From a virus, in IMG/VR virus record IMGVR_UViG_3300036851_000173, positions 1 through 36,155 of that record: 36,155 bases of DNA. One strand, given 5' to 3'. Positions 1 to 36,155 of the stretch are shown here, piece by piece; position 1 is the first letter of the stretch, and the number at the start of each line of letters is the position of its first letter. The notes beneath the pieces were generated by a model. It had not been told where the DNA came from. It did not search any database and worked only from the letters and a program-made list of their open reading frames with translations. Both the position numbers and the translations under genes were made by a program.

Positions 1-214
1 ACCGCGCGCCGAGACCATCGCGCGCTGGGATCACCCGGAGGAGCTTGTCGCCGGCGGCGGTGTCGACCTCCAGCCGCGTCGGCTTCGGAGTGTCCAGCGG
101 CCAGACGATCCCGGTGCAGGCCACGACCGTCGTGTCAGGCTCACCAGGACGGGTCACGGTCTCGCCCGGCTGGGGCAGCTCGGCCCGGCGCTCCGCCGGC
201 GTCAGCTCGGTCAT
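1..214 (-). CDS. hypothetical protein, 3' part cut by window edge
   Basis: The ATG at 214 overlaps the TGA of the upstream cistron as ATGA, and the frame stays open to base 1, giving 71 codons with no stop. The product begins MTELTPAERRAELPQPGETV and has alternating hydrophobic and charged residues compatible with a small beta-rich domain. I do not recognise the family. It is the last visible member of a leftward operon of small genes, translated by coupling to the gene before it. Length and C-terminus are unknown because the gene runs off the window. Confidence 0.7.
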   Translation of the reverse strand, partial: MTELTPAERRAELPQPGETVTRPGEPDTTVVACTGIVWPLDTPKPTRLEVDTAAGDKLLRVIPARDGLGAR

Positions 215-402
215 CGCTCGTCCTCCCAGAGTGTCAGCCGGTCGTCCGGCTCCACGTCGTCAACGTCCGCGAACTGGTCGTAGCCGGCCCACTTGACCAG
301 CACCCGGTCGCGGCCGTCGCTGGTCCGGAAGGGCGCCCAGAGGATCGTCCCTTCGCGGCCGCTCCGGTCCACGACCCGGGTGCCTGGAGTCAGCTCGCCC
401 AC
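211..402 (-). CDS. small SH3/chromo-like hypothetical protein
   Basis: This gene encodes 63 residues from a GTG start at 402. The pattern GTRVVDRSGREGTI followed by VLVKWAGYDQF and an acidic end (DVDDVEPDD) looks like a small SH3-like or KOW/chromo-like beta barrel, a fold that phages often use in DNA- or protein-binding accessory proteins. That is a fold impression only, with no catalytic motif seen. It overlaps the previous gene's stop by 13 nt and the next start by 4 nt, so translation is probably coupled. No strong Shine-Dalgarno sequence precedes the GTG. Confidence 0.65.
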   Translation of the reverse strand: MGELTPGTRVVDRSGREGTILWAPFRTSDGRDRVLVKWAGYDQFADVDDVEPDDRLTLWEDER

Positions 403-710
403 AGGTCAAGCTGGCGGTAGCCGCGGCGCTCATCGGCCGCGGCGTCCTCGCACACTCCACAGATCAAGGGCCATCCGCCGGTCGTCCAGCGGAGCCGGCC
501 ATGCTCGTCGCGGGTCAGCACCTCGCGCGCCTGGTCGGGGCTCGTCCGGGCCTCCCGCTCGCGCAGAACGCACCCGTACGGGAGGAGGCGCTGGCAGGTG
601 TCGCACCTCAGCGCCCAGGGATGGCCGGCCCAGGCGTAGCGTCCGTCCGGACCCGGGGCCACCTCGTGCTCGTCGCGCCAGGCGCCGGCGTCGTCCTGCC
701 AGACGAACAT
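390..710 (-). CDS. small zinc-ribbon-like protein
   Basis: A 106-residue product starting at ATG 710, whose first base is shared with the TGA of the upstream gene. Two cysteine pairs are visible: CDTC near residue 36 and CGVC near residue 87, spaced like the two knuckles of a zinc ribbon. The rest is rich in Trp, Asp and Arg. Phages encode many such short zinc-binding proteins as host modulators or nucleic-acid binders, but no specific role can be assigned here. It sits in the middle of the leftward operon of small genes. Confidence 0.75.
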   Translation of the reverse strand: MFVWQDDAGAWRDEHEVAPGPDGRYAWAGHPWALRCDTCQRLLPYGCVLREREARTSPDQAREVLTRDEHGRLRWTTGGWPLICGVCEDAAADERRGYRQLDLWAS

Positions 711-1012
711 CAGGCGTGCTCCTCGTACCAGGCGTCGGCGATCCGATCGCCCTCGGCCACCAGGCGCGCCTCTCGATCGCCGTCCGTCTCCTCGTCGGCT
801 TCCTGGCGGAGCGCGGTCAGCACCGCGGCGGTCAGGTGTCGGGCCAGGGCGCCCCGGCGCGGGGCCGGGATGCGCGTGCCGTCCGCCAGCCGGTCGACTC
901 GCCGCACGTCGGCCTTCGTGATCGCCCGCAGGACCCGGGCTCGGCGCTCGGCCTCGTCCCAGCTCTCCAGGGCCACGTAGACCGCCTCCAGGATCGCGTC
1001 CTGCCGGGTCAC
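710..1012 (-). CDS. hypothetical helical protein
   Basis: This encodes 100 residues from a GTG start at 1012 that forms GTGA with the stop of the preceding cistron. The sequence is almost all charged helix (VYVALESWDEAERRARVLRA, then RHLTAAVLTALRQEADEE) and contains no cysteines, signal peptide or membrane segment. I do not recognise a family. The codon use, with G or C at nearly every third position, matches its neighbours and supports it as a real gene rather than a shadow frame. Confidence 0.65.
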   Translation of the reverse strand: MTRQDAILEAVYVALESWDEAERRARVLRAITKADVRRVDRLADGTRIPAPRRGALARHLTAAVLTALRQEADEETDGDREARLVAEGDRIADAWYEEHA

Positions 1013-1302
1013 GGCCGGGTCGCCCGGGCGATATGGCCGGCGTAGACGCTCACGGCCTTCCAGTACGCGGCCATGGGGCCCTTGCCCGTCCGCCAGCTCG
1101 TCTCGGCCTTCACGCGGGCCTCAGCGCGGATCTCCAGTAGCACGCCGGCCAGGGCCCGGCGGCACTCCGGGTCGAGCTCCCGGACGGCTGCCATGCTGGC
1201 CAGCCCGAGGACGGGGTTCCGGACGTCGGGCCTGGAGGATCGCGCCGGCGGCGGCGTCTCGCACCAGCACCAGCCTCCGCCGTGCATATGCTTCGCGCTC
1301 AC
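1009..1302 (-). CDS. hypothetical protein with Cys/His-rich N-terminus
   Basis: The 97-residue product starts at GTG 1302, overlapping the TGA of the ParB-like gene. The N-terminus HMHGGGWCWCETPPP contains two histidines and a CWC pair, a possible metal site. The remainder is helical, with a central segment (ELDPECRRALAGVLLEIRAE) and a C-terminal segment ending YWKAVSVYAGHIARATRP. No known family is recognised. It lies immediately downstream of the ParB-like gene and is probably co-translated with it. Confidence 0.65.
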   Translation of the reverse strand: MSAKHMHGGGWCWCETPPPARSSRPDVRNPVLGLASMAAVRELDPECRRALAGVLLEIRAEARVKAETSWRTGKGPMAAYWKAVSVYAGHIARATRP

Positions 1303-2144
1303 CCTGCCACCTCCAGCACTCGCACCACCTTCGCCTGGCGCGTCACCTTCACGATCCGGCCGGCGGCGCGGTTCGCGGCCTCGGCCAGCTCGATCGTCAG
1401 CGCGTCAGGCATCGTCCCGTCGAGCAGCTCCACGGCCGCGTTCAGCTCCCGCATCGCTCGCTCCATCCGGGTCCGGAGATCGGCCTGGCGCTTGCTCCGC
1501 GCCGGCGCGTCATCCTCGGAGAACATCGGCATCGCGTTCTCGTCGCGCCACACCTGGCCGATCACGCGGTCCCGGTCGTTGCCGGTCAGGCCGGCTCGGT
1601 TGATCGCGTCGAACGCTCGGGCCTGGCCGTTCCAGCTCAGGGTCGCCAGGCGGCTCCCGTCCCACGCGCTCAGGTGGCCCTTCTGCACCAGCTCGCGGAT
1701 GCCGGGCTCCAGGCGGAGCAGCGTCAGGGCGCTCCGGATCGCGCTGGCCTTCTTGCCCAGGCGGGTCGCCAGCTCGTCGACGGTCATGCCGGCGTCCAGG
1801 AGCTTCTGGTAGCCCTCGGCCTCCTCGATCGGGTTCATGTCGCGCCGCAGCACGTTCTCGACCATGCTCACAACGAAGGCGTCGTGGTCGCTCATGGGCT
1901 CGCGGACGATCGCGGGGATCGTGTCCAGGCCGGCCATCGTCGCGGCCCGCCAGCGGCGCTCGCCGGCGATGATCGTCCAGGCGTCGGGCCCGGTCGGCTG
2001 CACCACGATCGGTTCCACGACCCCCAGGCTCCGGATCGAGTCGGCCAGCTCCTCGAGGGGCCCGGTCTCAAACCGCTTCCGCGGCTGGTCGGGGTTCGGG
2101 CTCACCTGGGCGATCGCCAGGTGTCGCAGCTCGCCGGCGCTCAT
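1299..2144 (-). CDS. ParB/Spo0J-family DNA-binding protein
   Basis: This 281-residue protein has the full N-terminal ParB layout. An N-P-D-Q-P-R-K-R-F segment lies at residues 17-25, GERR at 61-64 (the CTP/nuclease pocket of ParB/Srx proteins) and E-N-x-x-R-x-x-x-N-P at 96-105. A helix-turn-helix region follows (MTVDELATRLGKKASAIRS, about 118-136). The C-terminal third is helical. Family members bind DNA and hydrolyse CTP in partitioning; phage copies also act as regulators or in replication. The start at 2144 was chosen because it makes ATGA with the upstream gene, and the 18 codons before it look like shadow sequence. No ParA partner is visible, so plasmid-like partitioning is unproven. Confidence 0.9.
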   Translation of the reverse strand: MSAGELRHLAIAQVSPNPDQPRKRFETGPLEELADSIRSLGVVEPIVVQPTGPDAWTIIAGERRWRAATMAGLDTIPAIVREPMSDHDAFVVSMVENVLRRDMNPIEEAEGYQKLLDAGMTVDELATRLGKKASAIRSALTLLRLEPGIRELVQKGHLSAWDGSRLATLSWNGQARAFDAINRAGLTGNDRDRVIGQVWRDENAMPMFSEDDAPARSKRQADLRTRMERAMRELNAAVELLDGTMPDALTIELAEAANRAAGRIVKVTRQAKVVRVLEVAG

Positions 2145-2425
2145 CGCGGCGCCGCCAGGGTCAGCGGGCTCTTGTGGGCGGGGACCCAGCCGTAGCACCC
2201 GCGCCAGAGGTGCTCGTCGGTGTGCTCCTCGCAGCGGGCCTCGTCCTGGTCGATGGCCCAGGCCACGCCGGGCTCACCGCACCGATCCTCCGGGCCCACC
2301 CAAAGCCGGCAGGGCTCCAGGGTCGCGGCCGTCGCGTCGGCCAGGCAGCGGGCTCCGTAGCCCATCGGGTTCTCCAGCATCGGCTCCGCGTCACAGCCGT
2401 TGCAGATGGTCAGCGCGTCGATCAT
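2141..2425 (-). CDS. Cys-rich hypothetical protein, first gene of promoter P1 unit
   Basis: The product is 94 residues from ATG 2425, preceded by GGAGAGCCCC with a GAGGAG-type site. An alternative in-frame ATG at 2455 adds ten residues beginning MHETT and lies where transcription should start. CNGC (about 8-11) plus further single cysteines (near CLAD, CRLW, DRCGE, RCEEH, GCYGW) suggest a metal-binding fold. It resembles short phage zinc proteins, but the family is not recognised. It ends with ATGA into the ParB-like gene, so the two are expressed together from the promoter at 2462-2490. Confidence 0.75.
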   Translation of the reverse strand: MIDALTICNGCDAEPMLENPMGYGARCLADATAATLEPCRLWVGPEDRCGEPGVAWAIDQDEARCEEHTDEHLWRGCYGWVPAHKSPLTLAAPR

Positions 2426-2461
2426 GGGGCTCTCCTCGCGGGTGGTCTCGTGCATGCCCTT

Positions 2462-2490
2462 AGACTGAGGGATCAGCGCGCATAATGCAA
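2462..2490 (-). promoter_or_regulatory. leftward promoter P1 (module copy 1)
   Basis: On the minus strand the -35 is TTGCAT (2490-2485), the spacer is 17 bp and the -10 is CAGTCT (2467-2462). Six bases later comes ATGCACGAGACC, shared with three other promoters in the window. The upstream block GAAAGTACCACTTGCAT is nearly the same as at the promoter near 3,820. It would drive the 2,425 gene, the ParB-like gene and the genes beyond. Its position in a short gap between two leftward genes supports it. Confidence 0.7.
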
Positions 2491-2499
2491 GTGGTACTT

Positions 2500-3183
2500 T
2501 CAGCGCCCCCAGAGCGCCTCGTCGGGGTCGTACGGGCGCAGCTCGCGGGGCGGATGCAGGTCGAGCATCGGCTCCCGGTCCAGGCGGTCGAGCCATCCCT
2601 GGAGGGCCGGCAGGTTCGCGTCGGGCCCGTAGCGGAGGAACGTGCCGTCCGTCGAGTCGAAGCCTCGGGCCCGGGCCTCCTCCAGCCGGCGCCACGAGTT
2701 GACCCGGCCCAGGTGCGTCCACTTCCCGCGGGCCCGGGCCTCGGCCACCAGGTCGTCCACGGCCGCGGAGGCGCGCCAGGGATCGGTGCCACCGACGAAC
2801 AGCACGTCCAGCTCGTCCCAGGGCACGTCGAGCTCCTCGAGGCCGTCCTGGGCAACGAGGGCGGCGGGGAAGCCCACCTCGCGGATGTAGGCCAGGAACG
2901 GGGCGCCGGCCATGGTCGCGGCGGCGTCGCCCACCACGTCCGGCGCGGTGACGAACAGGCAGCGGTCAGCGTGCCCGTCCGCGGCGTAGTCGTTGAGCCA
3001 GCTCAGGTACGCGCCGGCGTGGAAGCTCTCCGGGTCGGAGAAGCAGCCGTTGTCGCCGGCCCAGACCGCGGCCGTCTCGACCATCCCAGGGCGGGCGGAC
3101 TTCGGGGTCGCCATCAGCCCGATCCGGCCGGACCGGATCAGCTCGATCGCCTCCGGGGAGGAGCTGGTCCCCAGCCAGAGCAT
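2500..3183 (-). CDS. tRNA-guanine-transglycosylase-like protein (DpdA-like, candidate DNA base-exchange enzyme)
   Basis: The 227-residue product resembles the short phage DpdA/TGT-like family. In order it shows WAGDNGCFS (41-49), FVTAPDVVGDAA (77-88), LVAQDGLE (109-116), VLFVGGTD (127-134), KWTHLGRVNS (154-163) and FDSTDGT (175-181). These are the strand ends expected of a TIM barrel. Asp-82, the GG at 131-132 and the GRVN segment are the likely pocket residues. DpdA enzymes swap guanine in DNA for 7-deazaguanine derivatives, protecting phage DNA from restriction. No preQ0 biosynthesis genes are visible in this window, so substrate supply would have to come from elsewhere. Assignment rests on remembered family motifs, so treat it as probable only. 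Confidence 0.55.
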   Translation of the reverse strand: MLWLGTSSSPEAIELIRSGRIGLMATPKSARPGMVETAAVWAGDNGCFSDPESFHAGAYLSWLNDYAADGHADRCLFVTAPDVVGDAAATMAGAPFLAYIREVGFPAALVAQDGLEELDVPWDELDVLFVGGTDPWRASAAVDDLVAEARARGKWTHLGRVNSWRRLEEARARGFDSTDGTFLRYGPDANLPALQGWLDRLDREPMLDLHPPRELRPYDPDEALWGR

Positions 3184-3419
3184 CAGGCGGCTCCCAGGCG
3201 CTCGGCCCAGACCCGTCCGGTCGGCGTGTTCAGGGGGTAGTGCGCCACCGGGTACTGACCCGCGGCGTTCACGCGCCCGCCGGCCATCCAGCTCAGGATC
3301 GCCTTCGAGCAGCTCCCGCAGACGGCAATCGGCTGGTCGGAGTCGTTGAACCAGGCCAGGGCCTTCGCCTCCCGAGACAGGTGGCTCGGTCCGCCGAAGC
3401 GGCAGGTCGTCATGGTCAT
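3183..3419 (-). CDS. small Cys/His protein
   Basis: The 78-residue product begins MTMTTCRFGGPSH from ATG 3419, which overlaps the upstream stop as ATGA; a second ATG lies two codons in. CRFGGPSH near the N-terminus plus CGSC near residue 35 give a C-x6-H / C-x2-C set that could bind one zinc. Its TGA shares one base with the ATG of the DpdA-like gene, so the two are translationally coupled. Function is unknown. A DNA- or protein-binding partner of the downstream enzyme is possible but speculative. Confidence 0.7.
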   Translation of the reverse strand: MTMTTCRFGGPSHLSREAKALAWFNDSDQPIAVCGSCSKAILSWMAGGRVNAAGQYPVAHYPLNTPTGRVWAERLGAA

Positions 3420-3724
3420 GCCTCCACGTAGAAGCGCCGGCGCGCCCACTCTCGGATGATCGTCTGGGCGCCCTGGAGGGTCGCGGTCTCGCGGTACCGC
3501 CGGCCAGAGGAGTGCCAGCCCTCCGTGACCACCAGGTAGCGCGCGCCGGCCTTCCGGAGCCGCTCCTCGCGGTCGGGGTCCCACATCCCGCGGTCGTCGA
3601 TCCACGCGCGGGCCTTCGCCGGCCGGCCGGTCTGGCGGTCGATGGCGTCAGGGCTCAGGAGCCGGGCCGTCATGCCTGGCAGGCCCCGGCCCCCGGGCGC
3701 CCACGCCTTCTCGGTGAACACCAC
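3416..3724 (-). CDS. hypothetical protein, GTG start next to a tiny leader ORF
   Basis: The 102-residue product starts VVFTEKAWAPGG from GTG 3724. The central part (RAWIDDRGMWDPDREERLRK) and the C-terminal half (ARYLVVTEGWHSSGRRYRE, then a basic helix ending REWARRRFYVEA) look like a compact alpha/beta domain. I do not recognise it. The start follows the stop of an 11-codon ORF (3,761-3,726) by one base, and there is no other start in this frame. Either reinitiation feeds it or one base is missing upstream and the two reading frames form a single gene. Confidence 0.65.
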   Translation of the reverse strand: MVFTEKAWAPGGRGLPGMTARLLSPDAIDRQTGRPAKARAWIDDRGMWDPDREERLRKAGARYLVVTEGWHSSGRRYRETATLQGAQTIIREWARRRFYVEA

Positions 3725-3725
3725 C

Positions 3726-3761
3726 TCAGCGCCGGTCGTCGTAGGTCAGGCTCGTCGTCAT
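3726..3761 (-). CDS. 11-codon leader ORF ahead of the 3,724 gene
   Basis: ATG 3761 with GGAGAGAGCC before it opens MTTSLTYDDRR and then stops with TGA. A GTG at 3791 in the same frame extends it to 21 codons beginning with HETPP, the residues found at the other promoter-leader modules. A peptide this short is unlikely to be an enzyme. It may be a coupling leader, or the true N-terminus of the next gene separated by a single-base indel, since the next gene's start is only one base downstream. Confidence 0.4.
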   Translation of the reverse strand: MTTSLTYDDRR

Positions 3762-3796
3762 GGCTCTCTCCTTCGGCGGGGTCTCGTGCACCCCCG

Positions 3797-3825
3797 ATAC
3801 TGAGGCGTCCGCGCGCAGAATGCAA
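3797..3825 (-). promoter_or_regulatory. leftward promoter P2 (module copy 2)
   Basis: Minus strand: -35 TTGCAT (3825-3820), 17-bp spacer containing GCGCGC, -10 CAGTAT (3802-3797). Five bases later comes GTGCACGAGACC, then 18 bases to an SD-led ATG. The upstream block GAAAGTACC matches copy 1. It starts the unit carrying the genes from 3,761 down to 2,500, including the DpdA-like gene. The preceding gene stops only 10 bases upstream of the -35. Confidence 0.7.
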
Positions 3826-3834
3826 GGGGTACTT

Positions 3835-4119
3835 TCAGGCGCGGCGCTGAGTGTCGGCGCCCATCCGGCCGATCTCCCGGCGACGCTCCGGGGTCAGCTT
3901 CGCGGCCCTGGCATGCCCGCCGGCGGCGGCGTTCCGGGCGCCCGGCTTCCCCAGGCTCTCGCGTCGGTACCGCTCCAGCTCCTCGCGGGTCACGACGTAC
4001 TCGCCGTTCGGGCCCTTGCCGGCGGTGAGCCGGCCCAGGCGCACCTGTCGGCGGAGGGTGGAGGGCTTCCGGCCCAGCTCGATCGCCATGTCGTTGAGGG
4101 TCAGGGTGTCCATCGTCAT
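3835..4119 (-). CDS. MerR/excisionase-like helix-turn-helix protein
   Basis: The 94-residue product begins MTMDTLTLNDMAIELGRKPS from ATG 4119 (ATGA overlap). The segment up to about residue 45 has the layout of the HTH_17/excisionase fold: helix-turn-helix (ELGRKPSTLRRQVRLGRL) followed by a wing (AGKGPNGEYVVTREELERY). The C-terminal segment KLTPERRREIGRMGA is a basic helix often seen at the end of phage DNA-binding proteins. It could be a transcriptional regulator or recombination directionality factor. No integrase is in the window, so a regulator is favoured. It lies just upstream of promoter P2. Confidence 0.75.
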   Translation of the reverse strand: MTMDTLTLNDMAIELGRKPSTLRRQVRLGRLTAGKGPNGEYVVTREELERYRRESLGKPGARNAAAGGHARAAKLTPERRREIGRMGADTQRRA

Positions 4120-4328
4120 GCCTTCCTTCGTCGCGGGTGGGGATGGCCCCGGCCCGGGTTGTGTCGCCACGTCTGGACCGTGCCGTAGCGGTTCGCCGCT
4201 GCGACCTCCTCGGCCGTGAACGATCGTTCGCGCATCACGTTGATCCCGCGGCCGCAATGGACGCAGACGGTTCCGGTGCCGAACCCGCGGAAGTCCCGCG
4301 CCGGCTCGGCCTTGTGGTCGGACCTCAT
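4116..4328 (-). CDS. small CxxC protein
   Basis: ATG 4328 overlaps the stop of the membrane microprotein upstream as ATGA and gives 70 residues. A single knuckle CVHCGRGI lies near residues 22-29, followed by a helix (RSFTAEEVAAANRYGTVQTW) and a His/Pro/Arg tail (NPGRGHPHPRRRKA). The tail could supply further metal ligands or bind nucleic acid. No family is recognised. The ATG codons further upstream lie inside the neighbouring genes and were rejected. Confidence 0.65.
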   Translation of the reverse strand: MRSDHKAEPARDFRGFGTGTVCVHCGRGINVMRERSFTAEEVAAANRYGTVQTWRHNPGRGHPHPRRRKA

Positions 4329-4438
4329 CGGACCGGGACCAGGGCCCACTCGGCCGTCGCCAGGCCCAGACAGGCGCCGATCAGGAAGGCCATCACCAGG
4401 CCCCAGGTCATCCACCGCTTCTCACTCGGGGTCATCAT
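4325..4438 (-). CDS. tiny single-span membrane protein
   Basis: The product is 37 residues starting MMTPSEKRWMTWG; two adjacent ATGs at 4438 and 4435 are both possible. A hydrophobic stretch from about residue 11 to 30 (WGLVMAFLIGACLGLATAEW) forms one membrane helix with a positively charged N-terminal side. Its TGA overlaps the next ATG (ATGA) and its start overlaps the previous gene's end, which is the normal spacing of this operon. Function is unknown; tiny phage membrane proteins can act in superinfection exclusion or lysis timing. Confidence 0.6.
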   Translation of the reverse strand: MMTPSEKRWMTWGLVMAFLIGACLGLATAEWALVPVR

Positions 4439-4694
4439 CGTCGTCGTCCTCCAGGGCGCAGTCAGGCGTGCAGGAGCAGTTCGGCGCCGCGCCGGCGTGC
4501 CAGCCGTCCGGGCAGGCGTAGTGCGGACACTCGGGCGTCGAGAAGTTGCAGAGCTCGAGGGGGAGACGCGGGCCTCCCACCTCGGGCCCCTCGTCGACCA
4601 GGCGCCCGCCGGCCATAGCCTCCTCGGCGTCCGCGATCGCGGCGGCGGCGATCGCCACCGGGTCGGTCAGGTCCACGCGGTCGAGCCGGCTCAC
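4422..4694 (-). CDS. Cys-rich protein with Asp-rich tail
   Basis: The 90-residue product starts at GTG 4694 (GTGA with the upstream gene). The N-terminal half is helical and Ala-rich (DPVAIAAAAIADAEEAMAGG). The C-terminal half carries clustered cysteines and a histidine: LCNF, ECPHYACP, NCSCTPDC. It ends in an acidic run of six aspartates (EDDDDDDPE). The cysteine cluster suggests zinc or disulfide stabilisation. The acidic tail could mimic DNA or bind a basic partner, as in some anti-restriction proteins, but that is speculation. The family is not recognised. Confidence 0.7.
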   Translation of the reverse strand: MSRLDRVDLTDPVAIAAAAIADAEEAMAGGRLVDEGPEVGGPRLPLELCNFSTPECPHYACPDGWHAGAAPNCSCTPDCALEDDDDDDPE

Positions 4695-4894
4695 CGTCGA
4701 CCGCCCTTCGTCATGCGCTCCAGGAAGGCGGAGACCTCCTCGGGGCGGTAGCGGCGATCGCCGCGCTCACAGACCCGGTAGAACACCAGCTCGCCTCGGT
4801 CGCCCAGGCGGTTCACGGTGTTCACGTGGAGGTGCAGGGCCTCCGCGACCTCCCGGGTCGTCATCATCCGCTCGGGCAGCACCAGGCCGGCCAT
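4691..4894 (-). CDS. MerR/excisionase-like helix-turn-helix protein
   Basis: A 67-residue protein that is essentially one DNA-binding domain: MTTREVAEALHLHVNTVNRL (residues 11-30) is a canonical helix-turn-helix of the HTH_17 family. It is followed by a wing (LVFYRVCERGDRRYRPEEV) and a terminal helix (SAFLERMTKGG). ATG 4894 shares one base with the upstream TGA, so the longer frame is not used. Such proteins act as excisionases or small repressors. Two related ones in the same operon (the other at 3,835-4,119) suggest regulatory rather than recombination roles. Confidence 0.8.
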   Translation of the reverse strand: MAGLVLPERMMTTREVAEALHLHVNTVNRLGDRGELVFYRVCERGDRRYRPEEVSAFLERMTKGGRR

Positions 4895-5334
4895 CACTCG
4901 CCCGCCTCGTGGTCCACGGGCCAGGAGTCGCGCGGATCTGGTCGGGCAGCTCGCACCCCCGAGACGCCTGGGCAGCTCCCGTGCTCGACGTGCTCGGCCA
5001 CCACTCCGCACCAGCCGGCGCCCTGGCGGAACTCCGCCGGCGTCCGGGCGTACGTCGACCAGGCCGCGGCCAGGCCGGTGTCCTCCGGGACGTCCACGTC
5101 GTCCGGGTAGAGCACGATCGTCAGCTCCCAATCGTCCTCGTCGGGAGTGTCGATCTCCAGCGACTCGGCCAGGTCGCTCTGGTCCCGCATGTAGCCGGCC
5201 ACGATCTCGCGGGCCTCGGCCTCGTCCGTCGTGCCCTCGACTCGGACCAGCCAGTCCAGGGTCACGTGGAGGGTCACGGCGCCCTCCTCCTCGTTGCGCT
5301 CGCGCCAGGCGCGCTCGCGGGCGATCTGGCCCAT
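4894..5334 (-). CDS. hypothetical acidic protein
   Basis: The 146-residue product starts at ATG 5334 and is strongly acidic, with a beta-like core (AVTLHVTLDWLVRVEG, then DDWELTIVLYPDDVDVP). It alternates strands and acidic loops and ends in a disordered tail (RPDPRDSWPVDHEAGE). Two cysteines (WCG, SCPG) sit near residues 109 and 121. I recognise no family. Start and stop each overlap a neighbour by one base, indicating coupled translation within the P3 transcription unit. Confidence 0.7.
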   Translation of the reverse strand: MGQIARERAWRERNEEEGAVTLHVTLDWLVRVEGTTDEAEAREIVAGYMRDQSDLAESLEIDTPDEDDWELTIVLYPDDVDVPEDTGLAAAWSTYARTPAEFRQGAGWCGVVAEHVEHGSCPGVSGVRAARPDPRDSWPVDHEAGE

Positions 5335-5711
5335 CAGCGGTCTCCCTTCACGTACTCGCCCAGCTCGTCCAGGTCCCCGAAGGTGGCCTCGATGAACTCG
5401 GTCGCGGTCCGCTCCTCGTCCCCGTCGAGGACGCGCTCGGCGTGGTCGAACCAGTCAGCGAAGTGGTAGACCACCCGCTGGACCTCGCCCTGGTCGATGA
5501 CGGCGGTCAGGTAGTCCGCCGGCCCGCCGGTGGACAGCTCGATCCTCACGGCGTAGCTCACCGTGGCGCCCAGGGCGTACTCGTTGAGCGGCGGCAGGTC
5601 GTCGTCGCCCTCGTCCTGGTCCTCGCGGTCGAGCATCGTCCGCATGTCGGCCAGGCGCCCGGCCAGGTGCGCCGGCAGTCGCTCGGCGCAGGTCTCGTCC
5701 TTCGTGGTCAT
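5334..5711 (-). CDS. hypothetical acidic protein
   Basis: The 125-residue product from ATG 5711 has an acidic linker (DREDQDEGDDDLPP, about 29-42). A probable alpha/beta region follows (ALGATVSYAVRIELSTGG, DYLTAVIDQGEVQRVVYHFA), then an acidic C-terminal helix (ATEFIEATFGDLDELGEYV). It has no metal motif and no membrane segment. The family is unknown. Like the gene after it, it carries many Asp and Glu residues, which may indicate a DNA-mimic or host-protein-binding role, but nothing in the sequence proves that. Confidence 0.7.
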   Translation of the reverse strand: MTTKDETCAERLPAHLAGRLADMRTMLDREDQDEGDDDLPPLNEYALGATVSYAVRIELSTGGPADYLTAVIDQGEVQRVVYHFADWFDHAERVLDGDEERTATEFIEATFGDLDELGEYVKGDR

Positions 5712-5941
5712 CGGTCTGCCTTCCTGGCCAGCTCGATCGCCTGGCCTACGGCCTTCGGGTCGAGCTGGTCGGCCAGCCCCCGGAGGCGCTCTGCGATGTA
5801 GAGGAAGTCGCGTCGGTGCTTCGCCAGGTACGGCGGGTCATCGTCCGCGGGCTTGCCCAGGGCCTCGAGCTCGACGGCTCGGTGGGCCAGGGCGGCGGCG
5901 GCGAAGATGTCGTCGCCGGCCTCCAGGATCAGGGTGGCCAT
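5708..5941 (-). CDS. hypothetical helical protein
   Basis: A 77-residue, all-helical product starting MATLILEAGDDIFAAAALAH at ATG 5941. The middle holds PPYLAKHRRDFLYIAERLRG, and the end is an amphipathic helix (VGQAIELARKADR). No cysteines or known motif are present. It overlaps the next start by 4 nt and lies two bases after the previous gene. Coding evidence is the strong third-position GC bias and tight spacing; the function is unknown. Confidence 0.65.
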   Translation of the reverse strand: MATLILEAGDDIFAAAALAHRAVELEALGKPADDDPPYLAKHRRDFLYIAERLRGLADQLDPKAVGQAIELARKADR

Positions 5942-5943
5942 GG

Positions 5944-6276
5944 TCAGCTCCTCTCGTCGATGCGCGGCCCCAGGCCGGTCAGGTCGTCGCCCCTCATGGC
6001 CGCGTCCTGGAGCGCGTAGGCGATCTCCAGCGGGCCGGGCCTCGGGACCCGCTGGGCGTTGATCCCCCGGGCCACCAGCTCCAGCTCCAGCGGTGTGATC
6101 CGCTCAAGGACGAGCTGGCGGAGCAGCACCTCGCTCGGGCGCACCGCCTCGCGGAGCGCGTAGGCCCGGTACAGCTCGGTCACGATCCTCTCGTCATCGG
6201 CCTGGGCCAGACGGGGGTTCGCAAAGTGCGGCGCCGGCGTCATGGCCGGGTCGCGGAAGGGGCTCTCGGTCGTCAT
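5944..6276 (-). CDS. hypothetical helical protein
   Basis: The 110-residue product begins MTTESPFRDPAMTPAPHFAN at ATG 6276; an internal ATG at codon 12 is a possible alternative. Predicted helices cover residues 27-75 (ERIVTELYRAYALREAVRPS, LLRQLVLERITPLELELVAR) and about 85-95 (LEIAYALQDAAM). No motif or family is recognised. Two bases separate each end from its neighbours, so the spacing is operonic but slightly looser than elsewhere. Confidence 0.65.
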   Translation of the reverse strand: MTTESPFRDPAMTPAPHFANPRLAQADDERIVTELYRAYALREAVRPSEVLLRQLVLERITPLELELVARGINAQRVPRPGPLEIAYALQDAAMRGDDLTGLGPRIDERS

Positions 6277-6278
6277 GG

Positions 6279-6647
6279 TCAGCCGGCCTTCGGCTTCCGG
6301 AGCCGGCTCACCGCCGCCTCGCGGTCCGCGTGGCTCATGTTGTCCCAGCGATCGCGGCCGGCCTGGCGCCGGCTCGTGGCGATCAGGGAGTCCCGCTGTC
6401 GGTAGATCGCAGCCGCCACCTTCGGCGGAATGGCGATCCTGGCGCGGCCCTCGGCGTCGACCATCTGGAGGAACACCTGGAAGCCGGCGTCGGTCTTGTA
6501 CGTCTGGACCACGTAGGTCTGGGCCCGGCCGATGATCGGCATGACGGTCGTCACCGTCGCGGGCCTGGTCTTGGGCGTGTCGGGCAATCCGTCGATCGCT
6601 CCGATGATCCGATCGAAGGTGTCGATCGGCCGCGGCTCGTCGTTCAT
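6279..6647 (-). CDS. hypothetical protein with beta core and basic C-terminus
   Basis: The 122-residue product starts at ATG 6647 (ATGA with the small membrane gene). A likely beta-sheet runs from residue 30 to 75 (PATVTTVMPIIGRAQTYVVQ, GFQVFLQMVDAEGRARIAIP). It is followed by a helix-rich basic tail (AAIYRQRDSLIATSRRQAGR, then ADREAAVSRLRKPKAG). The single-domain size, basic tail and absence of cysteines suggest a nucleic-acid-binding accessory protein. This is an inference; no family is recognised. Confidence 0.7.
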   Translation of the reverse strand: MNDEPRPIDTFDRIIGAIDGLPDTPKTRPATVTTVMPIIGRAQTYVVQTYKTDAGFQVFLQMVDAEGRARIAIPPKVAAAIYRQRDSLIATSRRQAGRDRWDNMSHADREAAVSRLRKPKAG

Positions 6648-6775
6648 CGAATACCTCCCAGGGCGCTCAGGTCGAGCGCCCGCATCAACATGGGGCCGAA
6701 GCTCAGCGCCACGGCTACAACCACCACGATCAGGGCGAGGACCACCACGGCCGTCGCCAGCGTTCCAGAACTCAC
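6644..6775 (-). CDS. tiny single-span membrane protein
   Basis: A 43-residue product from GTG 6775, which forms GTGA with the upstream stop. One long, very hydrophobic segment (TLATAVVVLALIVVVVAVAL, about residues 5-24) is followed by a short amphipathic tail (MLMRALDLSALGGIR). It carries almost no charge before the helix, so orientation is unclear. It resembles small phage inner-membrane proteins of unknown role. The gene is real by its ATGA and GTGA overlaps at both ends. Confidence 0.65.
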   Translation of the reverse strand: MSSGTLATAVVVLALIVVVVAVALSFGPMLMRALDLSALGGIR

Positions 6776-7023
6776 GCTTCCACCTCCAGGCTCAGCAGCT
6801 TCGGCAGCTCGATCAGCGTCGCGCCGCCATCGGTCTCCAGGGCGATCCCCGTCAGGCAGTCGTCGCTGTCGAGGATCAGGGCCAGTCGTCCGCTCGCGCG
6901 GCCGATCACGGCGTCGATGTCGGTGTTCCCGCGGCGGTCCACCAGGGAGCCGCCGGCGCGGTACGTCGCGCGGGCGTCGCGGCCCACGGCCGCGGCAAGG
7001 GTCGGGTCGATGGTCGGGGGCAT
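6772..7023 (-). CDS. hypothetical protein
   Basis: The 83-residue product starts MPPTIDPTLAAAVGRDARAT at ATG 7023, sharing one base with the upstream TGA. The C-terminal half alternates strands (GRLALILDSDDCLTGIALET, GATLIELPKLLSLEVEA), suggesting a small beta-rich fold. No catalytic or metal motif is visible and the family is unknown. Its stop overlaps the GTG of the membrane microprotein that follows. Confidence 0.65.
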   Translation of the reverse strand: MPPTIDPTLAAAVGRDARATYRAGGSLVDRRGNTDIDAVIGRASGRLALILDSDDCLTGIALETDGGATLIELPKLLSLEVEA

Positions 7024-7358
7024 CAGCGGCTCCAGGTCGGCGTCGTGCCGATCGTCGCGTAGGCGGTCAGCACCCGGTCGAGGGTCTGGCCGTACTCGGC
7101 GCGCAGCTCGCGCGTCCGGAGGTACCGGGCGCCGTAGCCGTTCGCGTGGATCGGGTAGCCGGCCGCGGTGAAGGCGTCGTCGATCGTCCAGCCGGTCTCG
7201 CCGTCGAGCTTCGACACGTTCAGCGTCAGGCCATCGGCCTCAAGCTGCGCGTACCAGCCCTCGACGGGCGCTTCCTGGCCGGCGGTCCACGCCGGGTTCA
7301 CCAGGCTCGGCACCAGGCCGGCCTTCGTGCGGCGCAGCGGCGGGATCGTCAGGGTCAT
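7023..7358 (-). CDS. hypothetical protein, first gene of the leftmost P3 operon
   Basis: The 111-residue product is counted from ATG 7358, which follows GAGGAGGCCCGACCC. An in-frame ATG at 7388 would add ten residues beginning MHETT and coincides with the expected transcription start of promoter P3. The body has a central segment GWYAQLEADGLTLNVSKLDG, a helix-rich middle (IDDAFTAAGYPIHANGYGAR) and a basic end. There are no cysteines. I do not recognise the family. As the first gene of the longest leftward unit it is likely made early and abundantly. Confidence 0.7.
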   Translation of the reverse strand: MTLTIPPLRRTKAGLVPSLVNPAWTAGQEAPVEGWYAQLEADGLTLNVSKLDGETGWTIDDAFTAAGYPIHANGYGARYLRTRELRAEYGQTLDRVLTAYATIGTTPTWSR

Positions 7359-7394
7359 GGGTCGGGCCTCCTCTGTGGTCTCGTGCATAGCCCT

Positions 7395-7423
7395 AATCTG
7401 AGGCATCCGCGCGCAGATTGCAA
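7395..7423 (-). promoter_or_regulatory. leftward promoter P3 (module copy 3)
   Basis: Minus strand: -35 TTGCAA (7423-7418), 17-bp spacer with GCGCGC, -10 CAGATT (7400-7395). Six bases later comes ATGCACGAGACC, then 18 bases to an SD-led ATG at 7358. It would drive the long unit from 7,388 down to at least 3,835. It lies back to back with the start of the rightward enzyme cassette, so this region is a divergent control region. Confidence 0.7.
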
Positions 7424-7438
7424 GCCCCTATTTCGTAC

Positions 7439-7468
7439 TTGTCCTGACTGGTACCGACGTGGCATCCT
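7439..7468 (+). promoter_or_regulatory. candidate rightward promoter for the ParB-PAPS reductase cassette
   Basis: TTGTCC (7439-7444), an 18-bp spacer and CATCCT (7463-7468) match the sigma-70 consensus at four and three positions. The position is right: leftward promoter P3 lies just behind it and the first rightward gene starts 90 bases downstream. The match is weak and GC-rich DNA produces such pairs by chance, so this is only a candidate. Confidence 0.25.
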
Positions 7469-7499
7469 TGCGTCTCACGGCGCGGCGGGCTCTGGGGTT

Positions 7500-7510
7500 G
7501 GTCTCGTGCA
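7500..7510 (-). repeat. isolated fifth copy of the leader motif
   Basis: On the minus strand this reads TGCACGAGACC, the 11-base block found directly after the four leftward promoters (2,444-2,454; 3,780-3,790; 7,377-7,387; 14,427-14,437). Here no matching -35 or -10 lies in front of it, although a short frame, (TTG)-HETNPRARRAVRR, continues to a TAG just upstream of P3. It may be a decayed module or an operator in the untranslated leader of the rightward unit. Confidence 0.4.
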
Positions 7511-7557
7511 AAGGGCTCTCCCCCAGGCCCGCCCCCGTGTTTCCAGGAGGAGCGCGG

Positions 7558-8154
7558 GTGCCCACGACCGAGACCCCGACGACGGCGAACATCGCGCCGG
7601 CCCTCGAGCGCCTGGCCGTCCGGCTGGACAAGGTGCGGCCCTCCCCGCGGAACCCCCGGCGCGGCGACATCGCCGCCATCACGGACAGCCTCCGCCGGTT
7701 CGGGCAGCAGAAGCCGATCGTCGTCCAGAAGTCGACCGGGCACATCGTCGCCGGCAACCACCTGTTCCGCGCGGCCGAGGCCCTGGGCTGGGACAAGATC
7801 GCCGCCAACGTCGTCGACATGACCGACGACCAGGCCAAGGCGTTCCTGATCGCGGACAACCGGACGGCGGATCTCGGCGCCTACGACCAGGAGGAGCTGG
7901 CGAAGCTCCTGGGCGAGCTGTCCGCGGACGGGCAGCTCTGGGCGACGGGCTACGACGAGGACGACGTGGCCGAGCTGGTCGCCCGCCAGGAGTGGCGCGC
8001 CGCCGGCGGGAGCCCGGTGATCTCGTACACGATCATCTTCGACGACGAGGATCAGCAGAAGGCGTGGAACACCTGGCTCCGTGACCTTCGCAAGCGGTTC
8101 CCCGAGCGCGAGACGCATGCCGCGAGGATCGCTGCCGCCATCCAGGCGCCGTGA
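7558..8154 (+). CDS. ParB/Srx-fold protein, N-terminal-domain type
   Basis: The 198-residue product starts at GTG 7558, seven bases after AGGAGG; the 33 codons upstream in frame are not needed. The ParB/sulfiredoxin fold spans about residues 20-110. It carries the P-x-x-x-N-P-R-R-G turn (28-36), a variant pocket GNHLFRA (66-72) in place of GERR, and ADNRT (99-103). There is no helix-turn-helix as in partition ParB; the C-terminal part (YTIIFDDEDQQKAWNTWLRD) is a short alpha/beta add-on. Members of this group sit beside DNA-modifying enzymes or act as nucleases or ATP-using enzymes. It heads the cassette containing the PAPS-reductase-like gene. Confidence 0.85.
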   Translation: MPTTETPTTANIAPALERLAVRLDKVRPSPRNPRRGDIAAITDSLRRFGQQKPIVVQKSTGHIVAGNHLFRAAEALGWDKIAANVVDMTDDQAKAFLIADNRTADLGAYDQEELAKLLGELSADGQLWATGYDEDDVAELVARQEWRAAGGSPVISYTIIFDDEDQQKAWNTWLRDLRKRFPERETHAARIAAAIQAP

Positions 8155-8282
8155 GCCCGACGTACCGGACGTGGCGCCAGGCGGTCGCGGCTAGCCGGCG
8201 CGAGGCGCTCCGCACCGGCCGCGGCCGGATCATCCTGGTCCGCCTGGGCGACATCATCCGGCGCTTCCTGGTCAGGCCATGA
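8151..8282 (+). CDS. 43-residue basic hypothetical protein
   Basis: The GTG at 8151 overlaps the ParB-like stop as GTGA, and the frame ends in TGA at 8282. The product is strongly basic and helical (MSPTYRTWRQAVAASRREAL, then GRIILVRLGDIIRRFLVRP). It is too short for an enzyme. It may be a DNA- or RNA-binding peptide, or simply a coupling ORF between the two flanking genes. No family is recognised. The conserved overlap at its start and the ATGA at its end support it as a translated gene. Confidence 0.55.
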   Translation: MSPTYRTWRQAVAASRREALRTGRGRIILVRLGDIIRRFLVRP

Positions 8283-8289
8283 CCCCCCC
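8283..8289 (+). other. C7 homopolymer at a probable frame break
   Basis: Seven cytosines follow ATGA at 8279-8282. Read as six, the ATG at 8279 would open MTPRCSKKLCVFDG in the frame of the downstream zinc-binding gene. Read as seven, that ATG runs into another frame. The ATG has the ATGA overlap typical of this operon. The feature may be a sequencing error, a slippage-regulated start or a true mutation. Confidence 0.5.
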
Positions 8290-8309
8290 GGTGCTCCAAG
8301 AAGCTCTGC

Positions 8310-8588
8310 GTGTTCGATGGCACGCACCGGCCGATGCTCCTGGTCAGGCCGAAGGGCCACCCGACCTACTCGGGCCCGCCCATGGAGATCGTCCTGGGCA
8401 TCTTCGTCTGCGCGTCGCACCAGCGGACCACGACGCCGGCGGACCTCATCACGGACGAGGGCTGGAGTCAGATCGAGCAGGCGGTCCTGGCCAGCGGGCG
8501 GGCGGCGCCGGACCGCGAGACGGTCGGCCTGGTCTGGCAGCGCGTCATGGTCAAGGAGCGCGACCCGTTCGGGGTGACACTCGATTGA
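8310..8588 (+). CDS. zinc-binding hypothetical protein, N-terminus probably begins at 8,279
   Basis: From GTG 8310 the frame gives 92 residues. The in-frame codons just before it encode CSKKLC, which pairs with CASH (near residue 34) to make a C-x4-C / C-x2-H zinc site, so the real protein very likely begins at ATG 8279 across a C7 tract. Other segments are MLLVRPKGHPTYSGPPMEIV and a helix-rich end (WSQIEQAVLASGRAAPDRET). No known family is recognised. Its TGA overlaps the TTG of the PAPS-reductase-like gene, so the two are coupled. Confidence 0.7.
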   Translation: MFDGTHRPMLLVRPKGHPTYSGPPMEIVLGIFVCASHQRTTTPADLITDEGWSQIEQAVLASGRAAPDRETVGLVWQRVMVKERDPFGVTLD

Positions 8589-9682
8589 GCAGGAAGCGGC
8601 GGTACCTGGAGATCGACGTCCTCGAGGCGGCGCGCGATCGCATCCGGCACATCTACGACACCTTCGACTCGATCGTGGTCATGTTCTCCGGCGGGAAGGA
8701 CAGCCTGGTCACGATGCACCTGGTCCGGGAGATCGCGGAGGAGTACGGCGCCCTCCCCGTCGACGTCGTGTTCCGCGATGAGGAGCTGATCCCCGACAGC
8801 GTGATCCGCCTGGTCGACCACTACCGCCAGGAGCCCTGGGTCCGGATGCTCTGGTACGCGGTGCCGCTCAAGTCGAGCCTGTTCGTCCTGGGCGATGTCC
8901 GCGAGTACGTTCAATGGGACCCTGGGCGCCGGCACGTCCGCGAGATCCCGCCCTGGGCGATCACGGTCGTCGAGGGCGAGGCCCCGGGCACGATCTTCTC
9001 GCAGTACGACATGGACCGGGTGGTCGAGCGCGCCTTCCGGGGGAAGATCGCCGCGGTCACGGGCATCCGGGCATCCGAGTCGCTCGTGCGGTTCCGGTCG
9101 TCCGTGAACAAGCTCAACGAGAACTACATCACCGCCAGCGACTCGCTCCTCAAGGGAGTGCCGGGCGCAGCCCGTCTCCGGGCGCCGGCGGTGAGCCTAG
9201 CCAAGCCGATCTATGACTGGCAGGAGAACGACGTCCTCCGGTACATCTGGGAGCACGGGCTCAAGTACGCGCCGGCCTACGATGCCCAGCACCTCGCCGG
9301 CGTCGGCCTCCGGGTGTCGACTCCGCTCCACGCTGAGGCAGCCAAGAAGTTCGGCCGGCTCCGCGAGACCGAGCCCGAGCTGTACGCCAGCGTCATCGAC
9401 ATCTGGCCGGACATGCTCCTCCAGGAACGCTACTGGTCCGAGCTCGACCGCAAGGCGATCATGGCCAGGTACGGCGCGTCGCTCGAGGGCGTCCGGCAGT
9501 ACATCCTGGACACGATCACCGATGACCACTCCCAGGCGCTCGCCCTCAAGCGCCTGGACCTCATCGTCGTCATGGCCCGCAACCAGCCGGACGCCTGGCC
9601 TCCCGACTACGTGCTGACGCAGTTCGTGACCGGCTCGTTCAAGCGGGTGATCCAGCCGAAGAAGGTCATGGTCCCGGCGTGA
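8585..9682 (+). CDS. phosphoadenosine-phosphosulfate-reductase-family (PP-loop) protein
   Basis: The 365-residue product has the PP-loop SGGKDS at residues 35-40, preceded by the strand SIVVMF. It then shows VVFRDEELIPD (about 60-70) and AVTGIRASES (about 157-166), all landmarks of the adenine-nucleotide alpha-hydrolase fold in PAPS reductases and DndC. These enzymes activate a substrate with ATP or reduce sulfate carriers. Phage members usually lie next to ParB-like genes and are suspected in DNA or nucleotide sulfur chemistry. The TTG start at 8585 makes TTGA with the previous stop. No cysteine-tail motif of true CysH reductases was noticed. QueC was considered but the motifs fit less well. 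Confidence 0.85.
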   Translation: MSRKRRYLEIDVLEAARDRIRHIYDTFDSIVVMFSGGKDSLVTMHLVREIAEEYGALPVDVVFRDEELIPDSVIRLVDHYRQEPWVRMLWYAVPLKSSLFVLGDVREYVQWDPGRRHVREIPPWAITVVEGEAPGTIFSQYDMDRVVERAFRGKIAAVTGIRASESLVRFRSSVNKLNENYITASDSLLKGVPGAARLRAPAVSLAKPIYDWQENDVLRYIWEHGLKYAPAYDAQHLAGVGLRVSTPLHAEAAKKFGRLRETEPELYASVIDIWPDMLLQERYWSELDRKAIMARYGASLEGVRQYILDTITDDHSQALALKRLDLIVVMARNQPDAWPPDYVLTQFVTGSFKRVIQPKKVMVPA

Positions 9683-9912
9683 CCGACAAGCCCAACGCCC
9701 GCTTCCGGGTCACGCCCGAGTTCACCCGACAGGTCGCGGCCGGCATGCGCGCGGCGAAGGTGGTGCCGGGCCACGTGCTCCTGGAGGGCGGTCCGCTGGC
9801 CGACTGGCTCGTCAAGGATGGCGCGCCGGCGCTGGACCCCGGGTGGTCCGAGGAGGGGCAGTACGTCCGAGAGGGCGATCGAGCGACATGGCGACCCGTC
9901 ACGTCGTCCTGA
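9679..9912 (+). CDS. hypothetical protein
   Basis: The 77-residue product starts at GTG 9679, overlapping the previous stop. It begins MTDKPNARFRVTPEFTRQVA and continues with KVVPGHVLLEGGPLADWLVK and an acidic, Trp-rich end (DPGWSEEGQYVREGDRATWR). The pattern resembles a small beta-rich domain. No motif or family is recognised. It lies between the PP-loop enzyme and a glycosyltransferase, so it may be an accessory of either one, but that is inference from position only. Confidence 0.6.
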   Translation: MTDKPNARFRVTPEFTRQVAAGMRAAKVVPGHVLLEGGPLADWLVKDGAPALDPGWSEEGQYVREGDRATWRPVTSS

Positions 9913-10637
9913 CCCGTTCGGCCTATGGGCCCGACTGGAGCTTCGGCGCGAACCTGGCCAGGCTCAAGGTGACGGAGGGGATCACGGCCGTCACGATGGC
10001 CAGGCAGACCGCCCCGCCGGACACCTGGCATTGGATCATCCTCCTGGACGCGCGGGACCCGCTGATCGAGCGGCGCATGGCGGTCTACCAGGCCGCGGCG
10101 CTCTCGCCCGGCTTCATCTTCTGGCAGCCTCCCGAGGAGGCGATCGCGCCGGCGCCCTGGGACCCGCGCGCTGACCCTGGGCGACTGGAGGGTCTCGCCG
10201 CGGCCGCGTACACCGCGCCCTGGGCCCGGGCGGTCGGGCCCCGCGACGAGCCGCTCCTCCAGACCCGCCTCGATGACGACGACGGCTTCGCTCCGGATGC
10301 CCTCGAGCGGATCGCGCGCGCCGGCGCCCGCCTGACCGAGCGGACGATCCTCATGCTGCCCATCGGGTACCGGACGTGGCGCGGCCAGGCCGAGCGGGTC
10401 GTGCACCTCAAGAACGCCTGGCAGACGTTGTTCACGCCGGCCGGCGACGAGCTGGGGGTCTACGACTACGGGCACACTCACGCGGCCGAGGTGGCGCCGG
10501 TGGTCATGGTCGACAAGGACCCGGGCTGGCTCTGGGTGAGGCACGGCCAGACGATCTCAGGCACACGGACAGCGGCCGGAACGATCACGCCGGCCATACG
10601 TGCCATGTTCCCGATCGACTGGACTCTGGCCCGTTGA
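9888..10637 (+). CDS. rhamnosyltransferase-like glycosyltransferase (GT-A fold)
   Basis: The 249-residue product has a Rossmann-like start (HVVLTRSAYGPDWSFGANLA), the core strand TWHWIILLDARDPL (about 47-59) and an acidic metal site TRLDDDDGF at 126-134. The last of these is the signature I associate with the putative rhamnosyltransferase family (PF11316). Such enzymes move a nucleotide-activated sugar to a carbohydrate or protein acceptor in the cytoplasm. ATG 9888 was chosen over the earlier frame start because it lacks the shadow-like extension. The next gene is a NodB deacetylase, so the two could build and trim one sugar. Confidence 0.75.
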   Translation: MATRHVVLTRSAYGPDWSFGANLARLKVTEGITAVTMARQTAPPDTWHWIILLDARDPLIERRMAVYQAAALSPGFIFWQPPEEAIAPAPWDPRADPGRLEGLAAAAYTAPWARAVGPRDEPLLQTRLDDDDGFAPDALERIARAGARLTERTILMLPIGYRTWRGQAERVVHLKNAWQTLFTPAGDELGVYDYGHTHAAEVAPVVMVDKDPGWLWVRHGQTISGTRTAAGTITPAIRAMFPIDWTLAR

Positions 10638-11113
10638 GGGCGGCTCTGTGGCACCGGCTCCCGGGCAACTTCCTCGAGCAGCTCGACGCGGTGATCGCCG
10701 GCGGCATCCGCGAGTTCCACTTCGATGACGGGTACGACGACATCGACCTGGCCGGCGAGGAGCTGGAGGACCGCGGCCATCGCGGCGTGTTCTTCGTCGT
10801 GACGGGCTGGCTCGGGCTGGAGGGCTTCGCCACCGAGGCGGACGTGCGATCGCTCCAGGAGCGCGGCCACGAGATCGGCAACCACACCGCCCACCACGTC
10901 ATGCTCACGAAGGTCGCGGCGTCCGTCGTGCGCGAGGAGCTGCGCCAGGGCGAGGAGGATCTCGGCCGGATCACGTCCCGCTGGCCGCATCGGATCGCCT
11001 GGCCGTATGGCCTGGCGCCGGCGGGCTTCGATGGCGGGCGCGGGATCACCGAGGCCGAGGTGTTCGTGCCGCGTACCATGACGGGCCACGAGATCAGGAG
11101 GGCCCTTCGATGA
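10634..11113 (+). CDS. polysaccharide deacetylase (NodB/CE4) domain protein
   Basis: The 159-residue product, from TTG 10634 overlapping the previous stop, carries the CE4 motifs. FHFDDGYDD lies at 28-36 (catalytic and metal Asp at 31-32) and HEIGNHTAHH at 79-88 (metal His at 84 and 88); WPYG at 123-126 is a weak third motif. CE4 enzymes remove N-acetyl groups from N-acetylglucosamine-type sugars using a metal. There is no signal peptide, so it acts in the cytoplasm, not on the cell wall outside. It is shorter than typical NodB domains (about 190-200), so the barrel may be trimmed. Confidence 0.8.
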   Translation: MRAALWHRLPGNFLEQLDAVIAGGIREFHFDDGYDDIDLAGEELEDRGHRGVFFVVTGWLGLEGFATEADVRSLQERGHEIGNHTAHHVMLTKVAASVVREELRQGEEDLGRITSRWPHRIAWPYGLAPAGFDGGRGITEAEVFVPRTMTGHEIRRALR

Positions 11114-11640
11114 GGCCAGGCGAAGATCCGGTCGACCGCATCGAGTGGCGGTCCGCCGACGAGCTGCGAACGAACGACTGGAACCCGAACGTCGTGCACG
11201 TCCCCGAGCTTCGCCTCCTGGAGACGTCGATCCTGGAGAACGGCTGGGTCCAGCCGGTGCTCATCAACGCGGCCGGCCTCCTCATCGACGGCTTCCACCG
11301 GGTCATGCTCGCCCAGCGATCGAAGCCTCTGCGCGAGCGGTACGCCGGCGAGGTGCCGTGCGCCGTCCTGGACATGGACGACTTCCAGGCGCGCCTCCTG
11401 ACCGTGCGGATCAACCGGGCGAAGGGCAGCCACGTCGCGGTCCGGATGTCCGCCCTGGTCAAGACGGTCATCGACGAGGGCGGGCTGTCCGTCGAGGAGG
11501 TGGCCAGGCAGATCGGGGCGACGCCGGCGGAGGTGGCGCTGCTCCACCAGGACGACGTGTTCAAGGCCCGCGACATCCCGAACTGGCCGTACTCGAAGGC
11601 GTGGGTCCCCGAGGAGGTGCCGGGTGGCTCTGCATCCTGA
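11110..11640 (+). CDS. second ParB/Srx-fold protein of the cassette
   Basis: The 176-residue product begins MRPGEDPVDRIEWRSADELR at ATG 11110 (ATGA). It has NDWNPN (22-27), a helix with LETSILENGWVQPVLIN, and the pocket variant IDGFHRVMLA (59-68) where partition ParB has GERR. The middle (LLTVRINRAKGSHVAVRMSA) and a helix-turn-helix-like stretch (LSVEEVARQIGATPAEVALL) are followed by a short tail. The fold matches ParB/Srx, but it lacks the classic nuclease signature. It closes the sugar-enzyme group and may bind DNA or nucleotides. How it differs from the 7,558 copy cannot be settled here. Confidence 0.8.
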   Translation: MRPGEDPVDRIEWRSADELRTNDWNPNVVHVPELRLLETSILENGWVQPVLINAAGLLIDGFHRVMLAQRSKPLRERYAGEVPCAVLDMDDFQARLLTVRINRAKGSHVAVRMSALVKTVIDEGGLSVEEVARQIGATPAEVALLHQDDVFKARDIPNWPYSKAWVPEEVPGGSAS

Positions 11641-12028
11641 CTTCAACCAGAAGGGCCTGGCCGTCGAGCTCGTCCTGGACGGTGAGTGGCACCAGCTCCT
11701 CCCGGCGGTCAAGCCGCCGGCCGGCACGTACGTCCTGGTCGCCGCGGTCCTGGGCGAGATCGACCACGACAACCAGCCGGACACGAACCTGGGCCTCAAG
11801 GTGATGCGCCACAAGGCGGACGGCTCCCCCGATCTGATCGACAACGGCACGGCCTGGACGACCGCGCTGCTCCGGGATCTCGTCACGTCGACGTGGGCCC
11901 ACACCTGGCCGTCCAAGATCACCGTCAGCGCGACCTACCCGGCCTTCTCGATCTGGTACCGGGCGTCGGGTGGCGCGGCTCTCCTCGAGCAGCAGCTCCT
12001 CAAGTTCCTACGGCAGCGCGACTCGTGA
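11624..12028 (+). CDS. hypothetical protein
   Basis: The 134-residue product starts at GTG 11624, six bases after GAGGAGG, and overlaps the ParB-like gene by 17 nt. It begins MALHPDFNQKGLAVELVLDG and contains several predicted strands (GTYVLVAAVLGEIDHDNQPD, NLGLKVMRHKADGS). A Ser/Thr-Trp segment (TSTWAHTWPSKITVSATYPA) and a terminal helix follow. No known domain is recognised. Position and coupling link it to the sugar and ParB cassette, though it could equally be an independent accessory gene. Confidence 0.7.
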   Translation: MALHPDFNQKGLAVELVLDGEWHQLLPAVKPPAGTYVLVAAVLGEIDHDNQPDTNLGLKVMRHKADGSPDLIDNGTAWTTALLRDLVTSTWAHTWPSKITVSATYPAFSIWYRASGGAALLEQQLLKFLRQRDS

Positions 12029-12261
12029 ACGACCGGCATCAATGCGCCGCGCCCGACTGCCACGTCGAGCTGCCGAACTACCTCCTGGCCTGTCGAGCTC
12101 ATTGGCGCCAGCTCCCGCCCTTCCTCCAGGGCGCGATCACGAAAGCCTGGAACCGCCGGCGCCGGCACCCCGAGAACCCCGACCTGGCGGCGGCTCACAT
12201 CGCGGTCGTCCAGGACGCTATGGCCATCTGGGTCGGCGTCACGGTAGGCGTCACGCCGTGA
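12025..12261 (+). CDS. small zinc-binding protein
   Basis: The 78-residue product starts MNDRHQCAAPDCHVELPNYL at GTG 12025 (GTGA). Three cysteines and a histidine are arranged C-x4-C-H ... C-x2-H (CAAPDCH, then CRAHW). I recognise this pattern (C-A-A-P-x-C ... LL-x-C-R-x-H-W) as a small zinc protein found in many actinobacterial phages, with no assigned function. A helical C-terminal half follows (HPENPDLAAAHIAVVQDAMA). Confidence 0.75.
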   Translation: MNDRHQCAAPDCHVELPNYLLACRAHWRQLPPFLQGAITKAWNRRRRHPENPDLAAAHIAVVQDAMAIWVGVTVGVTP

Positions 12262-12647
12262 CACTCGTCATCCGTGAGATCCCGTACTCTGCGGTCGCGC
12301 CGTGGCGGTCGCCCGCGGCGCGCGATCACGTCGCCCTGGGCCCGACATCGAACACGACGTGGTTCGGGGCGTTCGATGAGCTGCCCAGCGATCAGGACCC
12401 GGCGCTCCTCGCGGTGGCCGGGCTCATCAAGGTCGGCAAGGCCCACCGGATCAAGGGCGTCTACGTCCCGCCGCTGTTCCGCGGTCAGGGCTTCGGGACG
12501 AAGCTCACGGAGCACCTGATCGAGCTGCACCGTGACGATCTCCTCGAGGTGCTGGCCTACTCGCCGGCGTTCTACGAGGCGCGCGGGTTCGTGCTGGTCA
12601 GCTCCCCGCGCGAGGGCGTGTCTCGGCTGGTCCGTCGCCCGGGCTGA
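12258..12647 (+). CDS. GNAT-family N-acetyltransferase
   Basis: The 129-residue product from GTG 12258 has the GNAT acetyl-CoA loop RGQGFG at 75-80. It is preceded by the strand IKGVYVPPLF and followed by the helix TKLTEHLIELHRDDLLEVLA and the end segment SPAFYEARGFVLVSS. GNAT enzymes transfer acetyl groups from acetyl-CoA to amines of proteins or small molecules; the acceptor is unknown. Its 3' end overlaps the opposite-strand gene (12,598-12,894) by 50 nt, so the two transcripts are complementary at their ends. It could acylate an amino sugar made by the upstream deacetylase, which is speculative. Confidence 0.85.
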   Translation: MTLVIREIPYSAVAPWRSPAARDHVALGPTSNTTWFGAFDELPSDQDPALLAVAGLIKVGKAHRIKGVYVPPLFRGQGFGTKLTEHLIELHRDDLLEVLAYSPAFYEARGFVLVSSPREGVSRLVRRPG

Positions 12648-12894
12648 GGAGCGGCGTCTCGCCCCAGGTCAACCTGGCGCGCTCGCGGAAGCGATCGGGG
12701 ATCGCCAGGCCACGCTGCAACCGTCGCCAGACGACGATCATCTGCCAGCCGCAGTCCACGTCGAGCGGCAGCTCGCGGCCGAGACCCGGCGCCATCGCCA
12801 GGGAGTCGGTCGGTTTGCCGCACCAGACGCAGGTGCCCACGACGGGCCCGGGCTCCAGCGGGAAGTGGCCGGACAGAAGCTCCCGCCAGCTCAC
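12598..12894 (-). CDS. small zinc-binding-like protein, converging with the GNAT gene
   Basis: The 98-residue product starts at GTG 12894, which overlaps the stop of the MazG-like gene. It contains CVWC near residues 23-26 and a further DC (VDCGWQM) near 53, a possible metal site. A basic helix (VWRRLQRGLAIPDRFRERAR) and a Pro-rich end follow. No family is recognised. The last 50 bases lie under the end of the opposite-strand GNAT gene, so a shared antisense 3' region exists. Confidence 0.65.
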   Translation of the reverse strand: MSWRELLSGHFPLEPGPVVGTCVWCGKPTDSLAMAPGLGRELPLDVDCGWQMIVVWRRLQRGLAIPDRFRERARLTWGETPLLSPGDGPAETRPRAGS

Positions 12895-13208
12895 GATCCG
12901 CGCCGCGCGTCGATCGCCTCGCACCAGGCGGTCGCAACCGCGGCCACCTGGACCAGCTCCGCGCGAAGGGCGGCATCGTCGGCGCCGTGCGTTCCGTAGC
13001 CAGCCTCCAGGACGGCCCGGCACACCTCTCCGAACTCCTCCCCGAGAACGGCCGCGCGCTTGTCATCGCCGCCGGCCATGTCCGGGTCGGCGCACGATCG
13101 CCAGTCGATGCCGCGCCGGCGCTTCCGTCGACCGATCTTCTCCTGGCGGACGCGCTCGGCGTGGACGTCGACCAGCACGTCCGCGGTCGCCTGGCCGACG
13201 TCGATCAT
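12891..13208 (-). CDS. MazG-like nucleotide pyrophosphohydrolase
   Basis: The 105-residue product has the layout of small all-alpha NTP pyrophosphatases. An N-terminal E-R-x-R-Q segment (AERVRQEKIGRR) is followed by DKRAAVLGEEFGEVCRAVLE (about 49-68) and AALRAELVQVAAVATAWCEA (80-99). The E-E-x-x-E pattern in LGEEFGEV would bind magnesium. Such enzymes hydrolyse dNTPs or alarmones to monophosphate, and phages use them to clean or skew nucleotide pools. It is coupled to its neighbours by 4-nt overlaps. Confidence 0.8.
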   Translation of the reverse strand: MIDVGQATADVLVDVHAERVRQEKIGRRKRRRGIDWRSCADPDMAGGDDKRAAVLGEEFGEVCRAVLEAGYGTHGADDAALRAELVQVAAVATAWCEAIDARRGS

Positions 13209-13408
13209 CGGGCCCGATCCCTGGCAGCTCGCAGGGCCTTGATCGCGTGGCCGATCCGACCATGGGCGATGTTGTCGATCGCGTTCGTGATGACCAGGCG
13301 GAGCTGGTCGCGCTCGCGGATGATCGGCTCCACCTCCTCGATCGGGATGACCACCTGGCCGTCCGCCAGCTCCAGCGAGACGGCGAGAAGGCGCGCGTCG
13401 TGGGTCAT
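13205..13408 (-). CDS. hypothetical helical protein
   Basis: The 67-residue product from ATG 13408 begins MTHDARLLAVSLELADGQVV. It continues with IEEVEPIIRERDQLRLVITN and a basic end (IGHAIKALRAARDRAR), suggesting a short strand pair and two helices. The acidic stretch VVIPIEEVEPII could form a dimer interface. It has no metal motif and the family is unknown. It sits between the MazG-like gene and the membrane proteins, with 4-nt overlaps at both ends. Confidence 0.6.
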   Translation of the reverse strand: MTHDARLLAVSLELADGQVVIPIEEVEPIIRERDQLRLVITNAIDNIAHGRIGHAIKALRAARDRAR

Positions 13409-13566
13409 CGCTCCGCCCACCGAAGCAGCCGCGGCACGAGGTAGAAGCCGAAGGCGATGCCCAGGAGGAAGGCCGCTCCGCCAGGCATGGTCCCGATCCA
13501 CGTCGCCACGGCCACCGTGAAGCAGAACAGGATCGCCAGGCGGAGGATGGTCTCGTCGCGGATCAC
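13405..13566 (-). CDS. 53-residue membrane protein
   Basis: The product from GTG 13566 begins MIRDETILRLAILFCFTVAV. Two hydrophobic segments (ILRLAILFCFTVAVATWI, about 7-24, and GAAFLLGIAFGFYLVPRLL, about 30-48) point to a two-span protein with a positively charged end (PRLLRWAER). Start and stop overlap the flanking genes by 4 nt. Such pairs of tiny membrane proteins are sometimes holin- or antiholin-like, but the location far from the lysis end argues for another membrane role. Confidence 0.65.
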   Translation of the reverse strand: MIRDETILRLAILFCFTVAVATWIGTMPGGAAFLLGIAFGFYLVPRLLRWAER

Positions 13567-13793
13567 GCGAGCCGCCAGAGGAGCAGCCCGCCGGCGCCGA
13601 TCAGGATGGCCACGGCCGCGACCAGCGCCAGCGGTCCCCAGAGGAACCCCACGGCCGTCAGGATCACGCCGGCCCAGAACGACATTGCCAGCGCGGCCAT
13701 GAGCCCGCAGCCCGTCGCCGGGTCGTGTCCGCCATAGTGCTCCAGCTCCCGGTCAACGCTCTCGGGCAGCTTCGCCTTGTCACCCGTCGCCAT
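13563..13793 (-). CDS. 76-residue two-span membrane protein
   Basis: The ATG at 13793 opens MATGDKAKLPESVDRELEHY, a soluble N-terminal part of about 30 residues with a short acidic helix. It is followed by two hydrophobic segments (MAALAMSFWAGVILTAVGFL and GPLALVAAVAILIGAGGLLL). The short loop between them (WGPLAL) would put both ends on the same side. No family is recognised. With the 53-residue gene it forms a membrane pair in the same operon. Confidence 0.7.
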   Translation of the reverse strand: MATGDKAKLPESVDRELEHYGGHDPATGCGLMAALAMSFWAGVILTAVGFLWGPLALVAAVAILIGAGGLLLWRLA

Positions 13794-14247
13794 GTTCAGC
13801 CTCCCTTCGAAACTCTCCGTCCGCCATCCTCCACAGGAGCAGCGGGATCACGGGCACGTCGCCGCGCGGCCGGCACTCCTCCAGGAGCGCGCCCATCTGC
13901 TCGATCGGCGTCCCCAGCATCGCCGTGACCGCGTAGTAGTTCCGCTTCGGGATCGCCGGCCAGACCAGGCCGCGGTCGATCGAGTGGGCGTAGAGCTCGA
14001 AGGCGCGGCGGGCCCGGAAGCGGCTATGGACCATCATGTGGCATCGGTAGCAGAGGCCGAAGCGCCCGATGTTCGCGCCGAACGGCGGGCCCGAGTAGTC
14101 CTCGGAGTGCGCCTCGAGGAGCCCCTCGGTCTGGCCGCACGCCTGGCAGCTCGTCGGGCGCGATCGCCGGCCGGCGGCGTACTCCGCGTTCAGCCAGCGA
14201 AGCGCGCGCGTACGCTGGGTCGGTGAGAAGCCGTTGTAGGAGTTCAT
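13780..14247 (-). CDS. HNH-like endonuclease-type protein
   Basis: The 155-residue product from ATG 14247 has an HNH-like zinc fold: CQACGQ at about 32-37, then LEAHSEDYSGPP (about 42-53) and LCYRCHMMVHSRF (about 64-76). The pattern C-x2-C ... H-x-E-D-Y ... C-x2-C-H-x3-H fits a compact beta-beta-alpha metal site. HNH proteins nick or cut DNA, with roles in packaging, homing or recombination; the substrate here is unknown. The remaining C-terminal part is helical. Its start overlaps the upstream stop as ATGA. Confidence 0.75.
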   Translation of the reverse strand: MNSYNGFSPTQRTRALRWLNAEYAAGRRSRPTSCQACGQTEGLLEAHSEDYSGPPFGANIGRFGLCYRCHMMVHSRFRARRAFELYAHSIDRGLVWPAIPKRNYYAVTAMLGTPIEQMGALLEECRPRGDVPVIPLLLWRMADGEFRREAEHGDG

Positions 14248-14438
14248 CGGTCGAGGATGCCCCAGGCGCGCTCCGGGATCACGGAGGCCCAGCCCCAGGT
14301 CAGCTCGTTCAGCCTGGCGTCGTAGGTCGAGGCGAAGCACTCGTCGTCGCCCGGGTGGTGCCACGAATGGCACGGCCAGCGGAGCACCGCGACGATGGCG
14401 CGGAGGTGCAGGGCGATCGTCCGGGCGGTCTCGTGCAT
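14244..14438 (-). CDS. 64-residue MHET-leader protein, first gene of P4 unit
   Basis: The ATG at 14438 lies six bases after the -10 of P4, and the product begins MHETARTIALHLRAIVAVLR. No second in-frame ATG or SD site follows at the position used by the other modules, so this ATG is the natural start and the transcript would be leaderless or nearly so. The stop forms ATGA with the HNH-like gene. Residues 15-30 are weakly hydrophobic, and the rest (HPGDDECFASTYDARLNELT) is soluble. No family is recognised. Confidence 0.6.
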   Translation of the reverse strand: MHETARTIALHLRAIVAVLRWPCHSWHHPGDDECFASTYDARLNELTWGWASVIPERAWGILDR

Positions 14439-14444
14439 GCCCCT

Positions 14445-14473
14445 ACTCTGACGGTTCCGGATCCTCACGGCAA
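14445..14473 (-). promoter_or_regulatory. leftward promoter P4 (module copy 4)
   Basis: Minus strand: -35 TTGCCG (14473-14468), 17-bp spacer, -10 CAGAGT (14450-14445). Six bases later comes ATGCACGAGACC. The -35 is the most diverged of the four copies and the spacer lacks GCGCGC, but the spacing and leader block are kept. It would drive the leftward group from 14,438 to 12,598. Confidence 0.65.
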
Positions 14474-14571
14474 GTCGCAACGCGAGCCTCTCCGGATGCA
14501 GCTCGTCTGGCGGACCAGGCTCTCGCCGGCGATCGAGCGGAGCCTCCTCCATCCCTGGCCAGGCTGGTTCG

Positions 14572-14599
14572 TGGACGGCGCTTGACGCCTCGGTATGAT
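14572..14599 (+). promoter_or_regulatory. candidate rightward promoter for the late operon
   Basis: TGGACG (14572-14577), a 16-bp spacer and TATGAT (14594-14599), the best -10 in this gap, lie upstream of the HNH and terminase genes and divergent from P4. The -35 match is four of six. The position, 35 bases before the first rightward gene, is what a late promoter would need. No other match in the gap is better. Confidence 0.4.
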
Positions 14600-14634
14600 G
14601 GCTCCGCCGCGGGTGGTGGGGAGGCGTTTCCGGA

Positions 14635-15297
14635 GTGGCCGCTCAGATCGGACCCCCCGTGCGACCCCGGCTTCGGTACTGCGGCTCCTGCGGACGGGCC
14701 CACGCGGGTAGCTCCCATGGGACCACCCCGGCAGCGTCCCCCAGGCGAAGGCCGGCAACGACCCCCAGGCGTGACCCTGCTCTGGTCGGTAGGGGTCGGC
14801 GCATCCGCTCCTCCTGGGCATGGACGAAGCTGGCGCGCGAGACGATCAAGGCGCACGTGAAGCGTCATGGCTGGATGTGTTCAGGCGTCGCGCCATGGCA
14901 CGAGGCGCACCCCTCCCGTGACCTCACGGTGGACCACCCTGTCGCCCTGGGGGAAGGCGGTCCTGCCCTCCCTCATGGCAAGCTCCCCGTGGTGTGTCGA
15001 TGGTCCAATGCGAGGCGGAACGCAAGGTCGATCAAGCTCGTCGAGCGTGAACACGTGAGGCAACGCGAACAACAGCGCGGCGTGACAAGTGCTCTTGCAA
15101 GCGCACGAGCGAACGTGACGACCGGGGGCACCCCACGTGTTTCCGATGAAAAGGTCACGACCCCAAGTCAGGCGCACATCAGCACCCTGGCAAATCGGGT
15201 CCCTTCTGTCTCAGCGCGCCCTGAGCGCCCCTCACAGCCACGGAGCGCCGCGCGGAGTCTGACGGCGGCGCCAGGTGCCACCCCGGAGCGCGTCTGA
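14635..15297 (+). CDS. HNH endonuclease-like protein with variable C-terminus
   Basis: The 220-residue product from GTG 14635 has YCGSCGRAH (about 15-23), then MCSGVAPWHEAHPSRDLTVD and HPVALGEGG, and CRWSNARRN near 122-130. These are the pieces of a small HNH domain as found next to many phage terminases. The second zinc cysteine of the last knuckle is Ser (CRWSN rather than CRxCN), so metal binding may be altered. Residues after about 145 look disordered and have different codon use from the rest. HNH proteins beside terminase help cut concatemers in cos phages. The start codon is a choice between weak options. Confidence 0.7.
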   Translation: MAAQIGPPVRPRLRYCGSCGRAHAGSSHGTTPAASPRRRPATTPRRDPALVGRGRRIRSSWAWTKLARETIKAHVKRHGWMCSGVAPWHEAHPSRDLTVDHPVALGEGGPALPHGKLPVVCRWSNARRNARSIKLVEREHVRQREQQRGVTSALASARANVTTGGTPRVSDEKVTTPSQAHISTLANRVPSVSARPERPSQPRSAARSLTAAPGATPERV

Positions 15298-15533
15298 TGG
15301 CCCTTGCGACGCTCGGCGGAGTCGGGATCGCCATGGGCGCCATCCTGTCGGCGGACCCGGAGCGCGATGATGAGCAGCCGGACGGGCCGGCCTGCTTCGG
15401 TTGCCACCGGAGCGGACGAGCGACGAAGCTCCTGACGTTCGCCCTGGAGTTCCGCCGGCCTGGCCGCGGCGGACGGGGCCGGAAGGTCGGCTCGATCCGA
15501 CTGTGCGAGAAGTGCTGGAAGGACTGTCGATGA
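15297..15533 (+). CDS. small zinc-ribbon protein
   Basis: The 78-residue product starts at ATG 15297, sharing a base with the HNH stop. It begins MALATLGGVGIAMGAILSAD and has the two knuckles CFGC (about 33-36) and CEKC (about 70-73), with a Gly-Arg loop between them. It is probably a structural zinc ribbon. It lies between the HNH gene and the terminase small subunit and ends with ATGA into it. The function is unknown. Confidence 0.7.
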   Translation: MALATLGGVGIAMGAILSADPERDDEQPDGPACFGCHRSGRATKLLTFALEFRRPGRGGRGRKVGSIRLCEKCWKDCR

Positions 15534-16048
15534 GCAAGCCTGGGCGGAAGCCCGAGCCGGCGGCGTCGAAGATCAGGCGCGGGATCACGGCGCCGAGCGA
15601 CGTCAACCTCAACGAGCCGACGCCATCCATGGAGCCGCCGGACGCGCCGGTGGCCCCGGACGATCCCGCGGAGGCGGCAGCCTGGGACCGGGCCCACGAG
15701 ATCGAGCGGGAGGTGATGCGCCTCCAGCACCCGGGCCTCATCACGAAGCTCGACGCCGGCATCCTCGAGGGGTACGCCCTGGTCCGCGCCAAGCGCGAGG
15801 ATCTCGGCCGGCTCCTCGCCAAGACCGGCGTCGTCATCCGCGGCCGGCGCCCTGGCGAGCTGGTCCGCAACCCGGTCTACATCGGCTTCCGCGACTCGAT
15901 CATGCTGGAGCTGCGCCTGGGGTCCGAGCTGGGCATCGGGCCCGCGGCCCGGGCGGCGATCCGGATGGAGCCGAGCGACGGCCTCGAGCTGCCCGACATC
16001 GGGCCGGCGCCTCGCTTCCAGGCGATCGCCGGCGGTCGTGCAGATTGA
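15530..16048 (+). CDS. terminase small subunit, P27 family
   Basis: The 172-residue product begins MSKPGRKPEPAASK at ATG 15530. It shows the P27-type layout: a disordered basic start, a helix (AAWDRAHEIEREVMRLQHPG), a coil with LLAKTGVVIRGRRPGELVRN, then NPVYIGFRDSIMLELRLG. The terminase small subunit recognises the phage DNA end and activates the large subunit for packaging. The next genes lead to the large subunit, which supports the call. The P27 assignment is from remembered motifs, not from a search. Confidence 0.8.
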   Translation: MSKPGRKPEPAASKIRRGITAPSDVNLNEPTPSMEPPDAPVAPDDPAEAAAWDRAHEIEREVMRLQHPGLITKLDAGILEGYALVRAKREDLGRLLAKTGVVIRGRRPGELVRNPVYIGFRDSIMLELRLGSELGIGPAARAAIRMEPSDGLELPDIGPAPRFQAIAGGRAD

Positions 16049-16148
16049 GCTGGTCGCGGTGCTGCTCGTCCTGGCGTTCACGGCTGGCCTGGGGACCGGG
16101 ACCTGGCTCGCCCTCCGCCACCTGGGCATCGACCCGGGGGACCTGTGA
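16038..16148 (+). CDS. 36-residue membrane protein
   Basis: The product begins MQIELVAVLLVLAFTAGLG at GTG 16038 and continues to TWLALRHLGIDPGDL. One hydrophobic segment (about 4-19) predicts a single membrane helix. The start overlaps the end of the terminase small subunit gene by 11 nt and the stop forms GTGA with the next gene. Codon use is consistent with the rest. The function is unknown. Confidence 0.55.
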   Translation: MQIELVAVLLVLAFTAGLGTGTWLALRHLGIDPGDL

Positions 16149-16498
16149 GCGGGAAGATGTCCGCGGCCTGGTGGCGCGAGTATCGGGCCCGCCGGCGCGA
16201 GGAGGGCCGGCCCGTCAAGCGCGAGCGGCGCGTCCGCGGGGACCGCTCCGCCGAGTACGCCCGCCGGCGATCGCGGGCCGCGCCCGTCGTGGAGCTGCCC
16301 GTGCCGACCGGCCAGCACGGGACCCGGCTCGCGTTCTGGGAGGACGAGCTGCGCCGCGATCTCGCCCAGGAGGCGGAGCTGGCCAGGCTGGAGCGACGCA
16401 ACCCCGACCGGGCAGTCGCGGCGTACCGGGCCCGCGAGCTGGCCTGGCGTCAGATCATCCGTCCGATGGAGGAGGCACCTCATGTCGCCCGACCCTGA
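16145..16498 (+). CDS. basic hypothetical protein
   Basis: The 117-residue product from GTG 16145 is strongly basic and helical (MSGKMSAAWWREYRARRREE, then VRGDRSAEYARRRSRAAPVV). A Pro-rich linker and a longer amphipathic region follow (LRRDLAQEAELARLERRNPD, RELAWRQIIRPMEE). The charge suggests DNA or RNA binding or an interaction with packaging proteins. I do not recognise a family. It overlaps the next gene's start by 17 nt. Confidence 0.7.
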   Translation: MSGKMSAAWWREYRARRREEGRPVKRERRVRGDRSAEYARRRSRAAPVVELPVPTGQHGTRLAFWEDELRRDLAQEAELARLERRNPDRAVAAYRARELAWRQIIRPMEEAPHVARP

Positions 16499-16703
16499 CG
16501 TCCTCAAGGGCCTGACCAAAGCCCAGCTCCTCGAGCTTCGTGAGCAGCTCGACCGCGAGCTGGTGACGTGCCTCCTCTGCGGCAACATCGGCGCCCTGGT
16601 CTACCGCCTGACGAGCCGCGCCGGCACGAAAGCCAAGCTGCCCCTCTGCCTGCCGTGCTTCGAGAAGCACCGCCTCCCCGAGTCAGCGAAGGAGACGTCG
16701 TGA
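16482..16703 (+). CDS. small zinc-ribbon protein
   Basis: The 73-residue product begins MSPDPDVLKGLTKAQLLELR at ATG 16482. A helix (LELREQLDRELVT) is followed by CLLC (about 30-33) and CLPC (about 56-59), two knuckles separated by a strand (LVYRLTSRAGTKAKLPL). The helix plus zinc-ribbon layout resembles other small packaging-region proteins. It stops with TGA overlapping the start region of the next gene. No specific role is known. Confidence 0.75.
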   Translation: MSPDPDVLKGLTKAQLLELREQLDRELVTCLLCGNIGALVYRLTSRAGTKAKLPLCLPCFEKHRLPESAKETS

Positions 16704-16912
16704 TGCACCGGCCGAACAAGAAGCAGCACGCCACGGCGCCGTCCTACGTCCGGGAGCGCCGGCACCGCCACGCGAAGATCGAGCGAGCCGAGCGCCTGGA
16801 GGCGCGCCTGGCCAGGGCCCGGGCGAAGCGCGCCGGCGTGATCTGCCTCCCGGGCCCGATGTCGCCCTGGCGCGAGGACGGCTCCGAGGCCGTGGCCCTC
16901 TTTGGTACCTGA
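16703..16912 (+). CDS. basic hypothetical protein
   Basis: The 69-residue product begins MHRPNKKQHATAPSYVRERR at ATG 16703, eight bases after a GGAG site (a GTG one codon earlier is the alternative). It is highly basic with a long helix (HAKIERAERLEARLARARAK) and a short end (LPGPMSPWREDGSE). It may bind DNA or RNA. Its last 11 nt overlap the terminase large subunit start. No family is recognised. Confidence 0.6.
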   Translation: MHRPNKKQHATAPSYVRERRHRHAKIERAERLEARLARARAKRAGVICLPGPMSPWREDGSEAVALFGT

Positions 16913-18437
16913 CACCCTCAGCGGTGGCCCGCACTTCGCTGACTTCTGCCAGCACTACATCCGGCAAACGAAGGGCCGGTGGGCTGGCCGACCGCTCATC
17001 CTGGAGGGCTGGGAGCGCGAGTTCTGGTGGGAGGCCCTGGAGCTCGACCCCACGACGCGCCTCCGTGTCTACCGCGAGGTGGGTCTGGGCATCCCGACGA
17101 AGAACGGCAAGTCCACTCAGGCCGCGGCCGGCGCTCACTACGGCCTGGTCGCGGACGGGGAGGCCGAGCCGGAGGTCTACCTAGGCGCCGCGACGCAGCG
17201 CCAGGCCAGCTCGATCATCCTCAAGCAAGCCCGGTCGATGGGCCTCCGGTCGCCGGCCCTGGCGAGGCTGGTCCAGGTCCAGGCTCACTCGATCTCGTGC
17301 GCCAGGAACGGCGGGATCATGCGCGCGGTCGCGGCGGACGGACCCCTCCAGCACGGCCTGAACCCGTCCTGGAACGTGCTCGATGAGATCCACGCCCACA
17401 AGGACGACGGCCTCTACACCGCGCTCACGAAGTCAGGCGCGGCCCGGGAGCAGATGCTGACGCATTGGATCACCACGGCCGGCCCGGAGGGCGAGACCCT
17501 CCTGTCGAGCCTCTACGGCCAGATGATCGCCGGCACGGGTGAGCTGGAGCGCCGCGGGGACTCGTTGATGATCTACCGCGACAAGCCCAACGGCATCCTG
17601 ATCTACTGGTACGGCGCGCCCAAGAGCGCGGACCCGGACGACCCGAAGGTGTGGCTGGCCACGAACCCGGCATCCTGGCTCCAGGACGGGACCTGGCTCC
17701 GCCAGCAGCACGGCAGCATGGTCGCTCGAGGCGCGCTCCTCGACTGGCGTATCTACCACCTCAACCAGTTCTGGGGCAGCCTCACGAGCTGGCTCCCCGA
17801 CCGCGCCTTCCAGGAGTGCGCGGCGCCGACCGTCAAGCTCGCGGATGACCGGCCCATCGGGGTCGGCGTGTTCCAGGTGCCGGACAGCTCCGCGGCGGCG
17901 GTGGCGATCGCGCAGCGCCAGGAAACCCGCCAGGGCGAGCGGGTCATCCTCCGGCTCAAGCACTTCGACGCCGAGCGGGCCACCGGCCGGTTCAGCCGCC
18001 GCGCCGTCCGTGACTACCTGATCGAGCTGCGCGCGAAGTACCCGAAGCCGGCTACCGTGGACGACAAGGGCTTCCCGATCGGCGGGCCGGCATATGCCTT
18101 CGAACGCTGGCAGTTCGAGGAGACCGCCCAGGAGCTGGAGGCGTTCGGGCTCAACATGGTCGACTTCCCCCAGACCGGGAACGCGATGGGCCCGGCGTCG
18201 ACTCAGGCGTACCAGCTCATCACGACCCGCAAGCTCCTCCACGCCGGCGACGAGCAGCTCGTCCAGCAGATGGAGGCGAGCCAGGCAACGCTCACCGACA
18301 GGGGCCTCCGGGTGGTGCCGTCCCGCGAGGAGCCCTACAACCTGGGCGCGATTGCGTCCATCATGGCGACCGCCATGGCGCTACTCCCGGCACCGAAGGT
18401 CTACGACAAGAAGCCGCGCGCCGGCCTAGCGTTCTGA
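16902..18437 (+). CDS. terminase large subunit
   Basis: The 511-residue product packs DNA into the prohead. It has the ATPase P-loop GIPTKNGKST (about 63-72), the Walker B-like segment NVLDEIHAH (about 158-166) and DPTTRLRVYREVG upstream. A C-terminal nuclease-like half follows (VGVFQVPDSSAAAVAIAQ, about 322-339, then the helical region to AIASIMATAMALLP). The pattern matches the Terminase_1 family. The TTG start at 16902 is the first possible start and overlaps the previous stop. It is preceded by the small subunit and followed by the portal, the usual packaging order. Confidence 0.9.
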   Translation: MVPDTLSGGPHFADFCQHYIRQTKGRWAGRPLILEGWEREFWWEALELDPTTRLRVYREVGLGIPTKNGKSTQAAAGAHYGLVADGEAEPEVYLGAATQRQASSIILKQARSMGLRSPALARLVQVQAHSISCARNGGIMRAVAADGPLQHGLNPSWNVLDEIHAHKDDGLYTALTKSGAAREQMLTHWITTAGPEGETLLSSLYGQMIAGTGELERRGDSLMIYRDKPNGILIYWYGAPKSADPDDPKVWLATNPASWLQDGTWLRQQHGSMVARGALLDWRIYHLNQFWGSLTSWLPDRAFQECAAPTVKLADDRPIGVGVFQVPDSSAAAVAIAQRQETRQGERVILRLKHFDAERATGRFSRRAVRDYLIELRAKYPKPATVDDKGFPIGGPAYAFERWQFEETAQELEAFGLNMVDFPQTGNAMGPASTQAYQLITTRKLLHAGDEQLVQQMEASQATLTDRGLRVVPSREEPYNLGAIASIMATAMALLPAPKVYDKKPRAGLAF

Positions 18438-18447
18438 GGAGGGACCC

Positions 18448-20028
18448 GTGCCGCCGATCGACCTGTTCAACGCCGAACCCCAGACCCCCGCCTGGTGGCT
18501 CCGTCGCCTCCTGGCCCGCCTCGAGCAGGACGTTCCTGACATGCGCCGCTGGGAGCGGTACTACGACGGCGACCAGCCCCTCGACTTCTTCGACGCCCAG
18601 GTGCGCGAGAAGTTCTCCGGCCGGTTCCGGCGCTTCACCGCGAACTACGTGGCCCTCGTGGTCGACAGCTTCGCGGAGCGGCTCAAGGTCACGGGGTTCC
18701 GGTTCAAGGACAGCGCGGCCGACGACGATCTCTGGGACATCTGGCAGGCGAACGATCTCGACGGCGGATCCGCTCAGGCCCACACCGACGCGCTCGTCAA
18801 GCGCCGCGCCTACGCCCTGATCGAGCCGCCGGCCGGGGACGCCCCGCCCAGGATCACGATGGAGAACGCGCTCAACGCCTTCGTCGAGACGGACCCCCGC
18901 GATCGCCGGAAGCGCCTGGCCGGCATCAAGCGGTACATCGACGGGGACGGCCGGCTGGTCGCCTACCTCTACCTGCCCGACACGATCTACCGCTTCCGCT
19001 CCGGGTCGGTCTGGCCCGAGAGCTGGACGCCCTGGGACCCGGACGGCGTGAACGCGGACGCGGCGACGTTCGGCATCGCCGGCGGCTTCGAGCTCTGGCC
19101 CCAGAACGGGGACGACGGCACGTTCCGGAACCCCATCGGCGTCGTGCCGCTGGTCCCGATCCTGAACCGGCCGAGGATCGGCAGCGCGGAGGGACGCTCC
19201 GAGGTCCACCCGATCACGAGCAACCAGGATCTCATCAACTACTACCGAGCCATGAGCGTCGTCGCGGCCCGGTACCTGGCGATCCCCCAGCGGTGGGTCA
19301 AGAACCTGGACGTGGAGGTCGACCCGGCCACCGGCCAGCCCCGCCCGCCGTTCAAGGGAGGGATCGCGGACCTGTGGGTCGTCGAGCCGATGGCAGCGGA
19401 CGATCCGCGCGCCTCGATCGACGCGGCGCAGACGGAGTTCGGCCAGTTCCCCGCGGCGGACCTGTCGAGCTACGACACCCTCTCGTCGAAGGAGATCATC
19501 GGCCTGGCCAGCGTCGCCGGCCTGCCCTACTACTACCTCCTGGACACCGGCGTCAACGCGGTCGCGGCCCCGTCCGGGGAGAGCATCAAGGCCAGCGAGG
19601 CGCGCCTGACCAAGAAGGTCGACCACATGGAGACCTACTTCGGGGAGGGCTGGGAGGAGACGATGCGCGTCGCCCTCCGCGCCATGGGCGACGAGCGGTG
19701 GAAGCTCCGGACGGCCGAGACCCTCTGGGCCCAGGTGGAGACGCAGAACGAGGCGGTCCGGGCGGACGCGGTGACGAAGATCAAGGCCGCGGGCCTCATG
19801 GACGACCGGATGGCGCTCGAGGCGCTGGGCTACTCGCCCCAGGCGATCAAGCGGTTCGTGGCGGATAAGGCCAAGCGCGAGGAGGAGGCCAAGAAGGAGG
19901 CGGCGGACGCCCTTGCCAACCAGCCGCCGGCCGGTCCGGGCGGTCCCCTGAACGGCGCTGGAGCGCCTCCTGCGCGACCGTCCGCGCCGGCGCCCCGCGC
20001 GAACGGCTCGCCAACGGCGGTCGCATAG
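18448..20028 (+). CDS. portal protein, SPP1/gp6 type
   Basis: The 526-residue product starts at GTG 18448 after GAGGAGGGACCC. It follows the standard portal layout: an N-terminal WWLRRLLARLEQDVPDMRRW (15-34), YYDGDQPLDFFDAQVREKF (38-56), a beta-rich wing region, and a crown helix region (LTKKVDHMETYFGEGWEETM). A disordered Ala/Pro-rich C-terminus follows (AGPGGPLNGAGAPPARPS). Twelve copies form the ring for DNA entry. The C-terminal tail is unusually long and low in complexity. Confidence 0.9.
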   Translation: MPPIDLFNAEPQTPAWWLRRLLARLEQDVPDMRRWERYYDGDQPLDFFDAQVREKFSGRFRRFTANYVALVVDSFAERLKVTGFRFKDSAADDDLWDIWQANDLDGGSAQAHTDALVKRRAYALIEPPAGDAPPRITMENALNAFVETDPRDRRKRLAGIKRYIDGDGRLVAYLYLPDTIYRFRSGSVWPESWTPWDPDGVNADAATFGIAGGFELWPQNGDDGTFRNPIGVVPLVPILNRPRIGSAEGRSEVHPITSNQDLINYYRAMSVVAARYLAIPQRWVKNLDVEVDPATGQPRPPFKGGIADLWVVEPMAADDPRASIDAAQTEFGQFPAADLSSYDTLSSKEIIGLASVAGLPYYYLLDTGVNAVAAPSGESIKASEARLTKKVDHMETYFGEGWEETMRVALRAMGDERWKLRTAETLWAQVETQNEAVRADAVTKIKAAGLMDDRMALEALGYSPQAIKRFVADKAKREEEAKKEAADALANQPPAGPGGPLNGAGAPPARPSAPAPRANGSPTAVA

Positions 20029-20067
20029 CCCACAATCGCGGCTCAGGTCATTGCACGAGGAGGTAGC

Positions 20068-20694
20068 ATGCCACCGGAAGATCAGGGCACGGGCGCACCT
20101 GCGACGGGCGCACCCGATGGCGCGAAGCCAGGCCCGGGGTCGGGATCAGGGACAGCTCCAGCGACAGGTACACCGCCGGCAGCTCCAGGGAGCGCATCGC
20201 CCGCGACGGGCGAGGAGCCGCTCGGGGATGGCGGCAAGGCAGCACTCGAGGCGGAACGGGCCTCCCGGCGCGATGCCGAGAAGCAGCTCCGGGACGCCGG
20301 CTTCGTGAAGCAGGGCGACAAGTGGGTCAACACGGCCCAGATGTCCGAGATCGAGAAGCGCGAGGCGCGGATCAAGGAGCTGGAGAACGAGCAGGCCGGC
20401 GCATCGGCCAGAGAGAGGGAGCGGAACCTCCGAGTCGCGGCGATCGAGTCCGCGACGACGCTCAAGTTCCGGAACCCGTCCCTGGCCTGGCGGCTCCTCG
20501 ATCCGGCCGAGGTCAAGTACGAGGACGACGGGACGCCGAAGAACGTCGAGTCGCTCCTCAAGAAGATCGCTGAGGCCGAGCCCTACCTGGTCAGCGCCAG
20601 CGGGTCCGACTTCGGTGGCGGCAACCGAGGCAAGACGCCGGGACAGGCACCTTCGATGGACGAGCTGCTCAGGGCTGCGGCCCGCGGCGGCTGA
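20068..20694 (+). CDS. capsid scaffolding protein
   Basis: The 208-residue product begins MPPEDQGTGAPATGAPDG at ATG 20068, after GAGGAGGTAGC. An Ala/Pro/Gly-rich N-terminal part precedes a long charged coiled-coil (LEAERASRRDAEKQLRDAGF, about 62-81; then IEKREARIKELENEQAG). The C-terminus has a separate helical segment (SMDELLRAAARGG). Coiled-coil proteins placed between portal and capsid genes are scaffolds that guide shell assembly and then leave. A separate protease was not found nearby, so scaffold removal without cleavage is likely. Confidence 0.8.
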   Translation: MPPEDQGTGAPATGAPDGAKPGPGSGSGTAPATGTPPAAPGSASPATGEEPLGDGGKAALEAERASRRDAEKQLRDAGFVKQGDKWVNTAQMSEIEKREARIKELENEQAGASARERERNLRVAAIESATTLKFRNPSLAWRLLDPAEVKYEDDGTPKNVESLLKKIAEAEPYLVSASGSDFGGGNRGKTPGQAPSMDELLRAAARGG

Positions 20695-20701
20695 CCGATC
20701 C

Positions 20702-20746
20702 CCTCCAGGCGAGGGCGGCGGATCGGGCCCCTGACTCGCCTGGAGG
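20702..20746 (+). promoter_or_regulatory. inverted repeat over the capsid ribosome binding site
   Basis: CCTCCAGGCGAG (20702-20713) and CTCGCCTGGAGG (20735-20746) are perfect 12-bp inverted arms around a 21-nt loop. The right arm contains the GGAGG Shine-Dalgarno site for the capsid GTG at 20753. If formed in RNA, this hairpin would hide the ribosome binding site, so capsid translation could depend on unfolding, for example by a ribosome leaving the scaffold gene. Confidence 0.55.
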
Positions 20747-20752
20747 AACACC

Positions 20753-21739
20753 GTGGGAGAGTTCATTAGCCGCGCGGACGCGCTCTCGCTGATCCGAGAG
20801 CAGAACGCGACGGAGATCTGGCAGGCGGCGGTCCAGTCGTCTGCGGCCCTGCGGAGCTTCCGCCGGGTCAACATGGGCAAGAAGATCAGCAACTACCCGA
20901 CGATCGGCTCGATCCCCGAGGCCAGCTTCGTCTCGGGTGAGGACGCGGACGACGCGAACAGCCGCAAGCCCGTCACTTCGATGAAGTGGGGCAACCGGAA
21001 GCTCGTGGCCGAGGAGATCGCCGGCATCGTCGTGATCCCGGAGAACGTCATCCTCGACGCCGAGAGCGAGTTCTCGCTCTGGGGCGAGGTCCGGCCCCGG
21101 ATCGCGGAGGCGGTCGGGCGCACCCTCGACGGCGCCGTGTTCTTCGGCGTCAACGCCCCGTCGACCTGGCCGGCCGGTCTCGTGCCGACGTCGATCGCCG
21201 TGGGCAACGTCGTCACCGAGGGGACCACGATCCCCGAGGGCGCCGGCGCCCAGAACGACCTGGCAGCGGACGTCTCGGCCACCTTCGGCGTGGTCGAGGA
21301 CGACGGCTACGACCCCCGCGCGGCCTACGGCCGGCGGTCGCTCGCCCGGCGTCTCCGCGGTCTCCGTGACGCGAACAACGCCCCGATCTACGTCCAGACG
21401 CTGGCCGAGGACGGGTCGCGGATCGCCACGATCGACCAGGCGACGTTCTACCCCGTGATGAACGGGTCCTGGGACAACAGCGAAGCGACCATGCTCTGCG
21501 GCGACCCGGACTACGCGATCCTGGGCATCCGGCAGGACATCGAGTACAAGTTCCTCGACCAGGCAGCCGTCACGATCGGTGGCGAGCTGGTCTCCCTGGC
21601 GGAGAACGACCTGCTCGGCCTCCGGTTCAAGATGCGCGTGGGCTTCCAGACCGCGGAGACCATGACCGCCGTCAACCCCCAGGCATCGGGCGAGGGACGG
21701 GCCTACCCGTTCGCCGTCCTCCAGCCGGCCGGCAGCTAA
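20753..21739 (+). CDS. major capsid protein, HK97 fold
   Basis: The 328-residue product forms the shell. Its N-terminal arm (MGEFISRADALSLIREQ) leads into SFRRVNMGKKISNYPTIGSI, the capsid-type start of the E-loop and P-domain. LVAEEIAGIVVIPENVILDA (P-domain spine), LDGAVFFGVNAPSTWPAG (A-domain) and TMLCGDPDYAILGI follow. The size and pattern match the Phage_capsid family without an N-terminal delta domain, consistent with a separate scaffold gene. The GTG start follows GGAGGAACACC. The flanking inverted repeats are described separately. Confidence 0.85.
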   Translation: MGEFISRADALSLIREQNATEIWQAAVQSSAALRSFRRVNMGKKISNYPTIGSIPEASFVSGEDADDANSRKPVTSMKWGNRKLVAEEIAGIVVIPENVILDAESEFSLWGEVRPRIAEAVGRTLDGAVFFGVNAPSTWPAGLVPTSIAVGNVVTEGTTIPEGAGAQNDLAADVSATFGVVEDDGYDPRAAYGRRSLARRLRGLRDANNAPIYVQTLAEDGSRIATIDQATFYPVMNGSWDNSEATMLCGDPDYAILGIRQDIEYKFLDQAAVTIGGELVSLAENDLLGLRFKMRVGFQTAETMTAVNPQASGEGRAYPFAVLQPAGS

Positions 21740-21754
21740 CCCCTTCCCGGGCCA

Positions 21755-21790
21755 GCGCGAGGCGGGAGCCCGACCACTCCCGCCTCGCGC
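21755..21790 (+). terminator. perfect 14-bp hairpin downstream of the capsid gene
   Basis: GCGCGAGGCGGGAG (21755-21768) and CTCCCGCCTCGCGC (21777-21790) are exact inverted arms around an 8-nt loop, 15 bases after the capsid stop codon. There is no T-tract, so a typical rho-independent terminator is not shown. It could be a pause site, a partial terminator or a 3'-end stabiliser that favours the abundant capsid mRNA over downstream genes. Confidence 0.5.
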
Positions 21791-21817
21791 CCCTGATCCA
21801 CCGGAGGAGGTGCTGCC

Positions 21818-22327
21818 GTGTCCACGGTCTCGATCGTCACGCCCGAGGAGGTCGACGCGCTGATCGCGCATGGGCTTCCGGAGGAGGATCTCCTCGTTCT
21901 CATCGCCCGCGAGGAGGACCGCCTGGCGATGCGCCTGGGCACGCCCCTCACCGGGTCCGTCGAGCTGACGCTCCGGCCAGGCCGGACGTTCGATCCCCTT
22001 CTCCTGCCGCGCATGCCCGTCCCGGACAGCGTGACCGTCTCCGATGACGATGGCGCGGTCGACGTCGATGTCGCCGGCGCGGTCGTCACCCGCCGGACCG
22101 GCTTCTGGTCCACCCCGACCACCGTGGCCTTCGAGCTCGGGGACGTCTCCGAGATCAAGGGCGCGATCATCGACCTGATCCGGCTGACCCTGACCGCCAG
22201 CCCGTACCTCCAGGAGTCCGCCGAGGGCCACTCCTCCACGCGCTCCGGCACCGTTGAGCGCAACCGGGCCCAGATCATCGCCCAGCTCAACCCCCATCGC
22301 CGGCGCTCCGTGTCGGTGCCGATGTGA
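21818..22327 (+). CDS. head-tail connector protein (gp6-like)
   Basis: The 169-residue product begins MSTVSIVTPEEVDALIAHGL at GTG 21818 after GGAGGAGG. It has the connector layout: a helical N-terminal part (PEEDLLVLIAREEDRLAMRL, 21-40), a beta section (GSVELTLRPGRTFDPLLLPR) and a second helical part (EIKGAIIDLIRLTLTASPYL). These proteins form the ring under the portal that accepts the tail. The family call is by layout and genome position, which is fairly secure. Confidence 0.7.
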   Translation: MSTVSIVTPEEVDALIAHGLPEEDLLVLIAREEDRLAMRLGTPLTGSVELTLRPGRTFDPLLLPRMPVPDSVTVSDDDGAVDVDVAGAVVTRRTGFWSTPTTVAFELGDVSEIKGAIIDLIRLTLTASPYLQESAEGHSSTRSGTVERNRAQIIAQLNPHRRRSVSVPM

Positions 22328-22776
22328 CCACGAGCCGGGTCGCGGTCATCGACGCCGTGCGCGGGATCATCCCCCTCGCGGAGGGCATGACCGCGGACGA
22401 GACGTGCGCCGAGCCGGCCCGCGTTCAGCCCGGGCGCCTGTACGCCTGGCCGCGCCGGTTCGCTCCCCAGAAGCTGGAGGAGGATCGCGGCCGCTGGGAC
22501 GAGGCCGATCTCCGGATCAGGATGGTCTGGACCGTGCCGGCGAAGGGCGAGCCGCGAGCGCCGAACCGCGATCGCCAGATCAGCGAGCAGCTCGACGCGG
22601 TGGTCTCGACGATCCACGCGAAGGTCCAGGCCCACCGTCGAGACACGCTCTGGTGGGACCTGTACGTCGAGCAGGTGATCTACGACGCCATCCGGAGCGA
22701 CGTGGCCCGAGGCGTCGCGGTCGACCTGGTGGCCAGGCTCAACGAGCCCTTCGATGCGGCGGGGAGCGGCTCGTGA
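22324..22776 (+). CDS. probable tail terminator / neck protein
   Basis: The 150-residue product starts at GTG 22324 (GTGA). A helical N-terminus (VAVIDAVRGIIPLAEGMTAD) is followed by a central strand set (DLRIRMVWTVPAKGEPRAP) and a C-terminal helix-rich stretch (ISEQLDAVVSTIHAKVQA). Its size and position after the connector fit a neck or tail terminator protein, which closes the tail tube. No specific family was recognised. It is followed at once by the glycan enzymes, so the neck genes are interrupted by that cassette. Confidence 0.6.
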   Translation: MTTSRVAVIDAVRGIIPLAEGMTADETCAEPARVQPGRLYAWPRRFAPQKLEEDRGRWDEADLRIRMVWTVPAKGEPRAPNRDRQISEQLDAVVSTIHAKVQAHRRDTLWWDLYVEQVIYDAIRSDVARGVAVDLVARLNEPFDAAGSGS

Positions 22777-23780
22777 CGCCGATCGACGTCCTGGCCGGCG
22801 AGTGGCACTTCGCGGAGCACCTCGCGCCCGTCTACCTGGCGCTGCCGGAGGAGCGCCGTGGGCGGTTCATGCACCGCGGGAACCGCGACATGATGGGCCA
22901 GATCAGGACCCGGATGGGCCGGCACGGCATCAAGTCGACGCTCTCCAGCGAGAACAACCCCGTCCTGGTGGCGAGCTGGGGCGACTTCCGGCGGGCCCAG
23001 CGCGAGAACCGAACGCGCATCGCGCTCATGGAGCACGGCGCCGGCCAGAGCTACCACGGCGACGCCCGGGCGATCGCCGCGAACTCCTCGAGCTACGCCG
23101 GCGGGCCCAACCGCTACGCGGACCTGTTCCTGCACCCTGGCGACGATCCGGCGGGCCGCGATCGAGCGCGCTACCCGAAGGCCCGCGTCGAGGTCATCGG
23201 CTCGCCCTTCCTGGACATCATGCCCAGGCACGAGCCGGAGCCGGAGCCGGTCGTCGCCGTGACCTTCCACTTCAACTGCCAGGTCGTCGCGGAGACGCGG
23301 CCGGCGCTGCCGCACTTCCGGGCCGCGGTCGCGGAGCTGGCGAAGCACGTCAAGGTCATCGGCCACGGGCACCCGCGCATCCTGGAGCAGCTCGTCCCCT
23401 GGTATCAGCGCATGGGCATCGAGGTCGTGGGCTCCTTCGATGAGGTGGCGCGGCGAGCGAACGTCCTGGTGGCCGACAACACGAGCGTCCTGTTCGCGTT
23501 CGCGGCGAGTGGCCGGCCCGTCGTGGTCCTGAACCCGCCCTGGTATCGCCGGCACGTCAACCATGGCCTCCGGTTCTGGGATGCCGCGGACGTCGGCGTG
23601 AACGTGGCCAGGCCGGGCGATCTCGTGGCCGCGGTACATGAGGCGCTGGAGGACAACGCGGCCCGTCAGCGGGCCCGTGAGGCGGCCGTGAGCCTCGTCT
23701 ACGCGCATCGCACCGGCGCCGCGGCCAGGGCCGCGGAGGTGCTCCTCGATTGGACGGCCGACATGGCGGTGGCCGCGTGA
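22773..23780 (+). CDS. CDP-glycerol glycerophosphotransferase-like transferase (GT-B fold)
   Basis: The 335-residue product starts at GTG 22773 (GTGA). It shows the two-domain GT-B layout: IALMEHGAGQSYHG (83-96, the nucleotide-facing loop of CDP-glycerol glycerophosphotransferases), the linker VVAVTFHFNCQVVAE, and GHGHPRILEQL. ANVLVADNTSVLFAFAASGR then matches the signature of the same family (D-x-S-S-x-x-F-x-F). Family members add glycerol-phosphate or related groups to teichoic acid or glycans, but many GT-B enzymes share this fold, so the donor is unknown. It starts the three-gene glycan cassette. Confidence 0.75.
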   Translation: MTPIDVLAGEWHFAEHLAPVYLALPEERRGRFMHRGNRDMMGQIRTRMGRHGIKSTLSSENNPVLVASWGDFRRAQRENRTRIALMEHGAGQSYHGDARAIAANSSSYAGGPNRYADLFLHPGDDPAGRDRARYPKARVEVIGSPFLDIMPRHEPEPEPVVAVTFHFNCQVVAETRPALPHFRAAVAELAKHVKVIGHGHPRILEQLVPWYQRMGIEVVGSFDEVARRANVLVADNTSVLFAFAASGRPVVVLNPPWYRRHVNHGLRFWDAADVGVNVARPGDLVAAVHEALEDNAARQRAREAAVSLVYAHRTGAAARAAEVLLDWTADMAVAA

Positions 23781-24445
23781 CGCCGGCGCTCGTCCCGTGG
23801 CGCCCCGGGGATCCGCACCGCGAGCGGAGCTGGGCCCTGACCCGTCGCTCCTGGGAGCGCCATGGCTTCCGGATCGTCACGGGCGACACCCCCGGGCCCT
23901 TCTCACGCGCCGGCGCCCGGAACGCTGCCGCGGAAGCTGCCGGCCCCTGGGCGGTGGCCGTGTTCGTGGACGCTGACACGATCGTCCGTGACGCCGGCCC
24001 CGTCCGCGAGGCCGTCGCGCTGGCCACGGAGACCGGCGGCGTCGTCGTGCCGCACGACCAGTACGTCGGGCTGTCCGCCGGCGGCACGCGGCTCGTCCTG
24101 GCCGGCCGCGAGGAAGGCTGGTCGATGGTCGCCAGGCGGAAGGAGAACAGCCCCCTCGGCGTCCTGGTGATCGCCCGACCGGCCTGGGAGACCCTGGGCG
24201 GGTTCGATGAGCGGTTCACGGGCTGGGGCGGCGAGGACGGCGCGTTCCTGCGAGCAGCTCGCACCCTCGTCGACGTCCAGCGGCTCCCGGGCGAGATCGT
24301 CCACCTCTGGCACCCGATCGCCGGCGACAAGCTGGCGAAGGTCAAGCGCCCGCCCGAGCTGGCCTTCCGGTACGGCGCCGCGGAGGGCGACCCGGTGGCC
24401 ATGCTCGCCATCCTCGCGGAGCGTCGCGGGGAGGAGGCCGCGTGA
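23777..24445 (+). CDS. GT-A glycosyltransferase
   Basis: The 222-residue product from GTG 23777 has FSRAGARNAAAEAAG (42-56) and AVFVDADTIV (61-70), with the D-x-D metal site at 65-67. FDERFTGWGGEDGAFLRAAR (143-162) is the typical acceptor-site motif of galactosyltransferase-like GT-A enzymes. It would transfer a sugar from a nucleotide donor with inversion or retention unknown. GTGA overlaps on both sides tie it to its neighbours. The start lies at the stop of the GT-B gene. Confidence 0.85.
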   Translation: MTPALVPWRPGDPHRERSWALTRRSWERHGFRIVTGDTPGPFSRAGARNAAAEAAGPWAVAVFVDADTIVRDAGPVREAVALATETGGVVVPHDQYVGLSAGGTRLVLAGREEGWSMVARRKENSPLGVLVIARPAWETLGGFDERFTGWGGEDGAFLRAARTLVDVQRLPGEIVHLWHPIAGDKLAKVKRPPELAFRYGAAEGDPVAMLAILAERRGEEAA

Positions 24446-25152
24446 GGACGTACTGGTACAACCGCGTGAGCAACTTCGGGGACGCGATGGCGCCGCTCCT
24501 CATGGAGCGCCTGGGCATCCCGGCCGAGTGGGCGCCGCCGGCCCGGGCCGAGATCGTCACGGCCGGCTCGATCCTGTCGCAGCTCCCGCACCACTACCGG
24601 GGGATCGTCCTGGGCTCAGGGCTCATCGCGGCCGATCGTGGGGCGAGTCTGGCCCGGGCCCGGGTCCTGGCCGTCCGGGGCGCGCTCACGCGCGATCGCC
24701 TGGGGCTTCCTCGAGGTACGTTCCTCGCGGACCCGGGCATCCTGGCGCCGTTCCTCATGCCGGTCGGGGCGCCGGAGCGCGCCGGCGTCGTCGTGGCGCC
24801 GCACTACGTCGACCAGGACCTTCGGGCCCGCTACCCGGACGGCTGGCTCCTGGACGTGACCGCCCACCCGGTGGACGTCCTGGCCGACCTGAACGGGGCG
24901 GACCTGGTGATAACCAGCTCCCTCCACGTCGCCATCGCCGCGGACGCGCTGGGCATCCTGCACGTCGTGGAGCCTCACCCGAAGGTGATCGGCGGGCTGT
25001 TCAAGTTCGAGGACTACGCTTCGGCGTTCGGGATGGGCTTCGAACCTGGCATCCCGCGGCTCACCCCGCGAGGCATCATGGAGGCCCGTCAGGACGAGCT
25101 GCGCGACTACTATCTGTCGCTCGTGCCGACCAACAGGAGGGCCATCGCGTGA
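24442..25152 (+). CDS. polysaccharide pyruvyl transferase
   Basis: The 236-residue product starts at GTG 24442 (GTGA). Family landmarks (PF04230) are NFGDAMAPLL (11-20), AVRGALTRDRLGLP (77-90), DPGILAPF (97-104) and DLVITSSLHVAIAADALGI (154-172). These enzymes add a pyruvate ketal, from phosphoenolpyruvate, to a terminal sugar, as on capsular or secondary cell-wall polymers. Here it follows two glycosyltransferases inside the structural operon, so its likely substrate is the sugar those enzymes add. No signal peptide, so it acts in the cytoplasm. Confidence 0.85.
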   Translation: MRTYWYNRVSNFGDAMAPLLMERLGIPAEWAPPARAEIVTAGSILSQLPHHYRGIVLGSGLIAADRGASLARARVLAVRGALTRDRLGLPRGTFLADPGILAPFLMPVGAPERAGVVVAPHYVDQDLRARYPDGWLLDVTAHPVDVLADLNGADLVITSSLHVAIAADALGILHVVEPHPKVIGGLFKFEDYASAFGMGFEPGIPRLTPRGIMEARQDELRDYYLSLVPTNRRAIA

Positions 25153-25487
25153 TCGAGTTCCGGAGCGAGCATCGGTCGCTGGCGAGGGATCGCCAGCCGT
25201 TCCAGTTCGTCGACGGCAGGATCGTCGTGGACGAGGAGGGCGCCGCGAAGCTCCGGCGGCTCGCCAACCGCAAGCCGTACCTCGGCATCGTCGAGATCGG
25301 GCCGGTCAAGCCGGCGAAGAAGGTCAAGGAGGCCAAGGCGTCGAGCTCGACGCCCGCGCCGGCACCGGCACCCGAGCCGGAGCCGTTCCTGGAGCCCGGG
25401 CCCGCCCCGGTGGAGCCGGCCATCCCGGTAGACGACACCGGCACGGGCGCGGGCCCGGCCTCGAGCGACGACCAGACCAACGGGTAG
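25149..25487 (+). CDS. small tail-region protein with Pro/Ala-rich tail
   Basis: The 112-residue product begins MIEFRSEHRSLARDRQPFQF at GTG 25149. The first 55 residues contain FVDGRIVVDEEGAAKLRRLA and a beta hairpin-like end. The rest is low-complexity (APAPAPEPEPFLEPGPAPVE). Short proteins with this FRS...FVDG start and a disordered tail commonly sit just before the major tail protein in actinobacterial siphoviruses, but no biochemical role is known. It is coupled by GTGA to the pyruvyl transferase gene. Confidence 0.6.
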   Translation: MIEFRSEHRSLARDRQPFQFVDGRIVVDEEGAAKLRRLANRKPYLGIVEIGPVKPAKKVKEAKASSSTPAPAPAPEPEPFLEPGPAPVEPAIPVDDTGTGAGPASSDDQTNG

Positions 25488-25499
25488 AGGAGGATCACG

Positions 25500-25940
25500 G
25501 TGGCACTCACGAAGTTCCTGGCGCGGGATCTCGTCATCGAGATCCTGGACCCCGCATCGGGCGGGGACTACACGGAGATCAAGGGTCTGGAGACCCTCTC
25601 CCACAGCCCGTCGTCCACGAAGGCGGACACGACCGACTTCGAAGGCGGCGGACGCAAGAGCCACCTGGTGGCGGAGCGCGGCGACGAGTGGACCCTCTCC
25701 GGCTTCAAGCTGGAGGACGTGGCCACCGGCGAGGGCGACCCTGGCCAGGTGCTCGTCGAGGAGCTGGGCGAGAAGATCAGCTTCGAAAGCCTCGGGCAGT
25801 TCCGGATCACGAGCCCCGGCGGCAACCAGATCGAGTTCCAGGCGTCCGCGGAGGTCACGAAGCCCGGCGGCGGGCACAACGACCCGGCGGCGTGGGGGGC
25901 CAAGCTGGAGGTCTCAGGCGCGATCACGCGAGGTAGCTGA
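25500..25940 (+). CDS. major tail tube protein
   Basis: The 146-residue product begins MALTKFLARDLVIEILDPAS at GTG 25500 after GAGGAGGATCAC. It alternates strands with a core (ETLSHSPSSTKADTTDFEGG, then EWTLSGFKLEDVATGEGDPG) and ends LEVSGAITRGS. The pattern (T-x-x-T-D-F-x-x-G-G near a hairpin) resembles siphovirus tube proteins. The position, before the tail-assembly chaperones, agrees. Many copies stack into the tail tube. Confidence 0.75.
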   Translation: MALTKFLARDLVIEILDPASGGDYTEIKGLETLSHSPSSTKADTTDFEGGGRKSHLVAERGDEWTLSGFKLEDVATGEGDPGQVLVEELGEKISFESLGQFRITSPGGNQIEFQASAEVTKPGGGHNDPAAWGAKLEVSGAITRGS

Positions 25941-25942
25941 TC

Positions 25943-26284
25943 GTGCCGACGATCGACTTTGATGCCTTCCGGGCGGAGCGTTCGGCCGAGCCGATCGTCC
26001 TCCGCCTGGGAGGCGAGGACTACGAGCTTCCGCCGGCGCTGCCCGCTTCGATCGCGCTGGACCTGATCCGGCTGCGGAAGGAGAAGGGCGACACGGCGGA
26101 GGTTCCACCCGACGAGATCGAGCGGTTCGCACGGCTGATCCTCGGGGCGAAGGGTGAGGAGATCATCGGGAAGGTCTCCATCGACGAGCTGGGCACGCTG
26201 CTCGTCAGGCTCCTCGGGGTCTATTCACCCCCAAACCCGGCCAGCCCGGCGGAGACGAAGGAGAAGGAGCCAGCTTCTCCCTGA
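25943..26284 (+). CDS. tail assembly chaperone, short form
   Basis: The 113-residue product from GTG 25943 begins MPTIDFDAFRAERSAEPIVL. It contains VLRLGGEDYELPPALPASIA (19-38), a helical middle (LDLIRLRKEKGDTAEVPPDE) and IERFARLILGAKGEEIIGKV. This is the upstream, gpG-like chaperone that guides the tape measure before the tube forms. It has a slippery site at 26230-26236 near its end, where some ribosomes shift back one frame to make the long form. The TGA is at 26282-26284. Confidence 0.8.
   Translation: MPTIDFDAFRAERSAEPIVLRLGGEDYELPPALPASIALDLIRLRKEKGDTAEVPPDEIERFARLILGAKGEEIIGKVSIDELGTLLVRLLGVYSPPNPASPAETKEKEPASP
26230..26236 (+). promoter_or_regulatory. -1 ribosomal frameshift site CCCAAAC
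   Basis: In the chaperone frame the codons are CCC CCA AAC, giving the heptamer C-CCA-AAC, which fits X-XXY-YYZ. Both tRNAs can re-pair one base back on CCC and AAA. The frame entered is open for 126 more codons. Programmed -1 shifting between two tail chaperones is a conserved property of long-tailed phages. A downstream stimulatory structure was not identified by eye. Confidence 0.7.
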
Positions 26285-26616
26285 TCGAGAGCTGGGCCCT
26301 CATCGAAGCGGACTTCCTCCGGGAGTACCGCATCAATCTCGTCCGGGCGCTGGAGGGCATGTCGTGGCGACGGTTCATGGTCCTGGTTCGCGGGCTCTCA
26401 CCGAACGCGGCGACCGTGACGGCGCTGCGGATCGGGCACGTCTCGCGCGGCCGGAAGGTCGACGTGATGCGGACGCCGGAGGAGGCGCAGCGCGCCTTCG
26501 ATCGACTGTTCCCGCCCCGCCGGCGGAGGCGACCGAGTGACCGTCCGGATCACGCGGGTCGACTGGCATCCCGAGCGAGCGATCGCCGCGGTCGAGCGCG
26601 CGCGCCGGCAGGGTAA
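26236..26616 (+). CDS. tail assembly chaperone, frameshift extension (gpGT-like)
   Basis: This is the downstream part of the -1 frameshift product, joined to the first 98 residues of the short chaperone to give about 224 residues. It begins PGQPGGDEGEGASFSLIESW, then a helical domain (ALIEADFLREYRINLVRALE, about 18-37), MSWRRFMVLVRGLSPNAATV and EEAQRAFDRLFPPRRRRRP. It has no good start of its own near the junction. The last 80 nt overlap the next gene; this tail looks like shadow sequence and may not be natural. Confidence 0.65.
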   Translation, partial: PGQPGGDEGEGASFSLIESWALIEADFLREYRINLVRALEGMSWRRFMVLVRGLSPNAATVTALRIGHVSRGRKVDVMRTPEEAQRAFDRLFPPRRRRRPSDRPDHAGRLASRASDRRGRARAPAG

Positions 26617-26887
26617 TCGCCGGGCCGCGGAGCGGGTCCTCGATCGTGCGTCCGGCCTGGCGCCGCGACGGACCGGCTTCCTGGCCGGCAGCGGCGTCAT
26701 TGAGGATGACGGCGACGACGTGAGCGTGGGCTTCGGAGCCGAGTACGCGCCCGTGCTCCACGCTCACCCGGAGTGGCACTACCAGGGAGGCCGGGACGCC
26801 CGGTGGCTGGAGACGGCCCTCGAGCAGGAGGGCTCTGACGCGCTGGGCGCCTGGGCCGGCGAGATCAGGGCGGAGATCGGCCTGTGA
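26537..26887 (+). CDS. HK97-gp10-like protein (tail completion / minor virion protein)
   Basis: The 116-residue product from GTG 26537 begins MTVRITRVDWHPERAIAAVE. The C-terminal half (LAPRRTGFLAGSGVIEDDGD, VSVGFGAEYAPVLHAHPEWH) is the layout I associate with HK97 gp10-type proteins, which close the head-tail joint. Such genes normally lie upstream of the tail tube gene; here it lies after the chaperones and before the tape measure. The alternative is an unrelated tail protein that shares the motif. Confidence 0.6.
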   Translation: MTVRITRVDWHPERAIAAVERARRQGNRRAAERVLDRASGLAPRRTGFLAGSGVIEDDGDDVSVGFGAEYAPVLHAHPEWHYQGGRDARWLETALEQEGSDALGAWAGEIRAEIGL

Positions 26888-29355
26888 GCGTGAACGTCGG
26901 CACCCTGTTCGCCACCCTCCGCCTGGACACGGGCCCGTTCAACTCGTCCCTGGGCGGGGTCGGCGGGACGCTGCGCGCCGCCGGTGCTGGGATGACCCAG
27001 GCCGGCGGCACCATCACGACCGGGCTGACCCTGCCGATCCTGGGCGCCGGCGCGGCGATCGTCTCGACGTCCGTCGACTTCGACACGTCCATGCGCCGGA
27101 TCATCGCCCTGACCAACGTCACGGAGGGCGAGATCGGCGGCATCCGGACCGCGATCCTCGCCCTGTCCGGCGAGACCGGCCGGGCACCCCAGGAGCTGGC
27201 GGACGCCTTCTACTTCCTGGCCAGCGCCGGCTTCACCGGGAAGGAGGCCCTGGACGTCCTGGACGCCACCGCGCGGGCCTCCGCGTCCGGCCTGGGCAGC
27301 ACGGCGGACATCGCCCAGGTAACGGGTCTGGCGATCAACGCCTGGGGCAAGGAGAACCTCACCGCGGCCGATGCGGTCGACCAGCTCATCGCCGCGGTCC
27401 GCGAGGGCACCGCCGAGCCGGCCGAGTTCGCTCGCGCCCTGGGCGGCGTGGCCGGCTCCGCGGCCCAGGTCGGCGCCAAGTTCGACGAAGTGACCGCGGC
27501 CATGGCAGCCATGACCATCAAGGGCATCGACGCGGACGCGGCGGCGGTCTCGCTCAACGCCGTGTTCACGACCCTGTTCAAGCCGACGTCGGAGGCCGAG
27601 AAGCAGCTCAAGGCCATGGGCCTGTCGGCCGAGGGGCTCCGGGCGTCGATCAAGGAGAAGGGCCTCCTGCCGACGCTCGATCTCCTCAAGGACAAGTTCG
27701 ATGGCAACGAGGAGGCGACGGCCGCGGTGTTCGGGAACGTCCGGGCCCTCCGCGGCATCTTCGCCCTGACCAACGGTGACGCGGCTCAGACGGCCGCGAT
27801 CTTTGAGAACGTGGCCAACGCCGGCGGCAGCCTCGAGGCGGCGTTCGCGGCGACTGAGGGCCCTGGACGCGAGCTCGACCGGGGCATGGCCGATCTCAAG
27901 GGAACCCTGATCGAGTTCGGGGAGACGGTCGTCCCCATCGTCATCGACATCCTGGGCCAGCTCCGCGACGTGCTCTCCGGGATCCGCACCTGGTGGGAGA
28001 GCCTCAGCGAAGGTGGCCAGAAGAACGTCGTCACGTTCGCGCTCCTGGCCGCGGCAGCCGGCCCGGTCCTCCTGATCCTGGGCGCGCTCGTGACCGCCAT
28101 CGGCGCGATCCTCTCCCCGATCGGCCTGGCGATCGCCGGCATCGCGGCCCTGGCCGCGGCCTTTGAGTCCGACTTCCTGGGGATCAAGACGGCCCTGTCG
28201 CCGGTCATCGAGGCGATCGGCTACATCGTCGACGTGTTCGCATCGGGGGACGACGTGGCCTCCGGCTTCGTCGAGACGATGGAGAACCTGGGCGAGAAGC
28301 TCGGGCCGCTGGGCCCGACGTTCAAGGCGTTCGCGGAGACCCTCGTGGCGATCGCGGACACGGTGGTCCCCGCCCTGATCGCCGGCTTCCAGAGCTTCGT
28401 CGACCAGGTGCTCCCGGTCCTCCAGGCCGCGTTCGACAGCTTCGTGACGAACGTCCTGCCCGTGCTCATCGAGGCGTTCGGGTTCATCACGGACACCGTG
28501 ATCCCGGCCTTCGCGGACGCCATCGGCTGGGTCACGACGAACATCCTCCCGCCCCTCATGTCGATCTTCCAGACGATCGCGGAGACGATCATCCCGATCC
28601 TGGCCGCGGCCCTGGACACGATCGTCGCCGTCGTGCGCGACAACTGGCCCACGATCAGCTCGATCGCGGAGCAGGTCGGCAACGCCATCAAGATCGCCAT
28701 GGACGTCATCGCCGCCGTCATCCAGGCGGTCGCGCCGGTGGTCCGCTGGCTGGCCGAGACGATCTTCCCGATCCTGGGAGCTGCCGCCGGCCTGCTCCTC
28801 AAGGTCATCGACGGCGCGTTCAAGGCGATCGGCGTCGTGTGGAACGCGCTGGTCTCCGCTGCCCAGAGCGCGATCAACGTCCTGACGGCTCTGTGGAACG
28901 GCTTTGCCGGCTTCTTCAAGACGATCTGGGACGGGATCGGGGCCGTGGCGAAGGGCGCGATCAACTTCCTCATCGGCATCGTCAACGGGATCATCGGCGC
29001 GGTGAACAGCATCCAGGTCCACATCGGGCGGATCGGCCTGGACACCCCCGCCGGCTTCATCGGCGTCGGGCCCTTCGATTGGAACGGCCTCCAGCTCCCG
29101 AAGCTCGGCTACCTGGCCGAGGGCACCGACTTCTGGCCGGGCGGCTGGGCGATGCTCGGGGAGCGCGGGCCCGAGCTGGCGTTCCTGCCTCGCGGGACGG
29201 CGGTGGCGAACGCCGATGACACCCAGAGCATCCTCCAGGGCGGAGGGAAGGAGCTGCACAATCACTACCACCTGACGGTCACGGGCAACCTCGAGGCCAA
29301 GGACGAGCCGAGCGTTCTCGGCACCCTCCAGCGACTCGCGGCGGTGACAGCGTGA
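26884..29355 (+). CDS. tail tape measure protein
   Basis: The 823-residue product begins MSVNVGTLFATLRLDTGPFN at GTG 26884. It has the TP901-type core (VDFDTSMRRIIALTNVTEGE, ALSGETGRAPQELADAFYFL), long hydrophobic segments (LLAAAAGPVLLILGALVTAI and following), repeated Ile/Val-rich helices, and the common end segment GERGPELAFLPRGTAVANAD. It sets tail length; by the usual 1.5 angstrom per residue the tail would be about 120 nm. The chaperones upstream cover it during assembly. This is the longest gene of the middle operon. Confidence 0.9.
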   Translation: MSVNVGTLFATLRLDTGPFNSSLGGVGGTLRAAGAGMTQAGGTITTGLTLPILGAGAAIVSTSVDFDTSMRRIIALTNVTEGEIGGIRTAILALSGETGRAPQELADAFYFLASAGFTGKEALDVLDATARASASGLGSTADIAQVTGLAINAWGKENLTAADAVDQLIAAVREGTAEPAEFARALGGVAGSAAQVGAKFDEVTAAMAAMTIKGIDADAAAVSLNAVFTTLFKPTSEAEKQLKAMGLSAEGLRASIKEKGLLPTLDLLKDKFDGNEEATAAVFGNVRALRGIFALTNGDAAQTAAIFENVANAGGSLEAAFAATEGPGRELDRGMADLKGTLIEFGETVVPIVIDILGQLRDVLSGIRTWWESLSEGGQKNVVTFALLAAAAGPVLLILGALVTAIGAILSPIGLAIAGIAALAAAFESDFLGIKTALSPVIEAIGYIVDVFASGDDVASGFVETMENLGEKLGPLGPTFKAFAETLVAIADTVVPALIAGFQSFVDQVLPVLQAAFDSFVTNVLPVLIEAFGFITDTVIPAFADAIGWVTTNILPPLMSIFQTIAETIIPILAAALDTIVAVVRDNWPTISSIAEQVGNAIKIAMDVIAAVIQAVAPVVRWLAETIFPILGAAAGLLLKVIDGAFKAIGVVWNALVSAAQSAINVLTALWNGFAGFFKTIWDGIGAVAKGAINFLIGIVNGIIGAVNSIQVHIGRIGLDTPAGFIGVGPFDWNGLQLPKLGYLAEGTDFWPGGWAMLGERGPELAFLPRGTAVANADDTQSILQGGGKELHNHYHLTVTGNLEAKDEPSVLGTLQRLAAVTA

Positions 29356-29798
29356 GCAGCCTGACGTTCCGGACCCTGGACCTGCACTCCGCGGAGGGGC
29401 CCAACGATCCCGGCATCCGCCTCCAGATCACGGTCGGCTTCCTGGCGCGCCCGGACGCGCGCGGGGAGGACTACATCGTCGCGGCCCGCGTCGGCCGGTC
29501 GCCAGGCGACCGCGTGAGCGACACGCTCAAGCTCGTCCTGGAGGGCACCGTCCGGGGCTCGACCGTGGCGGAGTGGCGCATGTATACCGATCTCCTCTGG
29601 GCGGTCCTGGACGAGAACGGCGTGGCCCCGGGCGAGCTCGAGGCCGGCGAGGGCTACCTCGGCCTGGGCGACGGCCAGACGGCCACGATCAACGCCCGCG
29701 TCGTCAACGCCATCCCCGGACCGATCCGGGCCGCTGGCATGCTCCAGACCTGGAGCATTGAGCTGGAGTCGATCGACCCGGCCTGGTCGGTCGCCTAA
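29352..29798 (+). CDS. distal tail / baseplate hub-like protein
   Basis: The 148-residue product begins MSSLTFRTLDLHSAEGPNDP at GTG 29352 (GTGA). It is beta-rich (GIRLQITVGFLARPDARGED, SDTLKLVLEGTVRGSTVAEW, ATINARVVNAIPGPIRAAGM). Position after the tape measure and before the large tail tip protein fits a distal tail (Dit-like) ring or a small tip adaptor. The sequence is not close enough to name a family. It stops with TAA three bases before the next GTG. Confidence 0.6.
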   Translation: MSSLTFRTLDLHSAEGPNDPGIRLQITVGFLARPDARGEDYIVAARVGRSPGDRVSDTLKLVLEGTVRGSTVAEWRMYTDLLWAVLDENGVAPGELEAGEGYLGLGDGQTATINARVVNAIPGPIRAAGMLQTWSIELESIDPAWSVA

Positions 29799-29801
29799 CC
29801 C

Positions 29802-32800
29802 GTGCCGACCCCGATCCTCGCGTCGAACGCGGCGTCGAGCTATCCGCTCTCGCCGTCGAGCTTCTCGCTCCCGGCCGTCAACCCGGCCGGCGGGGATGTC
29901 GTCCTCTACGCCCTGATCTCACTCGACACTCCGTCCCTGGCGGTCATCACGCCGGATGCGGGCGGCTGGGATCTCATCGAGACCAACTGGGCGGACGGCA
30001 CGACGACGGCGATCTTCCGCAAGGAGGTCAACAGCTACGCCGGGCCCTATCACGACAGCTTCCACGCGGTCGCGGGCTACGTCTGGAGCGCCATCCAGTA
30101 CGCCTTCCGGAGCGCCGGCGGCTCGTACCCCGACAACAGCGCCCAGGACACGGACACGTTCGCGTGCGCGGACTCCCCGACGTCATCGGTCACGGCACCG
30201 AGCACCCCGACGCCAGGCAACCTCATGCTCGGCTTCGTCTCGATCGGCGGGTGTGGCCCGCCCTACACGGGCTCGCAGACCTGGGATTACGCGGCCGGCT
30301 GGGCGGAGATCGACCACGAGTTGACCATCGGCATCGGGACCGCCTATCGGGTCGCGGACGGCTCGCTGGGCGAGGACACGTTCCAGGCCACGATCGACCA
30401 GAACAAGATCAGCTCGCAGATCACGTTCATCGTGGAGGACTCGCTCCTCGAGGACCCGCCTCCGGTCGCGTCCGGCTGGGACGCCTTCGACGCCGGCGAC
30501 CCGAACGGCGACATCGTGGCCACGATCCAGGACGACGCGACGCCCCTGGAGGGCGCGACCAGCCGCGGCATCCGGGTCGAGCTCAACGGCACGGGCTCCG
30601 GCACGTTCAAGATCAACCGCCACTCGCCGGTCGCGCTCGAGGCCGTCCTGGCGAAGGGCAACCTCATCAAGTGCCGGTTCCCCTGGCGGTCCGACTACGA
30701 CTTCGCGTTCGTGCTGGAGAAGGGCGACTTCAAGCTCCTCGCTGCCAAGGAGAAGGGCGACGAGGAGTTCTCGTTCGGGGGCCGGGGCGCCCTGGCCTAC
30801 CTGGACCGGGCGATCATGGACGCGGTGGCCTACACCACCGGGCTCGACGTGGCGGACCACTTCGCGGAGGTCTGGCGGACCAACAAGGTCCCGAAGCCGA
30901 CCGGCATCGCGTTCGTGCCGACCGACCCGACGTTCGTCTACGTCATCGGCTCGCGGACCAGGCGCATCTACAAGATCAGGCAGTCCGACAGGACCGTCGT
31001 CCGGACGGGCCCGGTGCTCTGGGCCGGAACCGATCATTGGGCAGCCGGCCTGTCCGCGGACCCGAGCGACGACACGATCCTCTGGGCGCTCGAGGCGCCC
31101 TGGCTCTCGGGGTCCGGGTCGAACACGAAGATCCACAAGGTCGACCGCACGACCCTGGCCGTCATCGCCACGATCAACCTCGGCGCCGCCACGCAGCTCA
31201 CCGACATCCGGGTCTCGACTGGCAACACCTGGACGACCCGCTGGGACACCGGCCACGTCCAGAAGCGGAACAAGAGCACCGGCAGCGTCGTGACGAACTA
31301 CACCGTCACGTACAACGGCGACGCCCAGGTCCACCCGAACGGCGTGGCGATCAGCGAGAGCGGGACCGGGACCGAGATCGCCATGTGGTTCGGCGGCACG
31401 TCCGCCGGCGGCGTCAAGCGGGCCCTGGTCGCGGACCTGTCGAACCCGTCCGTCGTCACGCGCACCCTCAACACGAAGGACATCGCCAGCTACGGCGGCG
31501 ACTGGTCCCGGGAGGGCGGCGAGGACTTCTTCTACATGGTCTCGGGGACCCTGAGCCTGACGTGGAAGTACCAGCTCACGTCGGCCACCCCGCACGATCC
31601 CGTCGATGGCATCTGGCGGCTCGACGAAAAGACCGCCGGCGCGATCCTCTGGCGGGTGATCCAGGAGGCCCAGGCGCCGGCGCGGCCTCAGCAGCCGATC
31701 CCGGACCTGGACTACGTGTTCACGGCCACCAACGACACGGACGGGAACACCTGGGACGAGCACGACGGCACCCTGGAGTTCGACGCCAAGATCACCGAGA
31801 GCGTCCTGTCGGTCGCCCTGCGCCTCATGCCGTTCGGCCTGGTCGAGCGGATGACCCCCTACCTGGACCTGATCGCGGTCAACCGGGCGGACTACGGCAC
31901 CGACCGGACGGGCAACGACTTTGCGCCAGGCGTCGTCCGGTTCGCCAAGGGGGTCAACATCATCCCGGAGCTGGGGCGCCAGGACCGGGAGCGGCCGCTC
32001 CACTCTCACATGCTGGCGACCGGCAAGGACGGCATCTACGCCCGGGCGATCCTCAACGACCTGGGCTACGTCCGCGAGGGCGGGCTGACCACCGACGTCG
32101 AGGATGCCGCGGCGCTCGCCGGCCAGGCTGAGGCGGAGCTGGCGGACGAGCGGATCAAGAGCGAACGGATCCGCTTCGCGGTCCCGATCGGAGACGACGA
32201 CGAGGACGGCCGGTACCTGCCGTTCACGCACTACGACGTGGGCGATCTCGTCACGCTGCACACCGGCTCCGCGGAGCACGACTTCACCAATGAGACCTTC
32301 CTCCTGTACGCGATCGCGCTGGAGGAGTCGAGCGCCGGCAAGTGGGAGAAGGCGGTCCTGGAGCTGGGCTCGGCCACCCTCGTCGACACCCCGCCAGGCG
32401 AGACCACCGGCGGGTCGAGCTCGGGCGGCTCCGGAGGCGGCGGGGGCGGCGGCGGCACGATCATCCAGAGCCAGTCCGTCGTCGTGGAGGGCCTGGACGA
32501 CACCGGCGCGGTCGTCACGACGGCCTCCGGCCGGACGATCCGCTCCTCCGCCTGGCAAGTGTTCCAGGCCGGCGCCGGCATCATCGAGGTCGCGCTCGAG
32601 GCCCTGGCGAACCGGCTCCTCGGCCTGGACGACGTGGACGCGGAGGACATCGAGGACGGCCAGGTGCTCGTCTACGACGGCGACGCCGGCACGTTCGTCC
32701 CGGGCGACCTGCCCTCCGGCGAGGGCGACGTGTTCGCGGTCGAGCCCCAGGTGATCGGGACGGCCCGATACCTCGATCGCTCGGGGCAATGGCGCGACCC

Positions 32801-34064
32801 GCTGGTCATCGGGGACGGCGTGCTCACGGCCGCCAGCGACCCCCAGGAGATCACGGACGACACGAAGTACAACGCCTGGCCGGTGATCCACCGGCTCCAT
32901 GACGGCCGGTTCCTCCTGGTCTACACGAAGGCGGACAGCCACCACCAGGACAACACCGGCCGCGCGGTCGGGAAGATCGGCGTGGAGGAGGCGGACGGCT
33001 CGATCACGTGGGGCTCGGAGTTCCTGATCTACGACCCGGCCACGGGCTTCTGGGCCTCACCGATGGGCTTCATCGTCCTGGACACCGGCCGGGTGCTGGT
33101 CTCGGGCTTCCAGGGCAACTACTCGACCGACCCCCTGGACGGCTGCTACGTCGTGTGGTCCGACGATCTCGTGGCGAACAGCGAGGCTGCCACCTGGTCC
33201 GAGCCGGTCGTGGTCAACGCGAGCCTGACGAGCTACTCGTACGGCGGGAACGCCGTGCAGCTCCCGAACGGCGACATCCTCCAGATGGTCGAGGGCAAGA
33301 ACAGCGGCGACACGTACTCGCGGATGGTCTGCCTCCGCTCGACCGACCGCGGCGAGACCTGGGGGAGCCAGGTGGCCGTCGCCGGCAACGGCGCCGACCG
33401 CAACTACTACGAGGCGTGCCCGATCCTCCTGGACAACGGCGACATCCTGGTCATGGTCCGCACCACCGACTGCGATGGCGACATCTACTCCGTCCGCTCG
33501 ACCGATGACGGGCTCACGTTCTCGGCGCCGGTCCTGGCGTTCGCCGGCCACGGCATGCCGAACGTCATTCAGAGCAGCTCCCGGACCCTGATCGCCACCA
33601 CGCGCTCCAACGAGGGCGACTGCCAGCAGGGCTCCGTCTGGCTCTACACGTCCACGGACCGCGGCGCCACCTGGTCGAGCGAGTTCGCCATCCTCGACGA
33701 GACGATGTACGACTCGACCTACGCCGGGATCAGCGAGACCCGCACCCCCGGCCGGTACGTCGTGGCCTATGGCTACCAGCCCTCGAGCGCGCTCACGAAC
33801 TGCGACGTCTGGGTCGACTTCGTGACGGAGGGCCTGGACGTGTTCTCGGGCGCCGTGGCCGCGGAGGACGTGAGCGTCGAGGACGCGGACGACCACTACG
33901 TCGGGGACAACGTGGAGGAGATCCTGGCGGAGATCGGGGAGGCGCTCGAGGCCGGCGCCGCACCCTACCGCGAGGTGCTGATGACGTCCGGCGTGACCGA
34001 TCCGCCTGACCCGCTGATCTCGACCGATGGGACCGACTGGCTCTACGGAGTGCCGCCACCGTGA
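29802..34064 (+). CDS. large composite tail-tip protein: Gp37-like domain split by a propeller, with sialidase-like C-terminal domain
   Basis: The 1,420-residue product from GTG 29802 has a beta-rich N-terminal part (about 1-215). A Gp37-like tail-tip domain starts (FKINRHSPVALEAVLAKGN, about 268-286), and a propeller-like insertion (about 350-580) has strand repeats such as FVYVIGSRTRRIYKIRQSDR and KIHKVDRTTLAVIATINLGA. The Gp37-like end resumes (IWRLDEKTAGAILWRVIQEA; VRFAKGVNIIPELGRQDRER). A Gly/Ser linker (about 870-885) follows. The C-terminal section (about 1020-1350) carries Asp-box-like repeats STDRGETW (about 1180), STDDGLTF (1233) and STDRGATW (1284), as in sialidases. It probably binds or trims host surface glycans. 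No signal peptide is present. Confidence 0.75.
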   Translation: MPTPILASNAASSYPLSPSSFSLPAVNPAGGDVVLYALISLDTPSLAVITPDAGGWDLIETNWADGTTTAIFRKEVNSYAGPYHDSFHAVAGYVWSAIQYAFRSAGGSYPDNSAQDTDTFACADSPTSSVTAPSTPTPGNLMLGFVSIGGCGPPYTGSQTWDYAAGWAEIDHELTIGIGTAYRVADGSLGEDTFQATIDQNKISSQITFIVEDSLLEDPPPVASGWDAFDAGDPNGDIVATIQDDATPLEGATSRGIRVELNGTGSGTFKINRHSPVALEAVLAKGNLIKCRFPWRSDYDFAFVLEKGDFKLLAAKEKGDEEFSFGGRGALAYLDRAIMDAVAYTTGLDVADHFAEVWRTNKVPKPTGIAFVPTDPTFVYVIGSRTRRIYKIRQSDRTVVRTGPVLWAGTDHWAAGLSADPSDDTILWALEAPWLSGSGSNTKIHKVDRTTLAVIATINLGAATQLTDIRVSTGNTWTTRWDTGHVQKRNKSTGSVVTNYTVTYNGDAQVHPNGVAISESGTGTEIAMWFGGTSAGGVKRALVADLSNPSVVTRTLNTKDIASYGGDWSREGGEDFFYMVSGTLSLTWKYQLTSATPHDPVDGIWRLDEKTAGAILWRVIQEAQAPARPQQPIPDLDYVFTATNDTDGNTWDEHDGTLEFDAKITESVLSVALRLMPFGLVERMTPYLDLIAVNRADYGTDRTGNDFAPGVVRFAKGVNIIPELGRQDRERPLHSHMLATGKDGIYARAILNDLGYVREGGLTTDVEDAAALAGQAEAELADERIKSERIRFAVPIGDDDEDGRYLPFTHYDVGDLVTLHTGSAEHDFTNETFLLYAIALEESSAGKWEKAVLELGSATLVDTPPGETTGGSSSGGSGGGGGGGGTIIQSQSVVVEGLDDTGAVVTTASGRTIRSSAWQVFQAGAGIIEVALEALANRLLGLDDVDAEDIEDGQVLVYDGDAGTFVPGDLPSGEGDVFAVEPQVIGTARYLDRSGQWRDPLVIGDGVLTAASDPQEITDDTKYNAWPVIHRLHDGRFLLVYTKADSHHQDNTGRAVGKIGVEEADGSITWGSEFLIYDPATGFWASPMGFIVLDTGRVLVSGFQGNYSTDPLDGCYVVWSDDLVANSEAATWSEPVVVNASLTSYSYGGNAVQLPNGDILQMVEGKNSGDTYSRMVCLRSTDRGETWGSQVAVAGNGADRNYYEACPILLDNGDILVMVRTTDCDGDIYSVRSTDDGLTFSAPVLAFAGHGMPNVIQSSSRTLIATTRSNEGDCQQGSVWLYTSTDRGATWSSEFAILDETMYDSTYAGISETRTPGRYVVAYGYQPSSALTNCDVWVDFVTEGLDVFSGAVAAEDVSVEDADDHYVGDNVEEILAEIGEALEAGAAPYREVLMTSGVTDPPDPLISTDGTDWLYGVPPP

Positions 34065-34885
34065 CCGACCGTTCCTACGCTCCAATCGACCCGACGACGG
34101 GGCTCGTCGACGAGGACTACCTGCCGGCCGGCGGAGGCCCGCCCTCGGGCTCGGCCGGCGGCGACCTGGCCGGCTCGTACCCGAACCCGACCGTCATCGA
34201 CGACAGCCACAACCACAGCCACGACGCCACGATCACGGACGTCTCGATCAACGACCACCACAACCGGGACCACGCCTCCGCGCACGGCACGGGCGGAGCG
34301 GACGCGCTCAAGCTGGACGATCTCGCCACCCCCGACGACAACACCGATCTCAACGCCTCCACGTCGCGGCACGGGCTCCTCAAGAAGCTCGACAACGACA
34401 CGACCCACTTCATGCGCGGGGACGGCTCCTGGGCGGCGCCGGCGGGCTCCGGGGTCAACGCCGATCTCCTGCCCTGGCGGATCGAGGTCACGCCCTGGGT
34501 CGGTCAGTCCGTCAATACCGGCTTCAACACCTTTGCGACGATCTCCGAGGACCAGGTATTCGACCAGGGCATCTACAACGGCGGCGGTGCTCAGAACGAC
34601 GAGATCGGGTTCGATCTCGTGCTCGCCGCGGGCACCTGGACGGTGTACGTCGTTTACTTCCGCTACACCAATCAGGGCATCATGTCGGTCAGGTTCGATG
34701 GCGTCGAGAAGGGCACCATCGACGCCTACGGTTCGGCAGCCGCCAACATGGTCGGGTCCGTGACAGCGATCGCGGTCGCCACGACGGCGAAGATCCGGGT
34801 CTCGCTCAAGATGGCGACGAAGAACGGCAGCTCGAGCGCGTACTTCCTGTACCTGAGCCAGATCGTGCTCGTCCGAACAGCGTAG
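34061..34885 (+). CDS. tail fibre-like protein with His-rich segment
   Basis: The 274-residue product begins MTDRSYAPIDPTTGLVDEDY at GTG 34061. It has the fibre motif GGDLAGSYPNPTV (33-45) and a His-rich segment (DDSHNHSHDA, 47-56; NDHHNRDHASAHG, 64-76) suggestive of metal binding as in some tail fibres. A shaft portion (ALKLDDLATPDDNTDLNAS) and a C-terminal beta-sandwich domain follow (TWTVYVVYFRYTNQGIMSVR). It probably contacts the host. The order after the large tip protein fits. Confidence 0.75.
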   Translation: MTDRSYAPIDPTTGLVDEDYLPAGGGPPSGSAGGDLAGSYPNPTVIDDSHNHSHDATITDVSINDHHNRDHASAHGTGGADALKLDDLATPDDNTDLNASTSRHGLLKKLDNDTTHFMRGDGSWAAPAGSGVNADLLPWRIEVTPWVGQSVNTGFNTFATISEDQVFDQGIYNGGGAQNDEIGFDLVLAAGTWTVYVVYFRYTNQGIMSVRFDGVEKGTIDAYGSAAANMVGSVTAIAVATTAKIRVSLKMATKNGSSSAYFLYLSQIVLVRTA

Positions 34886-34895
34886 GGAGAGGCAA

Positions 34896-35483
34896 GTGAG
34901 CAAGGCCGAGGAGAACCTGTTTCCGTTCGTGACGCTGGTCGAGAGCGACCCGGACGGCTCGGCCGTCGACACCCCGCCCTCCGGCGCGCGGCGCATCTTC
35001 CCGGGCGACGACGGCGGCTGGTACGACAAGGACGACGGCGGTGACGTCGACGCGATCTCGGGAGGCGGCGGTGGCGGGTTCAGCTCCGGCGACGTCGACG
35101 AGGCGATCCTGGCGTCGAACGTCGCGCTCGGCACGACGGCGTACGGCGACGATCTCCTGAGCCTGACCCTGGACGCCGGCTTCTACCTGGTGCAATGGAA
35201 GATGGCCGTCTCGATCGGCGGGAGCCACGTCTCGATCTTCGCCGTCCTCTGGGACAGCACGGAGGCCACGATCTACGACGAGGACGAGGACACGATCGGC
35301 AGCGCGTCGAGCGGATGGCGGCTCTCGGGTCCGCACGGCTGGGCCTTCATCACGCTCGGCTCCACGACCACGATCAAGCTCTCGGCCAGCCGCTCCAGCG
35401 ATGCCTCAGCGTCGGCGCTCCGGGACGGCGGCAACAGCACGAGCCACCGACTGACGAAGCTCTCCGCGATCAAGCTCGGCTGA
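34896..35483 (+). CDS. second fibre/appendage protein
   Basis: The 195-residue product starts MSKAEENLFPFVTLVESDPD at GTG 34896 after GGGAGAGGCAA. A short N-terminal region with Asp/Gly-rich loops (FPGDDGGWYDKDDGGDVDA) and a Gly linker (ISGGGGGGFSSGDVDE) lead to a C-terminal jelly-roll-like domain (FYLVQWKMAVSIGGSHVSIF, GWAFITLGSTTTIKLSASRS). It resembles the small appendage proteins that follow tail fibres. A capsule- or receptor-binding role is possible, unproven. Confidence 0.6.
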   Translation: MSKAEENLFPFVTLVESDPDGSAVDTPPSGARRIFPGDDGGWYDKDDGGDVDAISGGGGGGFSSGDVDEAILASNVALGTTAYGDDLLSLTLDAGFYLVQWKMAVSIGGSHVSIFAVLWDSTEATIYDEDEDTIGSASSGWRLSGPHGWAFITLGSTTTIKLSASRSSDASASALRDGGNSTSHRLTKLSAIKLG

Positions 35484-35485
35484 CC

Positions 35486-35881
35486 GTGGACACCATCATC
35501 CTCGCGGCCGTCGTGGCGGTGGTCTCGACGGTCGTTACGGGCATCGTCGGAGCGTTCGCCTCCAAGCGGTTCGGGCTGCCCGGCCTGGCGCGCCAGGTCG
35601 ACTCCGCCCAGGGCGAGCTGATCGACGCGCTCGAGGGCCGGCTCAAGATCGCGGAGGCCACGGCCGCTGAGGCCAAGACCGCGGCCGACGTCACGGAGCG
35701 CCGGCGGGCAGCATGCGAGGAGGAGATCCGGCGGCTCCGCCGAGACGTTCGTGAGACCGAGGGCGAGCTGCTCGACCTGTACCGGCGCACGGGCACGCGC
35801 CCGCCCAGGAAGCTAGTCACGCGGCACGCTGACCACGTGGTCCGCCAAGAGGCCGGCGACGAGGACGAGGAGACGACGTGA
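35486..35881 (+). CDS. membrane-anchored coiled-coil protein (possible lysis accessory)
   Basis: The 131-residue product begins MDTIILAAVVAVVSTVVTGI at GTG 35486. One N-terminal hydrophobic helix (about 3-24) is followed by a long charged coiled coil (QVDSAQGELIDALEGRLKIA, AACEEEIRRLRRDVRETEGE) and a basic end (RPPRKLVTRHADHVVRQ). One membrane anchor plus coiled coil fits a spanin- or holin-accessory layout, or a membrane-bound structural protein. The adjacent gene is a membrane protein, so a lysis module is likely. No enzyme motif. Confidence 0.55.
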   Translation: MDTIILAAVVAVVSTVVTGIVGAFASKRFGLPGLARQVDSAQGELIDALEGRLKIAEATAAEAKTAADVTERRRAACEEEIRRLRRDVRETEGELLDLYRRTGTRPPRKLVTRHADHVVRQEAGDEDEETT

Positions 35882-36155
35882 GCGAGTTCACGACGTCGTT
35901 CCTCTCGGTCCTCACGCCGGGCAACCTGGTCAGCTCGATCGTGGCCGGCCTGATCGCCGGCGCCTACCTGACGACGTTCCACCCGACCCTGCCAGGCCGG
36001 CGCGAGCTGGTCCGGCGGAGCGTCCTCCAGGGCTGGTACTTCGGGTTCCTGGGCTCCCTGCTCTACGTCGCCCGGGTGGCCTTCGCCATCGCCAATCACC
36101 AGACCGATCTCGGGCGCGTCGCCGGCGGCTGGGCGCTCTGGCTCCTGTTCTCCGT
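35878..36155 (+). CDS. membrane protein, probable holin, cut by window end
   Basis: The visible 92 codons from GTG 35878 begin MSEFTTSFLSVLTPGNLVSS and have hydrophobic segments (SSIVAGLIAGAYLTTF, QGWYFGFLGSLLYVARVAFA, GWALWLLFSV) separated by basic loops (PTLPGRRELVRRS). Two to three membrane helices next to a coiled-coil anchor protein and after the fibres suggest a holin. The C-terminus is outside the window, so this cannot be confirmed. GTGA overlaps with the previous gene. Confidence 0.5.
   Translation, partial: MSEFTTSFLSVLTPGNLVSSIVAGLIAGAYLTTFHPTLPGRRELVRRSVLQGWYFGFLGSLLYVARVAFAIANHQTDLGRVAGGWALWLLFS

What the first reader, a model, noticed from the sequence alone, without database searches (positions are those of the whole stretch)
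22773..25152. Glycan-pyruvylation cassette inside the virion structural operon
Three coupled genes, a CDP-glycerol-transferase-like GT-B enzyme, a GT-A glycosyltransferase and a polysaccharide pyruvyl transferase, lie between the neck genes and the tail tube, overlapping each other and the neck gene by 4 nt. All three carry intact family motifs. Virion glycosylation is known in some mycobacteriophages, but a pyruvyl transferase here implies a pyruvylated, negatively charged glycan on the particle or on DNA. The coupling suggests production timed with tail assembly.
Basis: partly seen in the sequence, partly recalled or inferred. Interest (0 to 1): 0.8.

Follow-up and report, generated by a model that had tools for sequence, protein, structure and literature searches.

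The report
Sugar-coating genes in phage assembly operon
An uncultivated tailed phage carries, in the middle of the genes that build its particle, enzymes that look intact for making a sugar chain and capping it with an acidic pyruvate group, and dozens of related uncultured phages carry reshuffled versions at the same place, so they probably decorate their particles with unusual charged glycans.

Summary
In a 36-kb IMG/VR virus contig, a GT-B enzyme (22773-23780), a GT-A galactosyltransferase-like enzyme (23777-24445) and a polysaccharide pyruvyltransferase (24442-25152) sit between neck-position genes and tail tube, joined by 4-nt GTGA overlaps. The run continues into a small protein (25149-25487); a fourth glycosyltransferase lies at 9888-10637. 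The pyruvyltransferase has every published family motif (NxGD, RxxxS/T, His; each 52/52 in relatives), and its model's best PDB matches are the proven pyruvyltransferases WbbZ and Pvg1p. The GT-B family has at least 211 relatives in IMG/VR, one in 50,697 phage records, none found in a pattern scan of 84,980 prokaryote species genomes, and no PHROG. In 83 nonredundant loci, terminase/portal genes were never downstream of it nor tape measure upstream. Its neighbours form a shuffled glycan island: galactosyl-, rhamnosyl- and GT2-type transferases, a phospho-alcohol-type cytidylyltransferase, FkbM methyltransferases, pyruvyltransferase. Best explanation: virion decoration with an anionic, pyruvate-capped glycan, possibly polyol-phosphate based. 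Acceptor, donors and chemistry are inferred; nothing was measured. The mycobacteriophage framing is unproven (host unknown, weak Actinomycetota hint). New variant of a known kind.

The parts
22773..23780 (+). GTB: GT-B fold transferase, Glyphos_transf-like (TagB/TagF superfamily), 335 aa; hallmark gene of the island
   Evidence: PF04464 6e-6, 48 of 56 relatives match PF04464; AF2 pLDDT 95.3; invariant H88/G89/G91, H166, H200/P201, D235/S238, H264/G265/R267/F268 in 56/56
23777..24445 (+). GTA: GT-A galactosyltransferase-like enzyme, 222 aa
   Evidence: PF02709 2.5e-8, phrog_1721 3.4e-28; DxD 90/90, ED 88-89/89, H179 88/88; 33-40% identity to mycobacteriophage/Gordonia phage glycosyltransferases
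24442..25152 (+). PVT: polysaccharide (ketal) pyruvyltransferase, 236 aa
   Evidence: PF04230 6.7e-8, 52/52 relatives match PF04230; NxGD, RxxxS/T, H162, K188 all 52/52; top PDB folds WbbZ 6x1l and Pvg1p 5ax7
25149..25487 (+). small protein (112 aa) with conserved N-terminus and Pro/Ala/Glu-rich tail, coupled to PVT by GTGA; relatives close the island in L006 and L034
   Evidence: function unknown
9888..10637 (+). fourth glycosyltransferase, Rhamno_transf family, distal to the cassette
   Evidence: PF11316 9.7e-9; same family recurs in 21 of 83 GTB loci; also upstream of TerL in close relative L251
21818..22776 (+). two coupled genes in neck position (21818-22327, 22324-22776) immediately upstream
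   Evidence: position between capsid and cassette; 4-nt overlaps; related genes at the same place in other loci; no Pfam/PHROG match
25500..25940 (+). tail tube protein, immediately downstream of the island
   Evidence: phrog_3884 2.8e-17
20753..21739 (+). major capsid protein (HK97 fold)
   Evidence: PF05065 4.9e-19, phrog_10 5.9e-35
16902..18437 (+). terminase large subunit, upstream boundary of the morphogenesis operon
   Evidence: PF03354, phrog_9
26884..29355 (+). tape measure protein, downstream boundary
   Evidence: position, length (823 aa) and recurrence

Best explanation
A glycan island in the structural operon that decorates the phage particle. Proposed steps: soluble cytoplasmic enzymes act during assembly; the GT-B enzyme starts or extends the chain on a structural protein (donor probably a CDP-polyol or a nucleotide sugar), the GT-A enzyme adds a galactose-like sugar, and the pyruvyltransferase caps it with a PEP-derived pyruvate ketal, giving an anionic glycan. 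The Rhamno_transf enzyme at 9888-10637 may add a further sugar. Shown: gene content, intact motifs, folds, fixed operon position, recurrence. Inferred: donors, acceptor, order of steps, presence of the glycan on the virion.
For: Same-strand position inside the morphogenesis operon: of 83 nonredundant GTB loci, 59 have a head gene upstream and 33 a tail gene downstream, and none has TerL/portal downstream or tape measure upstream. Coupling by GTGA overlaps to the neck-position gene. Other glycan genes share the locus in 59 of 82 GTB loci other than the window (families partly chosen there, so partly circular). Orders such as TagD-GT2a-GTA-GTB, GTB-TagD-GT2a-PVT-GTA and TagD-GT2a-PVT-GTA-GTB. 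None of GTB, GTA or PVT in 80 bacterial-genome loci with a related capsid. Pyruvyltransferase motif set complete (motifs from PMC10629545), best folds WbbZ/Pvg1p. No transmembrane segment obvious: highest 19-residue hydropathy means 0.8-1.8 in the four window enzymes, the 1.8 lying in a buried strand-helix region of the PVT model. Phage-made virion glycosylation is established for Che8, Corndog and Myrna (PMC12363180 citing Freeman 2023), and the GT-A here belongs to the phage galactosyltransferase family phrog_1721.
Against: No acceptor site, glycopeptide or mass shift known; no isolate exists. Glycan genes in jumbo phages have been read as host-surface modification (PMC7824862), and a phage-encoded WbbZ makes host O antigen (PMC10629545). 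Co-location in a structural operon does not prove the particle is the substrate. In the one annotated jumbo phage with a PVT-GTA pair (Tunturi_5) the pair lies outside the structural module. Of the relatives with the most similar capsids, L254 shows none of these genes, so the island is dispensable.
Confidence: 0.58

Rival explanations
1. The enzymes modify the host cell surface (wall polymer or capsule), hiding receptors to prevent superinfection or loss of progeny to debris.
For: Phage glycan genes often do this: a phage WbbYZ pair makes host O1 antigen (PMC10629545), and jumbo-phage polysaccharide clusters are so interpreted (PMC7824862). A TagD-like cytidylyltransferase and TagF-like GT-B fit wall teichoic acid chemistry.
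Against: Genes lie in the structural operon in every locus with markers, presumably expressed late, which is late for exclusion; no relative of the GT-B was found in bacterial genomes, so no sign of lysogenic conversion (pattern-limited scan); no membrane segments obvious in the four window enzymes; no flippase or polymerase noticed among recurrent neighbours.
Confidence: 0.22
2. The enzymes glycosylate modified bases in phage DNA.
For: Many phage glycosyltransferases do so (Pyle 2024, cited in PMC12619734); the contig has ParB-like and PAPS-reductase-like genes.
Against: No hydroxymethyltransferase or thymidylate-synthase-like gene among the window ORFs scanned (not every ORF was scanned and the contig may be incomplete); families resemble polysaccharide enzymes; genes stay with neck and tail genes.
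Confidence: 0.08
3. Ordinary cargo: independently acquired moron genes parked in a tolerant site of the operon without a joint function.
For: Order is shuffled and content varies; L254 with a similar capsid lacks them.
Against: The same partners recur, many coupled by short overlaps, GTB is found in at least 211 contigs and catalytic residues are invariant.
Confidence: 0.07
4. The GT-B gene is a nucleotide-sugar epimerase rather than a transferase (a rival for one part only, compatible with the main explanation).
For: Best PDB folds are non-hydrolysing UDP-GlcNAc 2-epimerases, TM about 0.66; 4 of 56 members match Epimerase_2.
Against: 48 of 56 match Glyphos_transf and it has D-N-S/T-S in place of the epimerase DSGGxQEE signature (signature from my own knowledge); epimerases also dominate fold hits of WbbZ as a shared-fold effect (PMC10629545).
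Confidence: 0.12

Closest known systems
Mycobacteriophage virion glycosylation (Che8 gp110, Corndog gp38, Myrna; Freeman et al. 2023, as summarised in PMC12363180)
   Same: Phage-encoded glycosyltransferases glycosylate capsid and tail tube; the GT-A here matches phrog_1721 and is 33-40% identical to many mycobacteriophage and Gordonia phage enzymes.
   Different: In the related phage looked at here (prophiGD91-2) the glycosyltransferases are not between neck and tail tube; no pyruvyltransferase, Glyphos_transf-like enzyme or cytidylyltransferase was mentioned in the sources I could read; glycan chemistry here is inferred.
WbbZ / Pvg1p / CsaB saccharide ketal-pyruvyltransferases (PF04230)
   Same: NxGD, RxxxS/T and His motifs and fold; PEP-dependent pyruvyl transfer expected.
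   Different: At 236 aa shorter than WbbZ (260 in 6x1l), Pvg1p (401) and CsaB (396); about 15% identity; acceptor unknown; encoded in a phage morphogenesis operon.
Phage-encoded WbbYZ (BK049963.1; PMC10629545)
   Same: Phage-encoded pyruvyltransferase with a glycosyltransferase partner, activity proven.
   Different: Makes O1 antigen, a host surface glycan; no GT-B-marked structural island described.
TagB/TagF/TarL teichoic acid transferases (PF04464) with TagD
   Same: GT-B family match and, in 10 of 83 related loci, a co-located TagD-like cytidylyltransferase.
   Different: GTB is a separate family seen only in viral contigs here, about 335 aa, soluble-looking; no TagD-like gene was found in the window.
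Large-phage PVT-GTA pair (Tunturiibacter phage Tunturi_5 gp300-gp301 and similar contigs)
   Same: Related pyruvyltransferase and GT-A genes as neighbours.
   Different: In Tunturi_5 outside the structural module, no GTB nearby, order PVT-GTA.

Membership tests
Saccharide ketal-pyruvyltransferase (PF04230) | Pfam profile above gathering cut-off | tested here: met
   33.2 vs 25.3 bits; 52/52 relatives match
Saccharide ketal-pyruvyltransferase (PF04230) | Published motifs NxGD, RxxxS/T, His | tested here: met
   N11/G13/D14, R79 with T/S83, H162, all 52/52 (motifs from PMC10629545)
Saccharide ketal-pyruvyltransferase (PF04230) | WbbZ/Pvg1p fold | tested here: met
   Top PDB matches 6x1l and 5ax7, probability 0.95-1.00 but modest TM 0.45-0.48 and E 3e-3 to 1e-2
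Saccharide ketal-pyruvyltransferase (PF04230) | PEP-dependent pyruvyl transfer | not testable with these tools
   needs an enzyme assay
CDP-glycerol glycerophosphotransferase (TagB/TagF, PF04464) | Pfam profile above cut-off | tested here: met
   25.8 vs 22.1 bits, over residues 187-319 only; 48/56 relatives match at E 0.01
CDP-glycerol glycerophosphotransferase (TagB/TagF, PF04464) | Closest fold is TagF/TarL | tested here: inconclusive
   UDP-GlcNAc 2-epimerases rank first; TarL and a TagF-like polymerase appear only at E 0.25-0.5 by sequence profile
CDP-glycerol glycerophosphotransferase (TagB/TagF, PF04464) | Supply of CDP-polyol by a TagD-type enzyme | tested here: inconclusive
   Present in 10 of 83 related loci, HxGH and RTxGxS(S/T) motif, best PDB relatives ethanolamine-phosphate and glycerol-3-phosphate cytidylyltransferases; not found in the window
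Phage galactosyltransferase phrog_1721 | Profile match and GT-A catalytic motifs DxD, ED, His | tested here: met
   3.4e-28; 90/90, 88-89/89, 88/88
Phage virion glycosylation system | Glycan demonstrated on structural proteins | not testable with these tools
   needs virion mass spectrometry
Phage virion glycosylation system | Phage-encoded glycosyltransferase of the type found in phages with glycosylated virions | tested here: inconclusive
   GT-A matches phrog_1721 and many mycobacteriophage enzymes, but I did not test it against Che8 gp110 or Corndog gp38 themselves

The most novel reading that the evidence does not exclude
A virus-specific GT-B family marks a modular virion-decoration system in uncultivated tailed phages that builds teichoic-acid-like, CDP-polyol-derived phosphoglycans, in some lineages capped with pyruvate, on neck or tail proteins, so that the particle surface mimics the anionic wall polymers of its host.
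Probability: 0.22. Interest if true: 0.85.

Novelty: new variant of a known kind. Interest (0 to 1): 0.62.

Why it matters
Virion glycosylation is documented in a few mycobacteriophages. Here a glycan pathway is built into the assembly operon of a broad set of uncultured phages, marked by an enzyme family that is almost absent from isolated phages, was not found in a scan of sequenced bacterial and archaeal genomes, and has no PHROG. If the glycan is on the particle, charge-bearing pyruvate ketals or polyol phosphates would give phages a host-like anionic coat, with consequences for adsorption, stability in the environment and immune recognition. The GT-B gene is also a usable marker for finding such phages in metagenomes.

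Tried and rejected
Close relatives of GTA by exact peptide patterns in IMG/VR: none, although HMM searches of fetched loci found many. Host assignment: no nucleotide match to phages, TerL about 30% to many isolates, capsid relatives scattered over many phyla with Subtercola best at 46%; left open. GT-B in bacterial genomes by pattern scan: none, which is limited to one peptide pattern. PDB sequence search with PVT: no true hit, settled by fold search. Relatives search by taxonomy is not possible for a virus record. Idea that GTB tail fusions in L015/L023/L026/L027 carry the 25149-25487 small protein: no significant similarity, dropped. The small Pro/Ala-rich protein as glycan acceptor: a low-complexity scan across loci gave mostly spurious frames, kept only as speculation. 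Promoters and terminators in the region: none found, scan uninformative for this base composition. Literature: no open-access paper found on pyruvylated virions or on a Glyphos_transf-like phage gene; Freeman 2023 itself was not readable here.
Full report
What the window is. The window is a virus record from IMG/VR, 36,155 bases, 67-74% G+C, with no nucleotide match among 50,697 phage records for 21000-27000. The right half holds a standard siphophage morphogenesis operon on the + strand: terminase large subunit 16902-18437, portal-like 18448-20028 (by position and recurrence), a gene at 20068-20694, HK97-type capsid 20753-21739, two genes in neck position 21818-22776, tail tube 25500-25940, tail chaperone 25943-26284, a neck/minor-head-like gene 26537-26887, tape measure 26884-29355, and tail proteins beyond. 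The reported cassette sits between the neck-position genes and the tail tube.

Check of the observation. The three ORFs are real and joined exactly as described. Pfam scores pass curated cut-offs for Glyphos_transf, Glyco_transf_7C and PS_pyruv_trans.

Pyruvyltransferase. A published survey of glycan pyruvyltransferases gives three conserved motifs: NxGD, RxxxS/T and a histidine (PMC10629545). In the window protein these are N11-F-G13-D14, R79-xxx-T83 and H162; in 52 aligned viral relatives each is present in 52 of 52, and K188 is also invariant. CsaB mutagenesis found an arginine, a histidine and a lysine critical to PEP binding (PMC10435577); I did not prove residue-by-residue equivalence. 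The AlphaFold2 model (pLDDT 95.6) matches WbbZ (6x1l) and Pvg1p (5ax7) as the top two distinct solved structures; both are proven pyruvyltransferases, although TM scores are modest (0.45-0.48) and E-values weak (3e-3 to 1e-2).

GT-A. It matches phrog_1721 (3e-28), annotated as galactosyl transferase, and is 33-40% identical to enzymes of many mycobacteriophages and Gordonia phages. DxD is present in 90/90 relatives, the GWGxED acidic pair in 88-89/89 and a conserved histidine in 88/88.

GT-B. The GT-B enzyme is the most unusual part. A pattern search found at least 211 relatives in IMG/VR, one in 50,697 phage records (Rctr41k), none in one representative genome for each of 84,980 bacterial and archaeal species (one peptide pattern only) and no PHROG for any of 56 members. 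48 of 56 members match Glyphos_transf. The model (pLDDT 95.3) is a GT-B fold; the nearest solved structures are UDP-GlcNAc 2-epimerases, which also appear as shared-fold hits for WbbZ (PMC10629545), so fold rank alone does not assign the reaction.

Context across relatives. I called ORFs in the fetched loci and labelled them with iterative profile searches seeded by window proteins. After removing GT-B sequences at least 90% identical, 83 loci remained: 59 have a head gene upstream, 33 a tail gene downstream, 25 both; terminase/portal is never downstream and tape measure never upstream. The gene is therefore a resident of the assembly operon. Clustering of neighbours and Pfam gave recurrent glycan families: GT-A (33 loci), Rhamno_transf (21), GT2-like a and b (12 and 10; the GT2a representative has no Pfam match and is called GT2 from its sequence), a TagD-like cytidylyltransferase (10), pyruvyltransferase (9), FkbM methyltransferase (7). 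Several loci show coupled runs in different order: TagD-GT2a-GTA-GTB (L064, L074, L081), GTB-TagD-GT2a-GTA (L049, L061), GTB-TagD-GT2a-PVT-GTA (L058), TagD-GT2a-PVT-GTA-GTB (L014/L145), GTB-PVT-GTA (L045), PVT-GTB (L068). The window's own fourth glycosyltransferase of the Rhamno_transf family lies at 9888-10637; a close relative, L251 (capsid 94% identical; its contig ends before the cassette), has it upstream of the terminase too.

Controls. Of 80 bacterial-genome loci chosen only by a related capsid, none has GTB, GTA, PVT, TagD-like, Rhamno_transf, GT2a or FkbM, and one has a GT2b-like gene. Of 37 further viral loci chosen only by capsid and with at least 5 kb downstream, 5 have GTB (L252 and L253 look like copies of one phage); among the closest capsids L252/L253 and L255 carry it and L254 does not. 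The enrichment statistics are partly circular because most families were picked from GTB neighbourhoods; the capsid-chosen sets and the orientation rule are the fair tests.

Donor hint. The TagD-like protein has HxGH and the C-terminal RTxGxS(S/T) signature. Its NCBIfam matches are split between heptose-phosphate adenylyltransferase and glycerol-3-phosphate cytidylyltransferase, all below equivalog cut-offs, but its best PDB relatives are ethanolamine-phosphate and glycerol-3-phosphate cytidylyltransferases. Together with a TagF-like GT-B this suggests a CDP-polyol donor in some lineages. No such gene was found in the window, so a host CDP-polyol, or another donor, would be needed. This is the weakest link.

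Mechanism and rivals. The most likely reading is assembly-time glycosylation of particle proteins, with GT-B and GT-A building a short chain and pyruvate capping it. Soluble-looking enzymes, residence in the structural operon and absence from the bacterial genomes searched argue against lysogenic conversion. Host-surface modification remains the main rival because a phage WbbZ is known to act there (PMC10629545) and jumbo-phage polysaccharide clusters are so interpreted (PMC7824862). DNA glycosylation is unlikely on the gene content scanned. No experiment bears on the acceptor.

Novelty. Phage virion glycosylation is known (Che8, Corndog, Myrna; PMC12363180 citing Freeman 2023, which I could not read directly). 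A pyruvyltransferase-bearing, Glyphos_transf-marked island inside the morphogenesis operon was not found in the literature searched here, which covers open-access papers only. I file it as a new variant of a known kind.

Noticed in passing
L030:3974-5712 (Tunturiibacter phage Tunturi_5 gp300-gp301) and about 40 IMG/VR loci such as L108-L144: A second, separate setting of the same pyruvyltransferase: next to a GT-A gene (order PVT-GTA, often overlapping), largely on long contigs; in Tunturi_5 the pair is outside the structural module and both genes are annotated 'galactosyl transferase', the first of which is PF04230-like.
   Followed up: partly
L148, L163-L168, L170: Another pyruvyltransferase group sits near a TagD/HldE-like nucleotidyltransferase; in L148 that protein carries a mannose-1-phosphate guanylyltransferase/isomerase-like C-terminal region.
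   Followed up: no
window 29802-34064: 1420-residue tail protein with BNR/sialidase-like Asp-box repeats near the C-terminus (PF13088 5e-12).
   Followed up: no
window 8279-9682: PAPS-reductase-like protein (PF01507, phrog_2302 1.7e-102) in the left arm, just upstream of the Rhamno_transf gene.
   Followed up: no
window 1299-2198 (-) and 11110-11640 (+): Two different ParB-like genes in one contig.
   Followed up: no
window 25149-25487; L006:10659-10991; L034:10371-10727: Small protein with conserved N-terminus (MxxFRSxHR...FVGGRLVV) and a disordered-looking tail that closes the glycan island in three phages; possible structural protein or acceptor.
   Followed up: partly
L251 (IMGVR_UViG_3300050507_000106): Near relative of the window phage (capsid 94% identical) whose contig ends just before the cassette.
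   Followed up: partly
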